Positions 1-60,647 of a DNA stretch of 60,647 bases are shown one piece after another. The stretch spans positions 1 to 60,647 of the forward strand of contig NZ_JABFVK010000064.1 of assembly GCF_013362815.1 (NCBI RefSeq). The letters run 5' to 3'. Position 1 is the first letter of the stretch. Every line of letters starts with the position of its first letter. This DNA comes from Hamadaea sp. Lineage in GTDB: Bacteria > Actinomycetota > Actinomycetes > Mycobacteriales > Micromonosporaceae. The position numbers and the translations under genes were made by a program. Under the pieces are notes generated by a model. The model saw nothing but the letters and a program-made list of their open reading frames with translations. It did not search any database and had not been told where the DNA came from.

Positions 1-87
1 GCGTACCTCATCGGTGATCTCCGCGTCGGACAACGTCCACAGGGGACCGGCAGCAAGCTCGGCGACATCCGCCTCTGCCTGCGCCAA
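1..87. repeat. Left copy of 87-bp perfect inverted repeat at the window ends
   Basis: Bases 1-87 are identical to the reverse complement of 60561-60647. Identity stops inside codons 4-5 of both partial HNH genes. This is best explained by two paralogous 13E12 genes at which the assembly broke. Confidence 0.95.
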
Positions 88-99
88 TGCCCCGTTCAC
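1..99 (-). CDS. DUF222/HNH endonuclease (13E12 repeat family), N-terminal fragment
   Basis: Only the first 33 codons lie inside the window; the gene runs off the left edge. Read leftwards from a GTG at 99, the product begins MNGALAQAEADVAEL and continues into a DUF222-like N-terminus with no stop. Its codons 5-33 equal those of the partial gene at the right edge. 13E12 proteins usually carry DUF222 followed by a C-terminal HNH nuclease motif, which is not visible here. A LexA-box-like dyad lies 10 nt upstream of the start. The family call rests on the N-terminus only and is moderately sure. Confidence 0.6.
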   Translation of the reverse strand, partial: MNGALAQAEADVAELAAGPLWTLSDAEITDEVR

Positions 100-109
100 A
101 GATCAACAT

Positions 110-125
110 TAGAACGAAGGTACGA
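110..125 (-). promoter_or_regulatory. LexA/SOS-box-like dyad upstream of left HNH gene
   Basis: Read towards the gene the site is TCGTAC-N4-GTTCTA, matching 10 of 12 bases of the mycobacterial SOS box TCGAAC-N4-GTTCGA. It sits 10 nt before the GTG. Several 13E12 genes of Mycobacterium tuberculosis are known LexA targets, which supports the call. Confidence 0.5.
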
Positions 126-297
126 CACCTTCCAGGGGGTCAAGCTCATGAGAAAGTGCCATCTCCATCAGGGACGAGATGCCGCGGTTCCTGTCTAGAC
201 CGCCAGGCCGAGACCGACGGCAATCTAGAACGATGAGGGCCGAAAGGACATTCAGCGCTGCGCTGATCAGCGGAGTGTGATCAACCCATCACATCCG

Positions 298-303
298 TAC
301 CGT
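298..303 (+). promoter_or_regulatory. Possible -10 element (TACCGT) of the nuclease/ATPase operon
   Basis: TACCGT lies 8 nt before the ATG at 312 and no Shine-Dalgarno sequence is present, so the operon transcript is probably leaderless or nearly so. No clear -35 was seen. Confidence 0.35.
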
Positions 304-311
304 CCAAACGC

Positions 312-1397
312 ATGACGCCCGGGACGCAGACCACCGTGCGGTGGTGGCGCGACTTGGCTCCACGGCAGGTCACGCTCCTGACAGAGAGCAGTCCAGAGGT
401 CATCCGGATCAGCCTGGATCCCCTGCCGGAGGACGCGCCGGCGCTCGTTCAGTTCCGACCAGCGGCCGCCGATTCGTTCGGCGATCAGGTCGGGACGTTA
501 CTGGACGAACTCGATCGCGCGGCAATGTCGCTCTATCCCCGATGGCTGCCTGGTGCGGAGCGGTTCGACGGCTCCGGAACGCTGGGACTGGCAGCCGTAC
601 GCGCACTCGCTATGCGTACCGCCAGGACGTCGGCCGACTTCGGACCGTTCCTCATAGACTTGGCCGAACGAAGCCTACGGAGCTCCGACACCGCGCCGCC
701 GTTCGCGGCCGAGGTGAGAGCGGCTGGGCTGGCCCGGGTGATCGCGGCGGCGTACGGGCGCGAGCACACAGCGGTGATGATCGAGGTTCCCGAGGGTCTC
801 ACTGAACCGGCCGAGCGATCTCTGCTCGGCGCGGCCGAATGGCTGGCCGGTCGAGGTCGGTACGCCGTGTGGTTGACCGGCGACCTGGCGCATACCCGCG
901 ACCGGGTGGCCGTCCGCCCAGTCTCCGCCCCGGAGCAGCTCGCCCGCCTCGACGTCACCGCGCCGGAGCCAGTGGAGGAACCGGCCGAACCGCCGCTCCT
1001 CGTCACGTATCCGCCGATCAGCGGTTCGCCCCACCCGGGCAGCCTCGCCGAGCAGACCCTGGAGCGAGCCTTGCGTCGTCACGCCTGGGCGCAGGGCCGG
1101 GAATGGAACCGCGTCTACGAGACGGGAGTTCTCGCCCGCCCGTACCGGCTCGACCTCTTCTGGCGGGAGGAGCAGCTGATCGTCGAGATCGACGGCGCCG
1201 AGCATCGAGAACGCGTCAAGTGGGCCGACGACCGCGATCGCGACAACCGGCTGCAGTCGGCCGGCCACAAGGTTTTGCGGTTCCCCAACGAGCGTGTTCT
1301 CACCGACGTGCAGTTCGTGGTCCAGCAGATTCAACAGATCCTGATCCAGCGCCGATCGAGCGCCCGCATACCGGAGATGAGGCATCATGCCGACTGA
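312..1397 (+). CDS. DUF559/Vsr-fold nuclease domain protein, gene 1 of a three-gene operon
   Basis: A 361-aa protein. Residues about 1-230 match nothing I recognise. The C-terminal ~85 residues have the DUF559 (very-short-patch-repair-like, PD-(D/E)XK-fold) pattern: D281 in RLDLFW, E292 and D294 in IVEIDGAEH, then DRDRDNRL and a VLRFPNERV strand. The active-site acidic residues are present, so DNA cleavage or nicking is the likely activity. The ATG at 312 is the only usable start because an in-frame stop lies at 264-266. The 3' end overlaps the next gene by 11 bp, implying translational coupling with the winged-helix and ATPase genes. The target and any physiological role are unknown; defence or DNA repair are both plausible. 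Confidence 0.75.
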   Translation: MTPGTQTTVRWWRDLAPRQVTLLTESSPEVIRISLDPLPEDAPALVQFRPAAADSFGDQVGTLLDELDRAAMSLYPRWLPGAERFDGSGTLGLAAVRALAMRTARTSADFGPFLIDLAERSLRSSDTAPPFAAEVRAAGLARVIAAAYGREHTAVMIEVPEGLTEPAERSLLGAAEWLAGRGRYAVWLTGDLAHTRDRVAVRPVSAPEQLARLDVTAPEPVEEPAEPPLLVTYPPISGSPHPGSLAEQTLERALRRHAWAQGREWNRVYETGVLARPYRLDLFWREEQLIVEIDGAEHRERVKWADDRDRDNRLQSAGHKVLRFPNERVLTDVQFVVQQIQQILIQRRSSARIPEMRHHAD

Positions 1398-2025
1398 GGA
1401 GTCCCAGCCGAAGCTGACCCCCAACCAGATACTCGTGTTGATCGTCCTCATGGCCGAAGCACGGGAGCTCACCAACAAGGATTTGACCGAGCTGGCGGGA
1501 TTCTCACTGACTGGGGAGAACAACAAGAAGCTGGAGAAGCTTGGCCTCGTCGAGACCGACCGGACCCACAAGCCGTTCTCGCACACGCTCACGGACAAGG
1601 GCTGGGCGGTCGTCCGTTCCCTGCACTCCACAACGCCGCCCAAGGAGGGCAGATCGGCCATCAGGTCGCTCTTCACGTTGCTGGGCAACGTAAACCGCTC
1701 GCTTGACCGGCTGCAGGTCAGCCACGCGGATTTCTTCAAGCGGACGACCGAGCGAGCCGCCGACGCGGATCCACAGGCATTGGTACGCCAGGCGTACGCC
1801 GACCTCGCCCGGGAGCCCGGGGCATGGGTTGGTCTCGCGGATCTCCGCGAGCGCCTGACGCTGGACCGCGCCCAGCAGGATGAAACGCTGAAGGCGATGG
1901 CGAAACTGGCCGACGTCCGGATCATTCCCGTGGCGGACACCAAGAACGTCACCGACCGCGACCGGGCGGGCGCGTTACGCATCGGGGCTGAGGAGAACCA
2001 CGCCATCGCGATCGGGCGGTCATGA
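1387..2025 (+). CDS. Winged-helix protein, gene 2 of the nuclease/ATPase operon
   Basis: A 212-aa protein. Residues about 10-75 (LTPNQILVLIVLM, then LTNKDLTELAGFS, ending in TLTDKGWAVV) have the helix-helix-wing order of a MarR/PadR-like winged-helix domain. The rest is mostly helical with a second possible winged-helix-like segment (GAWVGLADLRERL). The gene overlaps the nuclease gene by 11 bp and the ATPase gene by 4 bp (ATGA), so the three products are probably made together and may form one complex. It could be a DNA-binding adaptor or the operon's regulator; the embedded position favours a structural role, which is inference. Confidence 0.7.
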   Translation: MPTEESQPKLTPNQILVLIVLMAEARELTNKDLTELAGFSLTGENNKKLEKLGLVETDRTHKPFSHTLTDKGWAVVRSLHSTTPPKEGRSAIRSLFTLLGNVNRSLDRLQVSHADFFKRTTERAADADPQALVRQAYADLAREPGAWVGLADLRERLTLDRAQQDETLKAMAKLADVRIIPVADTKNVTDRDRAGALRIGAEENHAIAIGRS

Positions 2026-5000
2026 TCGACCCGGTCGAGCGGGCGGCGCTGGCCGCGTTGTCCTTCGATCCTGCTCCGACGCCGGACGACGTGTGGCGGC
2101 CTTCGGCGTACGACGTGCCCGAACTGCATGAGAGGGTCGTCGACGAGATTCTGAGCGGAGTCGGCCGAGCCCGCCGGAACGAGAACACGACGCCCATGAC
2201 GGTAGCCATGCAAGGCCGGGCGGGGGCGGGTAAGACACATCTGCTCGGGGCAGTCCGCGAGCGCATACAGCGCAACGACGGCTTCTTCTTCCTCGTCAAT
2301 CTCATCAACGGCCAGACGTTCTGGGAAAGCACAGCGCTCTGTGTGGTCGAGGGGCTGGATCGCGACGCCATCGGCTGGGGCTCACAGCTCAAGACGTTCC
2401 ATCGCCGGTTGACTCCGATGCTCGGACTTCCACCCGACGTACGCGACGCGGTCGCCGGCGACTTACCGCTGACGCGCGAGCGTCTGGACGCCTACCTTCG
2501 TGCTCTTCGCGACCACGACCCCGAGGTCGGACGACAGTGCCAGGACACTGCGCGGGCCCTCGTGCTCCACGGATCGCAAGATTACGATCATCAAGACGTC
2601 GGCTACTCCTTCCTGCAGTCTGAACCAGTCGAACCGGCCGCCAGGACTGCGTGGGGCTTCTCGACAAGCGTGCGTACGCCGCAGCTCATCGTCCGCGACA
2701 TCTCTCGGTTGATCGCCCTGACGCTGTGCCCGACCGTCATCGCCGTCGACCAGGTCGACACGCTGTTCGCCCAGGCGAACGCGAGCTTTCTCCACCGTGA
2801 GGGGCACGACGAGCAGTCCGCGTCGGTCGTCGCACCCGTCGCCGACGGCCTGCTCAACCTTCGCGACTCGACGCGGCGAACCCTGATCGTGATCTCCTGC
2901 TTGCCGGACACGTGGGAGTTGCTTCGGGCGTACGCGCCGAAGCCGGTGATGGACCGCATCCAGCTGGCGATCCTGCCCGACCGGATCCCGACTGCCGACA
3001 TCGGACGGGCGCTCGTCGCCAAACGCTTCGCGACGCCCTATGCCGACGAGGGGTTCACCCCGCCCCACGAGACCTGGCCGATCGCCGCCGAAGCTTTCGG
3101 CGACGCAGTCAACTACTCCCCCCGAGATCTCCTCAAGCTAGCCTTCGGCCATGTGCAGACGTGCCTGACCGGCAATGACATCAGGCAGCTGCATCGCTTC
3201 GACGGACTGACCTACGAGGGCTCGGACCTCACATCGAAGACAGTCGACACACCGGCACTCGACCAGCGGTTCGCCGAGCTCGTCGCGGCGGCAGACGTGT
3301 CGTCGGTTCTCGACCCGCAGACCGTCGACGAGCATATGCCGGCCCTGATCGCTGCCGGATTGGCCGCGTGGATCGACGAGCAGGCACCGACCGGAACGAC
3401 GTACAAGCACGATCCGCTGCCGGGAGCCAAGCCGCCGCTCCACGGACGCCTGGTCGAGGTACTCGACGAGGCCACGGAGAACGAAGCCCACTGGGGCTTT
3501 CGAGTCGTGTCGCAGAGCCACGCGGTCGCGGTCATCAACCGGGTGAAAGCCGCGTGCACGAAGATCGGCCTCGACATCCGGATGCCGCAGCGCCGGCTCG
3601 TGCTCCTCCGGAACACGCCATGGCCGACCGGTCCGCGAACATCGGAGATCCTGGAGGCGTTCCGTGCGGCGGGTGGCGTCGAGCACGGATTCTCCGAAGA
3701 CGATCTTCGGACGCTGTACGCGCTACGGCGCATGCGCGAGGAGGGTCATTCAGGCTTCACGGAATGGCTGGTCCAACGCAGGCCGGCCGGTTCGATCACC
3801 TTCTTCCGCGACGTGCTCCCCCGATCAGTAGCAGCGCCGACCGGGAGAGCAGCACAAGAAGCCGACGGCGACGTCGATCCAGCACGGCAGGCATTCGATG
3901 ACGACCGGCCGGACGTGGCTGGCGCAGTGCCGCTCGGCCAGACCACCAGCGACGGGCAGCCGTTCGCCGTGGACCTCGAGTCGCTCCGCCGCCACTGCGT
4001 CATCTTCGCGGGTTCCGGGTCTGGCAAGACCGTCCTCATCCGCCGGTTGGTCGAGGAGTGCGCATTGCAAGGGGTCTCGTCGATAGTCCTCGACCCCAAC
4101 AACGACCTCGCACGGCTGGGGGACGCCTGGCCGTCGAGGCCGGACGGCTGGGGACCGGCTGATCCAGAGCGTGCTCAGGCGTACCTGGCCGACACGGAAG
4201 TCGTCGTGTGGACGCCACGGGTGATGGGCGGCCGGCCGCTGGCCTTCCAGCCCTTGCCCGATTTCGCGTCGATCCGGGAATCGCCGGACGAGCTTGATCA
4301 AGCGATCCGGTCGGCCGTCGAAGCGCTCGCGCCGCGGGCTGGGGTCACCGCTGCCACCAGAGCAGCTAGACACGGCAAGGCGGTCTTGACCGAAGCGCTT
4401 CAGGCGTACGCCCGGGGCTCGCGCGTCGGCCTGCGAGGGTTCGTCGACTTCCTCGCTGAGCTGCCTGACGGCGTGAGCACCATGGCCAAGGCCGACAAAC
4501 TGTCCGAGGAGGCGGCCGAGACGCTCAAGGCGGCCATGGTGACCGATCCACTGTTCGGCGGTGACGGCACTGCCGCAGATCCGGGAGCCTTGCTGACGCC
4601 GTCGCCGGGAAAGCGGGCGCGGATCTCGGTGATTAGTTTCGTCGGACTGCCATCGGAGGAAGAACGGCAGAGCTTCGTCAACCAGCTCCAGATGGCACTC
4701 TTCGCCTGGGTCAAGCGGAACCCGGCCGGCGATCGACCGTTGGGCGGTCTGTTCGTGATGGACGAAGCACAGACCCTGGCCCCGTCCGCGGGCAGTACGC
4801 CGTGCACGGCGAGCACGATCGCGCTCGCGTCGCAGGCCCGGAAGTACGGATTGGGGCTGGTCTTCGCGACGCAGGCACCCAAGGGACTGCACAATCAGAT
4901 CTCAGGCAACGCGACTACTCAGTTCTTCGGGTTGCTCAACTCGCCGGCACAGATCGACGCGGCCAAGGAGCTTGCGGCGGTCAAGAGCGGCCGCGTACCG

Positions 5001-5141
5001 GACATCGGCATCCTCAAGAGCGGCCAGTTCTACGCCGCCGGCGAGGGCTTCTCCTTCATCCGGGTCGACACACCCATGTGCTTGAGCCACCATCCACGAT
5101 CGCCGTTGACGGAAGAGGAGGTCATCCAGCGAGCGCGCTGA
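2022..5141 (+). CDS. Dual P-loop ATPase (N-terminal AAA/STAND-like, C-terminal HerA/DUF87-like)
   Basis: A 1039-aa protein with two NTPase modules. Module 1 has Walker A GRAGAGKT (65-72) and Walker B IAVDQVD (about 240-246), as in ORC/STAND-type AAA ATPases. Module 2 has Walker A GSGSGKT (664-670), Walker B LFVMDEAQ (910-917) and a downstream FATQAPKGL motif typical of HerA/VirB4/DUF87 DNA-pumping ATPases. The central ~400 residues are unassigned. No membrane segments or signal peptide are evident. Together with the upstream nuclease and winged-helix genes it resembles the architecture of prokaryotic defence operons in which a HerA-like motor works with a nuclease, but I cannot match it to a named system. 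Its 3' end overlaps the convergent ATP-grasp gene by 20 bp. Confidence 0.85.
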   Translation: MIDPVERAALAALSFDPAPTPDDVWRPSAYDVPELHERVVDEILSGVGRARRNENTTPMTVAMQGRAGAGKTHLLGAVRERIQRNDGFFFLVNLINGQTFWESTALCVVEGLDRDAIGWGSQLKTFHRRLTPMLGLPPDVRDAVAGDLPLTRERLDAYLRALRDHDPEVGRQCQDTARALVLHGSQDYDHQDVGYSFLQSEPVEPAARTAWGFSTSVRTPQLIVRDISRLIALTLCPTVIAVDQVDTLFAQANASFLHREGHDEQSASVVAPVADGLLNLRDSTRRTLIVISCLPDTWELLRAYAPKPVMDRIQLAILPDRIPTADIGRALVAKRFATPYADEGFTPPHETWPIAAEAFGDAVNYSPRDLLKLAFGHVQTCLTGNDIRQLHRFDGLTYEGSDLTSKTVDTPALDQRFAELVAAADVSSVLDPQTVDEHMPALIAAGLAAWIDEQAPTGTTYKHDPLPGAKPPLHGRLVEVLDEATENEAHWGFRVVSQSHAVAVINRVKAACTKIGLDIRMPQRRLVLLRNTPWPTGPRTSEILEAFRAAGGVEHGFSEDDLRTLYALRRMREEGHSGFTEWLVQRRPAGSITFFRDVLPRSVAAPTGRAAQEADGDVDPARQAFDDDRPDVAGAVPLGQTTSDGQPFAVDLESLRRHCVIFAGSGSGKTVLIRRLVEECALQGVSSIVLDPNNDLARLGDAWPSRPDGWGPADPERAQAYLADTEVVVWTPRVMGGRPLAFQPLPDFASIRESPDELDQAIRSAVEALAPRAGVTAATRAARHGKAVLTEALQAYARGSRVGLRGFVDFLAELPDGVSTMAKADKLSEEAAETLKAAMVTDPLFGGDGTAADPGALLTPSPGKRARISVISFVGLPSEEERQSFVNQLQMALFAWVKRNPAGDRPLGGLFVMDEAQTLAPSAGSTPCTASTIALASQARKYGLGLVFATQAPKGLHNQISGNATTQFFGLLNSPAQIDAAKELAAVKSGRVPDIGILKSGQFYAAGEGFSFIRVDTPMCLSHHPRSPLTEEEVIQRAR

Positions 5142-6006
5142 ACAGCGCCGCAGCTCCCCCACCGGCAGGCAGGTCGCTGACCTGGCCGTCGCCGACCTCG
5201 ACCACCCGCCATGCGCCGTCGGCCCGTTGGGCGAGGTCGGTGGTGACGAATCGGCAGCCGAGCGCGGCGACGAGCGGGGCGACTGCGCTGAGATCGGGCT
5301 GGGGCACGTCTTCGGGGGTGTCGGGATGCGCGCTGACCAGGACCGGCTCGGTGTGGACCCACCAGACGCGAGCTTCGGCGGCTTGGCCGGTGCTTCGGCC
5401 GTAGTCCTCGAAACGGCGTACGACGATGCCGCCTTGGAGGGTGTCGTCCTGCAGTTCGACCATCCGGGTGATGACGTGTACGCAGTGCTCCAGATCGGCT
5501 AGATCCGGGATGTAGCAAGCCTCTGCCCACTCGTGTTTACGCGACTTGACGTAGTCCTTGACGATCGCCGGACCGTCGCCGAGCGGGCGGACGAGTTCGG
5601 CGACTTCATCGCGGCTGGGCGGATCGAGGGGTACGCGCGGCAGCCAGACGCTTTGCGGCGTGACGGATTCGAAGGTGGCGTACCAGCCGGGCAGCTCGTG
5701 TGCCGTGCGGTAGTCGTCCGGTTCGACGACGAGTGGCGTGCCGTGGGCGGCGAGAGCGATGGCGAGCTCGGCGTACCGGTCGGCGGGGATCATCCAGCCT
5801 CGATACCAGACCGGCCCGGCATCCGCCGGCACCCGGCGTACGGCGGCGGCGGAGTTGCCGGCGAGGACGGCGTCATGATCCACGAAGGCCGTTGCGCCGC
5901 CGTACTCGCGCACGAGCGCTTCCTGGTCGGCGAAGTACGGGTCGACGCGGCGAGGACTCAGCGGATCGGCACAGAACAGGACGGTATGGGCGGACACCCC
6001 CACCAC
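5122..6006 (-). CDS. ATP-grasp domain protein (DUF4343-like)
   Basis: About 294 aa. The central and C-terminal parts (AIVKDYVKSRKHEW, GGIVVRRFEDYG, GAWRVVEVGDGQVSDLP) follow the ATP-grasp order of nucleotide-binding lysine, hinge strand and C-terminal metal-binding strand. Related actinobacterial proteins are annotated ATP-grasp_3/DUF4343, presumably carboxylate-amine ligases of unknown substrate. Three GTG codons follow GGAG at 6006, 6003 and 5997; I chose the first (6-nt spacing), and the second is nearly as good. The reading frame stays open far upstream, but that extension is low-complexity and antisense to the small membrane ORF. It is convergent with the ATPase operon and overlaps it by 20 bp. 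Confidence 0.7.
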   Translation of the reverse strand: MVGVSAHTVLFCADPLSPRRVDPYFADQEALVREYGGATAFVDHDAVLAGNSAAAVRRVPADAGPVWYRGWMIPADRYAELAIALAAHGTPLVVEPDDYRTAHELPGWYATFESVTPQSVWLPRVPLDPPSRDEVAELVRPLGDGPAIVKDYVKSRKHEWAEACYIPDLADLEHCVHVITRMVELQDDTLQGGIVVRRFEDYGRSTGQAAEARVWWVHTEPVLVSAHPDTPEDVPQPDLSAVAPLVAALGCRFVTTDLAQRADGAWRVVEVGDGQVSDLPAGGGAAALFSALAG

Positions 6007-6052
6007 GGTAGTCTCCAGATCGCGACACGCGCGGGCCGGGCGGCGTCGAAGG

Positions 6053-6151
6053 TCATTTCCGGCGCAGGGACATGACGAGGACGACGACGCCGGCCGCGAT
6101 GCCGCCGAGGACGACAAGGGTCGCCAGCAGTACAAACAGAACAAGCATCAC
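6053..6151 (-). CDS. Small single-span membrane peptide
   Basis: A 31-32 residue product starting at tandem GTG-ATG codons (6151/6148). A strong GGAGG (6158-6162) lies 6 nt before the GTG. Nearly the whole peptide (LVLFVLLATLVVLGGIAAG) is one hydrophobic helix, followed by the basic end SLRRK, as in small bacterial membrane proteins with a cytoplasmic positive C-terminus. It lies 46 bp upstream of the ATP-grasp gene on the same strand and may be co-transcribed with it. The good ribosome site and hydrophobic composition support it; no homolog is recognised. Confidence 0.5.
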   Translation of the reverse strand: MMLVLFVLLATLVVLGGIAAGVVVLVMSLRRK

Positions 6152-6313
6152 GAGGGGCCTCCGGCGGTAATCCACTAAGGATAGATCAGCAGGCCTGCGG
6201 CGGCGTCCAGGGCAGCCACCACGTCGCCGTCCGGCGGGCACAGCAGCGCGGGCCCCGCGACCAGGCGTCGCGCGGATCGGCGTCGATGATCATGAGCCGC
6301 TCCCCGTCCCCCC

Positions 6314-6398
6314 TTCGCGTTGATCATGAACCTAGGGTTCCGTTCGACCGGCGTGTCGTATCCCCAGCACCCTGATCGACTCCCCGGGCGGGTGATCA
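6314..6398 (+). repeat. 85-bp interspersed repeat, copy A
   Basis: This segment matches the reverse complement of 7923-8007 at 74 of 85 positions by hand count. It contains TTGATCATGAACCTA and the block CACCCTGATCGACTCCC. Its right end includes the stop codon of the decayed phosphotransferase gene. With copy B it brackets about 1.5 kb holding that pseudogene and the AlkZ-like gene. Confidence 0.85.
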
Positions 6399-6761
6399 CC
6401 GCAACGCGGCGGCCCAGTCGGCGGCATGCTCGCGCGCGTACGCCGCATCGGCGTCGTAAAGGTCGGCGTGCCCTTCGGCAACGGTGCCGCGACGGTCATG
6501 ATTGGCCGGGCCGCCGAGTGGCACGAACCGATAGACGGCGTACGCGACGTCCCAGACTCGGGGGCCGGGATGCGCTGTGTCGAAGTCGATCAGGGCCACC
6601 GGATGACCCGAGCGGAACACCGTGTTGTACGGGGCGGCGTCGCTGTGGCAGACGACCTCGGCCGGTTCCGGACCGGCCGGGCGGTGCAGCAGCGCTCCGC
6701 GACGGACCACGGCGTTGACTCCGCCACGCAGGATTTCTTGGTCGGAGCCTTCGAAGATCAT
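6396..6761 (-). pseudogene. Decayed APH-family phosphotransferase with two internal in-frame deletions
   Basis: The 121-residue frame is a compressed aminoglycoside-phosphotransferase-like enzyme. It starts with the family's N-lobe strand (GGVNAVVRRGALLHRPAGP) and jumps directly to the catalytic loop VVCHSDAAPYN (HxDx4N) and the DFD metal motif in VALIDFDTAHPG. A second jump joins FVPLGGPA to the C-terminal AEGHADLY segment. Intact relatives are about 230-260 aa, so roughly 75 residues of the N-lobe and hinge and about 50 of the helical C-lobe are missing. Frame is kept across both gaps. It is unlikely to bind ATP or be active. It is divergent from the AlkZ-like gene with 23 bp between starts. 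Confidence 0.65.
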
Positions 6762-6768
6762 TCCGCCG

Positions 6769-6778
6769 AAGATACAGT
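6769..6778. promoter_or_regulatory. Overlapping divergent -10 elements
   Basis: TATCTT on the minus strand (6774-6769) ends 7 nt before the ATG at 6761. TACAGT on the plus strand (6773-6778) ends 6 nt before the ATG at 6785. Both spacings fit leaderless transcripts. The two boxes share bases, so the promoters probably exclude one another. Confidence 0.5.
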
Positions 6779-6784
6779 CGCGAA

Positions 6785-7915
6785 ATGAGCGTGTCTTGGG
6801 GATTCGTCAGCGGACGGCGGCTGGAGCGGCACGGGTTGACCACGCCCGTGGCCGACGTCGCGACAGCCGCGCGGGCGATGTGCGGTACGCACGCCCAAGT
6901 GCTCTCGGCGGCCGAGCTCTCGATCGGCCTCCGGCTCGACGGCGGTACGCGGCAAGACGTGCAGGACGCGTTGTGGTCCGACCGGACGCTGGTCAAGACG
7001 TTCGGCCCGCGGGGCACGGTGCACCTCCTGCCGACGGAGGATTTGGCGCGCTGGTGCGGCGCTCTCGGTGCGATCCCCTCGGCCAGCCCCTTCGCTGCGG
7101 GCGTACGCGTGACGCCGGAACAGGCCGAGGAGCTGATCACGGCCATCGGGGCAATCCTCGCCGAAGGCGAGTTCACCGTGGACGAGCTGACTGCGGCACT
7201 CGGCGTACGGGTCGGGGCGTGGGCGGTCGAGCCGGTGATGCCCGCCTTCCAGACGCTCTGGCCCCGGTGGCGGCAGATCACCCACCTTGCGGCCCATCGC
7301 GGCGCATTGTGCTTCGGCCCGAACAAGGGCCGCAACGTCACTTACACCAATCCCGCTCGCTGGCTGCCGGGCTTCACGCCCGCCCCGGCCGCCGAGTCGA
7401 CTGCCTGGTTACTGCACAGCTACTTGTACGCATATGGCCCGGCGGCACCCCAGCACTTCGCGCGCTGGCTCGCCGCACCGCCGCGCTGGGCTGCCGCCGT
7501 TTTCGCAGACGGCGACGTCGAGGAAGTCTCCCTCGAAGGCGTCGCCGCCTGGGTGAACCGCGGGGACATGGAGTTTCCGGCCGCTGCCACCGGCGTGCGC
7601 CTGTTACCCCACTTCGACGCGTACGCCGTCGGCGGCCAGCCTCGCGAGCTGCTGTTCCCGGGCGAGGCGGCGAAGCGGGCGCTGGCCGGGAGCCAGGCCG
7701 GCAACCACCCGGTACTCCTCGTCGACGGCGTCGTCGCCGGAGTCTGGCACCAGAAGAGGTCCGGGAAGAAGGTCGCCATCACGGTCGATCCCCTCACTGC
7801 GTTGACGACTGCACAGCGCAAGGAGCTTGAGGAGCAGGCGGATCGGGTCGGCGAGATTCTTGGGCTGAAGCCGTCGCTGACGATCGACAAGGTGACCGTC
7901 GGCCCCCATGCGTGA
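6785..7915 (+). CDS. AlkZ-like winged-helix DNA glycosylase (HTH_42 family)
   Basis: A 376-aa protein of the HTH_42/DUF1006 family, which includes Streptomyces AlkZ (azinomycin crosslink glycosylase) and E. coli YcaQ/AlkX. An H36-A37-Q38 triplet (GTHAQVLSAAE) sits where AlkZ has its catalytic QxQ; AlkZ-like proteins are reported with H/Q-x-Q and YcaQ-like ones with QxD, so this is more AlkZ-like. The family signatures KTFGPRGTVHLLP and LLPHFDAYAVG are present. The expected role is excision of alkylated bases or interstrand crosslinks, or self-resistance if a genotoxin cluster lies nearby, which is not seen here. There is no Shine-Dalgarno; a TACAGT -10 lies 6 nt before the ATG. Confidence 0.8.
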   Translation: MSVSWGFVSGRRLERHGLTTPVADVATAARAMCGTHAQVLSAAELSIGLRLDGGTRQDVQDALWSDRTLVKTFGPRGTVHLLPTEDLARWCGALGAIPSASPFAAGVRVTPEQAEELITAIGAILAEGEFTVDELTAALGVRVGAWAVEPVMPAFQTLWPRWRQITHLAAHRGALCFGPNKGRNVTYTNPARWLPGFTPAPAAESTAWLLHSYLYAYGPAAPQHFARWLAAPPRWAAAVFADGDVEEVSLEGVAAWVNRGDMEFPAAATGVRLLPHFDAYAVGGQPRELLFPGEAAKRALAGSQAGNHPVLLVDGVVAGVWHQKRSGKKVAITVDPLTALTTAQRKELEEQADRVGEILGLKPSLTIDKVTVGPHA

Positions 7916-7922
7916 CCGAACT

Positions 7923-8007
7923 CGATCACCCGCTCCGGGAGTCGATCAGGGTGCCAGGGACGCGACACGCCGGACGAGCGGGACCATAGGTTCATGATCA
8001 ACGCGAA
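7923..8007 (-). repeat. 85-bp interspersed repeat, copy B (inverted relative to copy A)
   Basis: Begins 8 bp after the AlkZ-like stop codon and ends 14 bp before the stop of the racemase gene. Its reverse complement matches 6314-6398 with 11 mismatches and no gaps. It fills most of this intergenic space and may also serve as a transcript end. Confidence 0.85.
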
Positions 8008-8020
8008 AGGGTCGATGGGA

Positions 8021-9004
8021 TCATCGCAGCACGAAGCCGGGCAGATCGTCGGCGGGATCGACGAAGAAGGTGTGCTCGCCGGTCGGGTACGCCGTCCCGG
8101 TGATGCACGGCACAACGGCGGCGAAACCGTCCACAGTGGTCTCCGCCTCGATGACGGCGGTGAACCGCGAACCCACGATCGAGTCGTGCACGAAGGTCTG
8201 CCCGGCGCTCAGCTGCCCCGTCGCGGCGAGTGTGGCGACGCGCGCGGCAGTGCCGGAGCCGCACGGCGAACGGTCCAGCTCACCGTCGGCGAAGATCGTG
8301 ACGTTGCGCTGATGCAGCGGGCCTAGCTCTTCGTAGAGGATCGTGCCGTAGACGCCGCTGAGCCGGTCGTCGCCGGGATGCCGGGCGATCGGGCTGTCGT
8401 TCAGCGCCCATTTGATCTCGCGGCCGATCGCGATCAGGTCCTGATAGGACTCAGGTGTGACTGACAAGCCCAACGCGTCCACATTGATCTGAGCGTAGAT
8501 CGCCCCGCCGAAGCTGACGTCGACGCGATACTTCCCGACCTCGACGCCTCGCGCGATGAGGTAGCTGGGCACATTCACGAAGTCCACTCGCCCATCGGCG
8601 TGCACCCGGGCAGTGACCCGTCCAGAAGGGACGTCGATGACGACATCGGTCCGGTCGCCCGTGGACGGTACGAATCCACTTCGGACGGCCCACGCGCCGA
8701 GCGCGATGGTCCCGTGCCCACATGCCGTGGAGAAGCCGTCCTTGTGCCAGAACAGCACACCCAGATGCGCGCCGTCGTCGTCCGGCGGCACGAGAAAACC
8801 GCCGTACATGTCCGCGTGCCCGCGCGGCTCGAAACACAGCAGCCGCCGCAGCCCGTCCACGCGCGGGTCGATCATCGCCGTCACCCGCCGGGCCGCGACG
8901 CTCTCCCCCGCGATCGGCCCCGGGTCGGTCACGATCCGGAAGGGCTCACCGCCCGTGTGATAGTCGACGGTACGCACAACGCCGTGATCCATGCCGGTCA
9001 GCAT
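8021..9004 (-). CDS. Proline racemase / 4-hydroxyproline 2-epimerase family
   Basis: About 327 aa. Both catalytic cysteines of the family are present: C95 in STACGHGT and C248 in RSPCGSGT. This points to a two-base racemase or epimerase rather than trans-3-hydroxyproline dehydratase, which has Thr at the second position. The N-terminal motif DYHTGGEPFR is typical. The start is uncertain: ATG at 9004 (used) or 8992; the frame is open to 9049. No strong ribosome site is seen. It lies 56 bp downstream of the membrane sulfatase on the same strand and may be the last gene of that transcription unit, though a functional link is not obvious. The substrate (proline or hydroxyproline) cannot be decided from sequence. 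Confidence 0.85.
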   Translation of the reverse strand: MLTGMDHGVVRTVDYHTGGEPFRIVTDPGPIAGESVAARRVTAMIDPRVDGLRRLLCFEPRGHADMYGGFLVPPDDDGAHLGVLFWHKDGFSTACGHGTIALGAWAVRSGFVPSTGDRTDVVIDVPSGRVTARVHADGRVDFVNVPSYLIARGVEVGKYRVDVSFGGAIYAQINVDALGLSVTPESYQDLIAIGREIKWALNDSPIARHPGDDRLSGVYGTILYEELGPLHQRNVTIFADGELDRSPCGSGTAARVATLAATGQLSAGQTFVHDSIVGSRFTAVIEAETTVDGFAAVVPCITGTAYPTGEHTFFVDPADDLPGFVLR

Positions 9005-9060
9005 ATTCACCAGCACCGGCCGTCGGGGAGTTCTCCCAGGCCGGGACACTGACGCAGACG

Positions 9061-10662
9061 TCAGGAGAACGCCGTCAGGAAGCGGTCGCGGAACTGATCC
9101 ATCGGCCAGACCGGGGCGTCGGCGGCGGGACGCAGTCCGTCGGTCCAGCCCCAGGAGGCCGTGCGGTCGAGGACGGTCCGGTCGCGGGCGACGATCGTGA
9201 TGGGCACGTCGTGACCGGCGTCGGGCCCGGTGACGGCGGGCGCCGGCTGGTGGTCGCCGAGGAACACCAGCACCAGGTTGTCATCGCCATATGTCTCCAC
9301 ATAGGAGATCAGTGTCTCCAGCGAATACGTGATCGCAGTACGGTAGTCGGCGCGCAGGCGAGCCGGGTCACGCTGGATCACCAGGTCGGCCGAGTCGCCG
9401 GCGCCGGACTTTTCCTCGAACGTGGAACCGTCGCCGACCTTGTCCCAGTCGCGCAGGGTCGCCACCGGCTCCCACGGCGCGTGGCTGGAGATCAGCGGGA
9501 TCACCGCCAGCACCGGCGGCCGTGCGGTCTTGGCCCGTTCCCGCTGCTGGAACTGCGACAGCGTGTACTGGTCGGGCATCATCGCGAAGGCGTACAGGGG
9601 ACCTTTGTAGGCGAGGTCTTTCGCGGCGTACACCTGGTCGTAGCCGAAGAAGCCGGCCTCGGTGAAGTCGCCGACAGTTGCGGGCATGACGGCGACGGCC
9701 CGGCCACCGGTCTTGGTGAACGCCCAGGTCAACGTGAGCCGGTCGCTGTGGGTCAGCGTGGTGTAGCGCTGCTGGTTGTTCACCCAGAGTCCGGACAGCA
9801 GCGTCGAATCGGCCAGCCAGCTCCCGCCGCCGACGACCGGGGAGGTGAGGAATCCGCTGCGCGCGGCGTACCCGGCGTGGGCCAGGCGAGCGGTGCCGTC
9901 GGCAAGGACCTGGTCGATCTGCGGCGCGAGCTCGGGCCGGTCGAGCGCGGTACGCCCATAGCTCTCGATGATGGCGACCACGACGTCCTTGCCGCGCAGC
10001 CCGGTGAGCAGCCGATCACCAGGGACGTCGCGGAATCGGTCCGACTTCAGCGTGGCGACGAATTCGCGCTGGTCTTTGATGCCTTCGTCGACTTGGCGTA
10101 CGCGGTCGTAGCCGTCACGAGCGGCGACCGGAACGGTCGTGACCAGCTGTGCGCCGGTGATCGCGAAGACCACCCACCCGACGGCGAGTACGCCGAGCAC
10201 AACCGCGGCCGGGGTGCGGTGGGCGACCGACACCTTGGCCAGGTTGCGGAACGCCACCACCGCCAGCGCGAGGACCAGCAGACCGAGTCCCACCGCACCG
10301 ATGATCGCGACGATCTCGATCGTGCGGCCGTTGGCCAGGCGGAGATACGTCGCGCCCGAGCCGAGGAAGGCCCAGTCGGCGACGGGGTCGAAGGGCCGGT
10401 TGAGCACGGTGGAGAAGCCGAGGCTCAGGATCTTGAGGACGACGAGTACGCCCAGCAGCCCGCCGACGACGGGAACCGCGATGCGGCGGGCCTTCGGTGG
10501 CAGCACCAGCATCAGCCCGAGCCCGACGAGCAGGTCGATCGGGATACGCAGAAACGCCGCCGGACTGAGACGGCGTACCTCATCGGGGGCGAGCAGCAGG
10601 CCGACCAGTACCAGAACGGCGACGACCGCCGCCCCGACCGTCAGCGGACGCCGGATGCGCAC
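9061..10662 (-). CDS. Membrane-anchored sulfatase / LtaS-like phosphotransferase
   Basis: A 533-aa protein with about five hydrophobic segments in the first 180 residues and a large outward-facing domain of the alkaline phosphatase/sulfatase superfamily. The C-terminal metal motif FLGDHQPAP, the VVVAIIESYGR strand and SSHAPWEP are typical; the nucleophile probably lies in GFLTSPVVGGGSWLADST. Relatives include lipoteichoic acid synthase and phosphoglycerol transferases, so it may move a head group between phospholipid and a glycan or other acceptor on the outer membrane face. It starts at GTG 10662, 63 bp after ribA. Context with ribA, a RibD-type reductase and an LPG-synthase-like gene suggests membrane attachment of a modified molecule. 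Confidence 0.75.
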   Translation of the reverse strand: MRIRRPLTVGAAVVAVLVLVGLLLAPDEVRRLSPAAFLRIPIDLLVGLGLMLVLPPKARRIAVPVVGGLLGVLVVLKILSLGFSTVLNRPFDPVADWAFLGSGATYLRLANGRTIEIVAIIGAVGLGLLVLALAVVAFRNLAKVSVAHRTPAAVVLGVLAVGWVVFAITGAQLVTTVPVAARDGYDRVRQVDEGIKDQREFVATLKSDRFRDVPGDRLLTGLRGKDVVVAIIESYGRTALDRPELAPQIDQVLADGTARLAHAGYAARSGFLTSPVVGGGSWLADSTLLSGLWVNNQQRYTTLTHSDRLTLTWAFTKTGGRAVAVMPATVGDFTEAGFFGYDQVYAAKDLAYKGPLYAFAMMPDQYTLSQFQQRERAKTARPPVLAVIPLISSHAPWEPVATLRDWDKVGDGSTFEEKSGAGDSADLVIQRDPARLRADYRTAITYSLETLISYVETYGDDNLVLVFLGDHQPAPAVTGPDAGHDVPITIVARDRTVLDRTASWGWTDGLRPAADAPVWPMDQFRDRFLTAFS

Positions 10663-10725
10663 ACCGTCATCATCGCAGGCCAGCCCCGGACGCGCGCGAG
10701 CTGCCCGACCAACCGGGGAGAGCGG

Positions 10726-11346
10726 TCAGCCGAAGATCGTGTGCCCGCCCAGCCGAGCCTTGGCCGCCAGGTACCCCGCGTTGGCAGCGGAAAGGTGCAC
10801 GCCGGTCGGCACGTGCTCGGTGACGGCGATCCCGAGCCGGGCGAGCTGCGAAGCCTTGTCGGGATTGTTGCTGAGCAAGGCGATCCGGTTCACGCCGAGC
10901 GCGTGCAGCATCTGGGCGGCCACGGTGTAGTCCCGTTCGTCCTCGGCGTGGCCGAGCGCCAGGTTCGCCTGATAGGTGTCCAGTCCGGCGTCCTGCAACG
11001 TGTACGCCTCGAGTTTGGCGTACAGGCCGATGCCCCGGCCCTCCTGCCGCAGGTAGAGCAGGTATCCCCCGGCGGCGCTGATCCGCTCGGCCGATTCGCG
11101 CAGCTGCGGGCCGCAGTCGCAGCGCTGGCTGCCGAACACGTCGCCGGTCAGGCATTCGCTGTGCGGGCGCACCAGCGGAGCCTCGCCCGGGACGAGCGCG
11201 CCGAGCCGCAGCGCGACGTGTTCCCGGGCGTCGACCAGCCCGGCGAACGAGAAGACCCGGGCCATGGTGGTGTAGCCGTCGGCGAAGCGCAACGGCACCG
11301 TGACTTCGGTTCTCACCTCCGCAGGCGGGATCTCTTGCAGCGTCAC
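10726..11346 (-). CDS. ribA: GTP cyclohydrolase II
   Basis: A 206-aa stand-alone GTP cyclohydrolase II, near the length of E. coli RibA (196 aa). Zinc ligands C65, C76 and C78 lie in HSECLTGDVFGSQRCDCG. RQEGRGIGLYAKLEAY contains Y115, aligned with E. coli Y105. Some Streptomyces paralogs replace this Tyr with Met and release a formylated product; here it is kept, so normal 2,5-diamino-6-ribosylamino-pyrimidinone phosphate formation is expected. No RibB domain is fused and no other riboflavin genes are in the window. The start is GTG in a GTGA overlap with the reductase stop. The pairing suggests a dedicated pathway rather than general riboflavin supply. Confidence 0.92.
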   Translation of the reverse strand: MTLQEIPPAEVRTEVTVPLRFADGYTTMARVFSFAGLVDAREHVALRLGALVPGEAPLVRPHSECLTGDVFGSQRCDCGPQLRESAERISAAGGYLLYLRQEGRGIGLYAKLEAYTLQDAGLDTYQANLALGHAEDERDYTVAAQMLHALGVNRIALLSNNPDKASQLARLGIAVTEHVPTGVHLSAANAGYLAAKARLGGHTIFG

Positions 11347-12047
11347 GGCAACCCCCCGGACACGTCGCAGCGCGGCGAGAGGGCGTACCGCATCAGCACG
11401 ACGTCGCCGATCTGGCGTACCTCGGCGAGGGCGGCCCGGCGTCCGGGGTGGAAGGGGAAACTGCCGTCGCCGACGAACCGCCGCCCCCGCGAGTCGCCCA
11501 CGAAGAACGGGGCCACCACCAGGTGCAACTCGTCGGCCAGATCGGCGGTGAGGAACTGGGTGTGCACGGTGCCGCCGCCCTCGACCATCAGCCGGCGTAC
11601 GCCGCGCGCGTAGAGGTCTTCGGTCAGCGCCCGCAGATCGACCGGCTGCCCGCCGTCGACGATCGTGGCGCAGCCGCCCAACCGGGACTTCGCCTCGCTG
11701 ACGGCGTCGCTCTGGCAGTACACGAGTTTCTCCGCGTCGCCCGCAGTGAAGAACGCCGCGTCCGGGTCCAGCAGAGCCGACCCGGTGACCGTCACCTTCA
11801 TCGGGCTCGACGGCAGGCCCAGGCGTACGCGCTCCTGCTGCCGGTCGCCCGAACGGATCAGCAGCCGTGGATTGTCATGCCTTATCGTCGTCGCGCCGAC
11901 GAAGATCGCGTCGTGGGCCGCGCGTACGGCGTCGACCCGGTCGAAGTCGGCCTCGTTGGACAGCAGCAACCGGTCCTCGGTCGGCCCGCTGAGGTAACCG
12001 TCGATCGACATGCTGCAACTGAGCAGGATGTACGGGCGGTCAGCCAT
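11343..12047 (-). CDS. RibD C-terminal-type pyrimidine reductase
   Basis: A 234-aa protein of the dihydrofolate-reductase-like RibD C-terminal family, lacking the RibD deaminase domain. Signatures are SMSIDGYLS at the N-terminus, IFVGATTIRHDNPRL, and MVEGGGTVHTQFL near residue 165. With ribA it would reduce the ribosyl to the ribityl side chain before any deamination, as in archaeal and fungal riboflavin pathways. The ATG at 12047 overlaps the upstream membrane-protein gene by 8 bp, and the stop overlaps ribA by 4 bp, so expression is tightly coupled. The N-terminal extension possible in this frame is antisense-like and was not used. Confidence 0.88.
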   Translation of the reverse strand: MADRPYILLSCSMSIDGYLSGPTEDRLLLSNEADFDRVDAVRAAHDAIFVGATTIRHDNPRLLIRSGDRQQERVRLGLPSSPMKVTVTGSALLDPDAAFFTAGDAEKLVYCQSDAVSEAKSRLGGCATIVDGGQPVDLRALTEDLYARGVRRLMVEGGGTVHTQFLTADLADELHLVVAPFFVGDSRGRRFVGDGSFPFHPGRRAALAEVRQIGDVVLMRYALSPRCDVSGGLP

Positions 12048-12939
12048 GAGCGACCACCACCGCCTCCGAAGTAGACGGTCGGAGTACCCGGGCCAGCAGC
12101 ACCACTGCGCCCGGCAGGCACGCCGCCAACCCCAGTACGCCATACGTCACCGCGGTCGCGACGCCCTGAGCGGCGGTGAGCCCGGCCGCGCCGAAGGCCC
12201 AGGCGGCGACGCCTTCCCGAGGTCCCCAACCGGCCAGGTTGAGCGGCAGCATCATGGCGAGCAACGCGCACACGGTCAGCGGGAGCAGGCGGTCCAGCGA
12301 CGCGGTCGCGCCCGCCGTCCGGGCGGCGACGACGAACGTGGTCAGGTGCCCGGCGAGGATCACCGCCGACAGCCCCGCCATCGCCAGCCACGGCAGGTCA
12401 GTCCGCATGTCAACTGCCCTCCGGCGCTGACGCCACAGCAGGACGGCGGCCAGCACGGCGAGCGGGAGGACGGCGTACCGGGCGTAGGTGCGTACTGGGG
12501 ACGGAAAGAACGCCAGCAGCAAGACGCCGAGCACGGCGATCACCGCTTGACCGGCGATCCGCTCCACCGCCACCGATCGCACTCCGAGCCGGACGTCGCC
12601 GATCGACCGTCCATGCCGGACAGCCCGATGGACGTCGCCCGCGATGCCCCCGGGCAGCGTCGTGTTGAGGAACTGCGCCCGGTAGTACGCGGCTATCGCG
12701 CGCGGAAGCGGGAGGCGTACGCCGAGTCGCGCCGCCACCAGGTGCCAGCGCCACGCCGAGCACACCGTCGTCACCGCGCCGACCGCGATCGCCACGCCCA
12801 GCGCGGTCGCATCGATTCGGCGTACGCCGGCCAGAAAGGGCCCGGCGCCGACCCGCCAGCCGAGCACGGCGAGCAGCGCGAGGCCGCCGATCGCGCGAGC
12901 CCACCCCCAGAAGCGGCGGCTCGATCTGGACGCGGTCAT
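12040..12939 (-). CDS. Lysylphosphatidylglycerol-synthase-like membrane protein (UPF0104)
   Basis: A 299-aa polytopic protein with about seven or eight hydrophobic helices. It has the UPF0104/MprF-like core signature around residues 85-125 (AYYRAQFLNTTLPGGIAGDV, HGRSIGD, SVAVERIAG). Only the integral-membrane flippase-like half of MprF is present; the aminoacyl transferase domain is absent. It is first in a five-gene minus-strand run with overlapping junctions to the reductase. The likely role is lipid or lipid-linked-product translocation; the cargo is unknown. The ATG at 12939 has the minus-strand hexamer TAGTTA 6 nt upstream, compatible with a leaderless start. Confidence 0.8.
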   Translation of the reverse strand: MTASRSSRRFWGWARAIGGLALLAVLGWRVGAGPFLAGVRRIDATALGVAIAVGAVTTVCSAWRWHLVAARLGVRLPLPRAIAAYYRAQFLNTTLPGGIAGDVHRAVRHGRSIGDVRLGVRSVAVERIAGQAVIAVLGVLLLAFFPSPVRTYARYAVLPLAVLAAVLLWRQRRRAVDMRTDLPWLAMAGLSAVILAGHLTTFVVAARTAGATASLDRLLPLTVCALLAMMLPLNLAGWGPREGVAAWAFGAAGLTAAQGVATAVTYGVLGLAACLPGAVVLLARVLRPSTSEAVVVAHG

Positions 12940-13107
12940 CCACCCACCCTAACTACCGCCGCCCGTGCTAGGACTAAACATGGCCGGACCGCCGGTACGC
13001 CCGGCGCGCCGGGATTTTCCGCCCGGCCGTCCGGATTCCGCCGATGAGTTTTCCCGAGCCGGCCCGTCTTACCGAACACAAGCGCTACGGAACGAAGGGT
13101 GATCGTC

Positions 13108-13557
13108 ATGAACTTCCAGGCCGTCCTCGAGCTCCACGGCAAGACCGCCACCGGCATCGTGGTGCCCGATGAAGTGGTTGACGGGCTCGGCGCGGGCAAG
13201 CGCCCGGCGGTGCGCGCCACCATCCGGGGCTACACCTACGAGACCACGATCGCGCCGATGGGCGGCCGGTACCTGATCCCGGTCAGCGCGGACGTACGCG
13301 CCGCGGCCGGAGTCGCCGCCGGAGACACGCTCGACGTGGAGGTGGTCGTCGACACCGCCCCGCGGCAGGTCGACGTCCCCGCCGATCTGGCGTCGGCATT
13401 GGACGCCGTGCCGGCCGCCCGCAAGACCTTCGACGGGCTGTCGGTGAGCCTGAAGAAGTATCACGTCACCCAGGTGACGGGCGCGAAGACCGACGAGACC
13501 CGGCAGCGCCGGATCGAGAAGGCGGTGGCGACGCTCGCCGAGGGCCGCGCTCGCTGA
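13108..13557 (+). CDS. DUF1905 + YdeI-like (bacteriocin-protection/OmdA) protein
   Basis: A 149-aa protein. Residues about 1-85 form a DUF1905 barrel (NFQAVLELHGKTATGIVVP, GGRYLIPVSADVRAAAGVAAG). Residues 90-149 match the helical YdeI/OmdA C-terminus (SLKKYHVTQVTGAKTDETRQRRIEKAVATLAEG). Family members are linked loosely to antimicrobial peptide protection, but the molecular role is unknown. The ATG at 13108 is preferred over GTG 13099 because GAAGGG ends 8 nt upstream. A hairpin follows the stop. Confidence 0.8.
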   Translation: MNFQAVLELHGKTATGIVVPDEVVDGLGAGKRPAVRATIRGYTYETTIAPMGGRYLIPVSADVRAAAGVAAGDTLDVEVVVDTAPRQVDVPADLASALDAVPAARKTFDGLSVSLKKYHVTQVTGAKTDETRQRRIEKAVATLAEGRAR

Positions 13558-13567
13558 TGCGCCCTAC

Positions 13568-13590
13568 CAGTGGGACGAACAGGCCCACTG
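13568..13590 (+). terminator. Short hairpin after the YdeI-like gene
   Basis: CAGTGGG pairs perfectly with CCCACTG around a 9-nt loop, 10 bp after the stop codon and before the antiporter gene. There is no U-tract, as is common in actinobacteria. Confidence 0.45.
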
Positions 13591-13625
13591 ACCGGCCGAG
13601 ATAGCGGAACCGGAAAGATGGTCAC

Positions 13626-15209
13626 GTGCTCGGTCTCGAACTCGTCGTGCTCCTCGGCCTCGGCCTGCTCCTCTGCGGCCTGCTGGCCCGGCGTACGGGG
13701 GTCGCCCCGCCGGTGCTGCTGCTCGGCTTCGGCGTGCTGCTCGGCTTCATCCCGGCGCTCCGCGAGGTGCACCTGCCGCCCGAGATGGTGCTGCTGCTCT
13801 TCCTGCCCGCCCTGTTGTACTGGGAGAGCATCACCACCTCGCTGCGCGAGATCCGCAACAACCTCCGCGTCATCATGCTGGTCAGCACCGCGCTGGTGAT
13901 CGCGACGGCGGCCGCGGTCGCCTGGGCGGCCCATCTGCTGGGGATGCCGTGGGGTCCGGCCTGGGTCCTCGGCGCGGCGGTCGCTCCCACCGACGCGACG
14001 GCGGTCGGCGTACTGGCCCGGGCGTTGCCCCGCCGCCAAGTGACCGTGCTGCGTGCGGAGAGCCTCGTCAACGACGGGACGGCACTGGTCATCTACGGGC
14101 TGGCCGTCGGGGTCACCGTCGGCGAGGAGCACCTGAGCACCCTGCATGTGAGCTGGCTCTTCCTGGTCGCGTACGCCGGTGGGGCGCTGGCCGGAGCCCT
14201 CGTGGGCTGGCTGTCGGTGCAGGTCCGGCGCTGGGTCGACGACCGGGTGCTGGGCAACGTCGTGACGATCCTGACGCCGTTCTCGGCGTTCCTGCTCGCC
14301 GAGCTCGTCGACGCGTCCGGCGTACTGGCGGTCGTGGTGGCGGGACTGTGGCTGTCGCAGGCCGGGCCTCGGGTCATCCGGGCCGAAGCCCGTCAGCAGG
14401 CCGAGGCGTTCTGGTCGATGGCGACCTATCTGCTGAACGGCACGCTGTTCGTGCTGATCGGCCTGCAGGTGCAAGACGCCGTACGCAGCCAGGACGGAAC
14501 TGCGTTCACCGAAGGTCTGCGGGCGGTGGCGATCATCTCGGCGGTGGTCATCGGCACCCGGTTCCTATGGCTGTTCACCACGCCGTACCTGATCCGGGCG
14601 ATCGACCGGCGTCCGCAGCAACGGCTGCGCCGAGTCGGCGCGCGGGCGCGCGTCGTCAGCAGCCTGTCCGGTTTCCGGGGCGCAGTCTCGCTCGCCGCCG
14701 CGCTCGCGATCCCCCGGATGATGGCGTCGGGCGAGCCGTTCCCGAACCGGGACATGATCATCTTCGTCACGACCGGGGTCATCGTGGTGACCCTGGCCCA
14801 GGCCCTCCTCCTGCCCCGCGTCGTACGCTGGGCGCACCTCCCGGCGGACACCTCGCCCGCCCAGGAACGCCATCTCGCGGAGACCACCGCGACCGAGGAG
14901 GCGCTCGCGGCGATGCCCCGGATCGCCGACGATCTCGGCGTCGAGGGCAAGGTTGTCGACCGGCTGCGCCACGAGTACGAGAAGCACCTGCGAGTGCTGC
15001 GGGCGGCCGAGCCCGACGCCGACGACCAGCCCGCCCTGACGTACGACCAGCAGTACACCGAGCTCAAGCTGGCCGTGCTGGCCGCCAAGCGGGCGACCGT
15101 CGTGCGGTTGCGCGACGACGGCAGCATCGACGACGGCGTACTGCGCGACGTGCAGACGCGGCTCGATCTGGAGGAAGTGCGGCTGACCCGGCGCGAGGCC
15201 CTCGATTAG
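13626..15209 (+). CDS. Na+/H+ antiporter, CPA1 family
   Basis: A 527-aa protein starting at GTG 13626. About twelve hydrophobic segments span residues 1-400. CPA1 landmarks include the half-helix region VAPTDATAVGVLAR and SLVNDGTALVIYGLAVGVTVG, which contain the conserved acidic residues of the transport site, plus FRGAVSLAAALAIP in helix 11. Residues 400-527 form a charged cytoplasmic helical tail typical of bacterial NhaP/YjcE-like exchangers. It would expel Na+ or K+ in exchange for protons. It sits in an opposite-strand block that separates the two halves of the ribA/PTPS-like pathway genes and has no evident relation to them. Confidence 0.88.
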   Translation: MLGLELVVLLGLGLLLCGLLARRTGVAPPVLLLGFGVLLGFIPALREVHLPPEMVLLLFLPALLYWESITTSLREIRNNLRVIMLVSTALVIATAAAVAWAAHLLGMPWGPAWVLGAAVAPTDATAVGVLARALPRRQVTVLRAESLVNDGTALVIYGLAVGVTVGEEHLSTLHVSWLFLVAYAGGALAGALVGWLSVQVRRWVDDRVLGNVVTILTPFSAFLLAELVDASGVLAVVVAGLWLSQAGPRVIRAEARQQAEAFWSMATYLLNGTLFVLIGLQVQDAVRSQDGTAFTEGLRAVAIISAVVIGTRFLWLFTTPYLIRAIDRRPQQRLRRVGARARVVSSLSGFRGAVSLAAALAIPRMMASGEPFPNRDMIIFVTTGVIVVTLAQALLLPRVVRWAHLPADTSPAQERHLAETTATEEALAAMPRIADDLGVEGKVVDRLRHEYEKHLRVLRAAEPDADDQPALTYDQQYTELKLAVLAAKRATVVRLRDDGSIDDGVLRDVQTRLDLEEVRLTRREALD

Positions 15210-15228
15210 CCACGTCAGGCACCTCGCA

Positions 15229-15234
15229 TAGGGT
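15229..15234 (+). promoter_or_regulatory. Leaderless -10 element TAGGGT for the aldo/keto reductase
   Basis: TAGGGT ends 6 nt before ATG 15241 and no ribosome site lies between them. Confidence 0.5.
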
Positions 15235-15240
15235 GATCAC

Positions 15241-16218
<978 letters not shown>

Positions 16219-16220
16219 CC

Positions 16221-16838
16221 ATGGCCGTCGTCTACCGGGCGGAACTTCATCCGTCCAAACTCGATTTGATCAACGCCTGGCTGCCCGGCCGGTCCTGGTT
16301 CCAGGGACCGGTCGGAGCGCCCGTGGACCGCGTCGCGGCCTGCCGCTTCGACGACCCGGCCGGCGAAGTCGGCGTCGAGATCATTCTTGTGCGCGCTACC
16401 GAGGGTCCCGTCTACCACGTCCCGCTGACCTATCGGGGCGCGCCGCTGCCCGGCGGCGAGGCGTACCTGCTGGGCACGTCGGAGCACTCGGTCCTCGGAA
16501 CTCGGTGGATCTACGACGCGGTCGGCGATCCGGTCTACGCCGCCGTCCTGGCCGCCGCCATCGTCTCCGGCGGGACCGAGGCCGAGGAGTACGTCGAGGA
16601 CGAGCACGGTCAGCAGCAGCGGCGCGAGCCCTCGATGACGGTGCGCGGCAGAGGGCTTCCCGGCGCCGTCGCGGCGCGCATCACCGTCGTCCGCGAGGTC
16701 GTCGACGGCGATCCGGCCCGCGTCGTGACGGATGGCGCCGAACTCCACGTCGTCCGCGTCGTCGGCACTCCGGTCGAGGGCGCGACGCTCACCGCGACGT
16801 GGCCCGGCGCGACGCCCACCGCACTCGCGTCGCTCTAG
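16221..16838 (+). CDS. Maltokinase N-terminal-cap-like domain protein
   Basis: A 205-aa protein. Residues 1-115 (LHPSKLDLINAWLPGRSWF, VEIILVRATEGPVYHVPLTYRG, LLGTSEHSVLGTRWIYDAVGDP) match the cap domain found at the N-terminus of mycobacterial maltokinase Pep2/Mak and in stand-alone CG0192-like proteins. The kinase domain is absent. The remaining 90 residues form a beta-rich domain. The cap in Mak contacts the nucleotide lobe; the job of stand-alone copies is unknown. GGAGG (16203-16208 region) precedes the ATG at 16221. The stop abuts the stop of the convergent glycosyltransferase gene. Confidence 0.7.
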   Translation: MAVVYRAELHPSKLDLINAWLPGRSWFQGPVGAPVDRVAACRFDDPAGEVGVEIILVRATEGPVYHVPLTYRGAPLPGGEAYLLGTSEHSVLGTRWIYDAVGDPVYAAVLAAAIVSGGTEAEEYVEDEHGQQQRREPSMTVRGRGLPGAVAARITVVREVVDGDPARVVTDGAELHVVRVVGTPVEGATLTATWPGATPTALASL

Positions 16839-17792
16839 TCACAGCGCTGCCGCGAATCTGCGTACGGTCTCGTCCCAGCCGGTCAACGTCGCCCGGCGGG
16901 CCAACGCGGCCGTGCGCAGGTCCGTGCGTACGTGCGGGTCGGTGAGCCAGGCACGCACGGCCCGTGCGAACGAGGCGGGATCGTCGGGCGGCACGAGCAG
17001 ACCGCCGCGCCCCAAGGCCTCCGGCACGCCGCCGACGTCCGTGGCCACCACCGGCATGCCGCGCGCCAGCGCCTCCGCGATCACCATGCCGTAGGTCTCG
17101 CTCCGGCTCGCGTGACAGAGCAAATCACCATCCCATCGGGTACGCACACCGCAGAGCACGATCCGGTCACTCAAGCCGGCTGCGTTGATCTGCTTGCCCA
17201 CAGCGTCCACGAAGGCGGGGTCGCGATCGAGCGGGCCGACACAGTCGAGTGTCCACTCCAGATCGTCGAGAGTGGCGAGCGCGTCGACGAGGATGTCGTG
17301 GCCCTTGCCGGGCGTCACCGCCGCGACGCAGACCAGCCGCGATCCGGCTGCCGTCGCGGGATGGACCGCCGCGGCGTCCACCCCGGGCTCGGCCACGTGC
17401 ACCCGGTCGCTGCGGTACGCGTACAAGCTGATGAGGAGCCGGCGGGTCCACTGGCTCGTGGTGACGACGGCGCGGGTGGCTCGCAGCGCCTGTTCTTCTT
17501 CCGGTGTGGACAGTGGCATGTGCATCAGCAGGATCAGCCGCAGCTGCTGATGGCGGGCGAGCACGGCGGGCGCGGCGCTGCCCACGAGCCCGTCGACGAC
17601 GACGGTGGCCTGATCGGGCAGAAGCGAAAGCGCCTGGTCCAGCCGTTCGAGGTCGGCGGGCGAGGGGTGCGGCCAGCTGCCCGCGACGGTGAGTTCGTCG
17701 GCACCGAGACCGTCGATCACGCGACGGTCGTAGATGTTGCCGCCGCTGGGCGTCGCGTCGATGTCGTTCGGGACTGCGAAGTAGACGGTCAT
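16839..17792 (-). CDS. GT4 family glycosyltransferase
   Basis: A 317-aa GT-B enzyme, short for the family. The N-terminal domain starts [22 protein letters not shown]. The C-terminal donor-binding domain has [17 protein letters not shown] and the GT4 EX7E motif in [18 protein letters not shown], followed by [10 protein letters not shown]. It should move a nucleotide-activated sugar to an acceptor with retention of configuration. The ATG at 17792 overlaps the stop of the PTPS-like gene by 4 bp (ATGA). Its place behind the PTPS-like and dehydrogenase genes suggests glycosylation of their product. Confidence 0.85.
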
Positions 17793-18187
17793 AGATCTCG
17801 TTCGTAGGTGGCCCAAGCGATGTGCGACTCGTGCAGTGTCACCGCGATGCCGCTGAGACCGCGCGCCGTTTCGCCGAGCTGTCCGGAGTGGACGCCGTCG
17901 GCGAGCCGATCCGCGATGGCTCGGGCGAGCACCTCGGTGGTGGTGTTCAGTCCGGTGAACTCGGGCAGCTCGTCGAGATTGCGCAGGTGGTATGCCCCGA
18001 CGATCTGCTTGAGGGTGTCCGCCGCCAGCGCGATGTCGACGACGACGCCGTCACTGTCTACATCGGACCGCTTGAAGGTGGCGTCGACGACGAAGGTCGC
18101 GCCGTGCAGCCGCTGGGCCGGTCCGAAGGTCTCCCCCCGGAAGCTGTGCGCGATCATCATGTGGTCCCGGACCGTGACGCTGAACAT
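17789..18187 (-). CDS. 6-pyruvoyltetrahydropterin/6-carboxytetrahydropterin synthase-like protein, divergent active site
   Basis: A 132-aa T-fold protein with the PTPS/QueD strand order: [73 protein letters not shown]. The key residues differ from QueD: zinc ligands H14 and H28 are kept, the third is A30 (canonical LHGH is LHGA), and the protein contains no cysteine, so the catalytic Cys is missing. It therefore probably does not run the standard reaction. A strong AAGGAG site 6 nt upstream fixes the ATG at 18187. It sits directly after the dehydrogenase stop and overlaps the glycosyltransferase by 4 bp. Confidence 0.8.
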
Positions 18188-18188
18188 C

Positions 18189-19196
18189 TCACTCTCCTTC
18201 GTCGTCTGCAATGTCGTCGTCTGCAATGTGGTCGTAGGTGATCACGTGGCACATGGGCAGTTCGCCGTCGGCGATGCGGGGCATGACCTGGGGCAGTTCC
18301 TCGAACGGCGACTCACCGCCGAGCAGCGCGTCGAAGACCGGGTCCTTGAGCAGGTCGAGCGCGATGCGCAGGCGGTCGCCGTAGGTGCGGCTCTCCCGGC
18401 GCGCCGGGGCGACCCGGCCGACCTGACTGCTGCGGATGGTGATCCGTCCAGAGTGGAACACTCCGCCGAGCCCGAGGCTCACTTCGCGATCGCCGTACCA
18501 GCTCAGTTCGGTGATCGTGCCCTCGTCGCGAACCACCTCGAGCGCCGTACGCAGTCCCGCCTGCGTCGCGCTCGCATGGTAGACCAGGTCCCGGCCGGTA
18601 CGCGCCTGGCCCGGCGTCGCGAAGCGGACCCCCAACCGTGCCACGACGGGCCGCTTACCCTCGTCGACGTCGACGAGTTCCACGTCGACACCGGGGATCT
18701 TGGCGACGACGGCGGCGAGCCCGCAGCCGACCATGCCCGCGCCGATCACCGTGACCCGGTCGCCGACCAGCGGCGGGGTGTCCCACAGCGCGTTCACTGC
18801 CGTCTCGATCGTGCCCGCCAGCACCGCACGTTTCGGATCTACCTGCGGGGGAACCTCCACCACGGCACTCCTCGGCAGGACGTACCGAGTCTGGTGGGGA
18901 TGCAGGGCGAACACCGTTGCCCCGACGTCCGGGCCCGCCTCGATCACGCCCACGGTGAGGTAGCCGTACTTCACCGGCGCCGGGAAGTCGCCCGCCTGGA
19001 ACGGGGCGCGCATGCGGGCGTACTGGTCGGGGGGCACCTCGCCCCGGAAGACCAGGGTCTCCGTGCCCCGGCTGACGCCGGAGTAGAGCGTCCGGACTTC
19101 GACGTCGTCCCCGCCCCGAGGTGGGAGCGGTTCCTCGCGGATCTCCCCGACCCCGGGCGTACGCACCCAGAAAGCGCGTGCTGTGCCAGTCCCCAT
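18189..19196 (-). CDS. MDR-type zinc-binding alcohol dehydrogenase
   Basis: A 335-aa medium-chain dehydrogenase. The N-terminal barrel contains [19 protein letters not shown] and FPAPVKYGY. The NAD(P) domain carries [20 protein letters not shown] and ends its second strand [10 protein letters not shown]. It resembles the BchC-like branch of MDR enzymes and would oxidise or reduce a hydroxyl on the pathway product. The last codons include a 15-bp tandem duplication that encodes DDDIAD-type repeats (about 18199-18230). It is first in the dehydrogenase, PTPS-like, glycosyltransferase operon. Its ATG lies only 5 bp from the start of the divergent CDP-alcohol phosphatidyltransferase. Confidence 0.82.
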
Positions 19197-19201
19197 AATT
19201 G

Positions 19202-19966
19202 ATGATTGTGCCGATGATGCGTACCGGACCGGTGACAGGGCTCGCCGTCCACGTCGGTCTGCTTGGCGGACTTTCCGCCACGGTCGGGCTGACCGTGCTC
19301 GGCTGGGCGCTCGGCGGCTCCTATGCCGTGGCGCTGGCGGGCCTGCTGACCTGGGGATTCGGCTCAGCCTCGCTGGGCCCGGCCGACCGGATCACGCTGG
19401 CGCGCTCGGCTCTCGTCGGCGGGGTGCTGGCGATGTCGGTCGCCGTCCCGGGCCCGGTGTGGGTGATCGTCTGGACGGCGACGCTCGCCCTGATCCTCGA
19501 CGCGATCGACGGCTGGGTCGCCCGGCGTACCGGGACGGACTCGCCGCTCGGCGCGCGGTTCGACATGGAGGTCGACGCCTTCCTCCTGCTCGTCTTGGCC
19601 GTCTACGTCGGCCGGTCGGTCGGCGGCTGGGTGATGCTCATCGGCCTCATGCGCTACCTGTACGCCGTCGCCGGGTGGCTTCTCCCCTGGCTGGGCGGCT
19701 CGGTGCCCTACCGATATTGGCGGAAGGTCGTGGCGGCCGTCCAAGGCATCGTCCTCGTCTGCGCCGTCTCGGGCCTGTTCCCGCGTTGGCTGGTCCTCAC
19801 CGCGTTGGGCCTGTCCCTGGCACTGCTCCTCGAATCGTTCGGGCGGGACGTCGTCTGGCTCGCCGCCCGCCGCTTCCCGGCACTGAGTCGGCTCGGGCCG
19901 CTCGCCTTCCCCGCCGAGCCGGCCCGCGCCTGGGACGGCCGCCCGCTGGTCCGCACCTCGACATGA
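19202..19966 (+). CDS. CDP-alcohol phosphatidyltransferase
   Basis: About 254 aa with roughly six membrane helices. The complete catalytic signature D100-x2-D103-G104-x2-A107-R108-x8-G117-x3-D121-x3-D125 is present in LDAIDGWVARRTGTDSPLG and the residues after it. It moves a phosphatidyl or other phospho-alcohol group from a CDP-alcohol to a hydroxyl acceptor in the membrane. Its acceptor could be inositol, glycerol phosphate or a pathway-specific polyol; ribityl compounds made by ribA plus the reductase are one guess. Starts at TTG 19199, ATG 19202, 19214 or 19217 are all possible and no ribosome site fits; a leaderless transcript is likely. Confidence 0.85.
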   Translation: MIVPMMRTGPVTGLAVHVGLLGGLSATVGLTVLGWALGGSYAVALAGLLTWGFGSASLGPADRITLARSALVGGVLAMSVAVPGPVWVIVWTATLALILDAIDGWVARRTGTDSPLGARFDMEVDAFLLLVLAVYVGRSVGGWVMLIGLMRYLYAVAGWLLPWLGGSVPYRYWRKVVAAVQGIVLVCAVSGLFPRWLVLTALGLSLALLLESFGRDVVWLAARRFPALSRLGPLAFPAEPARAWDGRPLVRTST

Positions 19967-19975
19967 GTCGGCTTG

Positions 19976-19981
19976 TACGCT
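19976..19981 (+). promoter_or_regulatory. Leaderless -10 element TACGCT for the NUDIX gene
   Basis: TACGCT ends 7 nt before ATG 19989 with no Shine-Dalgarno sequence between. Confidence 0.5.
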
Positions 19982-19988
19982 CCTCGGC

Positions 19989-20477
19989 ATGACCGACGGG
20001 GAGATCAAGATCAGGCGGTCCGCGCGCGTACTGCTGCTGGACGCGGACGACCGGGTGCTGTTGCTGAAGATCCATGATCCCTCGGCGGTACGCGGCCCCA
20101 ATCCGTTGCCGAGTGTCGACTTCTGGCTATTGGTCGGCGGCGGGCTGGAGCAGTCGGAGACCTACGAGGAGGCCGCTCGCCGGGAGGTCTTCGAGGAGAC
20201 CGGGATCAGCGACTTCACCCTCGGCCGGTGCATTCTTCGGCACGACAAGGTCGTCGAGAACCCGTACGGCGAACTGCAGCACGTCTACCAGCAGATCTTC
20301 GTCGGACGGGTGCCGTCGGGCGTACCGGTGAGCTTCGCAGGTCACGAGCCGCTGGAGGCTTCCACCACGATCGGGTACGCCTGGTTCACCCATGCGGAGA
20401 TGCTCGACCGCGAACGGCACGAGACGTTCGTTCCACTCGGCCTGAGCGGGCTGTTCGCCGAAGCCCTTCTACGCTGA
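19989..20477 (+). CDS. NUDIX hydrolase
   Basis: A 162-aa protein with a full Nudix box at about residues 50-72: GGLEQSETYEEAARREVFEE followed by TG, fitting GX5EX7REUXEEXGU. It would hydrolyse a nucleoside diphosphate linked to another group. The N-terminal strand RRSARVLLLDADDRVLLL is typical of general housekeeping Nudix proteins. It lies 22 bp after the phosphatidyltransferase gene, with its own TACGCT -10, so it may or may not share that transcript. Substrate cannot be read from the sequence. Confidence 0.9.
   Translation: MTDGEIKIRRSARVLLLDADDRVLLLKIHDPSAVRGPNPLPSVDFWLLVGGGLEQSETYEEAARREVFEETGISDFTLGRCILRHDKVVENPYGELQHVYQQIFVGRVPSGVPVSFAGHEPLEASTTIGYAWFTHAEMLDRERHETFVPLGLSGLFAEALLR
20470..20475 (+). 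promoter_or_regulatory. Leaderless -10 element TACGCT for the FkbM gene
   Basis: TACGCT overlaps the end of the NUDIX gene and ends 6 nt before ATG 20482. Confidence 0.45.
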
Positions 20478-20481
20478 CCGG

Positions 20482-21246
20482 ATGACGTCCTTCGCGCGTG
20501 CGTGGGGAATGGCCCGGTCGATCGCGATGTACCACGGGATCCCCGGACGGCAGCGCCGGATGCGGCGGTTCTACGGCCAGTTCCTCGGGCCGGGCGAGCT
20601 CGGCTTCGACATCGGCGCGCACGTCGGCAATCGCGTACGCGCATGGCGGGCGCTCGGCGCCCGAGTGGTGGCCGTCGAGCCGCAGCCCGACTTCGCCCGG
20701 CTCCTGCGCATCCTGTTCGGCCGATCGGACGCGGTCGTCCTGGTGCCGTCGGCGGTCGGCGCCGCCGCGGGGCGCACGACGATGGCGTTGTCCTCGGCGA
20801 CCCCGACGGTCTCCTCGATGTCGGACGAGTGGATCTCCTCCGTCACCCGGGATCACCGATTCTCCGGCATTCACTGGGACCGGACCGTCACCGTCGACGT
20901 CGTCACACTCGACCAACTCGTCTCGGCGTACGGCGTACCAGTGTTTGTGAAAATCGACGTCGAGGGATTCGAGCCGGAAGTGTTGCGCGGCCTGTCCCAC
21001 CCGGTACGCGCATTGTCGTTCGAGTACTTGCCACCCGCGCACGACGCCGCGCTCGCGTGCCTGGACCTCGTGGCGAAGCTGGGCGAGTACGAGTACAACT
21101 ACTCGCCGGTCGAGACCATGCGGCTGGCCTCGGACGTCTGGCTCGACGCGGCCGGACTCGTCGCGCTGTTGGAGCGATTCCGCCCGCTGGGCCGATCCGG
21201 CGACGTGTACGCCCGCCTCACCGCATCCGCGCGGTCTGCCCGCTGA
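20482..21246 (+). CDS. FkbM family SAM-dependent methyltransferase
   Basis: A 254-aa Rossmann methyltransferase. Motif I is GFDIGAHVGNRVRAWRALGA (about residues 40-60), motif II VVAVEPQPDFARLL, and the FkbM hallmark VFVKIDVEGFEPEVLRGL lies near residue 155. FkbM proteins O-methylate secondary metabolites or sugars. It lies 4 bp after the NUDIX gene. No pathway partner is obvious, although the CDP-alcohol phosphatidyltransferase and glycosyltransferase just upstream are possible ones. Confidence 0.88.
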   Translation: MTSFARAWGMARSIAMYHGIPGRQRRMRRFYGQFLGPGELGFDIGAHVGNRVRAWRALGARVVAVEPQPDFARLLRILFGRSDAVVLVPSAVGAAAGRTTMALSSATPTVSSMSDEWISSVTRDHRFSGIHWDRTVTVDVVTLDQLVSAYGVPVFVKIDVEGFEPEVLRGLSHPVRALSFEYLPPAHDAALACLDLVAKLGEYEYNYSPVETMRLASDVWLDAAGLVALLERFRPLGRSGDVYARLTASARSAR

Positions 21247-21327
21247 CGCGGGCGGCCCGAGGGCGCTCCGCCGGGTGGTACGCCACGCACCTGATCTTGG
21301 TCAGGTGACGTCGATGACGTACCACCC

Positions 21328-21412
21328 GCGCGAGAAGACCGCGCGAGAAGACCGCGCGAGAAGACCGCGCGAGAAGACCGCGCGAGAAGACCGCGCGAGA
21401 AGACCGCGCGAG
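21328..21412 (+). repeat. 13-bp perfect tandem repeat, 6.5 copies
   Basis: Six identical head-to-tail copies of GCGCGAGAAGACC (21328-21405) and a seventh partial copy lie between the FkbM and DinB genes. The unit length is not a multiple of three and no gene covers it. It ends at a hairpin upstream of the DinB gene. Such perfect arrays usually vary in copy number between strains. Confidence 0.95.
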
Positions 21413-21436
21413 TTCCCGACACAGGATGTCGGGAAC
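21412..21436 (+). promoter_or_regulatory. Inverted repeat GTTCCCGAC-N7-GTCGGGAAC before DinB gene
   Basis: A perfect 9-bp dyad with a 7-nt centre ends 19 nt before the DinB start. It could be an operator or the terminator of the FkbM transcript; its nearness to the start favours a regulatory site. Confidence 0.45.
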
Positions 21437-21455
21437 ACCGGGCAGACTGACGGTC

Positions 21456-21929
21456 ATGCCTGACCGATCGCAGATCCTGGAACTGCTCCGTACGAATCCG
21501 GAGCGCATCGCCGACCTGACAGCAGGTCTCACCGCGGCTCAGTTGCAGAAGCGACCCGAGCCGGACGAGTGGTCGGTCGCCGAGGTACTGGCCCACCTGC
21601 GGTCGTGCGCCACCCTGTGGGGCGAGTACATGGCGGCGATCATCGCCCGGGACGAGACCACGTTCCGCGTGGTCAACCCGGCCGCCTGGATCGAGCAGAC
21701 CGACTACATGACGCAGAAGTTCGCACCGGCCTGGCAGGCGTACGCCCGACAACGGGCCGGCCTGCTGACGACGCTCGCCGGGCTGTCGGAGGCGGAGTGG
21801 GCGCACACCGCCACCATCACCGGAGCGGGCGCACCCATGCGCAAGAACGTCCTGTATTACGCCACGCGCCTGGCCACCCACGAACGCGGGCACCTGCGCC
21901 AACTCCGGAAGACCATCGAGAAGCTCTAG
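21456..21929 (+). CDS. DinB family protein
   Basis: A 157-aa four-helix-bundle protein. Family features are the N-terminal LRTNPERIADLTAGLT and the sentence-like RPEPDEWSVAEVLAHLRS, with metal-binding histidines in AHLRS and in the C-terminal ATHERGHLRQL. DinB/YfiT-like proteins are metal-dependent thiol transferases or of unknown function. The hexamer CAGACT ends 7 nt before the ATG, again a leaderless-type arrangement. It converges with the glutaredoxin gene at an 11-bp gap. Confidence 0.85.
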   Translation: MPDRSQILELLRTNPERIADLTAGLTAAQLQKRPEPDEWSVAEVLAHLRSCATLWGEYMAAIIARDETTFRVVNPAAWIEQTDYMTQKFAPAWQAYARQRAGLLTTLAGLSEAEWAHTATITGAGAPMRKNVLYYATRLATHERGHLRQLRKTIEKL

Positions 21930-21940
21930 GAACGGAAGCT

Positions 21941-22192
21941 TCAGGGCCAGGCGAGGCCGAGCGCCTCGGCGAGTTCCTTGTCGGCCGGTTCGACGAGGTG
22001 ACGGCCGTCGGGCAGGGCGACGACGGGGATCGACATGCGCCCGTCCTGCACCCGCTGGACGTAGTCCCGGGCGTTGTCGTCGGCGTCGGTGTCGATCCAG
22101 GCGTACTCGACGCCGTTGCGATCCAGGAACCGCTTCGTGCGTACGCAGTCGCCACACCAGGTCGCCCCGTACACCGTGAGGGTGTCAGTCAT
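21941..22192 (-). CDS. Glutaredoxin / mycoredoxin-like protein
   Basis: An 83-aa thioredoxin-fold protein with the redox centre WCGDC at about residues 11-15, the cis-proline in SIPVV and the C-terminal helix ADKELAEALGLAWP. In mycothiol-using actinobacteria such proteins reduce mycothiol mixed disulfides. The ATG at 22192 is the natural start (MTDTLTVYGATWCGDC); much longer in-frame extensions are antisense artefacts. The gene is divergent from the SGNH hydrolase with 60 bp between starts. Confidence 0.88.
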   Translation of the reverse strand: MTDTLTVYGATWCGDCVRTKRFLDRNGVEYAWIDTDADDNARDYVQRVQDGRMSIPVVALPDGRHLVEPADKELAEALGLAWP

Positions 22193-22239
22193 GCCTCGAT
22201 CAAGTCCGGCCGTGCGCTCGCTATTCCCGGCAGATGATC

Positions 22240-22245
22240 TAGGCT
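22240..22245 (+). promoter_or_regulatory. Leaderless -10 element TAGGCT for the SGNH hydrolase
   Basis: TAGGCT ends 7 nt before ATG 22253. Confidence 0.5.
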
Positions 22246-22252
22246 CGCCCGC

Positions 22253-22864
22253 ATGGCAGTCGAGCTTCCGCGCGGCGGCACCGTCGTGCTCATCGGCGAC
22301 AGCATCACCGACGCCGGTCGCGTCCGGACCGATCCCGCCTCGCTCGGGTGCGGCTACGCGTACCTGGTCGCAGCCTTGTTCGCCGCCCGGAATCCAGGCC
22401 ATCGCGCACGGTTCGTCAATCGCGGGATCAACGGCAATCGGGTCACCGACCTGGCCGCCCGCTGGGCCGACGACTGCCTCGCACACCAACCGGACGTCGT
22501 CTCGGTCATGGTCGGCATCAACGACTGCGCGCGGGCCTTCGCAGGCGGCGAGGCGATGCCGGCCGAGACGTTCGCGGCGCACTATCGGTCCATTCTGGAC
22601 CAGGCCGCGACCCGCGGCGCCCGGCTCGTGCTCCTCGAGCCCTTCGTCCTGCCGGTCAACCAGCTCCGCGCTTCCTATCGGCCCGATCTCGATCTCAAAA
22701 TCCAAGTGGTACGCACACTGGCGGCCGAATTCGGGGCGGCCCTGATCGGCACCGACGCCCTGTTCGCCGAAGCCGCCGCGGCGAGCTCCGCCGACGAGTG
22801 GACCACCGACGGGGTGCATCCGACGCCGGCCGGGCACGCGGGCTGCTGGCCCAAGCCTGGCTGA
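22253..22864 (+). CDS. SGNH/GDSL hydrolase, probable C-terminal frameshift
   Basis: A 203-aa cytoplasmic esterase of the SGNH fold: block I GDSITDAGR (Ser nucleophile), block II glycine in NRGINGN, block III GINDC (Asn), block V DGVHPT (Asp and His). The normal ending of the family would be a helix such as LLAQAWL. Here the frame turns to AGCWPKPG and stops at 22864, while the +1 frame directly after GHA (about 22838-22843) reads GLLAQAWLTAVRPA and stops at 22884. One base is therefore probably missing in a G run, either a real mutation or an assembly error. The catalytic residues are intact. The substrate is likely an acyl or acetyl ester. Confidence 0.82.
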   Translation: MAVELPRGGTVVLIGDSITDAGRVRTDPASLGCGYAYLVAALFAARNPGHRARFVNRGINGNRVTDLAARWADDCLAHQPDVVSVMVGINDCARAFAGGEAMPAETFAAHYRSILDQAATRGARLVLLEPFVLPVNQLRASYRPDLDLKIQVVRTLAAEFGAALIGTDALFAEAAAASSADEWTTDGVHPTPAGHAGCWPKPG

Positions 22865-22896
22865 CGGCCGTACGCCCCGCCTGACCCCCCGGCCGG

Positions 22897-23289
22897 TCAG
22901 CGGGCGAGCACTTCGGAGGCGGCGGAGACGGCGTACGTGGCGAGCCAGAACAGCGTCACGAGCAGGCCGAGCGCGGCCGGGGCGAGCGCCCGGGCGAAGC
23001 CCCGGCGGCGAGCCCGCCACCCGCAGACGATCGCCAGTACGCCGGGCGCCATGGCCATGCCGAGCAGGGCGAACCGGACGAGCAGATCCCGGCCGGGGTG
23101 CGGCGTCAGGTGGTAGTCGGGGATCCACGTCCGCAGGCCCCACCCGGTCGCCCAGGCCCCGGCGATCGCCACGACGGCGGCCAGCGCGCCGATCCACGCG
23201 TACGCCGACATCGGGTCCTCACCGGTGTCGGCTTCGCCTTCGGACGGGTCTGCTGTCGTACTCGCCGAAGATTCCACCGGCAGTTCCAT
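22897..23289 (-). CDS. Small membrane protein
   Basis: A 130-aa protein. An acidic Ser/Thr-rich N-terminus (about 25 residues) is followed by three hydrophobic segments: YAWIGALAAVVAIAGAWATG, LLVRFALLGMAMAPGVLAIV, and ALGLLVTLFWLATYAV. Basic RARRRG lies between helices 2 and 3. No family is recognised. The ATG at 23289 is preceded by GGAAGG at a suitable distance. It stands alone between the convergent SGNH gene and the O-methyltransferase transcript. Confidence 0.6.
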   Translation of the reverse strand: MELPVESSASTTADPSEGEADTGEDPMSAYAWIGALAAVVAIAGAWATGWGLRTWIPDYHLTPHPGRDLLVRFALLGMAMAPGVLAIVCGWRARRRGFARALAPAALGLLVTLFWLATYAVSAASEVLAR

Positions 23290-23374
23290 GGGCGCACCTT
23301 CCCGCGTACCACATCTGCTGGAAGGAACGCCCGACGAACCGTGACGTAACGGCGCAGGTCAGGCAGCCGCTGTG

Positions 23375-24391
23375 TCAGGGTTTGCGGCCGAGGACGACCC
23401 CGTTGGCGCCGGGCGCGTCGAGCGGGATCACGCGTACGTCGGCGAATCCGGTGTCGCGGAGCCAGGTGGCGTACTCCACATCGGAGTAATTGTGGCCACC
23501 GGCCGTCTCGACGATCATGTTCATCCCCATCAGCGCCGCCTCCGCCGGTCCGGTCCGCTCGGCGTTGAGCAGCAGCTCCGAGATGATGAGCACGCCGTCG
23601 GCCGGCAAAGCGGCGTAGCACTTCGCCAGGAGTTCGCGGTTGGTCGTCTCGTCCCAGTCGTGCAGGATCATGCTCAGCAGCAGCACGTCGAAACCGTCCG
23701 GCAGCGCCGGGTCCGCGCGAAAGTCGCCCGGCACCGTGTCGATGCGATCAATCAGCCCGGCCGCCGCGATCTTCCCGGCCGCGATCTCGCATACGTGCGG
23801 CAGGTCCAGCACTGCGGCTTTGAGGTGGCTGAAGGTCCGGCACAACTCGATCGGGTACGCCCCACCGCCGCCACCCACGTCGAGTAGCCGCGAATGCGGA
23901 CCGAAGTCGTACGCCGAGGCCAGCGAGCGAGCGGTGAAGCTGGAGGTCGAGTACATCGCCTCCCAGAATTCGGCGAGCATCTCGGGGTCGCCGGTCTCGA
24001 AGGCCGATCGATCGGCGTCGGGATCCCAGGTGAGCGGCCGGTCGGTTCGCAGCGCGTCCCCCACGCGGTGCCAGGGCAGGTAGGTCTTGACGTCGCAGTA
24101 GCGGACCTGACCGCCGAAGTAGTAGGGCCGGCCGACGACGAGGAACTCCTCGGCGACGGCCGAGTTCCGGTAACCGTCGCCCGCGCGGTCGAGCAGGCCG
24201 AGCGACGCGCACGCCGCCAGCAGCATGTCGGCGGGCCGGTCGGCCAGGCCGAACTCGTCGCGGAGATCGGCGACGGTGACGACGCGGCCGCCGGCGATCC
24301 GGGTGAACAGGCCCAGCTCGACCGCGACCGCCAGGGTCTTGAAGCTCCAGAAGCCGGTCACGAGCCGCATCAGCGGGGTGGGAGAGATCAT
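23375..24391 (-). CDS. SAM-dependent O-methyltransferase (plant/actinobacterial type 2)
   Basis: A 338-aa class I methyltransferase with an N-terminal winged-helix dimerisation domain (LAVAVELGLFTRIAGG, ADLRDEFGLADRPADMLL) and a C-terminal catalytic domain. Motif I is LLDVGGGGGAYPIEL, the second strand ends AAVLDLP, and the catalytic His lies in MILHDWDE. This type methylates hydroxyls of aromatic or polyketide products, but no biosynthetic cluster adjoins it. GAGAAT lies 6 nt before the ATG on the minus strand, consistent with leaderless transcription. It is downstream of and same-strand as the TetR gene (10-bp gap). Confidence 0.88.
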   Translation of the reverse strand: MISPTPLMRLVTGFWSFKTLAVAVELGLFTRIAGGRVVTVADLRDEFGLADRPADMLLAACASLGLLDRAGDGYRNSAVAEEFLVVGRPYYFGGQVRYCDVKTYLPWHRVGDALRTDRPLTWDPDADRSAFETGDPEMLAEFWEAMYSTSSFTARSLASAYDFGPHSRLLDVGGGGGAYPIELCRTFSHLKAAVLDLPHVCEIAAGKIAAAGLIDRIDTVPGDFRADPALPDGFDVLLLSMILHDWDETTNRELLAKCYAALPADGVLIISELLLNAERTGPAEAALMGMNMIVETAGGHNYSDVEYATWLRDTGFADVRVIPLDAPGANGVVLGRKP

Positions 24392-24401
24392 CCGGACATT
24401 C

Positions 24402-24956
24402 TCATGTCGACGGTCGGAGCCCGTCCAGCAGCACGGTGAGGAAGACGTCGATGCGCTCCGGTCCGGATCCGGATCGGGCGACGGCGTACGCGGACTCCCC
24501 GATGATCGTCGTCAGCACGTCGATCGGCAGATCACCACGTACCTGGCCGGCCCGGCGACCGGCGTCGATCATGATCTCGACCGCCGTGACGAGCTCCGCC
24601 CGAAGCGCCGTCGTCTCCGGCGCCGCCAGCCCCCGCAGGTTGTCGCCCGCAGCGTGGTGAGCGGCTTGGAAGGCCATCAACTCGCCGAGGAACGTGCGCA
24701 GCGCGCGAACCGGTTCGTTTGACGCGGCGAGTTCCCGCCCCCGCGCCACCACCGGACGCAGCAAGCCCGCGACGGCCGCGTCGAGCAGTGCGTCCTTGCC
24801 ACCGAACGCACGCACGACGGTGCCCGCGCCCAGCCCCGCCTTTCGCGCGATGACCTCGACGGTGAGGGCCGTGTCGGGCTCGGCGAGCAGCGCAGTGGCG
24901 GCGTCGAGGGCGAGCTGGCGGTTGCGGACGGCGTCGGCGCGGCTGGGTGTTGACAT
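24402..24956 (-). CDS. TetR family repressor
   Basis: A 184-aa protein. Residues 8-55 (RNRQLALDAATALLAEPD, ALTVEVIARKAGLGAGTVVR, FGGKDALLDAAV) form the TetR helix-turn-helix. The C-terminal ligand domain is unremarkable. The ATG at 24956 overlaps the -35 hexamer of the divergent monooxygenase promoter, so the repressor very likely controls that gene and itself. TTCCAA-type repeats flank the promoter. The product may also be co-transcribed with the O-methyltransferase downstream. Confidence 0.85.
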   Translation of the reverse strand: MSTPSRADAVRNRQLALDAATALLAEPDTALTVEVIARKAGLGAGTVVRAFGGKDALLDAAVAGLLRPVVARGRELAASNEPVRALRTFLGELMAFQAAHHAAGDNLRGLAAPETTALRAELVTAVEIMIDAGRRAGQVRGDLPIDVLTTIIGESAYAVARSGSGPERIDVFLTVLLDGLRPST

Positions 24957-24987
24957 TTGGAACGTCCCTTCCACATAATCTGGAACG
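24950..24987 (+). promoter_or_regulatory. Sigma70-type promoter with TetR operator repeats
   Basis: TTGACA (24950-24955), an 18-nt spacer and CATAAT (24974-24979) form a near-consensus promoter for the monooxygenase. TGGAACG occurs as a direct repeat at 24958-24964 and 24981-24987, bracketing the -10, a likely repressor site. The -35 overlaps the TetR start codon. Confidence 0.6.
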
Positions 24988-25019
24988 AGCATTTCAGTTA
25001 TCGTACGCGAGGAGGAGCC

Positions 25020-26108
25020 ATGAACAAGCGCATCCTTATCTCCGGCGCCAGCATCGCCGGACTGACCCTGGCGCACCGGCTCGCGCGGCAGGGTTTCCAG
25101 CCCACCGTCGTCGAACGGGCCGACCGGCTCCGCACAGGTGGCAACGGCGTCGACGTGCGCGACCAGGCCGTCGAGGTCGTCGAGCAGATGGGCCTGCTGC
25201 CGCAGATTCGGGCGGCCGCCGCCGACGTGCACGGCATGAAGTTCGTCGACGCCGACGACCGGGCATTGGCTCGCATCGACATCCGAGACCCGGAGAGCAT
25301 CGAGATCATGCGCGGCGATCTGGTGGCCCTACTGCGCGGCGTGACCGACGTCGAGTACGTCTTCGGCGATTGGTTGACGGCCCTCCACCAAGACGAAAAC
25401 GGGGTGACCGTCGACTTCGCCCAAGGTGGATCCCGCCGATTCGACCTGGTCGTCGGGGCCGACGGCCTGCACTCGGCCACCCGTCGACTCGCCTTCGGCC
25501 CGGAGAAGAATTACCTCGTCTTCAAGGACCACTACTTCGCCTTCGCGAACGCCGATTCCACGCTCGGCGAGAACCGGTGGGTCACCATGTTCAACACCCC
25601 GGGCAAGATGGCCGGGCTCTACCGGTCCGGCAACCATTCGCAGGCCAAGGCGTACTTCGTGTTCCGGTCGCGGCCGCTCTCGTTCGACCACCGTGACCTC
25701 ACCGAACACAAACGCCTGATACGCGACGCGTTCGGCGACTCGGCCTGGCGCGTACCGGAGTTGCTCGACGCGGCTCTCGAAGATCCGGAGTTCTACTTCG
25801 ACGCGCTCAGCCAGGTGAAGATGCCGTCGTGGTCGGCCGGGCGGGTCGCGCTGACCGGCGACGCCGCCTGGTGCGCCTCACCCGCATCAGGCGCCGGCGC
25901 CGAACTCGCGCTCGTCGGGGCGTACAAGCTGGCCGAGGAACTGGCCGCCGCGGACGGCGACCATCGGATCGCCTTCCCCCGCTATCACGCGACACATCGG
26001 GGCCTGGTCGCGAAGAAGCAGCGCATCGGGGTGAACGTGCGGATCATGGTGCCCCGAACCGAGGGCGGGCGACGCGTACGCGATTTCGCCGCCCGCCTCC
26101 GGTCCTAG
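25020..26108 (+). CDS. FAD-dependent monooxygenase (PHBH/TetX-like)
   Basis: A 362-aa flavoprotein. The N-terminal dinucleotide-binding motif is ILISGASIAGLTLAHRLARQG; the middle DG motif is LVVGADGLHSATRR; the FAD ribityl motif GDAA lies in VALTGDAAWCASPASGAGA. The size and order fit class A aromatic hydroxylases and antibiotic-modifying enzymes such as TetX; it is too short for Rox-type rifampin monooxygenase. A strong GAGGAGGAG precedes the ATG. The divergent TetR gene and shared promoter suggest induction by the substrate, possibly a xenobiotic or antibiotic. It converges with the esterase gene at a 4-bp gap. Confidence 0.88.
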   Translation: MNKRILISGASIAGLTLAHRLARQGFQPTVVERADRLRTGGNGVDVRDQAVEVVEQMGLLPQIRAAAADVHGMKFVDADDRALARIDIRDPESIEIMRGDLVALLRGVTDVEYVFGDWLTALHQDENGVTVDFAQGGSRRFDLVVGADGLHSATRRLAFGPEKNYLVFKDHYFAFANADSTLGENRWVTMFNTPGKMAGLYRSGNHSQAKAYFVFRSRPLSFDHRDLTEHKRLIRDAFGDSAWRVPELLDAALEDPEFYFDALSQVKMPSWSAGRVALTGDAAWCASPASGAGAELALVGAYKLAEELAAADGDHRIAFPRYHATHRGLVAKKQRIGVNVRIMVPRTEGGRRVRDFAARLRS

Positions 26109-26112
26109 GCGA

Positions 26113-27744
26113 CTATGGACTCGTGCAGCTGACCGCCGGGGCCGACGGGCTGCCGTTGGCCAGGAAGCCGAACGTCGTCGACGCGCTCGCGCCGAGGTTT
26201 CCGTTGTACGACATGTTCTTCACGGTCACGGCCGAGCCGCTCACCGTGAGGGTGCCGCCCCAGAGCTGGGTGATGGTCTGGCCGGACGACAGGGTCCAGC
26301 CGGCCGTCCACCCGGTGATCGCCGAGGCTCCGGCGGTGATCGTCACCTCACCCTGGAACCCGCCCGGCCAGGAGTTGACCGTTCGGTACGCCGCCGCGCA
26401 AGCCCCGGTCGGTGGCGGGGACGACGGCGGAGGCGATGAAGGTGGCGGCGACGAGGGCGGAGGAGAAGACGGCGGCGGCGACGACGGGTTGTCGCTCAGC
26501 ACCGGAGTCGTCCAATCCCGCCAGTCCGTCAGGTTCCCCGCCTTCAGGCTGGAGATCCGGAACGTTCCGGCGGCACTGCCCGTCTTCAGCAGGTACTTCT
26601 GGAGGTTCTGCTGCAACGGCGTACGCCACTCCGACCGCACGGCACAGTGCGTACCGTCCTGAATGTCGGACCAGTAGGTGATGTTGTCGCCCGCGCCGAG
26701 GGCCTTGTAGACCTCCGCGCCGGCGAGGGCGGCGACGCTGCCCGAGCGGGCGGCGAGCCAGTCGATGCGGGGGTTCTCCATGAGGAACAGCCCCCGTGGC
26801 GCGACCATCGCCACCATCTCGTGGGTGTCGACCGGCAGCCCGGTGGGGTTGCCGGTGTACGAGCCGAACGCGTCGCCGAGCCACGGCTGTTCGGAGTATG
26901 CGCTGCTCAGCGGCTGGGCACCGGACTCGCCCGGGATGCCGCGGAAGATGGGTGCTCCCCCGCTGCCGGACTCGATCGGCATGGTCAGCGCGATCCGCTG
27001 GTCGAACGCGCCGATGACGAACGCGCCCTTGCCGTAGCGGGAGCAGCCGGTGACACCGAGCCCGTCGGCCCGCAGCACCGTGCCGCCCGACTGTTCGATG
27101 ACGTCGATGATCCGGCTGACGCCCCAAGCCCAGGCCATGAGGATGCCGGTGCTGCTGGTCGCGCCGTAGATGCTGTAGAACGCGCCTTGCTTGTTGTTTC
27201 GGGCAGTGCCCTCCTTGCCGACGGCGAGCGGGTCGTAGTTGATGATCGCGACGCCACTGTTCTGGATGGTCGCCGTGTCCGCGCCGAGTCCGCCCACCAC
27301 GATGACGGCCGGATACGGCGCGGTGCCGGTGCTCGGCACGCTGACGCTCGCCGAGAAGCTCGAGCTGCGGCCGTTGTCGCTGACGTTGACCGTGATGCTC
27401 GTACGCGACACCGTGCCGCTGACGCTCGCCGGCTTCGGTGGTTTCGTGCCGTAGACGGTCGCTTCGGCTTGCTTCTTGATCTCCTCGCGACGGCAGCGCC
27501 AGTCGGACTTCGACGTGATCCGCGTACCGTCGATCTTCTTGAACGGATCGGGCAACTTGCTGGTGGACGGCGTGGAGCCGGGCAGGGAAACCGCGCAGTC
27601 TGCTCCTTCGTCCTCGACCACGGCGGCAAGGTCGACGGAGGGCGCGGCGTTGGCGACGACGGCGGCCGCTCCCGCGATGAGCGCGACGACCGCCAGGGCG
27701 AGGACGGTCGACCGCACGCTGGAACGGCCCGGGACATGATTCAC
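26113..27744 (-). CDS. Secreted CE15 glucuronoyl esterase with CBM2
   Basis: A 543-aa exported plant-cell-wall enzyme. A Sec signal peptide (TVLALAVVALIAGAAAVVANA) leads into the CE15 domain, whose Ser nucleophile is in GVTGCSRYGKGA, with the downstream acidic patch IESGSGGAP and the His in DGTHCA. A linker of five SSPPP-type repeats joins a C-terminal family 2 carbohydrate-binding module with the bracketing cysteines ACAAAYR and AVSCTSP. The enzyme cleaves ester bonds between lignin and glucuronoxylan. It starts at GTG 27744 with GGGGAGG 5 nt upstream. A GAAACTTTC dyad lies about 80 bp upstream. Confidence 0.9.
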   Translation of the reverse strand: MNHVPGRSSVRSTVLALAVVALIAGAAAVVANAAPSVDLAAVVEDEGADCAVSLPGSTPSTSKLPDPFKKIDGTRITSKSDWRCRREEIKKQAEATVYGTKPPKPASVSGTVSRTSITVNVSDNGRSSSFSASVSVPSTGTAPYPAVIVVGGLGADTATIQNSGVAIINYDPLAVGKEGTARNNKQGAFYSIYGATSSTGILMAWAWGVSRIIDVIEQSGGTVLRADGLGVTGCSRYGKGAFVIGAFDQRIALTMPIESGSGGAPIFRGIPGESGAQPLSSAYSEQPWLGDAFGSYTGNPTGLPVDTHEMVAMVAPRGLFLMENPRIDWLAARSGSVAALAGAEVYKALGAGDNITYWSDIQDGTHCAVRSEWRTPLQQNLQKYLLKTGSAAGTFRISSLKAGNLTDWRDWTTPVLSDNPSSPPPSSPPPSSPPPSSPPPSSPPPTGACAAAYRTVNSWPGGFQGEVTITAGASAITGWTAGWTLSSGQTITQLWGGTLTVSGSAVTVKNMSYNGNLGASASTTFGFLANGSPSAPAVSCTSP

Positions 27745-27824
27745 TCGAACCTCCCCGATAGATGATCACAAATGATCGGGCAGAACCAGGGTCGGCCGGG
27801 GAGGCGCACCACGTCAAGGTTTTT

Positions 27825-27843
27825 TCGGAAACTTTCGGAGCTT
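27825..27843 (-). promoter_or_regulatory. Possible LacI-type xylan operator upstream of the CE15 gene
   Basis: The sequence contains the 9-bp dyad GAAACTTTC inside TCGGAAACTTTCGGAGCTT. It resembles CGAAA-S-TTTCG sites of actinomycete xylan-regulon repressors. A close copy with one extra base (TCGGAAGACTTTCGGAGCT) lies at 27892-27910 inside the thioesterase gene end. Confidence 0.35.
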
Positions 27844-27884
27844 GGCCCGCAACATCAACTCAACTAAGCAGGTAGATAGCCCAA

Positions 27885-28325
27885 TCAGCTGTCGGAAGAC
27901 TTTCGGAGCTCCCGAGACTTCCCTCGGAACTCGGCAACGACCTCGTCGTCACAGCTGACGGTCACGTCGTAGATGCCGCTGCGGCCGTAGCGGGTGCGCT
28001 CGGCGGCGACGGCGGTCAGCACCTCGCCGAGCCGGGCGGCCCGGACGAACACGATGTCGCACGACTGCGCCACCGTCGCGGTGCCGTAGGTGTTGCAGGC
28101 GAAGGCGAAAGCGGTGTCCGCCAGCAGGAAGACGAAACCGCCGTGACAGATGTCGTGCCCGTTGATCATGTCCGGGGTCACCGTCATCCGGGCGGTCGCC
28201 CGGCCCGGTGCCACATCCTCGACGGTCACCCCGGCGTGCTGCGACGCCCGGTCTCCGGCGTACATCGCCTCGGCGGAACGCCGGGCCAGCTCAAGCGCGT
28301 CGTTCTGCTCGGTCACGGTGATCAC
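27885..28325 (-). CDS. PaaI-type hotdog thioesterase
   Basis: About 146 aa. The hotdog-fold signature INGHDICHGGFVFLLADTAFAFACN carries the catalytic HGG-x-D pattern of hydroxyphenylacetyl-CoA thioesterase PaaI. The C-terminal strand GIYDVTVSCDDEVVAEFRG is typical. It removes CoA from aryl-acetyl thioesters, but no phenylacetate genes are nearby. GTG 28325 is chosen because a G-rich ribosome site lies 7 nt upstream; GTG 28316 is an alternative and the frame is open to 28367. Confidence 0.85.
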   Translation of the reverse strand: MITVTEQNDALELARRSAEAMYAGDRASQHAGVTVEDVAPGRATARMTVTPDMINGHDICHGGFVFLLADTAFAFACNTYGTATVAQSCDIVFVRAARLGEVLTAVAAERTRYGRSGIYDVTVSCDDEVVAEFRGKSRELRKSSDS

Positions 28326-28452
28326 GGTACCGCCCCCCGATGATGCACTCGGTGGTACGTCATGCACGCCACCGCCGCCCGGTGAGGTACCTGGCGTACC
28401 ACCGACGCCGCCGCCCCACGACGCGAAGCGGCAAGCGCCCCGCGAGCAAATG

Positions 28453-30198
28453 TCAGTCGCGGCGGGACGGCTCGGCCGAAGCCGGGATCGGCGTGAGCGG
28501 CTGCGCGCCCAGTTCGTCGATCAGCTCGCTCTCCCGGGTCACCAGGTCTGTCGCCGGCGGCGTACGCGGCTTGACGAGGGAGGCCAGCGCGCCGAGGACG
28601 CCCATCACGATGGCGAGCCAGAAGACGACGACCAGCCCGTCGTGGAAGGGCCCGGCAATGAGGTTCGGGAAGAACTGGCGATCGGTCAGCGTCGCCGCGT
28701 TCGCCGCCGGAAGCTGGCCGAGGATCTGCGGTCCCAGCAGCTCCTGGATCGGGTTGTAGCCGAGGAACGCCGCGAACAGCGTGCCCACCGGCGGCAACGA
28801 CGCGATCGTGTGCGCCGCCTCGGGCGGTACGCCCTGCGCGGTCAGCCCGGAGTCCAGAGTGGACGGCAGCGATCCGGCCAGCCCGGCGACCATCAGCGAG
28901 AAGAACACGCCGATGGACAGCACCATGCCGGCGTTCTGGAAGGTCGCCCGCATGCCGGAGGCGACTCCGCGCAGGTGGGCGGGGACGCTGGACATGATGA
29001 GCGCCGTGTTCGGGGCGGAGAAGAGCCCGCCGCCGAAGCCGTTGAGGAACACGAGCGCGGCGAACACGCCGTAGTGGAAGTTCGTCGGGACGAGCAGCAG
29101 TGCGGCGAACGACACCGACATCAGCAGCAGGCCGCCGGCCGCGAACGGACGCGGTCCGAAGCGATCGGACAGGTAGCCCGACAGCGGTCCGGCGGCGAGG
29201 AAGCCGACCGTCAGCGGCAGCAGGTAGATGCCCGCCCACAACGGGGTCTGCTCGTAGTCGTAGCCGTGCAGCGGCAGCCAGATCCCCTGCAACCAGATGA
29301 TCAGCATGAACTGGAGTCCACCGCGGGCGATCGAGCCGAGCAGGCTCGCCGCGTTGCCCCCGGTGAACGCCGGGATGCGGAACAACCGGAGCGGGAACAT
29401 CGGCTCGGCGACCTTGGACTCGATGATGCCGAACGCCACCAGCAGCAGCGCCCCGCCGGCCAGCCCGGCGATGATCCACGGGTTCGTCCAGCCCATCGAG
29501 TGGCCCCCGTACGGCTGGATGCCGTAGGTGATCGCGGCCAGCACCGCGGTGAGACCGGCGGCGAAGGTGAGGTTGCCCCACCAGTCGATCTTCCCCGGCC
29601 GGCGTACGCCGTTGTCCCGCAACGACTTGTACGCCCACACCGTCCCGAGTACGCCGATCGGCACGTTCACCCAGAAGATCGAGCGCCAGTTCCACTCGGC
29701 CAGTACGCCGCCGAGCACGAGCCCGATGAACGACCCGGCGATGGCCGCGACGATGTTGATGCCCAACGCCATCCCCCGCTGGGCCGCCGGGAACGCGTCG
29801 GTGATGATCGCCGCCGAGTTGGCCATGAGCATCGCGCCGCCGATCGCCTGCACGACCCGCCAGCCGATCAGCCACAGAGCGCCTTTGCCGCCGGTGAACG
29901 GGTCCAGCGAGAGGATCACCGAAGTGGCGGCGAAGATCGCGAAGCCCAGGTTGTAGATGCGTACGCGGCCGTAGATGTCGCCCAGCCGGCCCAGGGTCAC
30001 CACCAGCACCGCCGTGACGAGCATGTAGCCCATCAGCATCCAGAGCAGGTAACTCACGTTGCCCGGGAGCAGCGGGTTCAGGCCGACGCCGTTGAAGATG
30101 GCCGGGAGCGAGATGAGCACGATCGAGGAGTTGATCGTGGCGATGAGCATGCCGAGGGTCGTGTTCGACAACGCGACCCACTTGTACCTGTCAGTCAT
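28453..30198 (-). CDS. MFS drug exporter, DHA2/EmrB-QacA type
   Basis: A 581-aa transporter with about 14 hydrophobic helices. Motif A is [16 protein letters not shown] (about residues 68-83), motif C-like glycines lie in [19 protein letters not shown], and a second motif A copy is [10 protein letters not shown]. It is a proton-driven multidrug or metabolite exporter. Its ATG overlaps the stop of the MarR gene by 4 bp, so the repressor and exporter form one unit controlled by the operator at 30679-30694. Confidence 0.9.
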
Positions 30199-30662
30199 GA
30201 AGCCTTGCTCTCAGGAGAGGTGACGAGATCGGCTAGGGCGTTCAGTGCCGGGAGGGCGGCCGAGATCGCGGCGGCGTCGCGCGGGTCGAGCTGGGCCAGG
30301 AGGGCGGCGACTTTGCCGCTGCGGACGGTGCGGTGATGCCTCAGCAGCTCGCGTCCGACCGAGGTGATCTCCACCAGCACCACTCGGCGGTCGCCGGGAT
30401 CGGCCGTACGCACGGCGAGCGAGTCCCGTTCCAGCTTCGACACGATCTGCGTCATCCCGGGTTGCGTGACGCCTTCGATCCCGGCCAGCTCGGTGAGCCG
30501 GCACGGGCCCTCGCGGTCGAGGGTGGCCAGCGTCGACGCGACGGACAGGCTGAGGCCGGACGGGCTGAGCCGGCGCAACGCGGTGAACACCCGCACGACG
30601 GTCGTACTCACATCCAGGTCCGCAGAGTCAGCCGGGCCGCCCGAAACACGAGTGGACCGCAT
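30195..30662 (-). CDS. MarR family regulator
   Basis: A 155-aa winged-helix protein. The recognition region is [21 protein letters not shown] and the wing is [20 protein letters not shown], as in MarR. It would repress itself and the MFS exporter translated from the overlapping next gene; ligand release is expected. A GAACTT-N4-AAGTTC dyad lies 17 bp upstream of its ATG inside the end of the MMPL gene. Confidence 0.9.
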
Positions 30663-30674
30663 GCCGCATTTCTA

Positions 30675-32858
30675 TCACGAACTTATAGAAGTTCCTAATG
30701 CATCCCGCGTACGCCGTCGCTCCAGGTACCGTCCCGGCCATTGGGCGGCGGTACCGATGACGGACAACAGAGCCGGGGCGAGCAGCGAGCGTACGACGAA
30801 GGCATCGATCAGAATCCCCGCGGACAGCGCGAAAGCCAGCTCGCGGAAGGGTCGCAGGGGCACGAGCGCCAGCAGCCCGAAGCTGATCGCGAGGGTGAAG
30901 GCCGCGGTGCGGATGGCCCGGGCCGACTCCGGCAGCGTGATCGCGAGCGCCTCGCGGAGTGGCCGTCGGCGGGCTTCGCGCCAGGCGGGACCGACGCCGA
31001 AGATGTTGTAGTCCGAGCCGAGCGCGACCAGCAGCACCGCCGCCGCGAACGGCACGTAGAACGTGATGCCGTCGTTGCCGAGCCAGTCCTCGAACACCCT
31101 GGTCGTGAGCCCGAGCGTGGCCAGGATGGCCAGCACGCTGCACGCCAGCAGAGCCAGCGGAGCCGCGAGCGCGCGCAGATAGAGCGCGAGGAACAGCAGA
31201 TTGGCGGCCAGCGCTGCGAGTGCGATGCGGCCGAGATCGTTCACCGTCTGGTCGACGATCACATCCGCCACCGCGGTGTCGCCGCCCAGGCTGAGCTGAG
31301 CGCCGCCCAACCCGGCTCGATCCGCCAGGCCGGGCAGATCCGCCTGTAGCCGCGTCAACGTCTGCACTGCCCGCCCGCCGAGCGGCTCGTCCGACAACAC
31401 CACGAGGTATCTGGCCGCGCTGCCGTCCTTCGCCTCGAACAGCGGGCGCACCTGGGGAATCAGCCGGTCGTCCGGGCCGACCACCGCCGCGACCCCAGGC
31501 TCGCGGGCCAGCGCGTCGCGCAGCCGGGCCAGCTCCGCGCTCTTGCCCGCAACCCCCGCGCCCTCCACCAGCACCTCGGTCGGCGAGAGGATGCCCTTCG
31601 CGAATCCCGCCTCGGCCTGGTCCGCCGCCTGCCGCGCCGGGTGGCTCGCGGGCAATGCCTCCACAAACGACACTCCGAGCGTCATGTGCCGCACCGGCAA
31701 CGCCGCCCAGGCCAGCCCGCCGACGCACGCCACGAGCATGACGAACGAGAATCCCGGCCAGGTCAGCACCCGGGCCCACCAGCCGCGCGGTTCGCGTACC
31801 GGGGCCGGTCTCCGCATTCGCGTCGGCAGGACCAGACGTCCGAGAATCGCCAGCAAAGCGGGCACCAGGGTCACCGCCACGACCATGCCGATCGCCACGG
31901 CCACGGCGAGCCCCGGTCCGAACGCCCGGAAGGTGGGCGATCCGGCGACGATCAACGCGCCGGTGCCGGCCGCGGCGGTCGCTCCGGCCGTCATGATGAT
32001 CGGCGAGAAACGCGCCGTCGCCAGGCGTGCGGCCGGCAGCCGGTCCAGGCCTTCTTCCAGGTGTACGCGTAAAGCCGAAACGTAGAACACCACATAGTCG
32101 GTGACCACCCCGAGCAGCAACGCGACCAGCAACGGCTGAGTCTCCTGCGGAACCGCGACGTCGAACCGCTCCGCGAGCGCGCCGCCGACGCGCAGCGTGA
32201 TCACGATGGCCACCCCCGCCACGGCCAGCGCCAGGACCGGCGCTACCAGGGAACGGAAAGCGAACGCCACGATGAGGAACACGGCCGCGACGGTCGCCAC
32301 TTCGAGCCAGGTCAACGAGGACAAGACAATGCGGCCCTGCTCCACCCGGGCCGGAACCGAGCCGGTGACGCCGACGACGTGATCCTGCGGCCCGTAGTAC
32401 TTCGCCACGAACTGGTTCGCCGCCTCGGTCTGCTCGGCGAGGTTCACGTCCGGCCGGGTGAAAAGGTACGTGATGATCGTGGTCCCGTCCTCCTGGGAAC
32501 CGGGAAGCAGCTTCTTCTCGTTGGAGATCGGCACCGCCGCGAGAATCGGCTGCACATCGGCGTACTGGCCGGTTGTCACCGCCCGCGCCCGCTCCACCGC
32601 CTTCGCCTGCACGTCGAGCGGCAACCCCTCCGGATCGCGTTGTACCACCGCGACCCGGCTCAGCAGCGGAAACCCGAACTTGTCGTAGGAGCGCAGTTCG
32701 CTCTGCACGGCCGGGTTGCCGGCCGACACGAGCTGGCTCAGATCCTCACCGCCCTGACCGACCGCGGGCAGGAATCGCACCGCTGCGATGGCCGCCACCA
32801 CCCAGAACGCCACGACGACCCAGCGCAGGCCGACCACCACCCAGGCGTAGATCTTCAT
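30675..32858 (-). CDS. MMPL/RND family transporter
   Basis: A 727-aa membrane protein made of two similar halves. Each has a first helix, a large extracytoplasmic domain and five grouped helices. The proton-relay Asp-Tyr pairs are VVTDYVVFY and ALGSDYNIFG. The shape equals mycobacterial MmpL and actinobacterial MMPL exporters of lipids or siderophores. The ATG at 32858 has GGGGAG 4 nt upstream and is preferred to GTG 32870. The 3' end carries the putative operator of the downstream MarR-MFS unit, which starts 12 bp later. No cargo can be assigned. Confidence 0.85.
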   Translation of the reverse strand: MKIYAWVVVGLRWVVVAFWVVAAIAAVRFLPAVGQGGEDLSQLVSAGNPAVQSELRSYDKFGFPLLSRVAVVQRDPEGLPLDVQAKAVERARAVTTGQYADVQPILAAVPISNEKKLLPGSQEDGTTIITYLFTRPDVNLAEQTEAANQFVAKYYGPQDHVVGVTGSVPARVEQGRIVLSSLTWLEVATVAAVFLIVAFAFRSLVAPVLALAVAGVAIVITLRVGGALAERFDVAVPQETQPLLVALLLGVVTDYVVFYVSALRVHLEEGLDRLPAARLATARFSPIIMTAGATAAAGTGALIVAGSPTFRAFGPGLAVAVAIGMVVAVTLVPALLAILGRLVLPTRMRRPAPVREPRGWWARVLTWPGFSFVMLVACVGGLAWAALPVRHMTLGVSFVEALPASHPARQAADQAEAGFAKGILSPTEVLVEGAGVAGKSAELARLRDALAREPGVAAVVGPDDRLIPQVRPLFEAKDGSAARYLVVLSDEPLGGRAVQTLTRLQADLPGLADRAGLGGAQLSLGGDTAVADVIVDQTVNDLGRIALAALAANLLFLALYLRALAAPLALLACSVLAILATLGLTTRVFEDWLGNDGITFYVPFAAAVLLVALGSDYNIFGVGPAWREARRRPLREALAITLPESARAIRTAAFTLAISFGLLALVPLRPFRELAFALSAGILIDAFVVRSLLAPALLSVIGTAAQWPGRYLERRRTRDALGTSISS
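30679..30694 (-). promoter_or_regulatory. MarR-type operator dyad
   Basis: GAACTT-ATAG-AAGTTC is a perfect 6-bp dyad with a 4-nt centre. It overlaps the last codons of the MMPL gene and the region where the MarR promoter must lie. Confidence 0.55.
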
Positions 32859-32947
32859 AGCGCTCCCCACCGCTCCCCAGCCGCTCGGTCCCGTTCCGCT
32901 GTGCGCGGCGCGTACCCGCCCGGCAACGGTCGGAAACCGACGCCCTT

Positions 32948-32953
32948 TACATT
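32948..32953 (+). promoter_or_regulatory. Leaderless -10 element TACATT
   Basis: TACATT ends 6 nt before ATG 32960. The intervening GGAGCG is too close to the ATG to act as a ribosome site. Confidence 0.45.
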
Positions 32954-32959
32954 GGAGCG

Positions 32960-33562
32960 ATGCAGCGGACGCCGCCCGAGGAACTGATCGCCGAGGCCGC
33001 CCAGAACCCGGGAGGCTACGTCTACGAGATCGACGGAGACCTGATCGGCGATCCGGACGGCTACATCCCCCCGGAGGCGATCCGGGGCGCGTGGGAGGTC
33101 GGCCCGGACGGCGTCCTGACCGGCGCGTACGAGCCGAACGAGAAGTACGGGCCGCCGCAGGACGACCTCACGTACCTCACCGAGGCGGATCACTGGCTCG
33201 ACTGGCTGGGCGACGATCCGGCCGCCGGCGTACGCGAGTCGGTCCTGGAAGTGTTGCAGGCTCAGGTGCCCGAGGCGTCGCTGCGCTGGCTGAAGATCGT
33301 CGCCGAGCCGCGCTTCCTGACCGCCGGGCGGCCGGACCCGGACGATCCGGACAAGCTGATCGTCACGCGCGCGGCCCTCGCTGCCTCGTTCGCCTTAGGC
33401 GTGGACTCGCCCGGCGACCGCTACGAAATCCTCTGGGGCGTCTACAGCTTGGCCGTCGTCGGGCTCGACGAACCCGAAGGCCGGAGCCGCGTGTGGTTCG
33501 ACCTGTGGACCGACCTCGACGAGGCCGAAGAGCAGCTGCCGGAACGCATCAGCAGTTTCTGA
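32960..33562 (+). CDS. Uncharacterised acidic protein
   Basis: A 200-aa soluble, acidic protein that I do not recognise. The N-terminal part (GGYVYEIDGDLIGDPDGYIP, AIRGAWEVGPDGVLTGAYEPN) looks like a small beta domain seen at the N-terminus of some actinobacterial hypothetical proteins. The C-terminal part is mixed helix and strand. No signal peptide, membrane helix or catalytic motif is evident. Codon use matches its neighbours. Its 3' end overlaps the DUF4291 gene by 14 bp in convergent orientation. Confidence 0.6.
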   Translation: MQRTPPEELIAEAAQNPGGYVYEIDGDLIGDPDGYIPPEAIRGAWEVGPDGVLTGAYEPNEKYGPPQDDLTYLTEADHWLDWLGDDPAAGVRESVLEVLQAQVPEASLRWLKIVAEPRFLTAGRPDPDDPDKLIVTRAALAASFALGVDSPGDRYEILWGVYSLAVVGLDEPEGRSRVWFDLWTDLDEAEEQLPERISSF

Positions 33563-34133
33563 CCTCCCCGCCTGGAGAATAGGGGCGTTCGGCGGGAAGC
33601 ATGACCTGGGCGGCGTCGAGGTCGCCGCCGCGGATCATCGCGCGGATCGCCTGGCACTGCGTCGTGACGTCCTCGATGCTGACGATCCACTCCTCGGTGT
33701 AGCGGCGTACGGCGTCGCCGGACAGGCCCACCTGGATCGCCCGGTGCGGAAGGGGCCGTAGACGGATGTCGCGTTCCGGATCCCACTGGATGCGTACCGG
33801 GGCTCGCAATGAGCGCTTCCAGTCGTCGCGGTCGCGGTGAATGCCGGGCTCGTAGCTGCTCAGCGCGCTGTTCGCGAGGGCCCAGTCGAACCCGTCGCGG
33901 CGGATCCGGGCGGCGAGCACACGTTCCTGGCCAGGCTTGTCGCCCCAGCCGCAGCGATACATCATCCAGAGGAAAGAAGGCTTGATCCAGGTCATTCGGT
34001 CTCGTTTGAAGCCCGGCCCGAACCGCCCGGTGCGGGCGGCGGGCTCGGCGATCGCCGGGGAGTAGGCCTGGTAGACGGTGATCGTCTCGTCGTCGTGAAG
34101 CGCCCGGATCTGCCGGGCGGGAATCTCGTTCAT
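33549..34133 (-). CDS. DUF4291 family protein
   Basis: A 194-aa protein with the family's conserved blocks: IRALHDDETITVYQAYSPAI, GFKRDRMTWIKPSFLWMMYR, ERVLAARIRRDGFDWAL and IQWDPERDIRLRPLPHRAIQ. DUF4291 is widespread; its biochemical role is unknown and an RNA-ligase-like or nucleotidyl role has not been shown to my knowledge. The ATG at 34133 is the conserved start; upstream extension to 34277 is weakly conserved in composition and was not used. Confidence 0.85.
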   Translation of the reverse strand: MNEIPARQIRALHDDETITVYQAYSPAIAEPAARTGRFGPGFKRDRMTWIKPSFLWMMYRCGWGDKPGQERVLAARIRRDGFDWALANSALSSYEPGIHRDRDDWKRSLRAPVRIQWDPERDIRLRPLPHRAIQVGLSGDAVRRYTEEWIVSIEDVTTQCQAIRAMIRGGDLDAAQVMLPAERPYSPGGEVRNC

Positions 34134-34286
34134 CTCGGTGCCCAAGGTATCGATGGGAAAATCGGTTGAGCCTTCGAGTTTCGGCGGGATAGCATCCTCC
34201 GCCGCATTCGAGGCGAACCCCTCGCAGCGTACGCACGCTGAACTGAGGACGGGCGTGACTGTCGGCTGAATCATCACTGCGAGGGG

Positions 34287-36323
34287 ATGGACTTCAGCAT
34301 GGGCGAAATCGAGTCAGAACAGGCGTACCTCGCGAACGCGCGGGGTGCGCTGGACCGGATGCGGCAGGACGTCGTCGACACGGAGACGCCGGAGTTCGTG
34401 TCGGGCACCGACGAGGTGTGGTTCAACACGGTGTACCGGATGGCACGGGCGCAACGGGGCCGGGACCTCGTCGACCTGCCCGACGTTCCGCTGTTCTTCG
34501 GGCGGCTCGACTATGACGACGGCGTGATCGGCGAGAACATGGACCGCGTCTACGTCGGGCGGCGGCACGTGCGCGACGACGACGGCACGCCGTTGGTGGT
34601 GGACTGGCGGGCACCGGTCTCGATGCCGTTCTATCGGGCCACGCCCAAGGATCGTCGCGGTGTCGTTCGGCGGCGGCGCTATGGTTTCGCTGAAGGCGCG
34701 CTGCTCTCGGCGTACGAGGATGAGATTCTGGAGAGCGGGACCGGCGGCGGGAGCACGTTGCTGGCCGCGGAGATCGAGCGGCCACGGTCCGGGCCCATGC
34801 GCGACATCGTCGCGACCATCCAGCCTGAGCAGGACGAACTGGTCCGCGCGCCGCTGCAGCCGAGCATCTGCGTGCAGGGCGCGCCGGGGACCGGCAAGAC
34901 CGCGGTCGGTCTGCACAGACTGGCTTACCTGTTGTACGCGGAGCCGCAGCGGCTCGGCGCGGGAGTGATGGTCGTCGGGCCGAACCGGTCGTTCTTGTCC
35001 TACATTCGCCACGTGCTGCCGGCGCTGGGCGAGGTGTCGGTCGTGCAGAAGACGGTCGACGAGCTGCTGGACCGGCCCACGTCCGCTGTGGACACTCTGG
35101 AAGCGCTGGTCGTCAAGGGTGACGCGCGGATGGCCGAGGTGCTGCGGCGGGCGTTGTGGAGCCACGTCTCGCTGCCGGCCGAGGACCTGGTGTACGTCCA
35201 CGGCTCGACCCGGTACCGAGTCGGGCTGGGCCGGATGGCTCAGATCGTGACCGAGATGCAGGCCGTACGCTATGCCGCCGGGCGAGACGGCGCGGCGCAA
35301 CGGATCGCCGGGCTGGTCGTGATGCAGATGGAACGGCGCGGCGCGACTCCGGACGACCGCGAGGTGGCCGCGGTGGCTCGATCGAAGCCGGTCAAGGCGG
35401 TGCTCGACGCGATCTGGCCGCGCCTGACGCCGGAGCAGGTGCTGTTCAAGCTGCTGTCCGACGCGGACTTCCTCGCCACGTGCGCGGCGGAGCTGCTGAC
35501 GCCCGAGGAGCAGAAGGCGCTGCTGTGGGCCAAGCCCGCTCGCTCGGTGAAGTCGGCCCGCTGGTCGGCCGCCGACGCCGTGCTATTGGACGAGCTCGCG
35601 GGGCTGATCGACCGGGTGCCCTCGCTGAGTTGTCTGATGCTCGATGAGGCGCAAGATCTTTCCCCGATGCAGTGCCGGGCGCTCGGCCGGCGCTGCGGCA
35701 ACGGGTCGCTGACCGTCCTGGGCGACATCGCGCAGGGCACGAGCCCGTGGGCGGCAGGTGACTGGCCGACACTGTTGGCGCACCTCGGCAAGCCGGACGC
35801 GGAGGTCTCGGTGCTGGACCGCGGCTTCCGGGTGCCTGCCGCGATCATCGAGTACGCCGCCCGGCTGCTGCCCGCGATCGCGCCGGGGCTCGGCGTACCG
35901 ACGTCGGTCCGGCGCACTTCCGGAGCGTTGTCGGTGGTATCCGTCGCCGATGCCATGGACGCAGCAGTGCTGTCGGCTTGCCGTTCCCGGCTGACGGCCG
36001 AGGGCTCGATCGGCGTGATCGCGGCCGACTCCGACATCGCCGCCCTGCACGCTGAACTGCAGGCCGGGCTGCTGGCGGACGGGGTCGACGCTTCGCTCGT
36101 CGGCGTCGACGAGGACGCTTTGGAGACCTCGCGGGTGGTATGCGTACCGGCCGGGCTGGCCAAGGGGCTGGAGTTCGACTCCGTGATCGTGGTCGAACCC
36201 GCTCGCATCGTCGACGCCGAAGAACGGGGACTTCAGCGGCTCTACGTCGCGCTGACGCGAGCGGTCAGCTCGCTTCAGGTGCTGCACGCTTCGCCGTTGC
36301 CCGCGTACCTCGCTCAGGAGTAA
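34287..36323 (+). CDS. helR: HelD/HelR-type RNA polymerase recycling helicase
   Basis: A 678-aa superfamily 1 ATPase. The N-terminal helical arm (SEQAYLANARGALDRMRQDV) and the region VYVGRRHVRDDDG are typical of HelD. Walker A GAPGTGKTAVGLHR follows at about residue 198, Walker B MLDEAQDLSPMQ at about 450, and the C-terminal SF1 motif LQRLYVALTRAVSSL near the end. HelR of Streptomyces displaces rifampicin from RNA polymerase and recycles stalled enzyme; the size and start of this protein fit that group better than UvrD or Rep. GAGGGG lies before two possible starts (34287 and 34299). No clear rifampin-associated element was found upstream. Confidence 0.82.
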   Translation: MDFSMGEIESEQAYLANARGALDRMRQDVVDTETPEFVSGTDEVWFNTVYRMARAQRGRDLVDLPDVPLFFGRLDYDDGVIGENMDRVYVGRRHVRDDDGTPLVVDWRAPVSMPFYRATPKDRRGVVRRRRYGFAEGALLSAYEDEILESGTGGGSTLLAAEIERPRSGPMRDIVATIQPEQDELVRAPLQPSICVQGAPGTGKTAVGLHRLAYLLYAEPQRLGAGVMVVGPNRSFLSYIRHVLPALGEVSVVQKTVDELLDRPTSAVDTLEALVVKGDARMAEVLRRALWSHVSLPAEDLVYVHGSTRYRVGLGRMAQIVTEMQAVRYAAGRDGAAQRIAGLVVMQMERRGATPDDREVAAVARSKPVKAVLDAIWPRLTPEQVLFKLLSDADFLATCAAELLTPEEQKALLWAKPARSVKSARWSAADAVLLDELAGLIDRVPSLSCLMLDEAQDLSPMQCRALGRRCGNGSLTVLGDIAQGTSPWAAGDWPTLLAHLGKPDAEVSVLDRGFRVPAAIIEYAARLLPAIAPGLGVPTSVRRTSGALSVVSVADAMDAAVLSACRSRLTAEGSIGVIAADSDIAALHAELQAGLLADGVDASLVGVDEDALETSRVVCVPAGLAKGLEFDSVIVVEPARIVDAEERGLQRLYVALTRAVSSLQVLHASPLPAYLAQE

Positions 36324-37168
36324 CGCGGAACCTTGGTGCCCCGGCCTTGGGCGGATCCGGTCATCGTGGTCCGCCCGAGGTCGAGGAAGCAACGCGCGGT
36401 TCGATCGCCGGCGTCCCACATCGCGCGCGTGTTGAGGACCGTGAACCGGGCCCGGTACGCCTTGGCGTACTGAGCCGCGGAGACACCGACGAATGCCTGG
36501 ACCTTCCGTTCGCAGGCCGACTGCGCCTCGGGCCAAGCGTCGTCGGTCTTCCGGAAGGGGCTCGTGGCGGCCACGTCCGTCGCGCCGGCGAACTCCCAGT
36601 TGTGGGGCTCACGGCAGTCGACCGGGACGAAGGTCTCGGTCTTCGCAGCGTCCCGCCGGAAACAGCCGATGGACAACTCCGGGATGTTCACCCGCCCCGA
36701 ACCGTCGATCGCCGTCATCCGGCTGAGCCGCTCATCCAGGAAGTCCACGTCGCAGCGGACCCAGCGGGCGCCCTGCTCCCATTCCGACGGGCGCGGAACG
36801 GTGATCGTCACGACCGCCCGCAGCGGCCGCCAATCACTTCCGAGCCGCTCAGCCACCTTCTGATCGCAGATCCCGAACGAGACCGGCAGCGAAGCGTCGG
36901 TGACGGCGGGCGGGGCTGCGGCGGCCGGCCCGGTGATCTCGGCGACGTAGGCGACCTCGCGATTGTGGGAGTCGAGGCAGTCCTTGGCGAGGTCGAACGT
37001 CTTCGACCCACCGCCGATGGTCACGTAGCAGTCGCCCGCCTTGGGGACGGCCATCGTGGGCGAGGGACTCGCCGCCTCGGGCGAGGGGCTCTCGGGCGAG
37101 CACCCCGCGACCAGCGCCGCCATCATCACGAATGCAGCCACAACGCGGCCGCTCCGCTCCCCCGTCAT
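36314..37168 (-). CDS. Septum_form domain lipoprotein
   Basis: A 284-aa exported protein. A short signal ends in the lipobox LVAGC, giving a lipid-anchored Cys, followed by a Pro/Ser-rich spacer. Two Cys-containing repeats (KAGDCYV, AKDCLDSHNREV; LSIGCFRRDAAKTETFVPVDCREPHNWEF) match the Septum_form domain of actinobacterial cell-division-associated proteins. It probably acts at the outer membrane face. Its stop overlaps the convergent helicase gene by 10 bp. Confidence 0.8.
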   Translation of the reverse strand: MTGERSGRVVAAFVMMAALVAGCSPESPSPEAASPSPTMAVPKAGDCYVTIGGGSKTFDLAKDCLDSHNREVAYVAEITGPAAAAPPAVTDASLPVSFGICDQKVAERLGSDWRPLRAVVTITVPRPSEWEQGARWVRCDVDFLDERLSRMTAIDGSGRVNIPELSIGCFRRDAAKTETFVPVDCREPHNWEFAGATDVAATSPFRKTDDAWPEAQSACERKVQAFVGVSAAQYAKAYRARFTVLNTRAMWDAGDRTARCFLDLGRTTMTGSAQGRGTKVPRYS

Positions 37169-37224
37169 CTGTCCTCCACCGTCCGACGCACCGATCGGAC
37201 GAAGTATAGGGATCCGGCCCCAGG

Positions 37225-37280
37225 CATGATCAGCGGAAGCTTCGTGGGGTCATGGCCCCGCGAAACTTCCGCTGATCATG
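37225..37280. terminator. Long hairpin (27-bp arms) after the amidase gene
   Basis: Arms 37225-37251 and 37254-37280 pair at 24 of 27 positions around a 2-nt centre; the arm begins CATGATCAGCGGAAG. It starts 6 nt after the amidase stop on the minus strand and lies upstream of the Septum_form gene. A cruciform or terminator role is likely; there is no U-tract. Confidence 0.75.
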
Positions 37281-37286
37281 AGCGGT

Positions 37287-38468
37287 TCAGTACTGGAACG
37301 CCTCGCGTACGGCGCCGCCGACGATCGCGCACCAGGTCGAGTGGTCGACCTTGCCGTTCGGCTCCAGCCCATGGATGCGCTGCATGTCCTGCACGGCCTT
37401 CTTCGTGACGTAGTCGAACTCACCGGTCACGGTCACCTCCGGCCAGCCCTTGCGGTTCAGCATGAACTGCACCGCGCTGACCGGCAGCCCGGTCGCGTCC
37501 TTCTCGAGGTCGACGACCAGCGCCTCCCACGTGTCCAGGGTGAAGGTGGCGTCGACGTCGACCGCGATGCCGTTGGCCGCCTGGAACGCGCCGACCGCGG
37601 CAACCGTGGCCGAGCCGAACGCGCCGTCGGTGGGCACGGCGTATCCGTGGTGGTTCAGCAGGTACTGGCCCACCTGGACGACCGGGCTGTTGACGAACCG
37701 CCAGATGTCGGGCCAGCGCCGGGCCGGGATGTCGGCGTGGGACGAGCCCATCGCCTGGGCGACCCGGGAGCGTACCGACGGGAAGAGCTTGTAGAAGGCG
37801 ATGCCGGGGCAGTCGGTCACCCGGAAGTCCCAGTGCCCGAAGATGTCCCAGGCGTGCAGCCCGAACCGCTGGGAGACCGCGACGCAGAGACGTACGAGGG
37901 AATCGAGCAGCGCGTCCGGCGGCACCTCGGTGATATAGGTGCCTTCGTTCTCGATGCCGATCGCGTTGCCGTTCTCGCCCGGGCAGTGGGCGGAGACCAC
38001 CTGGTGGCTGCCGGCCTCCAGCCGCTCGAGGCTACGGTGGCGGCCTTCGAGGACGTAACCGCCTCTGCTGACCGTGAAATGCTGCCCGGTGTCGGCCCAG
38101 CCGTTGCCGTCCATGTGCAGGTTCTGGCAGTCCTGAGCCAGCTTCACGGCCTGCTCACGCGAGTAGTCCGTGACGTTCGGGAAGGCCATGTGGTGCAGGA
38201 TGATCTTGTTCGTGGTGTTGTTGGTCAGCTGAATCGTGCTCGACGGCGGGCGGGCGCCCCACGAGTCGCAGTCGATGATCCAGGGGAACTCGCTGCTCGG
38301 CGTGGCGAAGGCGGGCGTGCCGGCGGCCAGCTCGGTGCCGACGACGGCGACCGCCGCCAGGCCGAGACCGGCGCGCAGGATCGTCCGGCGGTCCAGTTCG
38401 GAGATCGGCTCACCGATCGGTTGATGGGAGTGGTCGTGTGCCTGGCCATATGCCTGGTCGTGTGCCAT
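37287..38468 (-). CDS. Tat-exported N-acetylmuramoyl-L-alanine amidase with peptidoglycan-binding repeats
   Basis: A 393-aa secreted hydrolase. A twin-arginine signal (DRRTILRAGLGLAAVAVVG) follows a His-rich leader. The PGRP/amidase_2 domain (about 60-225) keeps the zinc ligands: KIILHHM, SAHCPGEN/GHWDF and the Cys in TDCPG. Two PG_binding_1 repeats follow (GQYLLNHHGYAVPTDGAFG and VQFMLNRKGWPEVTVTGEFD), the second reaching the C-terminus. It should cut the lactyl-alanine amide bond in the wall. AAGAGG lies 5 nt before the ATG. It is the last gene of a minus-strand envelope block with the deacetylase and GT2 and ends at a strong hairpin. Confidence 0.9.
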   Translation of the reverse strand: MAHDQAYGQAHDHSHQPIGEPISELDRRTILRAGLGLAAVAVVGTELAAGTPAFATPSSEFPWIIDCDSWGARPPSSTIQLTNNTTNKIILHHMAFPNVTDYSREQAVKLAQDCQNLHMDGNGWADTGQHFTVSRGGYVLEGRHRSLERLEAGSHQVVSAHCPGENGNAIGIENEGTYITEVPPDALLDSLVRLCVAVSQRFGLHAWDIFGHWDFRVTDCPGIAFYKLFPSVRSRVAQAMGSSHADIPARRWPDIWRFVNSPVVQVGQYLLNHHGYAVPTDGAFGSATVAAVGAFQAANGIAVDVDATFTLDTWEALVVDLEKDATGLPVSAVQFMLNRKGWPEVTVTGEFDYVTKKAVQDMQRIHGLEPNGKVDHSTWCAIVGGAVREAFQY

Positions 38469-38544
38469 GAGGACCTCTTGGGGGGCGACGGTGACTTCGG
38501 GGCGAGGTGGCAGATTTCTTCTTCTTGCCACAGGCTCACGAAGA

Positions 38545-39288
38545 CTATTTCCGCCCGGCGGTCGCCGCAAGACCCTGGTAGGCGGACACCCCCAGCAGCT
38601 CGTCCACGGTGACAAACTTGTAACCCCGGGAAAGCAGGCCGTCCACGGTGGCGCGTACGGCGTCGACGGTCGCGCCGCGGTCGCCGCCATGGCCGTCGAA
38701 TCCGTCGTGGAAGATGAGGATCGAGCCCGGACGCGTCTTCGCGACCGCCCGCCGCGCCATGCGTACGCCGGACGGCTGGAACACTTCGAGCGCGTGCCCG
38801 AACTCCCCCGCCACCGGCTGCATGCCTTGGCTGCGCAGCATTCGCAGGAGCGACGGATGCCGCCACAGCCACGGCGTACGCGCCAACGCCGGAGTGCGGC
38901 CGAGAACGCGGGTGAGGATCTGCTGCGTCCGCTCGACCTCGTCCGCGTACGCACCCGGCCGCAGATAGGTGCCGAACCGGTGGCTCAGCGAATGATTGCC
39001 GACGACGTGCCCCTCGTCGGCCACCCGCCGGGCCACCTCGGGATGACGTTCCACGCAGTGTCCTACGTGGAAGAACGTCGCCTTGACCCCCCGATTGCCG
39101 AGGAAGTCCAGGATCTGCGAGGTGTACGGCTCGTTCGGGCCGTCGTCGAAGGTCAGCGCGACGACCCGCTCGTCCGTCCGGGCGCGGTGCGGATAGTTCC
39201 GCGCGGTGGGCCCGAACGGTGCCATGAGCAACCAGTACGCCGCGCCCCCGAACGCAACGACCAGCAATGCTGCGACCGCGAAGATCAC
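38545..39288 (-). CDS. Polysaccharide deacetylase (CE4/NodB)
   Basis: A 247-aa membrane-anchored enzyme: one N-terminal helix (AVAALLVVAFGGAAYWLLM) then a NodB domain. Motif 1 VALTFDDGPN (catalytic and metal Asp), motif 2 NHSLSHRFG (metal His pair), motif 3 RTPWLWRHP and motif 5 SILIFHDGF are all present. It would de-N-acetylate peptidoglycan or another glucosamine polymer outside the cell. The ATG at 39288 overlaps the GT2 stop by 4 bp, so deacetylase and GT2 are coupled and may act on one glycan. Confidence 0.9.
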   Translation of the reverse strand: MIFAVAALLVVAFGGAAYWLLMAPFGPTARNYPHRARTDERVVALTFDDGPNEPYTSQILDFLGNRGVKATFFHVGHCVERHPEVARRVADEGHVVGNHSLSHRFGTYLRPGAYADEVERTQQILTRVLGRTPALARTPWLWRHPSLLRMLRSQGMQPVAGEFGHALEVFQPSGVRMARRAVAKTRPGSILIFHDGFDGHGGDRGATVDAVRATVDGLLSRGYKFVTVDELLGVSAYQGLAATAGRK

Positions 39289-40271
39289 CGGACGACCTCG
39301 AGACCGTCACTCCGGGCGGGCTCAAGATCGTCGCGTCCGGGGTCAAGATCGTCGCCCTGGATGGGGTCAAGATCGTCGCGGTATCCGGGATAACGCGGCA
39401 TTGCGGCGCGGGAAGGGGACGTTATCCCGGATACCGCGAGCGAAGCGGGCGACGCAGCCGACAAAGCGGGCGAAGCCAACGACGAAACGGGCGAGACAGC
39501 GGGAGAAGTACCCGAGAGCGCAGAAGGAAGCCGGAAGGCGGGAGCGGAGCCGAGCACCCGCCGCCCGGCGATCCGGTTGACGCCGTAGGTCAGCAGGTAG
39601 TGCACGGGAAGGCTCACGAACACGTTGTAGCCCAGGCCTCGAGTGAAGCGCCGCCCCGAAGTGAAGGTGGGGTTGGCGTGCGCGTACACGACCCGGCCGC
39701 GCTTGCGCAACCGGCGCAGCTGGTCCAGCTCGTCGCCGCCCTGGGTCAGGTTGGTGTCGTAGCCCGTGAAGGCGTCCCGCCGGAACGCGATGTTGGTCGC
39801 GCTGGCGTACATCGCCCGGCCGGTCAGCTTGTAGACGCCGTTGACCGCTCCGAACAGCGCCCGGCCATACGTACGGCCCCAACGCGGGCCGTCGGCGTAC
39901 TCGCACGGGCCGACGACCGCCACGATGTCGTCGCTCGCGCGGAACGCCGCGTCGATGCGGCTGAGCCAGTCGCGGCTGTAGACGGTGTCGGCGTCGGCCG
40001 AGACCACGATCTCGCCGCGCGCTTCGAGGGTGCCGCGCTGCCGCGCGTTGCATACTCCCGGCTCGGGCTCGGTCACCACCCGGGCGCCGAGGTCGCGGGC
40101 GATCTGCGCGGTGTCGTCCGTGCAGTTGTTGTCGACGACGATCACTTCGAAGCCGCCACCGGGACCGCCACCGTCGAAGTCCTGCTTCTGCAGGGACAGG
40201 AGGGCGTCGGCGACGTAGCCGGCCTCGTTGAAGCACGGGATCACGACGCTGAACCTGATCTTGTCTGCCAT
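39285..40271 (-). CDS. GT2 glycosyltransferase with repeat-derived C-terminal tail
   Basis: A 328-aa enzyme. Residues 1-240 form a GT-A domain: VVIPCFNEAGYVADALLSL, EVIVVDNNCTDDT, the DxD motif ADADT and GGDELDQLRRL. The last ~85 residues are Ser/Ala/Pro-rich and then acidic (DDLDP three times); they come from repeats in the DNA: three copies of TCAAGATCGTCGC and a 19-bp inverted repeat at 39377-39438. This tail is not part of the GT2 fold. The partner deacetylase suggests a role in making a cell-surface glycan. There are one or two possible membrane segments (residues 210-235). Confidence 0.85.
   Translation of the reverse strand: MADKIRFSVVIPCFNEAGYVADALLSLQKQDFDGGGPGGGFEVIVVDNNCTDDTAQIARDLGARVVTEPEPGVCNARQRGTLEARGEIVVSADADTVYSRDWLSRIDAAFRASDDIVAVVGPCEYADGPRWGRTYGRALFGAVNGVYKLTGRAMYASATNIAFRRDAFTGYDTNLTQGGDELDQLRRLRKRGRVVYAHANPTFTSGRRFTRGLGYNVFVSLPVHYLLTYGVNRIAGRRVLGSAPAFRLPSALSGTSPAVSPVSSLASPALSAASPASLAVSGITSPSRAAMPRYPGYRDDLDPIQGDDLDPGRDDLEPARSDGLEVVR
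39322..39379. repeat. Three direct copies of TCAAGATCGTCGC inside the GT2 tail
   Basis: Copies start at 39322, 39343 and 39367 (spacings 21 and 24, both multiples of three). They encode the repeated DDLDP/DDLEP-type segments of the GT2 C-terminus. Confidence 0.85.
39377..39438. repeat. 19-bp perfect inverted repeat inside the GT2 coding sequence
   Basis: Arms 39377-39395 and 39420-39438 are perfect inverted copies of CGCGGTATCCGGGATAACG with a 24-nt loop. Such palindromes are normally intergenic; here one lies within the low-complexity tail of the GT2 gene. Confidence 0.9.
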
Positions 40272-40445
40272 GGCGTCAAGTCTTCGTCGAAAGGGCCTGC
40301 CTGAACCATCAGGAGCTCCCCCGACTTCGACCTGGGGCTATCCCCCCTAAGGAGGTGCACCCAACCCCAGGTGGGACGGGCTACCCAGGCGAGACGACCC
40401 GGGCGGCGGTGACAACAGCTCACCCCGACCTGAGTAACGGCGCTC

Positions 40446-41420
40446 ATGACCGCGACCGCGAGGCTGCCGAGGATGATGGTCATGGACGGGGTTTATCTCG
40501 GATCACCGGCGTACGCGCTGGGCAGCCGCAAGCAGCACGTCCGCGAGTCCGCCGAAGCGGGCCTGCTCCGGTCGGCCGCGAGCGACCTGGAGGCGGCCGG
40601 CTTCCGGTGGCATCACGTATGCGGGCCGGACGAGTCGGCGTACGACCTGGCCCGGCAGGCGGTGGCGGAGATCGCCGGGAACGGCGGACTGCGCGACATC
40701 GACGCGATCGTGTACGCCACCTGCCTACCCGAGCCGCAGCAGCACCCGGTGCGCGACGTCAAAATGCTCATGGACTTCCCGGCGAGCCGCTTGCAGGCGG
40801 AGTTCGGATTACGCGATGCGATCGTGGTCGGCCTGCATCAGCAGGCGTGCACCGGGATGCTGGGCGCGCTCCGGGTGGCGAAGGCGCTGCTGGTCAGTGA
40901 ACCGAGCTGGCGGCGCATCCTGTGTGTCACTGCCGACCGCTTTCCCGACGGCGCCTGGTACGAGCAGGCGTACAACGTGATCTCGGACGGAGCCGCGGCC
41001 TGCGTCGTCGGCCGCGAACCGGACGTCTGCCGCCTCCTGACCGTGCATCACATCACCAACGGCGGGCTCGGCCGCGCCGGAGACGACGAAACCGTCGGCA
41101 CCTATTTCGCGTACACGCATCGCATCGTCCGGGAGACCGCGGACCGGATCGGCGCGACGCCGCCGGAACTCGAGTGGATCGTGCCGCAGAACACCCACGA
41201 GCAGGCGTGGCGGATCCTCGCGCGGCTGCTCGCGGTCGACCACGGCCGGGTGTGGCATCCGTCGTTGCCGGACGTGGGCCACGTGATCTCGGCCGATGTG
41301 ATGGTGAATCTGGCGGCCCTGCTGGCCTCCGGCCAGGCGCAACCGGGGGACCGGATCGCGCTGGCGATGGCCGGATTCGGGCTGAACTGGCAATGCGCGG
41401 CGCTGGAGGTGACGCGATGA
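40446..41420 (+). CDS. KASIII-like (FabH-family) condensing enzyme, operon gene 1
   Basis: A 324-aa thiolase-fold enzyme. The nucleophile is C135 in HQQACTGMLGAL, and a catalytic His is H251 in QNTHEQAW. FabH has Asn in GNTSAAS; the aligned block here is GHVISAD with H279, so the triad would be Cys-His-His, as in KASI/II. It may condense, transfer or decarboxylate an acyl group on the carrier protein. The ATG at 40446 lies in a 174-nt gap after the divergent GT2 gene that contains a CCTGGGG/CCCCAGG dyad (about 40339-40372). The stop overlaps the diiron oxygenase gene by 4 bp (ATGA). It starts a seven-gene operon. Confidence 0.82.
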   Translation: MTATARLPRMMVMDGVYLGSPAYALGSRKQHVRESAEAGLLRSAASDLEAAGFRWHHVCGPDESAYDLARQAVAEIAGNGGLRDIDAIVYATCLPEPQQHPVRDVKMLMDFPASRLQAEFGLRDAIVVGLHQQACTGMLGALRVAKALLVSEPSWRRILCVTADRFPDGAWYEQAYNVISDGAAACVVGREPDVCRLLTVHHITNGGLGRAGDDETVGTYFAYTHRIVRETADRIGATPPELEWIVPQNTHEQAWRILARLLAVDHGRVWHPSLPDVGHVISADVMVNLAALLASGQAQPGDRIALAMAGFGLNWQCAALEVTR

Positions 41421-42292
41421 GCGTGCTGGCGGCTGCGCTCGCGGAGGTCGCACCGACGGCCGACCGGCTGAGCCGATTGTCGCAACGGGCCTATCAGAAT
41501 CCGTACGCGGTCGACTGGCCCTCCACAGTAGAACCCGAAGCGGATTGGTTCGGCAGCCCGGAGTACGTCAGCCTCTTCGGCACCCCGGCGTGGTCCGAGC
41601 TGGACGAGAAGGGCCGCAGGCGGCTGGCTTTCCACGAGGCGGCCGGCTTCTACAGCCTCAACATCCACGGCGAGAAGTCGCTGATGCAAGGGCTCGCCGC
41701 GCGGCTGTATCGCAGCGACCTCACGGAGTTCACCGGCTATCTGCACCACTTCCTGGACGAGGAGAACAAGCACAGCGTCTACTTCGGAGGCTTCTGCACC
41801 CGGTACGCCCGCGTGCACCGAGCCCGGCAGCTGGCCTTCACCGCCGACCGGCCGCGAGACGTGGCGGACTTCCTGTTCTTCGCCCAGACGATGATCTTCG
41901 AGGAGATCGTCGACCACTACAACCGGGTCCAGGCCCGGGATCGGCGGCTGCATCCGCTCGCCCGGTTCATCAACGACAGTCATCACCGCGACGAGGCCCG
42001 GCATCTGGCGTTCGGCCGGCAGCTCGTCGGCGCACTCTGGGCGGCCGGCGCGCCGTGGCCGCAGGAGGCGGAGATCCGTGCCGACCTCGACCGCTTCTTC
42101 ACCATCACCTGGCGCGACTTCTACCACCCCGACGTGTACGCCGACGCCGGCATCGCCGACCCGTGGGAGGTCGCCGACGCGGCTTGGTCCGCGCCCGCCC
42201 AACGGGCTCATCGCCGGCGGGTTTCGGACAAGTGCCTGCGCGTACTCACGGCGGCGGGCGTCCTGACCGAGGAGCCGACGGATGCGTTCTGA
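41417..42292 (+). CDS. AurF/CmlI-type diiron N-oxygenase, operon gene 2
   Basis: A 291-aa all-helical diiron oxygenase. The full seven-ligand set of p-aminobenzoate N-oxygenase AurF can be placed: E86 (NIHGEKSLM), E116 and H119 (DEENKH), E162 (FEEIVDHY), H189, E193 and H196 (HHRDEARH). The third histidine is the feature that sets AurF/CmlI apart from other diiron oxygenases. These enzymes oxidise an amine stepwise to hydroxylamine, nitroso or nitro. The neighbouring carrier protein and aa:CP ligase suggest that the amine is a carrier-bound amino acid, as for CmlI-like enzymes; this is inference. Overlaps upstream (4 bp) and downstream (11 bp). Confidence 0.85.
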   Translation: MSVLAAALAEVAPTADRLSRLSQRAYQNPYAVDWPSTVEPEADWFGSPEYVSLFGTPAWSELDEKGRRRLAFHEAAGFYSLNIHGEKSLMQGLAARLYRSDLTEFTGYLHHFLDEENKHSVYFGGFCTRYARVHRARQLAFTADRPRDVADFLFFAQTMIFEEIVDHYNRVQARDRRLHPLARFINDSHHRDEARHLAFGRQLVGALWAAGAPWPQEAEIRADLDRFFTITWRDFYHPDVYADAGIADPWEVADAAWSAPAQRAHRRRVSDKCLRVLTAAGVLTEEPTDAF

Positions 42293-42527
42293 GCCCGAAA
42301 TCCGCAGCGCCTTGCGAACCTACGTCTCCCGGCACGCCGGTGACGTCGCGTTCACCGATCAGACCGCGCTCTTCTCGGTGCGTGTACTGCGGTCGATCCA
42401 CCTGCCCGAGCTGATCATGCTGCTCGAACGGCTGCGCGGTGCGCCGATCGACGTCGAGCAGCTGCGCATCGGCGACTTCGACAGCATCGACGCGATGCTC
42501 ACCCGATTCGGAGGCCCGCATGCCTGA
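42282..42527 (+). CDS. Acyl/aminoacyl carrier protein, operon gene 3
   Basis: An 81-aa four-helix protein of carrier-protein size. The pattern LRSIHLPELIMLLERLRG aligns with the DSL-helix II region of ACPs, placing the phosphopantetheine Ser at S38. The usual Asp before it is R37, so the motif reads RSI, as in unusual carrier proteins that may be recognised by dedicated ligases. The C-terminal GDFDSIDAMLTRFG matches the last ACP helix. The next gene encodes an aaRS-like aa:CP ligase, its likely partner. It overlaps both neighbours (11 bp and 8 bp). Confidence 0.75.
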   Translation: MRSEPEIRSALRTYVSRHAGDVAFTDQTALFSVRVLRSIHLPELIMLLERLRGAPIDVEQLRIGDFDSIDAMLTRFGGPHA

Positions 42528-43395
42528 CCTTGCCGCGTTGACCGCGCTCGGGTTGCGCTGGGACGCGTACGGCCAGGCCGGTCTCACCGGACCGTTGTTG
42601 CGCCTGGCCGACGACCTCGACCACGCGTTCCAGCAGCTCGCCGCGCAGTGGCAGGCCGTCGAGGAACGCCCACCCGCCACACTGCCCGCCAGCGCGCTCA
42701 CCGGTCACCTGCGCGCCTTCCCGCACCAGGCCACGTTCGCGATCGGGCTCGAACCCACCGACACCAACCTCGGCGAGTTCGCCGACGGGCCGGTGGTCGG
42801 CCCGGCCGGCTCGGTGGTCCTCACGCGCACCGGCCCGGTCACGACCGTCTTGACTCCAGCTGCTTGCTTCCACGTGTACGCACAACGCCGGGGAACGCAG
42901 CTGACCGAGGCGGCGTACGTGACGACTCGAACCACGTGCTTCCGCCGTGAACAGCACTACGAACCACTCCGGCGTCAGTGGAACTTCTCGATGCGCGAGA
43001 TCGTGTGCCTCGGCACTTCGGACGAGACGACGTCCTTCCTGGCCGAAGCCCGCGCGCAGACCGACGACTTCGCCCGCCGGATCGGCCTGCCGTTGGCTTG
43101 GGCTCCCGCGACCGATCCGTTCTTCCGGCCGCATCGCCAGCCGGGGTTCCTGCTGCAACGCGTACAGCCCGTCAAGCACGAGGCGATGTATGGCTCGCTC
43201 GCCCTGGCCTCGGCCAACCGGCACCACGACCACTTCGGGTCCACTTTCGACATCAATCGAGCCGGGGTGCCGGTGAGCACCGCTTGCGTCGCCTTCGGCC
43301 TCGAACGCTGGTTGTACGCCGTCGTCGACCGGCACGGGACCGACCCCGGCGCCTGGCCCGAAATCGCTCTTCCTGCAGAGGTGGTAACCGCATGA
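42520..43395 (+). CDS. Class II aaRS-like amino acid:[carrier protein] ligase, operon gene 4
   Basis: A 291-aa protein related to the SerRS-like ligases that load amino acids on carrier proteins instead of tRNA (Bradyrhizobium Bll0957 type). It has no tRNA-binding arm. Candidate zinc ligands are C116 (TPAACFHVY), E160 (FSMREIVCL) and C256 (VSTACVAFG). Motif 2 is TTCFRREQHYEPLRRQWNF and motif 3 AFGLERWLYA with E262 and R263. Known members charge Gly or Ala; the amino acid here is undecided. GGAGG lies 5 nt before ATG 42520. Overlaps with the ACP gene (8 bp) and the reductase gene (4 bp) argue for coupled production. Confidence 0.82.
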   Translation: MPDLAALTALGLRWDAYGQAGLTGPLLRLADDLDHAFQQLAAQWQAVEERPPATLPASALTGHLRAFPHQATFAIGLEPTDTNLGEFADGPVVGPAGSVVLTRTGPVTTVLTPAACFHVYAQRRGTQLTEAAYVTTRTTCFRREQHYEPLRRQWNFSMREIVCLGTSDETTSFLAEARAQTDDFARRIGLPLAWAPATDPFFRPHRQPGFLLQRVQPVKHEAMYGSLALASANRHHDHFGSTFDINRAGVPVSTACVAFGLERWLYAVVDRHGTDPGAWPEIALPAEVVTA

Positions 43396-44534
43396 CAACC
43401 CTGATCACCGGCGCAGACGGCTACCTCGGCCGCCGGATCGCCACCGCCCTCCTCGGCTCCGACGATCTCGTGCTCGGCGTACGCGCGGCCGACAACGCCG
43501 AGCTGAACCGGAAGCGGGCTGCGCTCGCCCATCTCAGCCATCTCGGTCATCAGGTGGTTCCCGTCGACCTCCGGGACGACGACCCGTTCGCGTACGTCGA
43601 CCCGGGCCGGATCACCCGGATCGTGCACGCCGCCGCGCTCATCCGGTTCGACCTCGAACGGGCCGACGCCGAGCAGGTCAACGTGACCGGGACGGCTCGC
43701 GTACGCGAGTTCGCCGAGCGCTGCGACCGTCTCGATCGGCTGATGTTCCTGTCCACCCTGTACGCAGCCGGCCGCCGTCGCGGCGACATACGCGAGTCCC
43801 GCCTCGGCGACGTCGGATTCGTCAACCATTACGAGTGGTCGAAATGGGCGGCCGAGGAGCTGCTGCTCGACTCCGACCTCCCTGTCACCATTCTGCGTTT
43901 GCCGACTGTGATCGCCGAAGACGCGACCGGAGCCATCGGCCAGTTCAACGTCTTCCACCACACGCTGCGGCTGTTCCATCGGGGTTTGCTGACTTTGGTG
44001 CCAGGCGATCCGGCGACCCCGCTGAGCCTCGCGACCGCGGAGTTCACCGCCGATGCCGCCGTGGCGATGCTCGCCGCCAACCCGGGCATCTACCACGCCT
44101 GCGCTGGACCGGTGGCGCTCGGCGAGGTGATCGAGACCGCGTTCACGGTGTTCGAGGCGGACCCGGACTTCCAGCGGCGGATGCTGCCGAGACCGGTCTC
44201 CTGCGATCGGGCTGCCTTCCTGGATCTCGCGGACGCGGCCAGTCGCTTGCGTGGCGGCGCGCTGCAACCGGTGCTGCCGTCGTTGCTGCCGTTCGCCGAG
44301 CAGCTGTACCTGCCCAAGACGTTCCGGGCCGATCGGCTGCGCGCGGCCTGGCCCGGGTATCGCGAGCACGACTCGCTCGCCGTGGTCGCGGCGGCTGCTC
44401 GCGCCTTGGTGGTAGCGCTCGCCGATCGTCGGGCTGACTCTGACGCTGCCGTGTCCCGGGGAGCTTCGTCGGAGCGGGCCGCCTCCGGCAGCCAGACCGC
44501 CGAGAAGGGCCGGGCTCATGCTGCGGCGCGTTGA
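43392..44534 (+). CDS. Extended SDR / thioester-reductase-like protein, operon gene 5
   Basis: A 380-aa NAD(P)-binding protein. The cofactor motif is ITGADGYLGRR, the active site S121-T122 and Y147-x3-K151 (NHYEWSKWAAEELL). IVHAAALIRFD and VNVTGTARVREFA resemble the NAD_binding_4 family, which includes the reductase domains that release carrier-bound thioesters as aldehydes; an epimerase/dehydratase role remains possible. The last ~35 residues are a charged low-complexity tail. Its ATG overlaps the ligase stop (ATGA), and its end overlaps the BtaA-like gene by 17 bp. It may release or modify the acyl product of the operon. Confidence 0.75.
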   Translation: MTTLITGADGYLGRRIATALLGSDDLVLGVRAADNAELNRKRAALAHLSHLGHQVVPVDLRDDDPFAYVDPGRITRIVHAAALIRFDLERADAEQVNVTGTARVREFAERCDRLDRLMFLSTLYAAGRRRGDIRESRLGDVGFVNHYEWSKWAAEELLLDSDLPVTILRLPTVIAEDATGAIGQFNVFHHTLRLFHRGLLTLVPGDPATPLSLATAEFTADAAVAMLAANPGIYHACAGPVALGEVIETAFTVFEADPDFQRRMLPRPVSCDRAAFLDLADAASRLRGGALQPVLPSLLPFAEQLYLPKTFRADRLRAAWPGYREHDSLAVVAAAARALVVALADRRADSDAAVSRGASSERAASGSQTAEKGRAHAAAR

Positions 44535-45606
44535 GCTGGCCGGCGCGGTCGACGACAGGCTGTTCTTCGCCCAGGTCCGCGAGGACCCCCAGGTCGAGAT
44601 CGACGCCTTCGCCGGGCGGTGGGACGGCCCGATCGCCGTGGTCAGCTCGGCCGGCTGCACCGCGTTGTCGCTGGTCGCCGCCGGTGCGCCGGACGTCACC
44701 GGGGTCGACGTCAACCGTACGCAGAACCATCTGGTGGAGTTCAAGGCGGCCGCGATCGACCGGCTCGATCGGCGTACGGCGCTGGGGTTGCTCGGCGCGG
44801 CTCCGATGAGCGCGGACGACCGGCGGTATGCGTACTGGGGTATCCGGTCGGTGCTCAGCCCGGCGGCCGGCCGGTACTGGGACGGACGGCGGAGCGCGAT
44901 CGCGACCGGCGTCCTGCAGTCCGGCGTCACCGAACGGCTCATGCGCCTCATCGCCCGGGTCGTACGCCTGATCCACCGGGGCCGGGTGCCCGAGCTGCTT
45001 CGACTGTCCACTCTGGACGAGCAACGGCGGTTCTATCGCGACGAGTGGGACACCCCCGCCTGGCGGGCGTTGTTCCGGGTGCTGTGCAACCGGCTGGTGC
45101 TGCGCCGCGCGTACGACGAGAGATTCTTCGCCCATGTCGAAGACGCGAGCTACGCGGCGCATTTCCACAGCGTCGCCGAGCACACGCTGACCGATCTCGC
45201 CATCGCCGACAACTACTTCCTGCATTACCTGCTGACGGGGAGCTATCCCGCAGCGAGCCGGCCGCCCTATCTCACTCAGGCGGTGGCGATCGGCCGGCTC
45301 GGCCTCGTCGACGCGACCTTCACCGACTACCTGCGGACGCGCCCGGACCAGAGCATGGCCGGGTACGCCTTGTCGAACATCTGCGAGTGGCTGACCGCCG
45401 ACCAGATCGACGAACTGTTCGCCGAGATCGTCCGCACCGCCCGGCCCGGTGCACGGCTCGTCTTCCGCAACTTCGTCGGCTGGACCGAGGTTCCCGAGCG
45501 GTGGCGCGACGCCGTACGCGAGGACCGCGCCCTCGGCGAACGCATGATCGACGCCGACCGCAGCCTGTGCCAGCGCCGCGTGGCGGTCTGTGCGGTCGGA
45601 TCGTGA
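44518..45606 (+). CDS. BtaA-like (DUF3419) aminocarboxypropyl transferase, operon gene 6
   Basis: A 362-aa protein of the DUF3419/BtaA family, which transfers the 3-amino-3-carboxypropyl group of S-adenosylmethionine; the model enzyme makes the head group of betaine lipid. The SAM-binding region is IAVVSSAGCTALSLVAAGA with the acidic strand end VTGVDVNRTQ, and the C-terminus carries ICEWLTADQIDELFAEIVR and ARLVFRNFVGW. In this operon, with no lipid genes, it may add the group to a soluble amine or hydroxylamine. GAAGGG lies 7 nt before ATG 44518. Overlaps upstream 17 bp and downstream 4 bp. Confidence 0.75.
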   Translation: MLRRVELAGAVDDRLFFAQVREDPQVEIDAFAGRWDGPIAVVSSAGCTALSLVAAGAPDVTGVDVNRTQNHLVEFKAAAIDRLDRRTALGLLGAAPMSADDRRYAYWGIRSVLSPAAGRYWDGRRSAIATGVLQSGVTERLMRLIARVVRLIHRGRVPELLRLSTLDEQRRFYRDEWDTPAWRALFRVLCNRLVLRRAYDERFFAHVEDASYAAHFHSVAEHTLTDLAIADNYFLHYLLTGSYPAASRPPYLTQAVAIGRLGLVDATFTDYLRTRPDQSMAGYALSNICEWLTADQIDELFAEIVRTARPGARLVFRNFVGWTEVPERWRDAVREDRALGERMIDADRSLCQRRVAVCAVGS

Positions 45607-46664
45607 CTGGCTTCTCCGTTCGAGCTGCCTGCGCTGACGACAACGCAGGGTTGGTCGACTTGGCTGCTCTGTCCACGATGGATGGCGACCTCGCTCTTCG
45701 GTTCGACCGCGAGCCGGACTACTTCGCGCTGAACCGCCTCGCCGGCTCGGACTGGCGGGTGGGGGTGGTCGACGGCGACAACGGACCGCTCGGATGCCTC
45801 GCAGTCGCATGCCGGGACGCGTACGTCGACGGTTCACCCTGCTCGATCGCGTACGTGGGCGATCTCAAGGTGCATCCGTCGTTTCGGCGGCAGGGCGTCG
45901 CCCGCGCGCTTGGGCAGTGGGCGTACGCGACCGCCCAAGATCTGGCCGGGCCGGCCGCGCCGATGATGTCGACGGTGCTGGCCGGCAACGAAGCGGCTGC
46001 GAACCTGGCGCTGGGCTTCCTGCCGGGCGTGACCCGCTCGGCCACGATCCGGTCGGCCAGCGTCGACCTGCTGACCCGCCATCGTCCCCGCCGAGCCGAT
46101 CGCGCGCTGGGCCTCGACGTACGCCTCGCCGAACCGGCCGACGAACCGGAGATGCTCCAGCTCTGGCGTCGGTCAGCCATACGCCGACAGTTCGCGCCCG
46201 TCCTCACGGGGTTCTCACTCCAGGAGCCCGGGCTGGATTACCAGCTGGCCCGGAGGCCCGGTGGTGCGTTGGCCGGGTTCGTCGGGCTGTGGGACCAGCA
46301 CGACATCAAGCAGATGCGCGTCATGGGCTACTCCGCCCGGCTGGCCGCGGTCCGGGTCGCCTTCAACCTGGCCGCTCCCCTCTTCGGCGCGCCCCGGCTG
46401 CCGAGACCGGGCGGCGCACTGAGCTATCGCACCGCAGTCCACGTGTGCGCACTCGATTCGGCGACGCTCCACGCCCTGCTGCGGTACGCCTGCGAACACC
46501 TGCACGGCCGGTACTCGTTCCTCACCGTCGGCCTCGACATCCGGGACCCGCTTGCCCGGGCGTTGACCGGGCTACGCGCTCAGCCGGCGGACGTCGATGT
46601 GCTTGTCCTGAATGGACCATCCGATCGCAGCGCACCTGTCCATTTCGAAATCGCGACCGTCTGA
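45603..46664 (+). CDS. Double GNAT N-acetyltransferase, operon gene 7
   Basis: A 353-aa protein with two GNAT-like halves. The first has the CoA-binding motif IAYVGDLKVHPSFRRQGVA (R-x2-G-x-A). The second (about 170-353) is diverged and has no clear CoA loop. It starts at GTG 45603 in a GTGA overlap with the previous gene. It may acetylate or acylate the pathway product, including for self-protection. It is the last gene of the operon; a strong terminator follows 110 bp later. Confidence 0.75.
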   Translation: MTGFSVRAACADDNAGLVDLAALSTMDGDLALRFDREPDYFALNRLAGSDWRVGVVDGDNGPLGCLAVACRDAYVDGSPCSIAYVGDLKVHPSFRRQGVARALGQWAYATAQDLAGPAAPMMSTVLAGNEAAANLALGFLPGVTRSATIRSASVDLLTRHRPRRADRALGLDVRLAEPADEPEMLQLWRRSAIRRQFAPVLTGFSLQEPGLDYQLARRPGGALAGFVGLWDQHDIKQMRVMGYSARLAAVRVAFNLAAPLFGAPRLPRPGGALSYRTAVHVCALDSATLHALLRYACEHLHGRYSFLTVGLDIRDPLARALTGLRAQPADVDVLVLNGPSDRSAPVHFEIATV

Positions 46665-46773
46665 CCCGGCGCCACCCCCGCCCGTCCGCGGCAGCATCCG
46701 CCTGCACCCACCGCAATGGGCGTCACCTGAGCTGCGTCCGCGCGTGCGGGTGGCACCCGCGCATGATCGAGTA

Positions 46774-46806
46774 CCCGTGGTCAGCGCCGAAATCGCTGAC
46801 CACGGG
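46774..46806. terminator. Bidirectional terminator between the biosynthetic operon and grpB-like gene
   Basis: CCCGTGGTCAGCG and CGCTGACCACGGG form a perfect 13-bp stem with a 7-nt loop between convergent genes. A smaller GCGGGT/ACCCGC hairpin lies just upstream (about 46746-46761). Confidence 0.8.
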
Positions 46807-46843
46807 CACTGGATCGAGAGCTTCAGAGGAGCAGCCTGCTGGG

Positions 46844-47359
46844 TCACGCGAGCAAGTCGCGCATGAACTCCGTCTTCGCGCTGGTGTAACCGCGCCGGTC
46901 GGCGGCGTACCGGACGGCGAGCTCGCGTTTGAGGGCGCTGTAGCGGGCGACCGCCGCCGGATCGGCGCGGAGACGATCGCGTACGGCGAGATAGCGGGAC
47001 CACTGCGGATCGTCAGCGGCGACCACGTGGAGGTGGACGACGCGTACCCACGCCTCGGATTCGGCGACGAAGACCTGACCGCCGTCCGGCCCGGCGTCGC
47101 CTCGGTAGATGTATCCGGCTTCGGTCAGCACATCGCGGACCGAGGCGAAGGGCACGCCGGGTGCTTGCCGGACCGCAAGGTCGATCACCGGCTTGGCGGC
47201 GAGCCCCGGCACCGAAGTCGACCCGATGTGCTCGACCCCGGCGGCCAGCCCATCCAGCAACGCCGCCACCTCGGCCGCGTACTCGGAGCCGACGAGCAGC
47301 CATGACGGGTCGTGGTCGACGACGGTCACGACTCCGTAGCGCAAACCGAGCTGGGCCAT
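46844..47359 (-). CDS. GrpB family protein
   Basis: A 171-aa nucleotidyltransferase-fold protein. Signature: VEHIGSTSVPGLAAKPVIDLAV near residues 42-63, with AESEAWVRVVHLHVVAADDP and the C-terminal YTSAKTEFMRDLL. GrpB proteins occur alone or fused to CoaE in actinobacteria; function is not established. TAGAGT (47366-47371) lies 6 nt before the ATG, giving it a leaderless promoter inside the end of the upstream membrane-protein gene. Confidence 0.88.
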   Translation of the reverse strand: MAQLGLRYGVVTVVDHDPSWLLVGSEYAAEVAALLDGLAAGVEHIGSTSVPGLAAKPVIDLAVRQAPGVPFASVRDVLTEAGYIYRGDAGPDGGQVFVAESEAWVRVVHLHVVAADDPQWSRYLAVRDRLRADPAAVARYSALKRELAVRYAADRRGYTSAKTEFMRDLLA

Positions 47360-47754
47360 TCCGTGACTCTACGGGTCCAGGGCACGAGCTGGAGCAGTCC
47401 GAACGTGACCTCGACCGCGAGGAATCCCCAGAGGATCCCGCTGACCCCGTGCCCGAGTGCGTACGCGAGCCAGGCGGAGAACAGAACGCGGGCGAATCCG
47501 TCGAAGAGCCCATGGATCGGCAGCGGCCGGAGGATCCGCAGCAGCGCCCAGATCACCACGACCGAGCCCATCAGGGTGGCGTACAGGGATTGCAGCGGGT
47601 CGAGGGGCGGGAAGCCGCCGAGGCCGAGCGCCGTTCCCGCCTCCGACAAGGTGTCGTGCAGCAGCGCGTAGGTCCACGGGGTGGCGAATCCGGCCGTCAC
47701 GATCAGGTCGTACCAGGCGCTCACCCGGACGACCCGTGAGTAGTTCATGGTCAT
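47326..47754 (-). CDS. Four-helix membrane protein, MerR-controlled
   Basis: A 142-aa hydrophobic protein with about four membrane helices: AWYDLIVTAGFATPWTYALL, LYATLMGSVVVIWALLRILR, VLFSAWLAYALGHGVSGIL and LAVEVTFGLLQLVPW. No family function is known to me. The ATG at 47754 (or 47748) is 15 bp from the MerR operator, where the shared divergent promoter must lie. Its 3' end overlaps the GrpB gene by 34 bp. Confidence 0.7.
   Translation of the reverse strand: MTMNYSRVVRVSAWYDLIVTAGFATPWTYALLHDTLSEAGTALGLGGFPPLDPLQSLYATLMGSVVVIWALLRILRPLPIHGLFDGFARVLFSAWLAYALGHGVSGILWGFLAVEVTFGLLQLVPWTRRVTEWPSSVCATES
47366..47371 (-). promoter_or_regulatory. Leaderless -10 element TAGAGT for the GrpB gene
   Basis: On the minus strand TAGAGT ends 6 nt before ATG 47359. 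Confidence 0.45.
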
Positions 47755-47768
47755 GATCGGGACGGTAA

Positions 47769-47790
47769 ACCCTGGAGTACGCTCCAAGGT
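47769..47790. promoter_or_regulatory. MerR-type operator in a divergent promoter
   Basis: ACCCTGGAG-N4-CTCCAAGGT is an almost perfect 22-bp dyad of the type bound between the -35 and -10 of MerR-controlled promoters. It sits between the membrane-protein gene and the MerR gene. Confidence 0.75.
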
Positions 47791-47820
47791 CAAGCAAGCA
47801 AGGTCAAGTCAGGGAGGAAC

Positions 47821-48186
47821 ATGCGCATCGGGGAACTCGCCGAACGGGCCGGGCTGACCACGGACACCGTCCGGTTCTACGAGAAGGTCGGCCTGCTCAC
47901 GAGCAGCCGGTCGGGCAACGGCTATCGCGACTTCCCGCCGGAGGCCCTGCCCTGGCTTGACTACGTGCGCACGGCGCAGCGCCTCGGATTCTCGCTGGCC
48001 GAGATCGTGCGGACCGGCGAGCGGCTCAAGGACGCTCCCGACAGCGCCGCCGCCCTCTCCGCGTTGTTCGCCGAGAAGATCGAGGTCATCGACGCCCGGC
48101 TGGCCGAACTCGCGCAGCTGCGGGCCGACCTCGCCGATCGGGTCGGCACGGAGTGCCCGCTGCGGGGCGGTCAAGCGTCGGTGTAG
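47821..48186 (+). CDS. MerR family regulator
   Basis: A 121-aa regulator. The N-terminal helix-turn-helix and wing are MRIGELAERAGLTTDTVRFY and EKVGLL, followed by the coiled-coil dimer helix (SALFAEKIEVIDARLAELAQ). There is a single Cys (near the C-terminus), so metal binding through a CueR/SoxR-type cluster is unlikely. AGGGAGG precedes the ATG. It should control itself and the divergent membrane-protein/GrpB unit through the 22-bp dyad. The 3' end overlaps the ABC transporter gene by 16 bp. Confidence 0.9.
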   Translation: MRIGELAERAGLTTDTVRFYEKVGLLTSSRSGNGYRDFPPEALPWLDYVRTAQRLGFSLAEIVRTGERLKDAPDSAAALSALFAEKIEVIDARLAELAQLRADLADRVGTECPLRGGQASV

Positions 48187-50048
48187 CCGATCTTCTGCAG
48201 GTCGTACCAAGTCTTGTACAGGCCGCCCCGGGCGATCAGCTCGGCGTGCGTACCCTGGTCGACGAGGCGGCCCTCGTGGAGCACGAAGATGACGTCGGCG
48301 TGGCGTACGTTGGCGAGGCGGTGGGTGATCAGCACGGTGGTCTTCGTGCCGTGCCGGGCGCGTACGGAGGCGAACAAGGCGGCTTCGGCTCGTGCGTCGA
48401 GCGCCGACGACGGCTCGTCCATGATCAGCAGATCTGCGTCCTTGAAGAAGCCCCGGGCGGCGGCCAGACGCTGCCATTGCCCACCCGACAAATCCTGGCC
48501 ACCTTCGAAACTGCGATCGAGCAAGGTCGCGTACCCGTGCGGCAGGCCGAGGATCATGTCGTGGGCGACGGCGGCCCGGGCGGCCGACTCGACCGGGTCC
48601 CGGCCACCGTCCAAGGTCAGGTCGCCGAGCCGGATGTTGATCTCCGCCGTGAACGGCCACTTCCAATGGTCCTGCGTCACCGCGCCGAACGCCGCCCGGA
48701 CGGCGCCCGCATCGAGGTCCGGCAGCCGGTGCTCGTCCCACCAGACGGTGCCCCGATTCGGCGTACGCAGTCCAGTGAGGACGGCGGCGAGGGTGGTCTT
48801 GCCCGAGCCGTTCTCCCCCACGAACGCCACCGTCTGTCCAGCGTGGATCGTCAGGCTCACGCCGTCGACGGCCGGACTGTCGCGATCGTCGTATGTCAGG
48901 CTCACATCGTCCAGCCGCAGGGTGCGGAACGGTTGCGGCACAACCGGTTCAACCGGTGCGTCGGGGGTCAGCCCCCGCGCTCGCGTCAGGAACTCCTCCA
49001 AGTCTCGCAGGTGACGGCCATCGGCGTACAACTCATTGATGTAAATAGTGGCGACGTGCAAGCTGCCGCGCGCCGATTGGAGGGCGACCACGGCGGTGGC
49101 CGCGGCGGCGAGCGGGAGATGCCCGGTGACCAGGAGGCCCGCGAGCAGGCCGTATACCCCGGCGTTGCAGACGCCGGTGATGATCGCGCCGACGGTCGTC
49201 GTGGCCGTGACGGCCCGCGCGAGCCGCAGTTGAGCCGCGGTCTCGGCGTCCATGACCAGGTCGTATTGACGCAGGAGAAAGTCTCGCAGGTGATAAGCGC
49301 GCAGCTCGGCGGCGGACCCGCGCCGCGCCATCAGCTCCGTGAGTATCCACACTCGACGGCGGCGGATCGAGCCGAGCAGATACTCGCGGTAGCGCTGCCC
49401 GCCCGCGCGCAACGCCGCCCACGCCTCCGGCACGCTCGCGGCCAGCAGCGCGACCGGCAGCAGCGGATGCAGGATCGCCAGCGCGGCGCCCGCGGCGATC
49501 ACCCCGATCACGCCCGCCATCAGGTTGATCGCGTGCCGGACCACATTCCACACCGCGTCCACGCCTCGCCCGCTGCCGCGTTCCAGCTCGTCCGTGAAAC
49601 CTTCACTGTCGTACGCAGAAAGGGGAACCGCGGTCGTCGCCTCGAAGAGGGAGCGCTCGGCCTGCTGACGCAACCGGGGTTCGAGGCGGGTCTGGGTCCA
49701 CCCGGAGGCGATGCCGAGCCCGCCCCGGACGGCGGTGAGAGCGACCAGCGTGATCAGCGCGGGGAGAGCGGCTTCGATCCGTTCGACCGTCGGCCCTTGG
49801 GCGAGCACCGCGATCAGGACTCGTTGGGTGGTCAGCAGGCCGAGCGTCGCCATGACGCCGGCGGTGACCGTGATGGCGATGGTGGCGATCGTGCCGGCCC
49901 GGTCGGCGGCGATCGCCCGGCGGAACGCGGTTCCGATCAGGCGCGGAAGCGCCTTGGCCACGCCGGAGATCCCGGCGTCCACCCGGGCCTGGAGACCGAC
50001 TTCCCACCAGGCGCTGCGCAACTTCGGTATGTCGCTCACTCGCATCAT
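48171..50048 (-). CDS. ABC transporter, fused permease-ATPase (exporter type)
   Basis: A 625-aa half-transporter. The first ~330 residues hold about six hydrophobic helices. The nucleotide-binding domain has Walker A VGENGSGKTT, Q-loop VTQDHWKWPF, signature DLSGGQWQRL, Walker B LLIMDEPSSALDARAE and H-loop LITHRLANV. It resembles exporters of peptides or lipids; substrate unknown. The start is ATG 50048 (or the adjacent ATG 50045); no strong ribosome site is present. Neighbouring genes give no cargo hint. Confidence 0.88.
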   Translation of the reverse strand: MMRVSDIPKLRSAWWEVGLQARVDAGISGVAKALPRLIGTAFRRAIAADRAGTIATIAITVTAGVMATLGLLTTQRVLIAVLAQGPTVERIEAALPALITLVALTAVRGGLGIASGWTQTRLEPRLRQQAERSLFEATTAVPLSAYDSEGFTDELERGSGRGVDAVWNVVRHAINLMAGVIGVIAAGAALAILHPLLPVALLAASVPEAWAALRAGGQRYREYLLGSIRRRRVWILTELMARRGSAAELRAYHLRDFLLRQYDLVMDAETAAQLRLARAVTATTTVGAIITGVCNAGVYGLLAGLLVTGHLPLAAAATAVVALQSARGSLHVATIYINELYADGRHLRDLEEFLTRARGLTPDAPVEPVVPQPFRTLRLDDVSLTYDDRDSPAVDGVSLTIHAGQTVAFVGENGSGKTTLAAVLTGLRTPNRGTVWWDEHRLPDLDAGAVRAAFGAVTQDHWKWPFTAEINIRLGDLTLDGGRDPVESAARAAVAHDMILGLPHGYATLLDRSFEGGQDLSGGQWQRLAAARGFFKDADLLIMDEPSSALDARAEAALFASVRARHGTKTTVLITHRLANVRHADVIFVLHEGRLVDQGTHAELIARGGLYKTWYDLQKIGYTDA

Positions 50049-50089
50049 CGTCGCGGCGTGAGCGCGATTCACGAAGACTCTTACGCGCT

Positions 50090-50533
50090 TTACGTCAGCG
50101 GCTTTGCGTAGCAGTGGGTCCAGAGCTGGCCGACATACTTTCCGTAGCGGGGAATCTCGGCGTATCCGCTGCTCTGGTATAGGGCCATCGCCTCGGGCTG
50201 CAGATTGCCGGTGGTGAGCCGGATCGTCTGATAGCCACGCAGCCGGCCCTCGTCTTCCAAAGCCTTCAGCAGCGCCCGAGCCAGCCCGCGTCCCCGGTAC
50301 GCCGGGCTGACGAACATCCGTTTCACCTCGCCGGTGACGTCGTCGGCCTGTTGCAGCGCCGCACAAGCCACCCCCTCGCCGTCGACCACCGCAACGAGGT
50401 AGGTCGCGTTCGGCTGGACATGTGACCGGCCCTCGGCTCCGTACCGGCTGACCAGTTCGGCGAAGGCCGCACCGAGCAGTGCGTCAAGCTCGGGGTCACC
50501 GAGTTCGCGCTGCTCAACGCGATTTTCGCTCAC
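50090..50533 (-). CDS. GNAT family N-acetyltransferase
   Basis: A 147-aa single-domain acetyltransferase. The acetyl-CoA loop is VKRMFVSPAYRGRGLARALL (R-G-R-G-L-A) and the C-terminal motif B is LYQSSGYAEIPRYG. The acceptor amine is unknown. It starts at GTG 50533 in a 4-bp GTGA overlap with the upstream YciI gene, so the two are translated together. Confidence 0.9.
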   Translation of the reverse strand: MSENRVEQRELGDPELDALLGAAFAELVSRYGAEGRSHVQPNATYLVAVVDGEGVACAALQQADDVTGEVKRMFVSPAYRGRGLARALLKALEDEGRLRGYQTIRLTTGNLQPEAMALYQSSGYAEIPRYGKYVGQLWTHCYAKPLT

Positions 50534-51075
50534 CGCCGGCCCCCGGGCTCCCAGCCATACACCTCGATGTCGGCGTACCGGTCGGCGGTCAGGATGCCGC
50601 GCGCTGCCTCGTCATCCGGCGCGCGCAGCAACGCCGCCGTCCCGAGCCAAGCCGTGCCGTCGTCCGACAACAGCGGCCCGTACGCGATCAGCCCGTCCTG
50701 GTCGGGTGCGACCAGATCGGCCGGCTCTCCTTCGCCCAGCCCCACGACCAGGTAGCGGTTGGTCTCCTCACGCAGGCCCGGGAACTCCCACATCGTCCGC
50801 CCGAGCACATTGCGCCACCGCCGCAGGAGCACGTCCCGGTACGCCCCAGCCTGGTAGTTCGGCTCCTCGAACGCGAACCGGCGGGCCGCCGCGGCATCCG
50901 GCAGGTCGACGATGTGCACGCTGCCCAGCAGGACCTCGCCGTCCACCGAGAACGCCGGCCCGCGCGCGATCAGCTCCGCCTCGAACCCGTCCATGTACGC
51001 CCAGTGCGCCTCGATCAGCGCATCCCGCAGCGGGAGGGAGCCGGGCCGATCGCGGTGGAAGCAGAAGAACTCCAT
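50530..51075 (-). CDS. Tandem YciI-like domain protein
   Basis: A 181-aa protein with two YciI-like (ferredoxin-like) domains. The first spans residues 1-90 (EFFCFHRDRPGSLPLRDALI, HWAYMDGFEAELIARGPAF, SVHIVDLPDAAAARRFAFEEP). The second is shorter and diverged (LIAYGPLLSDDGTAWLGTAA, ILTADRYADIEVYGWEPGG). YciI proteins are of unsettled function. ATG 51075 has AGGA 8 nt upstream and is preferred to ATG 51084. Confidence 0.8.
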   Translation of the reverse strand: MEFFCFHRDRPGSLPLRDALIEAHWAYMDGFEAELIARGPAFSVDGEVLLGSVHIVDLPDAAAARRFAFEEPNYQAGAYRDVLLRRWRNVLGRTMWEFPGLREETNRYLVVGLGEGEPADLVAPDQDGLIAYGPLLSDDGTAWLGTAALLRAPDDEAARGILTADRYADIEVYGWEPGGRR

Positions 51076-51128
51076 GGCGATCATCCTGCGCTAGCCCGCC
51101 ACCCGTTTGCCCACCAGGGTGGCCGGTT

Positions 51129-51196
51129 CTTGATCCACATCCCGTTCCGTGTCGAATTCGGGCGCGATTTTGACGCAGATCGGGATGTGGATCAAG
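51129..51196. repeat. Long-loop inverted repeat (16-bp perfect arms)
   Basis: Arms CTTGATCCACATCCCG (51129-51144) and its exact inverse (51181-51196) flank a 36-nt loop. The right arm covers the stop codon of the phosphatase gene. It could be a terminator for that gene or a mobile palindromic unit. Confidence 0.75.
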
Positions 51197-51767
51197 CGGC
51201 GCGAGTGTTCCAGGAGCCGAGCGCCGGCCGACCGTGCTCAGTCGTCAGAATGCTGATCGTCGCGGTATGCGGATGGGCGAACAGCTCACCGGACTGCGGC
51301 GGCAGGCCGAGCCAGCGAGCGGCGAGTACGCGTTGGAGGTGACCGTGCAGAACCAGCACGACGTCACCTTCCACGAGGCGTGGCCGGACGCGGTCGAGGA
51401 CTGCGTCCACCCGCGCGGAGACCTCCTGAATGAATTCGCCGCCCAGCACGCCGTCGCGCCACAGGTCCCAGCCCGGCCGATCCGCCCTGATCTCGTCCTC
51501 GGTGAGGCCTTCGTAGCCGCCGTAGTCCCACTCCCATAGATCTCCATCAGTACGCGCATCGCCCAGCCCGATCAACTCCGCGCTCTGGACTGCGCGTACG
51601 GCCGGACTGGTGAACGCGGCGATGACCGGCCGGGCCGCGATCACCGGGGCGAGACGGCGTACAGCCGCCCGGCCCGCTTCGGTCATCGGGATGTCGGTGC
51701 GCCCGGCGTACTGGCCGGTGCGACTCCACTCGGTCTCGCCGTGCCGGACCAGGATCAACTCACTCAC
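51192..51767 (-). CDS. Histidine phosphatase (phosphoglycerate mutase-like, PhoE type)
   Basis: A 191-aa enzyme. The catalytic RHG motif is in LILVRHGETEWSRTGQYAGR; the second His is in VLVLHGHLQRVLAARWLGL; the acid Glu is in LWEWDYGGYEGLT. It removes phosphate from small molecules. GTG 51767 overlaps the ThrE stop by 8 bp, so it follows ThrE in one transcript. Confidence 0.9.
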   Translation of the reverse strand: MSELILVRHGETEWSRTGQYAGRTDIPMTEAGRAAVRRLAPVIAARPVIAAFTSPAVRAVQSAELIGLGDARTDGDLWEWDYGGYEGLTEDEIRADRPGWDLWRDGVLGGEFIQEVSARVDAVLDRVRPRLVEGDVVLVLHGHLQRVLAARWLGLPPQSGELFAHPHTATISILTTEHGRPALGSWNTRAA

Positions 51768-53013
51768 GGCGGAAAGGTACCAAGGCCCGGCGACCCGGCT
51801 TGAACAGCGTGGCGATGGTGCCGACGACCAGACCGAGGGTCAGCGCCGTGGCCTGCATGACGGCGGCGATCAGGTCACCGGCTGCGACGCCGGTCTGGCC
51901 GCCTTCCAAAGTGGTGAGCCCGCGCAGCGCCACCGCGCCGACGGTCAGCGCGAAGAACCCGCCGAGGATCAGCACGATGCGCGGCGGCGTACGCGGTCGC
52001 CATTCGAGGATGCCGGCCGCGGCGGACAGCACCACCCCGGCGATGAAGATCCCGGCAATGTGATCGGTCAGCGCGGTCGCCACGAGCTGCGTACCCCAGG
52101 CGAGGTAGACCAGCAGGAGCATCCAGCCGAAGTCGCGGGGGCGGGCGGTGAACGTCAAGACCAAGCCGAGCGTGAACGGGATCCACGACGCCGCCACGAC
52201 CCAGAACGGCAGGCCGTCCGGCACCGTACGCTCCGACAGGCTCCCCGCGCCGGCCTGCGTGACCTCGGCGGCGATGATCAGGCCGACGGCCAGTTCGACG
52301 AGGGTGAAGACGGCCTGGGCCAGCCGGACCGCACCCGGGGTGAACTGCCCGACGGCGAGTTCGGCCGCCGCCGCGCAGAGATAATCCCCGGGGATGAGCA
52401 CGAACAGCGCCGGGATCATCGCCAGCACCGGCCCGCCGGGAGCGTTCGCCGCGTCCAGGAGTCCGAACGCGACGACGCCGACGGCGAGCGGGCCGATGAT
52501 CGGCAGGACGACCTCCAGCCGGCGGAAGCGCCCGGCGAGCATGAAGAGCACGCCCATGACCAGTCCGAGCAGCGCACTGGAGCCGACCTCCCGCCAGGTC
52601 GCCTGCACGCTCGGGGCGAAGCCCACGGCGAACAGGGTGACGCCGACCATCTTCGCCCAGTCGGGGAACGGCGCCCGGCTGGTCTCCAGCCGCAATAGCG
52701 CCTCGTTCGCTTCGGCCAGGCTCAATCGGCCCTCGGTTATCGAGCCCACCAGGAACTTCGACCGTGCCACGAGATCGAGCCGCGCCAGCTGGGGCACGGC
52801 GCGTACGGTCGCGACGGATTCCCGGCCGTCCGGGTGCGCCACCGTGATGACTGCCGCCTCGGCGATGAGCAGCACGTCGGCTCGGACCCCGAATGACGTG
52901 CCGACCCTCCGCACCACGTCGCGTACGTCGAATGCGCCCTCCGCACTGTTCCGCAGGTAGAACCGGGTCAGCCGCCGCAGGAACCGGTCGACGTCCGCCG
53001 ACTCGTCGCTCAC
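51760..53013 (-). CDS. thrE: ThrE-type threonine/serine exporter
   Basis: A 417-aa protein. The N-terminal cytoplasmic DUF1212 domain (FLRRLTRFYLRNSAEGAFDV, RLSLAEANEALLRLETSRAP) is followed by about ten helices of the ThrE membrane part (LFAVGFAPSVQATWREVGSS, ALFVLIPGDYLCAAAAELA). Corynebacterium ThrE exports Thr and Ser. The start is unsure: GTG 53013 is used; the frame is open to 53073. Downstream overlaps the phosphatase gene by 8 bp. Confidence 0.85.
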   Translation of the reverse strand: MSDESADVDRFLRRLTRFYLRNSAEGAFDVRDVVRRVGTSFGVRADVLLIAEAAVITVAHPDGRESVATVRAVPQLARLDLVARSKFLVGSITEGRLSLAEANEALLRLETSRAPFPDWAKMVGVTLFAVGFAPSVQATWREVGSSALLGLVMGVLFMLAGRFRRLEVVLPIIGPLAVGVVAFGLLDAANAPGGPVLAMIPALFVLIPGDYLCAAAAELAVGQFTPGAVRLAQAVFTLVELAVGLIIAAEVTQAGAGSLSERTVPDGLPFWVVAASWIPFTLGLVLTFTARPRDFGWMLLLVYLAWGTQLVATALTDHIAGIFIAGVVLSAAAGILEWRPRTPPRIVLILGGFFALTVGAVALRGLTTLEGGQTGVAAGDLIAAVMQATALTLGLVVGTIATLFKPGRRALVPFRRE

Positions 53014-53101
53014 CTGTCCGCGGCCTCGATCATGAGCCCACGATAGCGGGTGATTTGGGACTCTGACCGACATTTCGCGGCGACCCGCAGCGCCAAACCC
53101 G

Positions 53102-53131
53102 TTGCCCTCGACCGTGATCCTCCACTACGGT
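53102..53131 (+). promoter_or_regulatory. Promoter of the unknown gene plus tRNA-like cassette
   Basis: TTGCCC (53102-53107), an 18-nt spacer and TACGGT (53126-53131) resemble a vegetative actinobacterial promoter. A ribosome site GGGAGG (53161-53166) lies 6 nt before ATG 53173, so this transcript has a leader. Confidence 0.4.
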
Positions 53132-53172
53132 CAGTCGTCCGGCGAGGGAAGTCGGACGCGGGGAGGACCACG

Positions 53173-53916
53173 ATGACGAAGCTGAACCAGATCATCGCGC
53201 TGGAGAAGGGCGTCAAGGCGACTGCCGAGACGACCCTGACGAAGGCGTACCACGAGGCGCAGAAGCCGGACCTGTTCGCCGGCCTCATCCGCACCTATGA
53301 GCCGCTGGAGGAGGACGGCTACGTCCTGCCGTCCGAGTCGAAGAAGGTCACCGCGAAGGTGCCCCTGCTCGTCTCGGAGATCCAGACGGCGGTGGAGCGG
53401 CTGATCGACCTCACGCTGACCAAGGACACCGCGAACGCGGGCGCGAAGGCCGACGTGAAGGTGGGCGACACCGTCCTGGCGCGCGACGTCCCGGTCACGA
53501 CGCTGTTGTGGCTGGAGAAGCAGCTGACGAACCTGCGGACCTTCATCTCGAAGCTGCCGGTTACCGACGTCGCCGACGACTGGACGTGGGACTCCGACAA
53601 CCAGGTCTTCCGATCGGCCACGGTGAAGACGATGCGTTCGCGCAAGTCCGAGGACTTCATCGTCGTCGTGCCGCCGACCGACAAGCACCCGGCGCACGTC
53701 GAGAAGGTGACCAAGGACGTGCCCGAGGGCACCTGGTCGACCACGAAGCTGTCCGGCGCGGTCTCGCCGTCGCAGCGCGACACCTGGCTGGCCCAGGTCA
53801 CTGCGGTGACCGAGGCGGTCAAGACCGCGCGCGAGCAGGCGAACCTGGCCGAGGTGGTGGACGCCAAGATGGGCAAGGCGATCCTCGACTTCGTCTTCAC
53901 CGAGAACCGCGCCTGA
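53173..53916 (+). CDS. Protein of unknown function preceding a tRNA-like cassette
   Basis: A 247-aa soluble protein. It belongs to a family common in actinobacteria and actinophages (start TKLNQIIALEKGVKATAETT; later TLLWLEKQLTNLRTFISKLP and DKHPAHVEKVTKDVPEGTWS), perhaps the one catalogued as DUF7873; no activity is known to me. There are no signal, membrane or cysteine motifs; lysine content is high, fitting a nucleic-acid contact. GGGGAGGACCACG precedes the ATG. The stop is 15 nt before a region with repeated tRNA T-arms, so the protein may bind, process or protect these RNAs. This link is inferred from position and from my memory of similar loci. Confidence 0.75.
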   Translation: MTKLNQIIALEKGVKATAETTLTKAYHEAQKPDLFAGLIRTYEPLEEDGYVLPSESKKVTAKVPLLVSEIQTAVERLIDLTLTKDTANAGAKADVKVGDTVLARDVPVTTLLWLEKQLTNLRTFISKLPVTDVADDWTWDSDNQVFRSATVKTMRSRKSEDFIVVVPPTDKHPAHVEKVTKDVPEGTWSTTKLSGAVSPSQRDTWLAQVTAVTEAVKTAREQANLAEVVDAKMGKAILDFVFTENRA

Positions 53917-53930
53917 CACGCGTACCCAGA

Positions 53931-54028
53931 CTCCCGGCCTCGGCCGGGTGAGCACAAGATGAGATTGAGGCTGGAGTTCAGACTGGCGCAAGCCGGCAAG
54001 AGTGCAGGTTCGAGTCCTGCCCGGGACA
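53931..54028 (+). ncRNA. tRNA-like element 1 (non-canonical)
   Basis: A perfect T-arm GCAGG-TTCGAGT-CCTGC (54004-54020) is followed by an acceptor-like strand CCGGGAC (54021-54027). CTCCCGG at 53931-53937 could pair with 6 of its 7 bases, enclosing about 98 nt, long for a tRNA. No standard D or anticodon arm fits between. Confidence 0.45.
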
Positions 54029-54032
54029 CTCG

Positions 54033-54172
54033 GGTCCCGGTAGCCCAATCGGCAGAGGCGACCGGCGGCACCACAGACTCTTGCTCCAAGCTCAAGCACC
54101 GTCCGGCCAGTTCGCATCGACCAGCGCCAGGCAGTGGATTCGCAGACCCCAGTTCGAATCTGGGCGGGACCT
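54033..54172 (+). ncRNA. tRNA-like element 2, about 65 nt too long
   Basis: GGTCCCG (54033-54039) pairs fully with CGGGACC (54165-54171). A D-arm-like segment with AATCGGCAGA loop follows the first strand, and a perfect T-arm CCCAG-TTCGAAT-CTGGG (54148-54164) precedes the second. Between D-arm and T-arm lie about 88 nt in place of the usual ~23, with another T-arm-like GTTCGCATC near 54110. It may be an interrupted tRNA, two fused degenerate tRNAs, or a specialised RNA. Confidence 0.5.
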
Positions 54173-54254
54173 CTCGTGGTCTCGTGGAGTAGCGGCAACT
54201 CGGCAGCCGACAGGAATGACCTGGAGCTTTAAATGTGGCGGCGAGTGCCGGCAC
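54173..54254 (+). ncRNA. Degenerate tRNA-like stretch 3
   Basis: Contains a D-arm-like segment (AGTAGCGGCAACTCGGCAGC) and a weak T-loop-like GGCGAGT near 54240. No complete cloverleaf can be drawn by eye. It fills the space between elements 2 and 4. Confidence 0.3.
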
Positions 54255-54326
54255 CACGTGATAGCGCAGTAGTAGCGCATCGGACTCTTAATCCGACGGA
54301 CGCCGGTGCGAATCCGGCTCACGTAT
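54255..54326 (+). tRNA. Atypical tRNA-Lys(CUU)-like gene
   Basis: A 72-nt cloverleaf: acceptor CACGTGA/TCACGTA (6 of 7 pairs), D stem GCGC/GCGC with a loop AGTAGTA that lacks the conserved GG, anticodon stem TCGGA/TCCGA with loop CTCTTAA giving anticodon CTT (54287-54289), variable region CGGAC, and T stem GCCGG/CCGGC with loop TGCGAAT in place of TTCGAAT. CCA is not encoded (TCA follows the acceptor). The missing GG and T54 changes would disturb the D-loop/T-loop contact, so normal function in translation is doubtful. Confidence 0.65.
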
Positions 54327-54328
54327 CA

Positions 54329-54358
54329 GAGGGCCACCCCAGGGTAGGGGTGGCCCTC
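54329..54358. terminator. Perfect 12-bp hairpin closing the tRNA-like cassette
   Basis: GAGGGCCACCCC and GGGGTGGCCCTC enclose a 6-nt loop directly after the tRNA-Lys-like element and before the convergent gene. Confidence 0.85.
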
Positions 54359-54377
54359 GCCTAATTCGGCGCGCCGA

Positions 54378-55196
54378 TCACGTCGCCGGCGACGGTACGC
54401 GTACGTCGGTCAGCAGGAGACTCCGCCCCTCTCGCCAGAAGAACCCGTGCAGCCAGAACGTGAGCCGGGTCGCCTTGACCTTCGCGTCCCGCACGACGAA
54501 CACCACTTTGAGCCGCTGGCCGTAGGGCAGGCCGCTGTCGCCGGTGCTTCCGCCGAACGGAACGTCCTCCAAGGTCTCCGCACTGGCCTGATCCTTGATC
54601 AGGTAGGTCATCCCACCCGTGCTGGACTTGGTCGTACGCGTGACGTAGGCGGTGATCGTGATCGACGGGAACGTCTCGCTCATCCATTTGCTCGTCGTAC
54701 GCCGAGTCGACACGACTTCGAAGCGGATCCCGTAGCCCTCGGCGGCCCAGGGAGCCGACCCGGATGCGGCTACCGTGATGGGTTCGCTCTTGCCGCAGAC
54801 GTTCGGCAGCAGGTTCTCGCATACCGCTGGAACGCCCCGTTGGACGGCGAAGGTCAAGCCGACCCCGCCGATGCCGACCAAAAGCATGACGACCACGACC
54901 CAAGCCACCGAGACGTATCGAATCCGTTTCGGCCCGGGCACCGGCGAGCCCGGTTGGGCGACCGGCCCTTCGCCCTTGGGCAGCACCGTCAGCAGGATGG
55001 CGACGACAGTGCTGACCCCGACCAATGCCAGCACGAGCGGGATCGGATCGAGCTTGTCGTGAGTCAGGACGGTGATGGCGATGCCACCGCCGTTGCTCAG
55101 GATCTCCGCGATCGCGGTGAGGACGACAGCGATCAGAGCGCGCTTGCGGCGCACGGCGGATCGAGTCATCGCACGGTGCTGATCGGGATTGTCCAC
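54378..55196 (-). CDS. Membrane protein of unknown function
   Basis: About 272 aa with three hydrophobic segments (ALIAVVLTAIAEILSNGG, IPLVLALVGVSTVVAILLTV, VAWVVVVMLLVGIGGVGLTF) followed by an extracytoplasmic domain of ~150 residues containing two cysteines (VPAVCENLLPNVCGK). No family recognised. GTG 55196 is used; ATG 55169 is an alternative; no ribosome site fits well. It lies 37 bp after leuS on the same strand and may be co-transcribed. Confidence 0.6.
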   Translation of the reverse strand: MDNPDQHRAMTRSAVRRKRALIAVVLTAIAEILSNGGGIAITVLTHDKLDPIPLVLALVGVSTVVAILLTVLPKGEGPVAQPGSPVPGPKRIRYVSVAWVVVVMLLVGIGGVGLTFAVQRGVPAVCENLLPNVCGKSEPITVAASGSAPWAAEGYGIRFEVVSTRRTTSKWMSETFPSITITAYVTRTTKSSTGGMTYLIKDQASAETLEDVPFGGSTGDSGLPYGQRLKVVFVVRDAKVKATRLTFWLHGFFWREGRSLLLTDVRVPSPAT

Positions 55197-55233
55197 AGTG
55201 CCGGATGGTAGATCACTGCGCGGTGGCGATCAG

Positions 55234-57684
55234 TCAGACATGCGACGCGCGGTCGCCCAGAAGAGCGACGATGTTCACCAGGGTCGGCGGGCGCACGACC
55301 ACCCGGGTCACCTCGGACGCACCCAGCGTTGTGCGTACTCGCTCGGAGGAAAGAGCGAGCTCCTGAAGGCGCGACTCGCTGATGTCGGCGGGCACCGACA
55401 GCTTGTCGCGGATCTTGCCGTTGACCTGGACCACACACGTGGCGGACGCCGTGACCAGCAGCGCGGGATCGGCGGCCGGCCAAGGCTGCGTGCAGACCGA
55501 CGGCGCGTGGCCGAGCCGCTCCCACATCTCCTCCGCGGTGAAGGGCGCGAAGCAGGACAGCATCACGGCGAGCGCCTCGACGCCCTCGCGGGTGACCGGG
55601 TCGTCGGCTGAAGCCTTGCGCAGCAACGTCGTCAGCTCCATGAGCCGCGCAATGGCCACATTGAACCGGCGAGCATCCATTGCAGACGTCGTCTCCGCCA
55701 TCAAGCGGTGTACGCCGCGCCGCAGCTCCTCATCGGAATCCCCTGTGGACCGCGTGACCGATCCGGAGAGCCGCCAGACTCGGGTGAGCCACTTGACGGC
55801 GCCGGCCGGCGAGACGTCCGCCCAGTCGATGTCGTCCTCGGGCGGCCCGGCGAACAGCATCGTGACCCGTACGGCGTCGGGACCGTAGTTCGCGATCTGC
55901 TCCTGAAGATTGACGAGATTGCCCAGCGTCTTGCTCATCGCCTTGCCGTTCATGATGACCTGACCTTGGTTCGTCAGGCGCGTGAACGGCTCGTCGAACG
56001 GCAGCAGACCCAGGTCGTGCAGCGCCTTGGTGAGCCAGCGGGCATACATGAGGTGCCCGGTCGCGTGCTCACGCCCGCCGATGTATTCGTCGACCGGCAG
56101 CCACTGTGCCACACCGGCCGGGTCGAAGGGCCCGTCCGCGTACGCCGGATTCGGGTAGCGCAGGAAGTACCACGACGAGTCCACGAAGGTGTCCATCGTG
56201 TCGGTGTCTCGCATAGCCGCGCCACCACACTTCGGACAGTCCACATTCACCCAGGCCGTCGCGCTCGCCAGCGGTGACCTGCCGTCGGCCGGGCGTAGCT
56301 CGTATCCGTTGTCCGGCAATGTGACCGGCAGTTGTTCGTACGGCACCGGCACCAGGCCGCATCGATCACAGTGGACGATCGGGATCGGCGTTCCCCAGTA
56401 GCGTTGCCGCGAAATCAGCCAGTCGCGCCAGCGATAGGTCACCGCCCGTTCGGCGCCGATCCGCTCGACGATCGCGTTCCTGGCCTCGGCGGACGGCAGC
56501 CCGGTGAACTCCGCCGAGTCCACCAGTCGCCCCTCCCCCTCGGCCGCGACCTCCGTGTCACGCGGATCAGGTTCACCAGTGTCGATCACCAACCGGATCG
56601 GCAGCGCGTGGACCAGCGCGAAGTCCAGGTCTCGCTGATCGTGTGCGGGCACCGCCATGATCGCGCCGGTGCCGTACTGCGCCAGCACATATTCGGCCGC
56701 GTACACCGGCAGGCGCTCGCCCGTCGCCGGATGGATCGCGTATCGGCCCAGGAAGACGCCGGTCTTCGGCCGGTCCGCCGCCAGCCGCTCCAGCTCGGTC
56801 GCGGTCGCGGCCTGCTTCCGGTAAGCCTCGAACGCCGCTCGCTGCCCGTCGCTCACGAGCTCCGCGGCGAGCGGCGCGTCGACCGCCACCACCAGGAAGG
56901 TCGCGCCGAACAGCGTGTCCGGCCGCGTCGTGAACACACGCACCGCGTCTTCCCGGCCTTCGATCTCGAACAAGAGGTACGCACCAACGGAGCGACCGAT
57001 CCAGTTACGTTGCATCGCCAGGATCTCGTTCGGCCAGTGCCCCGCCAACCGGCTCATGTCGTCGAGCATCCGCTGGGCGTACCCGGTGGTGTGGAAGAAC
57101 CACTGCGTGAGCGGACGCTGGACGACCACCGCGCCGCACCGCTCGCATCGCCCGCCGATCACCTGCTCGTTGGCCAGCACGGTCTGGTCGTTCGGGCACC
57201 AGTTGACCGCCGCCTGTTTCCGGTACGCGAGCCCGGCCTCGAACAGCCGCAGGAACAGCCACTGGTTCCACCGGTAGTACTCCGGGTCGGAGGTGTGCAG
57301 CCGCGTACGCCAGTCGAACGAAACGCCGAGTCGCCGGAACGAGCGGGCCTGCGTCTCGATGTTGGAGTACGTCCAGTCGCGGGGATCGAGATCGCGCTTG
57401 CGGGCGGCGTTCTCGGCCGGCAGACCGAAGGAGTCCCAGCCGATCCCGTTGAGCACGTTCTGCCCCCGCATCCGCAGGTAGCGGGCGATCGCGTCGCTGA
57501 TCGAATACACCTCGGCATGGCCCATGTGCAGGTCGCCCGACGGATACGGGAACATGCTCACGACATAGGACCGCGGGGAGTCGTCGTCACGCGCCTCATA
57601 GGTCCGCAGCTCGTCCCAGACCGCAATCCACTTGCCGACCACCGCGTTCGGGTCGTACGCCGCTGCACCGCTGTCCATCGCCAT
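55234..57684 (-). CDS. leuS: Leucyl-tRNA synthetase, atypical (probably second copy)
   Basis: An 816-aa class I synthetase. The HIGH box is [11 protein letters not shown] (47-57), zinc-finger cysteines occur in CPNDQ/CERCG, the CP1 editing domain has [11 protein letters not shown] and [15 protein letters not shown] with its conserved Asp, and [11 protein letters not shown] precedes the catalytic core. The KMSKS loop is [10 protein letters not shown], so the first Lys of KMSKS is Ala, a clear change in the catalytic loop. Actinobacterial housekeeping LeuRS is usually longer (about 930-960 aa), so this may be an acquired or inhibitor-resistant duplicate. It lies next to the tRNA-like cassette. 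Whether another leuS exists cannot be seen here. Confidence 0.9.
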
Positions 57685-57721
57685 CCAGCTCAGTCTGGCA
57701 TCGGCCTGCTACAACGTGCAC

Positions 57722-58495
57722 ATGATTTCGCGTACGCGGATCGTCACCTTCGCGCTCGCCGGTGCGATCCTGTTCTCGCTGGCGAGCGGGGTCGCGATCG
57801 CCTGGTTCGACGCTCACGACCCGGATGGCGTCACGGTTGTCGTCCTCGTCTTCGGCTCCTACGGGCTGGTGTTGCTGGCCGCCCTCGCAGGGATCGTCGC
57901 CAACATCGCCTTCCTGGCGTCACCCCGGTTTCATCGGCATCCGCGGTTCACGGTGCGCCGCGGTGCGTTCTGGGTCCCGCCGGTGGCCGACATGCGGCTC
58001 AACGGCCTCATGGGCGTCCTCTTCGCCGGACCGCTCTTGGGGACCATGTGGAACTCCCTCGACGACTACGGCCTAGCCATCGCGTACGCCGTGTTCGCAA
58101 TCCTGCTCGGTGCGGCGACCGTGGCCATCGGTCCGGGGCCGACGTTCGAACTGCGGCCGACCGGCATCTACTGGAACGCGCGGATCTTCTACCGCTTCAT
58201 CTCTTGGGAGGCGCTCGCCCCAGGCGGACCGAATCGCCCCAGGCTCTCGGACACGCGGCTCACCTTGATCACGACCCGGCCGGAGCTGGTCCGGCAACGG
58301 GGAGTGCGGCTGGGCAGCGGAACCCCGGAGCGGCCGATCCTCCCGCTGTCGATGAATGTCCACCCGGTGTTCCTGGCCGACGCCATCCACTGGTACGCCG
58401 ACCACCCCGCCGACCGGGCCGCGATCGGGACTGCTGCCGAGTACGACCGGCTGCTCGCCGCACTCGGCGTCCGGCCGGCTCCGGCCACCGTCTGA
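57722..58495 (+). CDS. Membrane protein with PH-like domain
   Basis: A 257-aa protein. Four hydrophobic segments lie in the first 140 residues (TFALAGAILFSLASGVAIAW, GSYGLVLLAALAGIVANIAF, GLMGVLFAGPLLGTMW, GLAIAYAVFAILLGAATVAI). The C-terminal part (FELRPTGIYWNARIFYRFIS, WEALAPGG) resembles the PH-like bPH domains of bacterial membrane proteins. No function known. The ATG at 57722 is 37 bp from the leuS start (divergent). TACAAC lies 6 nt upstream, consistent with leaderless transcription. Confidence 0.65.
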   Translation: MISRTRIVTFALAGAILFSLASGVAIAWFDAHDPDGVTVVVLVFGSYGLVLLAALAGIVANIAFLASPRFHRHPRFTVRRGAFWVPPVADMRLNGLMGVLFAGPLLGTMWNSLDDYGLAIAYAVFAILLGAATVAIGPGPTFELRPTGIYWNARIFYRFISWEALAPGGPNRPRLSDTRLTLITTRPELVRQRGVRLGSGTPERPILPLSMNVHPVFLADAIHWYADHPADRAAIGTAAEYDRLLAALGVRPAPATV

Positions 58496-58543
58496 CCGTT
58501 CGGTGGCTCCGGCCTTATTTGTCGGGTGACTTCACGGGTGCCA

Positions 58544-58864
58544 TCACGACAGCGCCCGTTGCAGCTGCGCCTTCGTCATCGTCGAGCGGCCCTTGATGTT
58601 GCGGTCCTTGGCCTCGTTGTACAGCTGAGCCTTCGTCCGGCCCTTCGGACCGCCGTGCGACCGCTTGCCGCCGCGCTCGCCCGAGGACATGTCGCTGAGC
58701 GACAGCTTGCTGGCCGTCTTCGACTCGCCATGACGGGCGCGTTCCTTGTTGACCGTACGCGCAGCCATCTCCTCCGCGCGGTCGGCGGACATCCCGCGCT
58801 TCTTCGCGCTGGACTTGATGTGCTCGTACTGCCGTTCACGCTTCGGGCTCGATCCAGCAGGCAT
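58544..58864 (-). CDS. Small basic Rho-N/SAP-like protein
   Basis: A 106-aa, very basic protein often labelled plasmid stabilisation protein. The N-terminal half resembles ChaB-type short proteins (RERQYEHIKSSAKKRGMSAD, RAEEMAARTVNKERARHG). The C-terminal TKAQLYNEAKDRNIKGRSTM followed by TKAQLQRAL matches a Rho N-terminal/SAP-like nucleic acid motif. A DNA- or RNA-binding stress protein is likely. GGAG lies 8 nt before the ATG. Confidence 0.8.
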   Translation of the reverse strand: MPAGSSPKRERQYEHIKSSAKKRGMSADRAEEMAARTVNKERARHGESKTASKLSLSDMSSGERGGKRSHGGPKGRTKAQLYNEAKDRNIKGRSTMTKAQLQRALS

Positions 58865-58917
58865 CAGATTCTCCTTCCGTGATCGCGCCGCCGCGGATCA
58901 TGCGGTGGCGGTCTGCC

Positions 58918-59394
58918 TCACGCTGTCGCCGACTGCAACGCCAGTGGATCCGCGGGCGCCTTGGGCTTCGCGGCGAGCATCTGCTCGCCCAGCTCGGCGA
59001 GGCGGTTGCGGCCGAGGGCCTTGCGCACCTCGGGGAACCACTCCTGCTCTTCCTCCTCGACGTGATGCTCGACGTTCTCGATCAGCACCGTGACCTTCGC
59101 GTCGAACGTCTCGTCGGCAGGGTCCAGCTTGGCCAGCTCCGACAGCAGCCAGGCGACGACGTGGTGTTCCTCGACCGACTCCAGCACGTGCTCGTCGTTG
59201 TCGGGAACCTCGGCGCGCGCCGCCGGATAGAAGATCGTTTCCTCAATGAAGGCGTGTGTCGTCAGCTCATGGATGATCTTGTCGACCAGCGTCCGCTTCT
59301 GCCCAGGGGAGGCCTCCTCGTGAGTCCGCTCGAACTCCCGGAACAGCCGCTTGACCGCCTTGTGGTCCTCTTTCAGAAGTACGATCCCGTCCAC
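58918..59394 (-). CDS. Hemerythrin HHE domain protein
   Basis: A 158-aa four-helix protein. Metal-binding histidines and acids follow the HHE pattern: LKEDHKAVKRLFREFE, HELTTHAFIEETIFYP, VEEHHVVAWLL, VEHHVEEEEQEWFPEVRK. Such proteins bind O2, NO or iron, or act in oxidative stress. GTG 59394 is chosen because GGAG lies 5 nt upstream; longer frames start at 59430. It is 53 bp upstream of the Rho-N/SAP-like gene on the same strand, likely one transcript. Confidence 0.88.
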   Translation of the reverse strand: MDGIVLLKEDHKAVKRLFREFERTHEEASPGQKRTLVDKIIHELTTHAFIEETIFYPAARAEVPDNDEHVLESVEEHHVVAWLLSELAKLDPADETFDAKVTVLIENVEHHVEEEEQEWFPEVRKALGRNRLAELGEQMLAAKPKAPADPLALQSATA

Positions 59395-59541
59395 GCGCGC
59401 TCCTCGTCTCACCAGGCCGGATCCACTCACCCCGCCTGACTAGGTGATGCCCAGGCCCACACCGGCTCAAACACCCGGGCATCCGGCCTTCGTTGCAGCC
59501 CGGGCTCGTGGGCCAACACGTCTGGGTTCTCTTGCGGGCAC

Positions 59542-60354
59542 TCAGAGGCCATGTCGAGTGAGGAAGTCACGAACGGCCGCGTTGAACCGCTCCGGGTGCT
59601 CGAGGTTGGGAAGGTGTGCGGCGTCGGGAAAGTCCACTCGCTCGACGCCGGTGACTCCGCCCGTGAGCAGATCGGCGGAAGCCCGGGTGCCGCTGGTGTC
59701 ATGCGCACCGATGACGACGAGCGCCGGGCAGGTGATCTCGTGGAGGCGATCGGCTGCCGGACGAGCCAGCGGCAGCGCCGTCGGCTCTGGTTCGTTCCTG
59801 GTCTCGATCGCGTAGATCATCCGCCGGACGTGCTCGCGTACTGCCCGAGGCACGCGCCCTTCGGGCTGCAGGGGGCCATCGGCCCACACATGCGTCTCGA
59901 GGTCGACGAGCGCGTCCCAGTCCTTCGCTCGCCAGAGCGCCTCAATCCGATCGAAGACCGCGGTCTGCTCGGCAGGCCCTTCGTGCGATGAGCCGCTGAC
60001 ACCACCGCAAACCCAGACCAACCCGGCGACCCGGCCCGGCTCCTCCAGCGTGAAGTCGAGGCTTTGCTGACCGCCGCGTGAGCAGCCGACGACCACCGCC
60101 TGCCGCAAATCCAGGTGGTCGAGCACGGCTCGAAGGTCGTCGACGGGTGAGAATTCGACCGCTTCGGTTCTCGACCGCCCGAAACCCCGGCTGTCGAAAC
60201 AAACCACCGTATGGTCCCGCGCGAACTCGCCGACCTGTGACTCCCACATGGTCAGGTCCGCGACTCCCGCGTGCACGAAGACGATCGGCGGACCATGGCC
60301 GGTCCGTTCGAAATACAGTGCCCCATCGGGCACGGGTACATAACCGCTGTCCAT
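59542..60354 (-). CDS. Alpha/beta hydrolase
   Basis: A 270-aa enzyme. The oxyanion strand is PPIVFVHAGVADLTMWESQ, the nucleophile elbow VVGCSRGGQQSLDFTLEEP (Ser in G-C-S-R-G), the acid Asp in VVIGAHDTSGTRAS, and the His in FPDAAHLPNLEHPERFN. It resembles 3-oxoadipate enol-lactonase or general esterases; no aromatic-degradation genes adjoin. TAGGCT 6 nt before the ATG gives a leaderless promoter. Confidence 0.9.
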   Translation of the reverse strand: MDSGYVPVPDGALYFERTGHGPPIVFVHAGVADLTMWESQVGEFARDHTVVCFDSRGFGRSRTEAVEFSPVDDLRAVLDHLDLRQAVVVGCSRGGQQSLDFTLEEPGRVAGLVWVCGGVSGSSHEGPAEQTAVFDRIEALWRAKDWDALVDLETHVWADGPLQPEGRVPRAVREHVRRMIYAIETRNEPEPTALPLARPAADRLHEITCPALVVIGAHDTSGTRASADLLTGGVTGVERVDFPDAAHLPNLEHPERFNAAVRDFLTRHGL

Positions 60355-60360
60355 CTGACG

Positions 60361-60366
60361 AGCCTA
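60361..60366 (-). promoter_or_regulatory. Leaderless -10 element TAGGCT for the hydrolase
   Basis: On the minus strand TAGGCT ends 6 nt before ATG 60354. Confidence 0.5.
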
Positions 60367-60518
60367 AACGATCTTCCGAGTACGCGACGCTCGTCTGGAT
60401 CTCGCTCCCCCGTCTCACCCGCTAAGGCGTCCTAGGAGACTATCTGATGTGGACGAGTCAAGGGGTTGATCGTTTCTCGGCATCTTGTGTGCCGGTTGGC
60501 TTCTCCCCCGGTTAGCGG

Positions 60519-60534
60519 TCCGACAGGCGTTCTA
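60519..60534 (+). promoter_or_regulatory. LexA/SOS-box-like dyad upstream of right HNH gene
   Basis: TCCGAC-N4-GTTCTA matches 9 of 12 bases of TCGAAC-N4-GTTCGA and ends 11 nt before ATG 60546. The GTTCTA half-site and its distance are shared with the left-end copy, although the surrounding DNA differs. Confidence 0.45.
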
Positions 60535-60545
60535 AAATTTGGGTC

Positions 60546-60647
60546 ATGGGCACGGGGGTGTTGGCGCAGGCAGAGGCGGATGTCGCCGAGCTTGCTGCCG
60601 GTCCCCTGTGGACGTTGTCCGACGCGGAGATCACCGATGAGGTACGC
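60546..60647 (+). CDS. DUF222/HNH endonuclease (13E12 repeat family), N-terminal fragment
   Basis: The first 34 codons of a gene that runs off the right edge (MGTGVLAQAEADVAEL, then LAAGPLWTLSDAEITDEVR). From codon 6 it equals the left-edge gene. DUF222 proteins usually end with an HNH nuclease motif. The ATG is preceded by a different sequence from the left copy apart from the SOS-like half-site, so these are two genes rather than one duplicated contig end. Confidence 0.6.
   Translation, partial: MGTGVLAQAEADVAELAAGPLWTLSDAEITDEVR
60561..60647. repeat. Right copy of 87-bp perfect inverted repeat at the window ends
   Basis: Exact reverse complement of 1-87. Upstream of 60561 the two copies diverge at once. 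Confidence 0.95.

Follow-up and report, generated by a model that had tools for sequence, protein, structure and literature searches.

The closest described chemistry to the locus considered here is that of the enteromycin and akazaoxime nitronates. A diiron oxygenase converts carrier-bound glycine to the oxime (He and Ryan 2021, cited in PMC9967187) and, with a methyltransferase, this route gives an O-methyl nitronate from carrier-bound glycine, according to the passages of PMC9967187 that treat it. Seven frames are open at 40446–46664 on the + strand of Hamadaea sp. contig NZ_JABFVK010000064.1 (positions in the window, the whole stretch of 60,647 nucleotides analysed), and they would repeat part of this pattern: a diiron oxygenase, a carrier predicted to hold glycine, and a predicted later SAM-dependent alkylation of the oxidised group. 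The oxygenase and carrier are present in the operon and the O-methyltransferase is absent. As that pathway is outlined in PMC9967187, the operon differs in using a stand-alone aaRS-like ligase (AARS) and a free carrier, without an NRPS or PKS, and in having a KASIII-family enzyme (KAS3), a short-chain reductase (SDR), a BtaA-like transferase (BTAA) and a GNAT protein (GNAT2) in place of NRPS/PKS and O-methyltransferase.

An earlier note on this DNA could match the operon to no described pathway. This holds for the cassette as a whole, of which we found no description in the largely open-access literature searched, but not for its first half, which resembles the published glycine-nitronate chemistry. 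We propose that the operon is a self-contained biosynthetic route to a small N-oxidised amphiphile, and judge from its sequences that the probability of this is about 0.5. Should the proposal hold, the operon would encode a so far unrecognised route of N-oxidation that requires no NRPS or PKS and, as neither is present, may be missed by cluster finders built on those enzymes.

A conserved gene order and a wider cassette

The genes overlap at every junction, by 4, 11, 8, 4, 17 and 4 bp in order along the operon, exactly the 4–17 bp that had been claimed. Against the nearest Hamadaea record (L058), dN/dS is 0.14–0.28 for all seven genes, and purifying selection thus acts on each of them. The earlier note had read the seven genes as one pathway and had proposed a gene-neighbourhood search as a check. 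The same seven-gene order was present in 11 other genomes, 10 of them Micromonosporaceae and one a member of the Streptosporangiaceae (L065), and this ordered co-occurrence supports a single pathway. The families assigned to the genes (ACP_syn_III, AurF, tRNA-synt_2b/ACP ligase, NAD_binding_4, DUF3419 and GNAT) were also recovered, some by matches below the cut-offs; the NCBIfam matches of the operon proteins are all below their curated cut-offs.

The seven-gene operon is a pared-down version of a larger, fatty-acid-linked cassette that recurs in several phyla, a relation missing from the earlier note. Loci were fetched by the ligase and their neighbourhoods read by six-frame profiles, the DNA being GC-rich. 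Among the best 80 of 296 ligase loci, all five core genes (KASIII, AurF, carrier, ligase and reductase) lay within 10 kb in 59, were in a single order on one strand in 56, and spanned nine phyla by record title. By title, its carriers comprise cultured strains of Streptomyces, Nocardia and Catellatospora together with Acidobacteria, Myxococcota, Melainabacteria and Proteobacteria MAGs. Fuller cassettes often add a fatty-acid ligase, a second carrier, a small diiron protein and a membrane methyltransferase; the FAAL-type ligase and second carrier, together with an MmpL3-like exporter, indicate a lipid product.

None of these four additional genes is present at the seven-gene locus, and the acyl donor in this form is therefore a guess. 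We expected to find the acyl-activation genes elsewhere in the seven-gene genomes, but a genome-wide search for the small diiron protein found it in none of 11, whilst detecting it in four of four positive genomes, from which rows of the query alignment had been taken or to which they are very similar.

Predicted carrier loading and N-oxidation

In the first step of the proposed pathway, AARS (42520–43395, +) would adenylate a small amino acid and load it onto the carrier (42282–42527, +), whose gene adjoins its own. The 81-residue carrier matches no Pfam family at E 0.1; its Ser38 is invariant in all 23 aligned sequences, window included. AARS matches the tRNA-synt_2b core, below the curated cut-off, and the amino acid–[ACP] ligases. 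Cys116, Glu144 and Cys256, which we take to be zinc ligands, are present in 71 of 71 rows, window included. Aligned with the Bradyrhizobium amino acid:[carrier protein] ligase (3mey, Bll0957), AARS has the class II aaRS catalytic core, no tRNA-binding domain, and the Cys-Glu-Cys zinc site. It differs in that the match is only E 1.8e-29 and falls below the NCBIfam equivalog cut-off for such ligases (127.9 versus 357 bits). The conserved zinc-site residues support the loading role put forward earlier; from family and zinc site together, AARS very probably loads an amino acid on the carrier, and glycine is the likely substrate.

AURF (41417–42292, +) would then oxidise the carrier-bound amine to the nitronate/nitro or oxime level. 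It matches the AurF family with 124.8 bits, although no AurF or CmlI chain was matched in searches of PDB sequences. Glu74, Glu116, His119, Glu162, His189, Glu193 and His196 are invariant in 67 of 67 rows, window included, and correspond to the six putative metal ligands and the seventh histidine of an N-oxygenase. Of the spacings among these residues, ExxH, HxxxExxH and the 31 residues leading to the fourth glutamate agree with the Dob3 residues given in PMC13061610, and two other gaps differ. The invariant residues, the related nitronate modules and the glycine-nitronate precedent described in PMC9967187 all favour the idea, raised in the earlier note, of AurF-type oxidation on the carrier. 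On the residues and the modules, AURF is probably an N-oxygenase, with an even chance that its oxidation reaches the nitronate level. These sequence comparisons give good support to loading and N-oxidation, unlike the choice of amino acid, the acyl-joining chemistry and the product. The ligase, AURF and carrier would make up a minimal three-protein system for carrier-bound amino acid N-oxidation.

AURF might instead perform N–N chemistry, as a synthase of azoxy or diazo groups for which a hydroxylamine and the amino acid loaded by the ligase are the partners. Diiron enzymes catalyse such reactions elsewhere (Dob3, PMC13061610; VlmB, PMC11705231, as far as the passages on these enzymes go), and aminoacyl activation is common to both systems. 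However, neither a flavin hydroxylase nor a cupin/MetRS nor a membrane hydrazine synthase is seen among the annotated cassette genes; by family annotation the last is absent from the seven operon and ten flank products, each operon product except the carrier being assigned to a family other than VlmO-type hydrazine synthase. As no hydrazine-forming gene is seen among the annotated cassette genes, we set the azoxy and diazo readings aside as very unlikely.

In the AurF tree, eight related proteins lie on one side of a branch with SH-aLRT 99, and six of the eight (L049, L051, L052, L131, L135 and L136) are in modules with a nitronate monooxygenase and/or O-methyltransferase. The cassette rows do not form one clean clade, in a tree whose root rests on a very long outgroup branch, and the rows without KAS3/SDR include short or cut contigs (L079, L103, L108 and L115) as well as L086, L095, L114 and L116. 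In the AurF–carrier–ligase modules of Tistrella pTM2 (L131/L142), L049 and L051, as in the operon, homologues of both AurF and the ligase are encoded close to a small carrier, and the Streptomyces NBC_01431 plasmid (L143) probably has the same module type. They differ from the operon in that no BTAA is seen and that KAS3 and SDR genes do not occur as a pair within the module; the SDR gene of L142 and the KASIII-family gene of L143 are on the opposite strand, at a distance of several genes. The modules of pTM2, L049 and L051 carry nitronate monooxygenase and/or O-methyltransferase genes, and AurF/ligase modules with these neighbours are a link to known glycine-nitronate chemistry.

This company could also mean that the operon makes no product and ends in the release of nitrite or glyoxylate; in Agrobacterium vitis, too, a diiron oxygenase gene adjoins a nitronate monooxygenase gene. 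Against such an oxidative denitrification, KAS3, SDR, BTAA and GNAT2 would be left without a role. A domain search found no PPTase, regulator, transporter, nitronate monooxygenase or O-methyltransferase among the seven operon genes, and because the monooxygenase is missing we set denitrification aside as highly improbable.

Proposed acyl joining and reductive release

CerJ and DpsC work with a cysteine and a GH-x4-D motif instead of the His/Asn dyad of FabH. KAS3 (40446–41420, +) matches ACP_syn_III in the domain search and keeps Cys135, Asn249, His279 and Asp284 in 70 of 70 aligned rows, window included. Of the FabH-type Cys-His-Asn triad the cysteine is kept and the other two positions are replaced, the histidine position by Gln in 65 of 70 rows (His in 5) and the asparagine position by His279 in all 70. 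Alignment with ChlB3 instead gives the CerJ/ChlB3-type site, the cysteine with His279 and Asp284 in a GHxxxxD motif. From its residues, KAS3 is predicted to be a KASIII enzyme that lacks the customary decarboxylation dyad, like the CerJ/ChlB3-type acyltransferases but operating beside an aminoacyl carrier. With this Cys-His-Asp site it would likely join the oxidised carrier-bound unit to an acyl group by C-, N- or O-acylation, the donor of the acyl group being acyl-CoA in the seven-gene form and, in fuller cassettes, a fatty-acyl carrier.

N-acylation would suit a route in which AURF halts at the hydroxylamine and KAS3 acylates the nitrogen, the resulting N-acyl-N-hydroxyglycyl unit being reduced and capped to give a metal-binding lipid. 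The ChlB3-like site with its invariant His279 and Asp284 fits this, and AurF homologues have been proposed for the hydroxamates of actinonin and matlystatin (PMC5719088, in the passages on these compounds). In contrast, the association of related AurF/ligase modules with nitronate-processing genes points to fuller oxidation, and we regard the hydroxamate route as not probable but deserving some weight. C-acylation has a counterpart in which the carrier-bound nitronate is a carbon nucleophile and KAS3 condenses the acyl group with nitroacetyl-carrier, a decarboxylation-free chain extender. The nitronate or alcohol oxygen would then be alkylated by methyl (ICMT-type) or, in the Hamadaea operon, by 3-amino-3-carboxypropyl followed by N-acylation, and the product would be a new class of nitrolipids made across several bacterial phyla. 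Taken jointly, we consider these propositions unlikely.

In our preferred pathway to an N-oxidised amphiphile, the thioester-reductase-like SDR (43392–44534, +) would free the product through reduction, which is its likely role. SDR matches NAD_binding_4 (PF07993) with 93.1 bits and has the SDR fold with GxxGxxG and YxxxK motifs, Tyr147 and Lys151 being kept in 67 of 67 rows, window included. Its match to the thioester reductase family TIGR01746 (62.1 bits) is below the cut-off of 213.35, and it weakly matches 2-alkyl-3-oxoalkanoate reductases too.

The putative head-group pair and the operon's surroundings

In betaine-lipid synthesis, the partner of BtaA is the N-methyltransferase BtaB. BTAA (44518–45606, +) matches DUF3419 (PF11899, the BtaA family) with 175.5 bits over residues 13–329 of 362, near full length, and only a chance match to PDB sequences was found. 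It shares with the betaine-lipid system a DUF3419 transferase and, by analogy, a homoserine arm on oxygen, but its partner is a GNAT-family protein (GNAT2, 45603–46664, +, double by length) and not BtaB. We favour, somewhat tentatively, transfer by BTAA of 3-amino-3-carboxypropyl from SAM onto a product oxygen, BTAA taking the place that a membrane methyltransferase holds in most other cassettes; acylation by GNAT2 of the newly added amino group seems to us about as plausible. The two genes are fused in three genomes (L080, L081 and L087) and GNAT2 was present in 0 of 50 loci without BTAA. The fusions support the coupling of aminocarboxypropyl transfer and acylation suggested earlier, and suggest that the head-group chemistry differs from that of betaine lipids.

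Exactly one SAM-dependent alkyltransferase was found in 43 of 45 loci with long flanks, BtaA-like in 14 and ICMT-like in 29. Over 70 loci the alternation gives a Fisher p of 1.4e-8 on raw counts, and is not significant with kinship counted. For these counts, ICMT matches of 20 bits or more on both strands, at up to 10 kb from the ligase, were admitted; the BTAA of L046 is weak and divergent (53 bits, 30% identical to that of the window) and that of L090 is cut by the contig end. Because the tree gives only four independent pairs, and L072 carries both genes, our expectation that BTAA and ICMT are strict alternatives is unsupported.

Since BtaA makes a betaine lipid (PMC10491745, in its account of this enzyme) and BTAA enters and exits the cassette, with at least four changes on the starred branches, the operon might join two parts that have nothing to do with each other, a module for N-oxidation on the carrier and a betaine-lipid-like head-group pair acting on a membrane lipid. 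However, the seven genes are adjacent in 12 genomes, window included, BTAA occurs together with the core in Actinomycetota, one Deltaproteobacteria MAG and one Polyangiaceae MAG, and it alternates near-exclusively with ICMT; we think two unrelated halves rather improbable.

The strong terminator that the earlier note placed at the operon's end is in part borne out. A perfect 13-bp hairpin lies between convergent genes at 46774–46806 (the 46760–46825 fold has −39.3 kcal/mol, z −7.1), but it is ∼110 bp beyond the last operon gene and without a T tract, and no canonical terminator was found in 40200–46900. It is probable that transcription ends at this hairpin. On the other side, an MMPL-family exporter gene (30675–32870, −) lies 7.6 kb upstream of the operon and is possibly related to it, an MMPL exporter being often present in fuller cassettes.

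Operon layout and predicted active sites

The seven open frames proposed in the earlier note were all found, at the positions that it gave and on the forward strand: a KASIII-family enzyme (KAS3, 40446-41420), an AurF-family diiron N-oxygenase (AURF, 41417-42292), a carrier protein (ACP, 42282-42527), an amino acid:carrier-protein ligase-like protein (AARS, 42520-43395), a thioester-reductase-like short-chain reductase (SDR, 43392-44534), a BtaA-like 3-amino-3-carboxypropyl transferase (BTAA, 44518-45606) and a GNAT-family N-acyltransferase (GNAT2, 45603-46664). They overlap, in operon order, by 4, 11, 8, 4, 17 and 4 bp. Six of the frames have Pfam/NCBIfam support, every NCBIfam match being under its curated cut-off, and the Pfam scan gave no match for ACP. 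Against the closest record, the Hamadaea metagenome-assembled genome (MAG) L058, dN/dS was 0.14 to 0.28 across all seven genes. Where a strong terminator had been claimed there is indeed a perfect 13-bp hairpin, downstream of the operon and flanked by convergent genes; it lacks a T tract, and is probably a terminator, though a non-canonical one.

The predicted active sites are well conserved. AARS residues C116, E144 and C256, which we take to be zinc ligands, occur in 71/71 rows and align with the zinc-site residues of 3mey, a ligase from Bradyrhizobium. Zinc dependence of the ligase family is stated in the part of PMC9437257 consulted. Seven AURF residues are kept in 67/67 rows; compared with Dob3, for which the consulted part of PMC13061610 lists six ligands and an extra histidine, the ExxH and HxxxExxH motifs and the 31-residue step from the third to the fourth glutamate agree, whereas two other gaps differ. 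The YxxxK motif of SDR is found in 67/67. In KAS3, C135, N249, H279 and D284 are present in 70/70 rows, but the position of the FabH histidine holds glutamine in 65/70 (histidine in 5/70) and that of the FabH asparagine is taken by H279. The GH-x4-D motif of KAS3 aligns with ChlB3. In CerJ, ChlB3 and DpsC such a site serves acyl transfer.

Distribution of the seven-gene form and of the wider cassette

The ligase search gave AARS matches in 36 of 200 family genomes, at 41 places. When the best 20 of the 40 places outside the window were compared with wide flanks, ten had the identical seven genes in the identical order, so that, with the window counted, at least 11 of the 200 genomes carry this form. 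The species-genome scan added a Streptosporangiaceae genome (L065). The co-occurrence that the earlier note had set as a test is thus seen in 12 genomes altogether, with order kept; on the other half of that test, no characterised cluster matched. Besides L065, the records with a name come from Hamadaea, Catellatospora and Allorhizocola, which all belong to the Micromonosporaceae; several of them are the same contigs as other seven-gene records. Flanking DNA is common to the Hamadaea loci and to the Catellatospora pair L036/L037; because it is mostly different elsewhere, the seven genes behave as a unit. The window flank at 33549-40271 (DUF4291, UvrD-like helicase, septum-formation protein, peptidoglycan amidase, polysaccharide deacetylase, family 2 glycosyltransferase) is partly common to L034 and was not seen in the Catellatospora loci. 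A ThrE-like threonine/serine exporter family protein lies at 51760-53073.

In the species-genome scan, the best 80 of 296 AARS relatives were analysed with six-frame profiles. The five core genes (KAS3, AURF, ACP, AARS, SDR) lay inside 10 kb at 59 of these 80 loci, in one order and on one strand at 56 of the 59; the other 21 include short-cut contigs and modules without KAS3 or SDR. By record title, the 59 are Actinomycetota (33), Pseudomonadota (9), Myxococcota (6), Melainabacteria (4), Acidobacteriota (3) and four further phyla (1 each); many are MAGs, and with a query built from cassette ligases the counts describe that ligase clade rather than all ligases. In the Obscuribacterales (Melainabacteria) cassettes L101, L107 and L108, the ligase and reductase genes are separated by one for a TPR-repeat protein. 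In three Archangium records and a Gemmatimonadaceae MAG (L129, L130, L132, L134), KAS3-SDR-ligase loci in which AURF was not found, the ligase is followed by another protein of 245-268 aa, that of L134 having weak ferritin-like/FA_desaturase_2-like Pfam matches.

Common additional genes are an AMP ligase, an ICMT-like membrane methyltransferase (ICMT), a PPTase, a small ferritin-like protein (RUB) and a second carrier. In L068 and L072 the AMP ligase comes closest to fatty acyl-AMP ligases, in L111 to acyl-CoA ligases. An MMPL exporter is found in many Actinomycetota loci and in L098 and L134; a PDB comparison of one of these exporters gave MmpL3 as the nearest match. Together, the extra genes and exporters point to a fatty-acid-derived product. 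RUB residues E21, E50, H53, E100, E131 and H134 are invariant in 28 sequences; a genome search, positive in 4/4 RUB-type genomes, found no RUB in 11/11 seven-gene genomes. The window has an MMPL-family exporter 7.6 kb upstream (30675-32870, reverse strand), sharing a blastp cluster with the fuller-cassette exporters.

BTAA, GNAT2 and operon history

We compared 84 loci (the best 80 of 296 plus L034, L037, L043 and L046), of which 70 had at least three of KAS3, AURF, AARS and SDR. ICMT alone was present in 39, BTAA alone in 19, both in 1 and neither in 11. In a stricter set, the 45 loci that have AURF and whose ligase is flanked on both sides by 7.5 kb or more, the numbers were 29, 14 (including a weak, divergent BTAA copy in L046), 1 (L072) and 1 (L086), so that nearly all long-flank loci carry either ICMT or BTAA and not both. 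The loci cluster by relatedness in this respect, and counting independent pairs leaves no significance; we regard the alternation as a lead.

A separate GNAT2 gene occurs in 14/20 BTAA loci vs 0/50 loci without BTAA. L080, L081 and L087 (Actinomycetota/Acidimicrobiales MAGs, divergent from the cassette) carry BTAA-GNAT2 fusions of 755-761 residues, a contig end cuts the BTAA locus L090, and GNAT2 was not found at BTAA loci L118 and L046. The strongest sign that these two proteins work jointly is the fusion.

In a quick tree built on a concatenation of four core proteins, with 71 rows, several of them long-branched and of unsure placement, the seven-gene rows form a single clade of 12 (SH-aLRT 100). 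Its neighbour, with support of 82, which is not strong, is Nocardia stercoris L072, which has BTAA and GNAT2 in addition to the complete cassette. The window operon is therefore best read as the core with BTAA/GNAT2 after loss of the fatty-acid activation arm. BTAA presence requires six changes on the tree, at least four of these on starred branches.

A possible nitronate link and a proposed pathway

In the part of PMC9967187 consulted, which cites He and Ryan 2021, a diiron oxygenase converts glycine on a carrier to an oxime or, if a methyltransferase takes part, to an O-methyl nitronate. Eight rows fall on one side of a branch of the AurF tree (SH-aLRT 99): L049, L050, L051, L052, L131, L135, L136 and L137. 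L049 has a nitronate monooxygenase, with relatives in L051 and L052, and an O-methyltransferase, whose cluster also has members in L051, L131, L135 and L136. Neither enzyme was seen in L050 or L137, and L050 has an LCM-type methyltransferase. These neighbours, and the plasmid gene rows described below, support nitronate-level oxidation in the related modules, and we infer the same for the window operon.

The pathway would run from loading through N-oxidation, acyl joining by KAS3, reductive release and aminocarboxypropyl transfer to N-acylation. Loading and N-oxidation are likely, and each later step is somewhat more probable than not. The oxygen alkylated by BTAA might be that of the N-O group, which would parallel O-methylation of a nitronate, or that of an alcohol formed by SDR. 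The boldest reading, which we consider unlikely, is that the nitronate itself is the carbon nucleophile; this would explain a KASIII without the decarboxylation dyad. The small-molecule aminocarboxypropyl transferases named in the consulted part of a SAM review (PMC10491745) include NAT, BtaA and discadenine synthase; no cassette-type pathway is mentioned there. No description of the cassette was found in the literature searched, a weak absence with most subscription papers outside its scope, and we file the cassette under carrier-bound amino acid N-oxidation, as a variant of it.

Diiron oxygenase and nitronate monooxygenase genes also adjoin on an Agrobacterium vitis plasmid (L144). On a Tistrella plasmid (L142) the row is diiron oxygenase, carrier-size gene, ligase-related gene and nitronate monooxygenase, and on a Streptomyces plasmid (L143) diiron oxygenase, phosphopantetheine-binding gene, ligase-size hypothetical gene and nitronate monooxygenase. 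The window's own genome (L001) has a second, far stronger AurF-family match (344.6 bits; 11201-12022 of contig C2), distant in the AurF tree.
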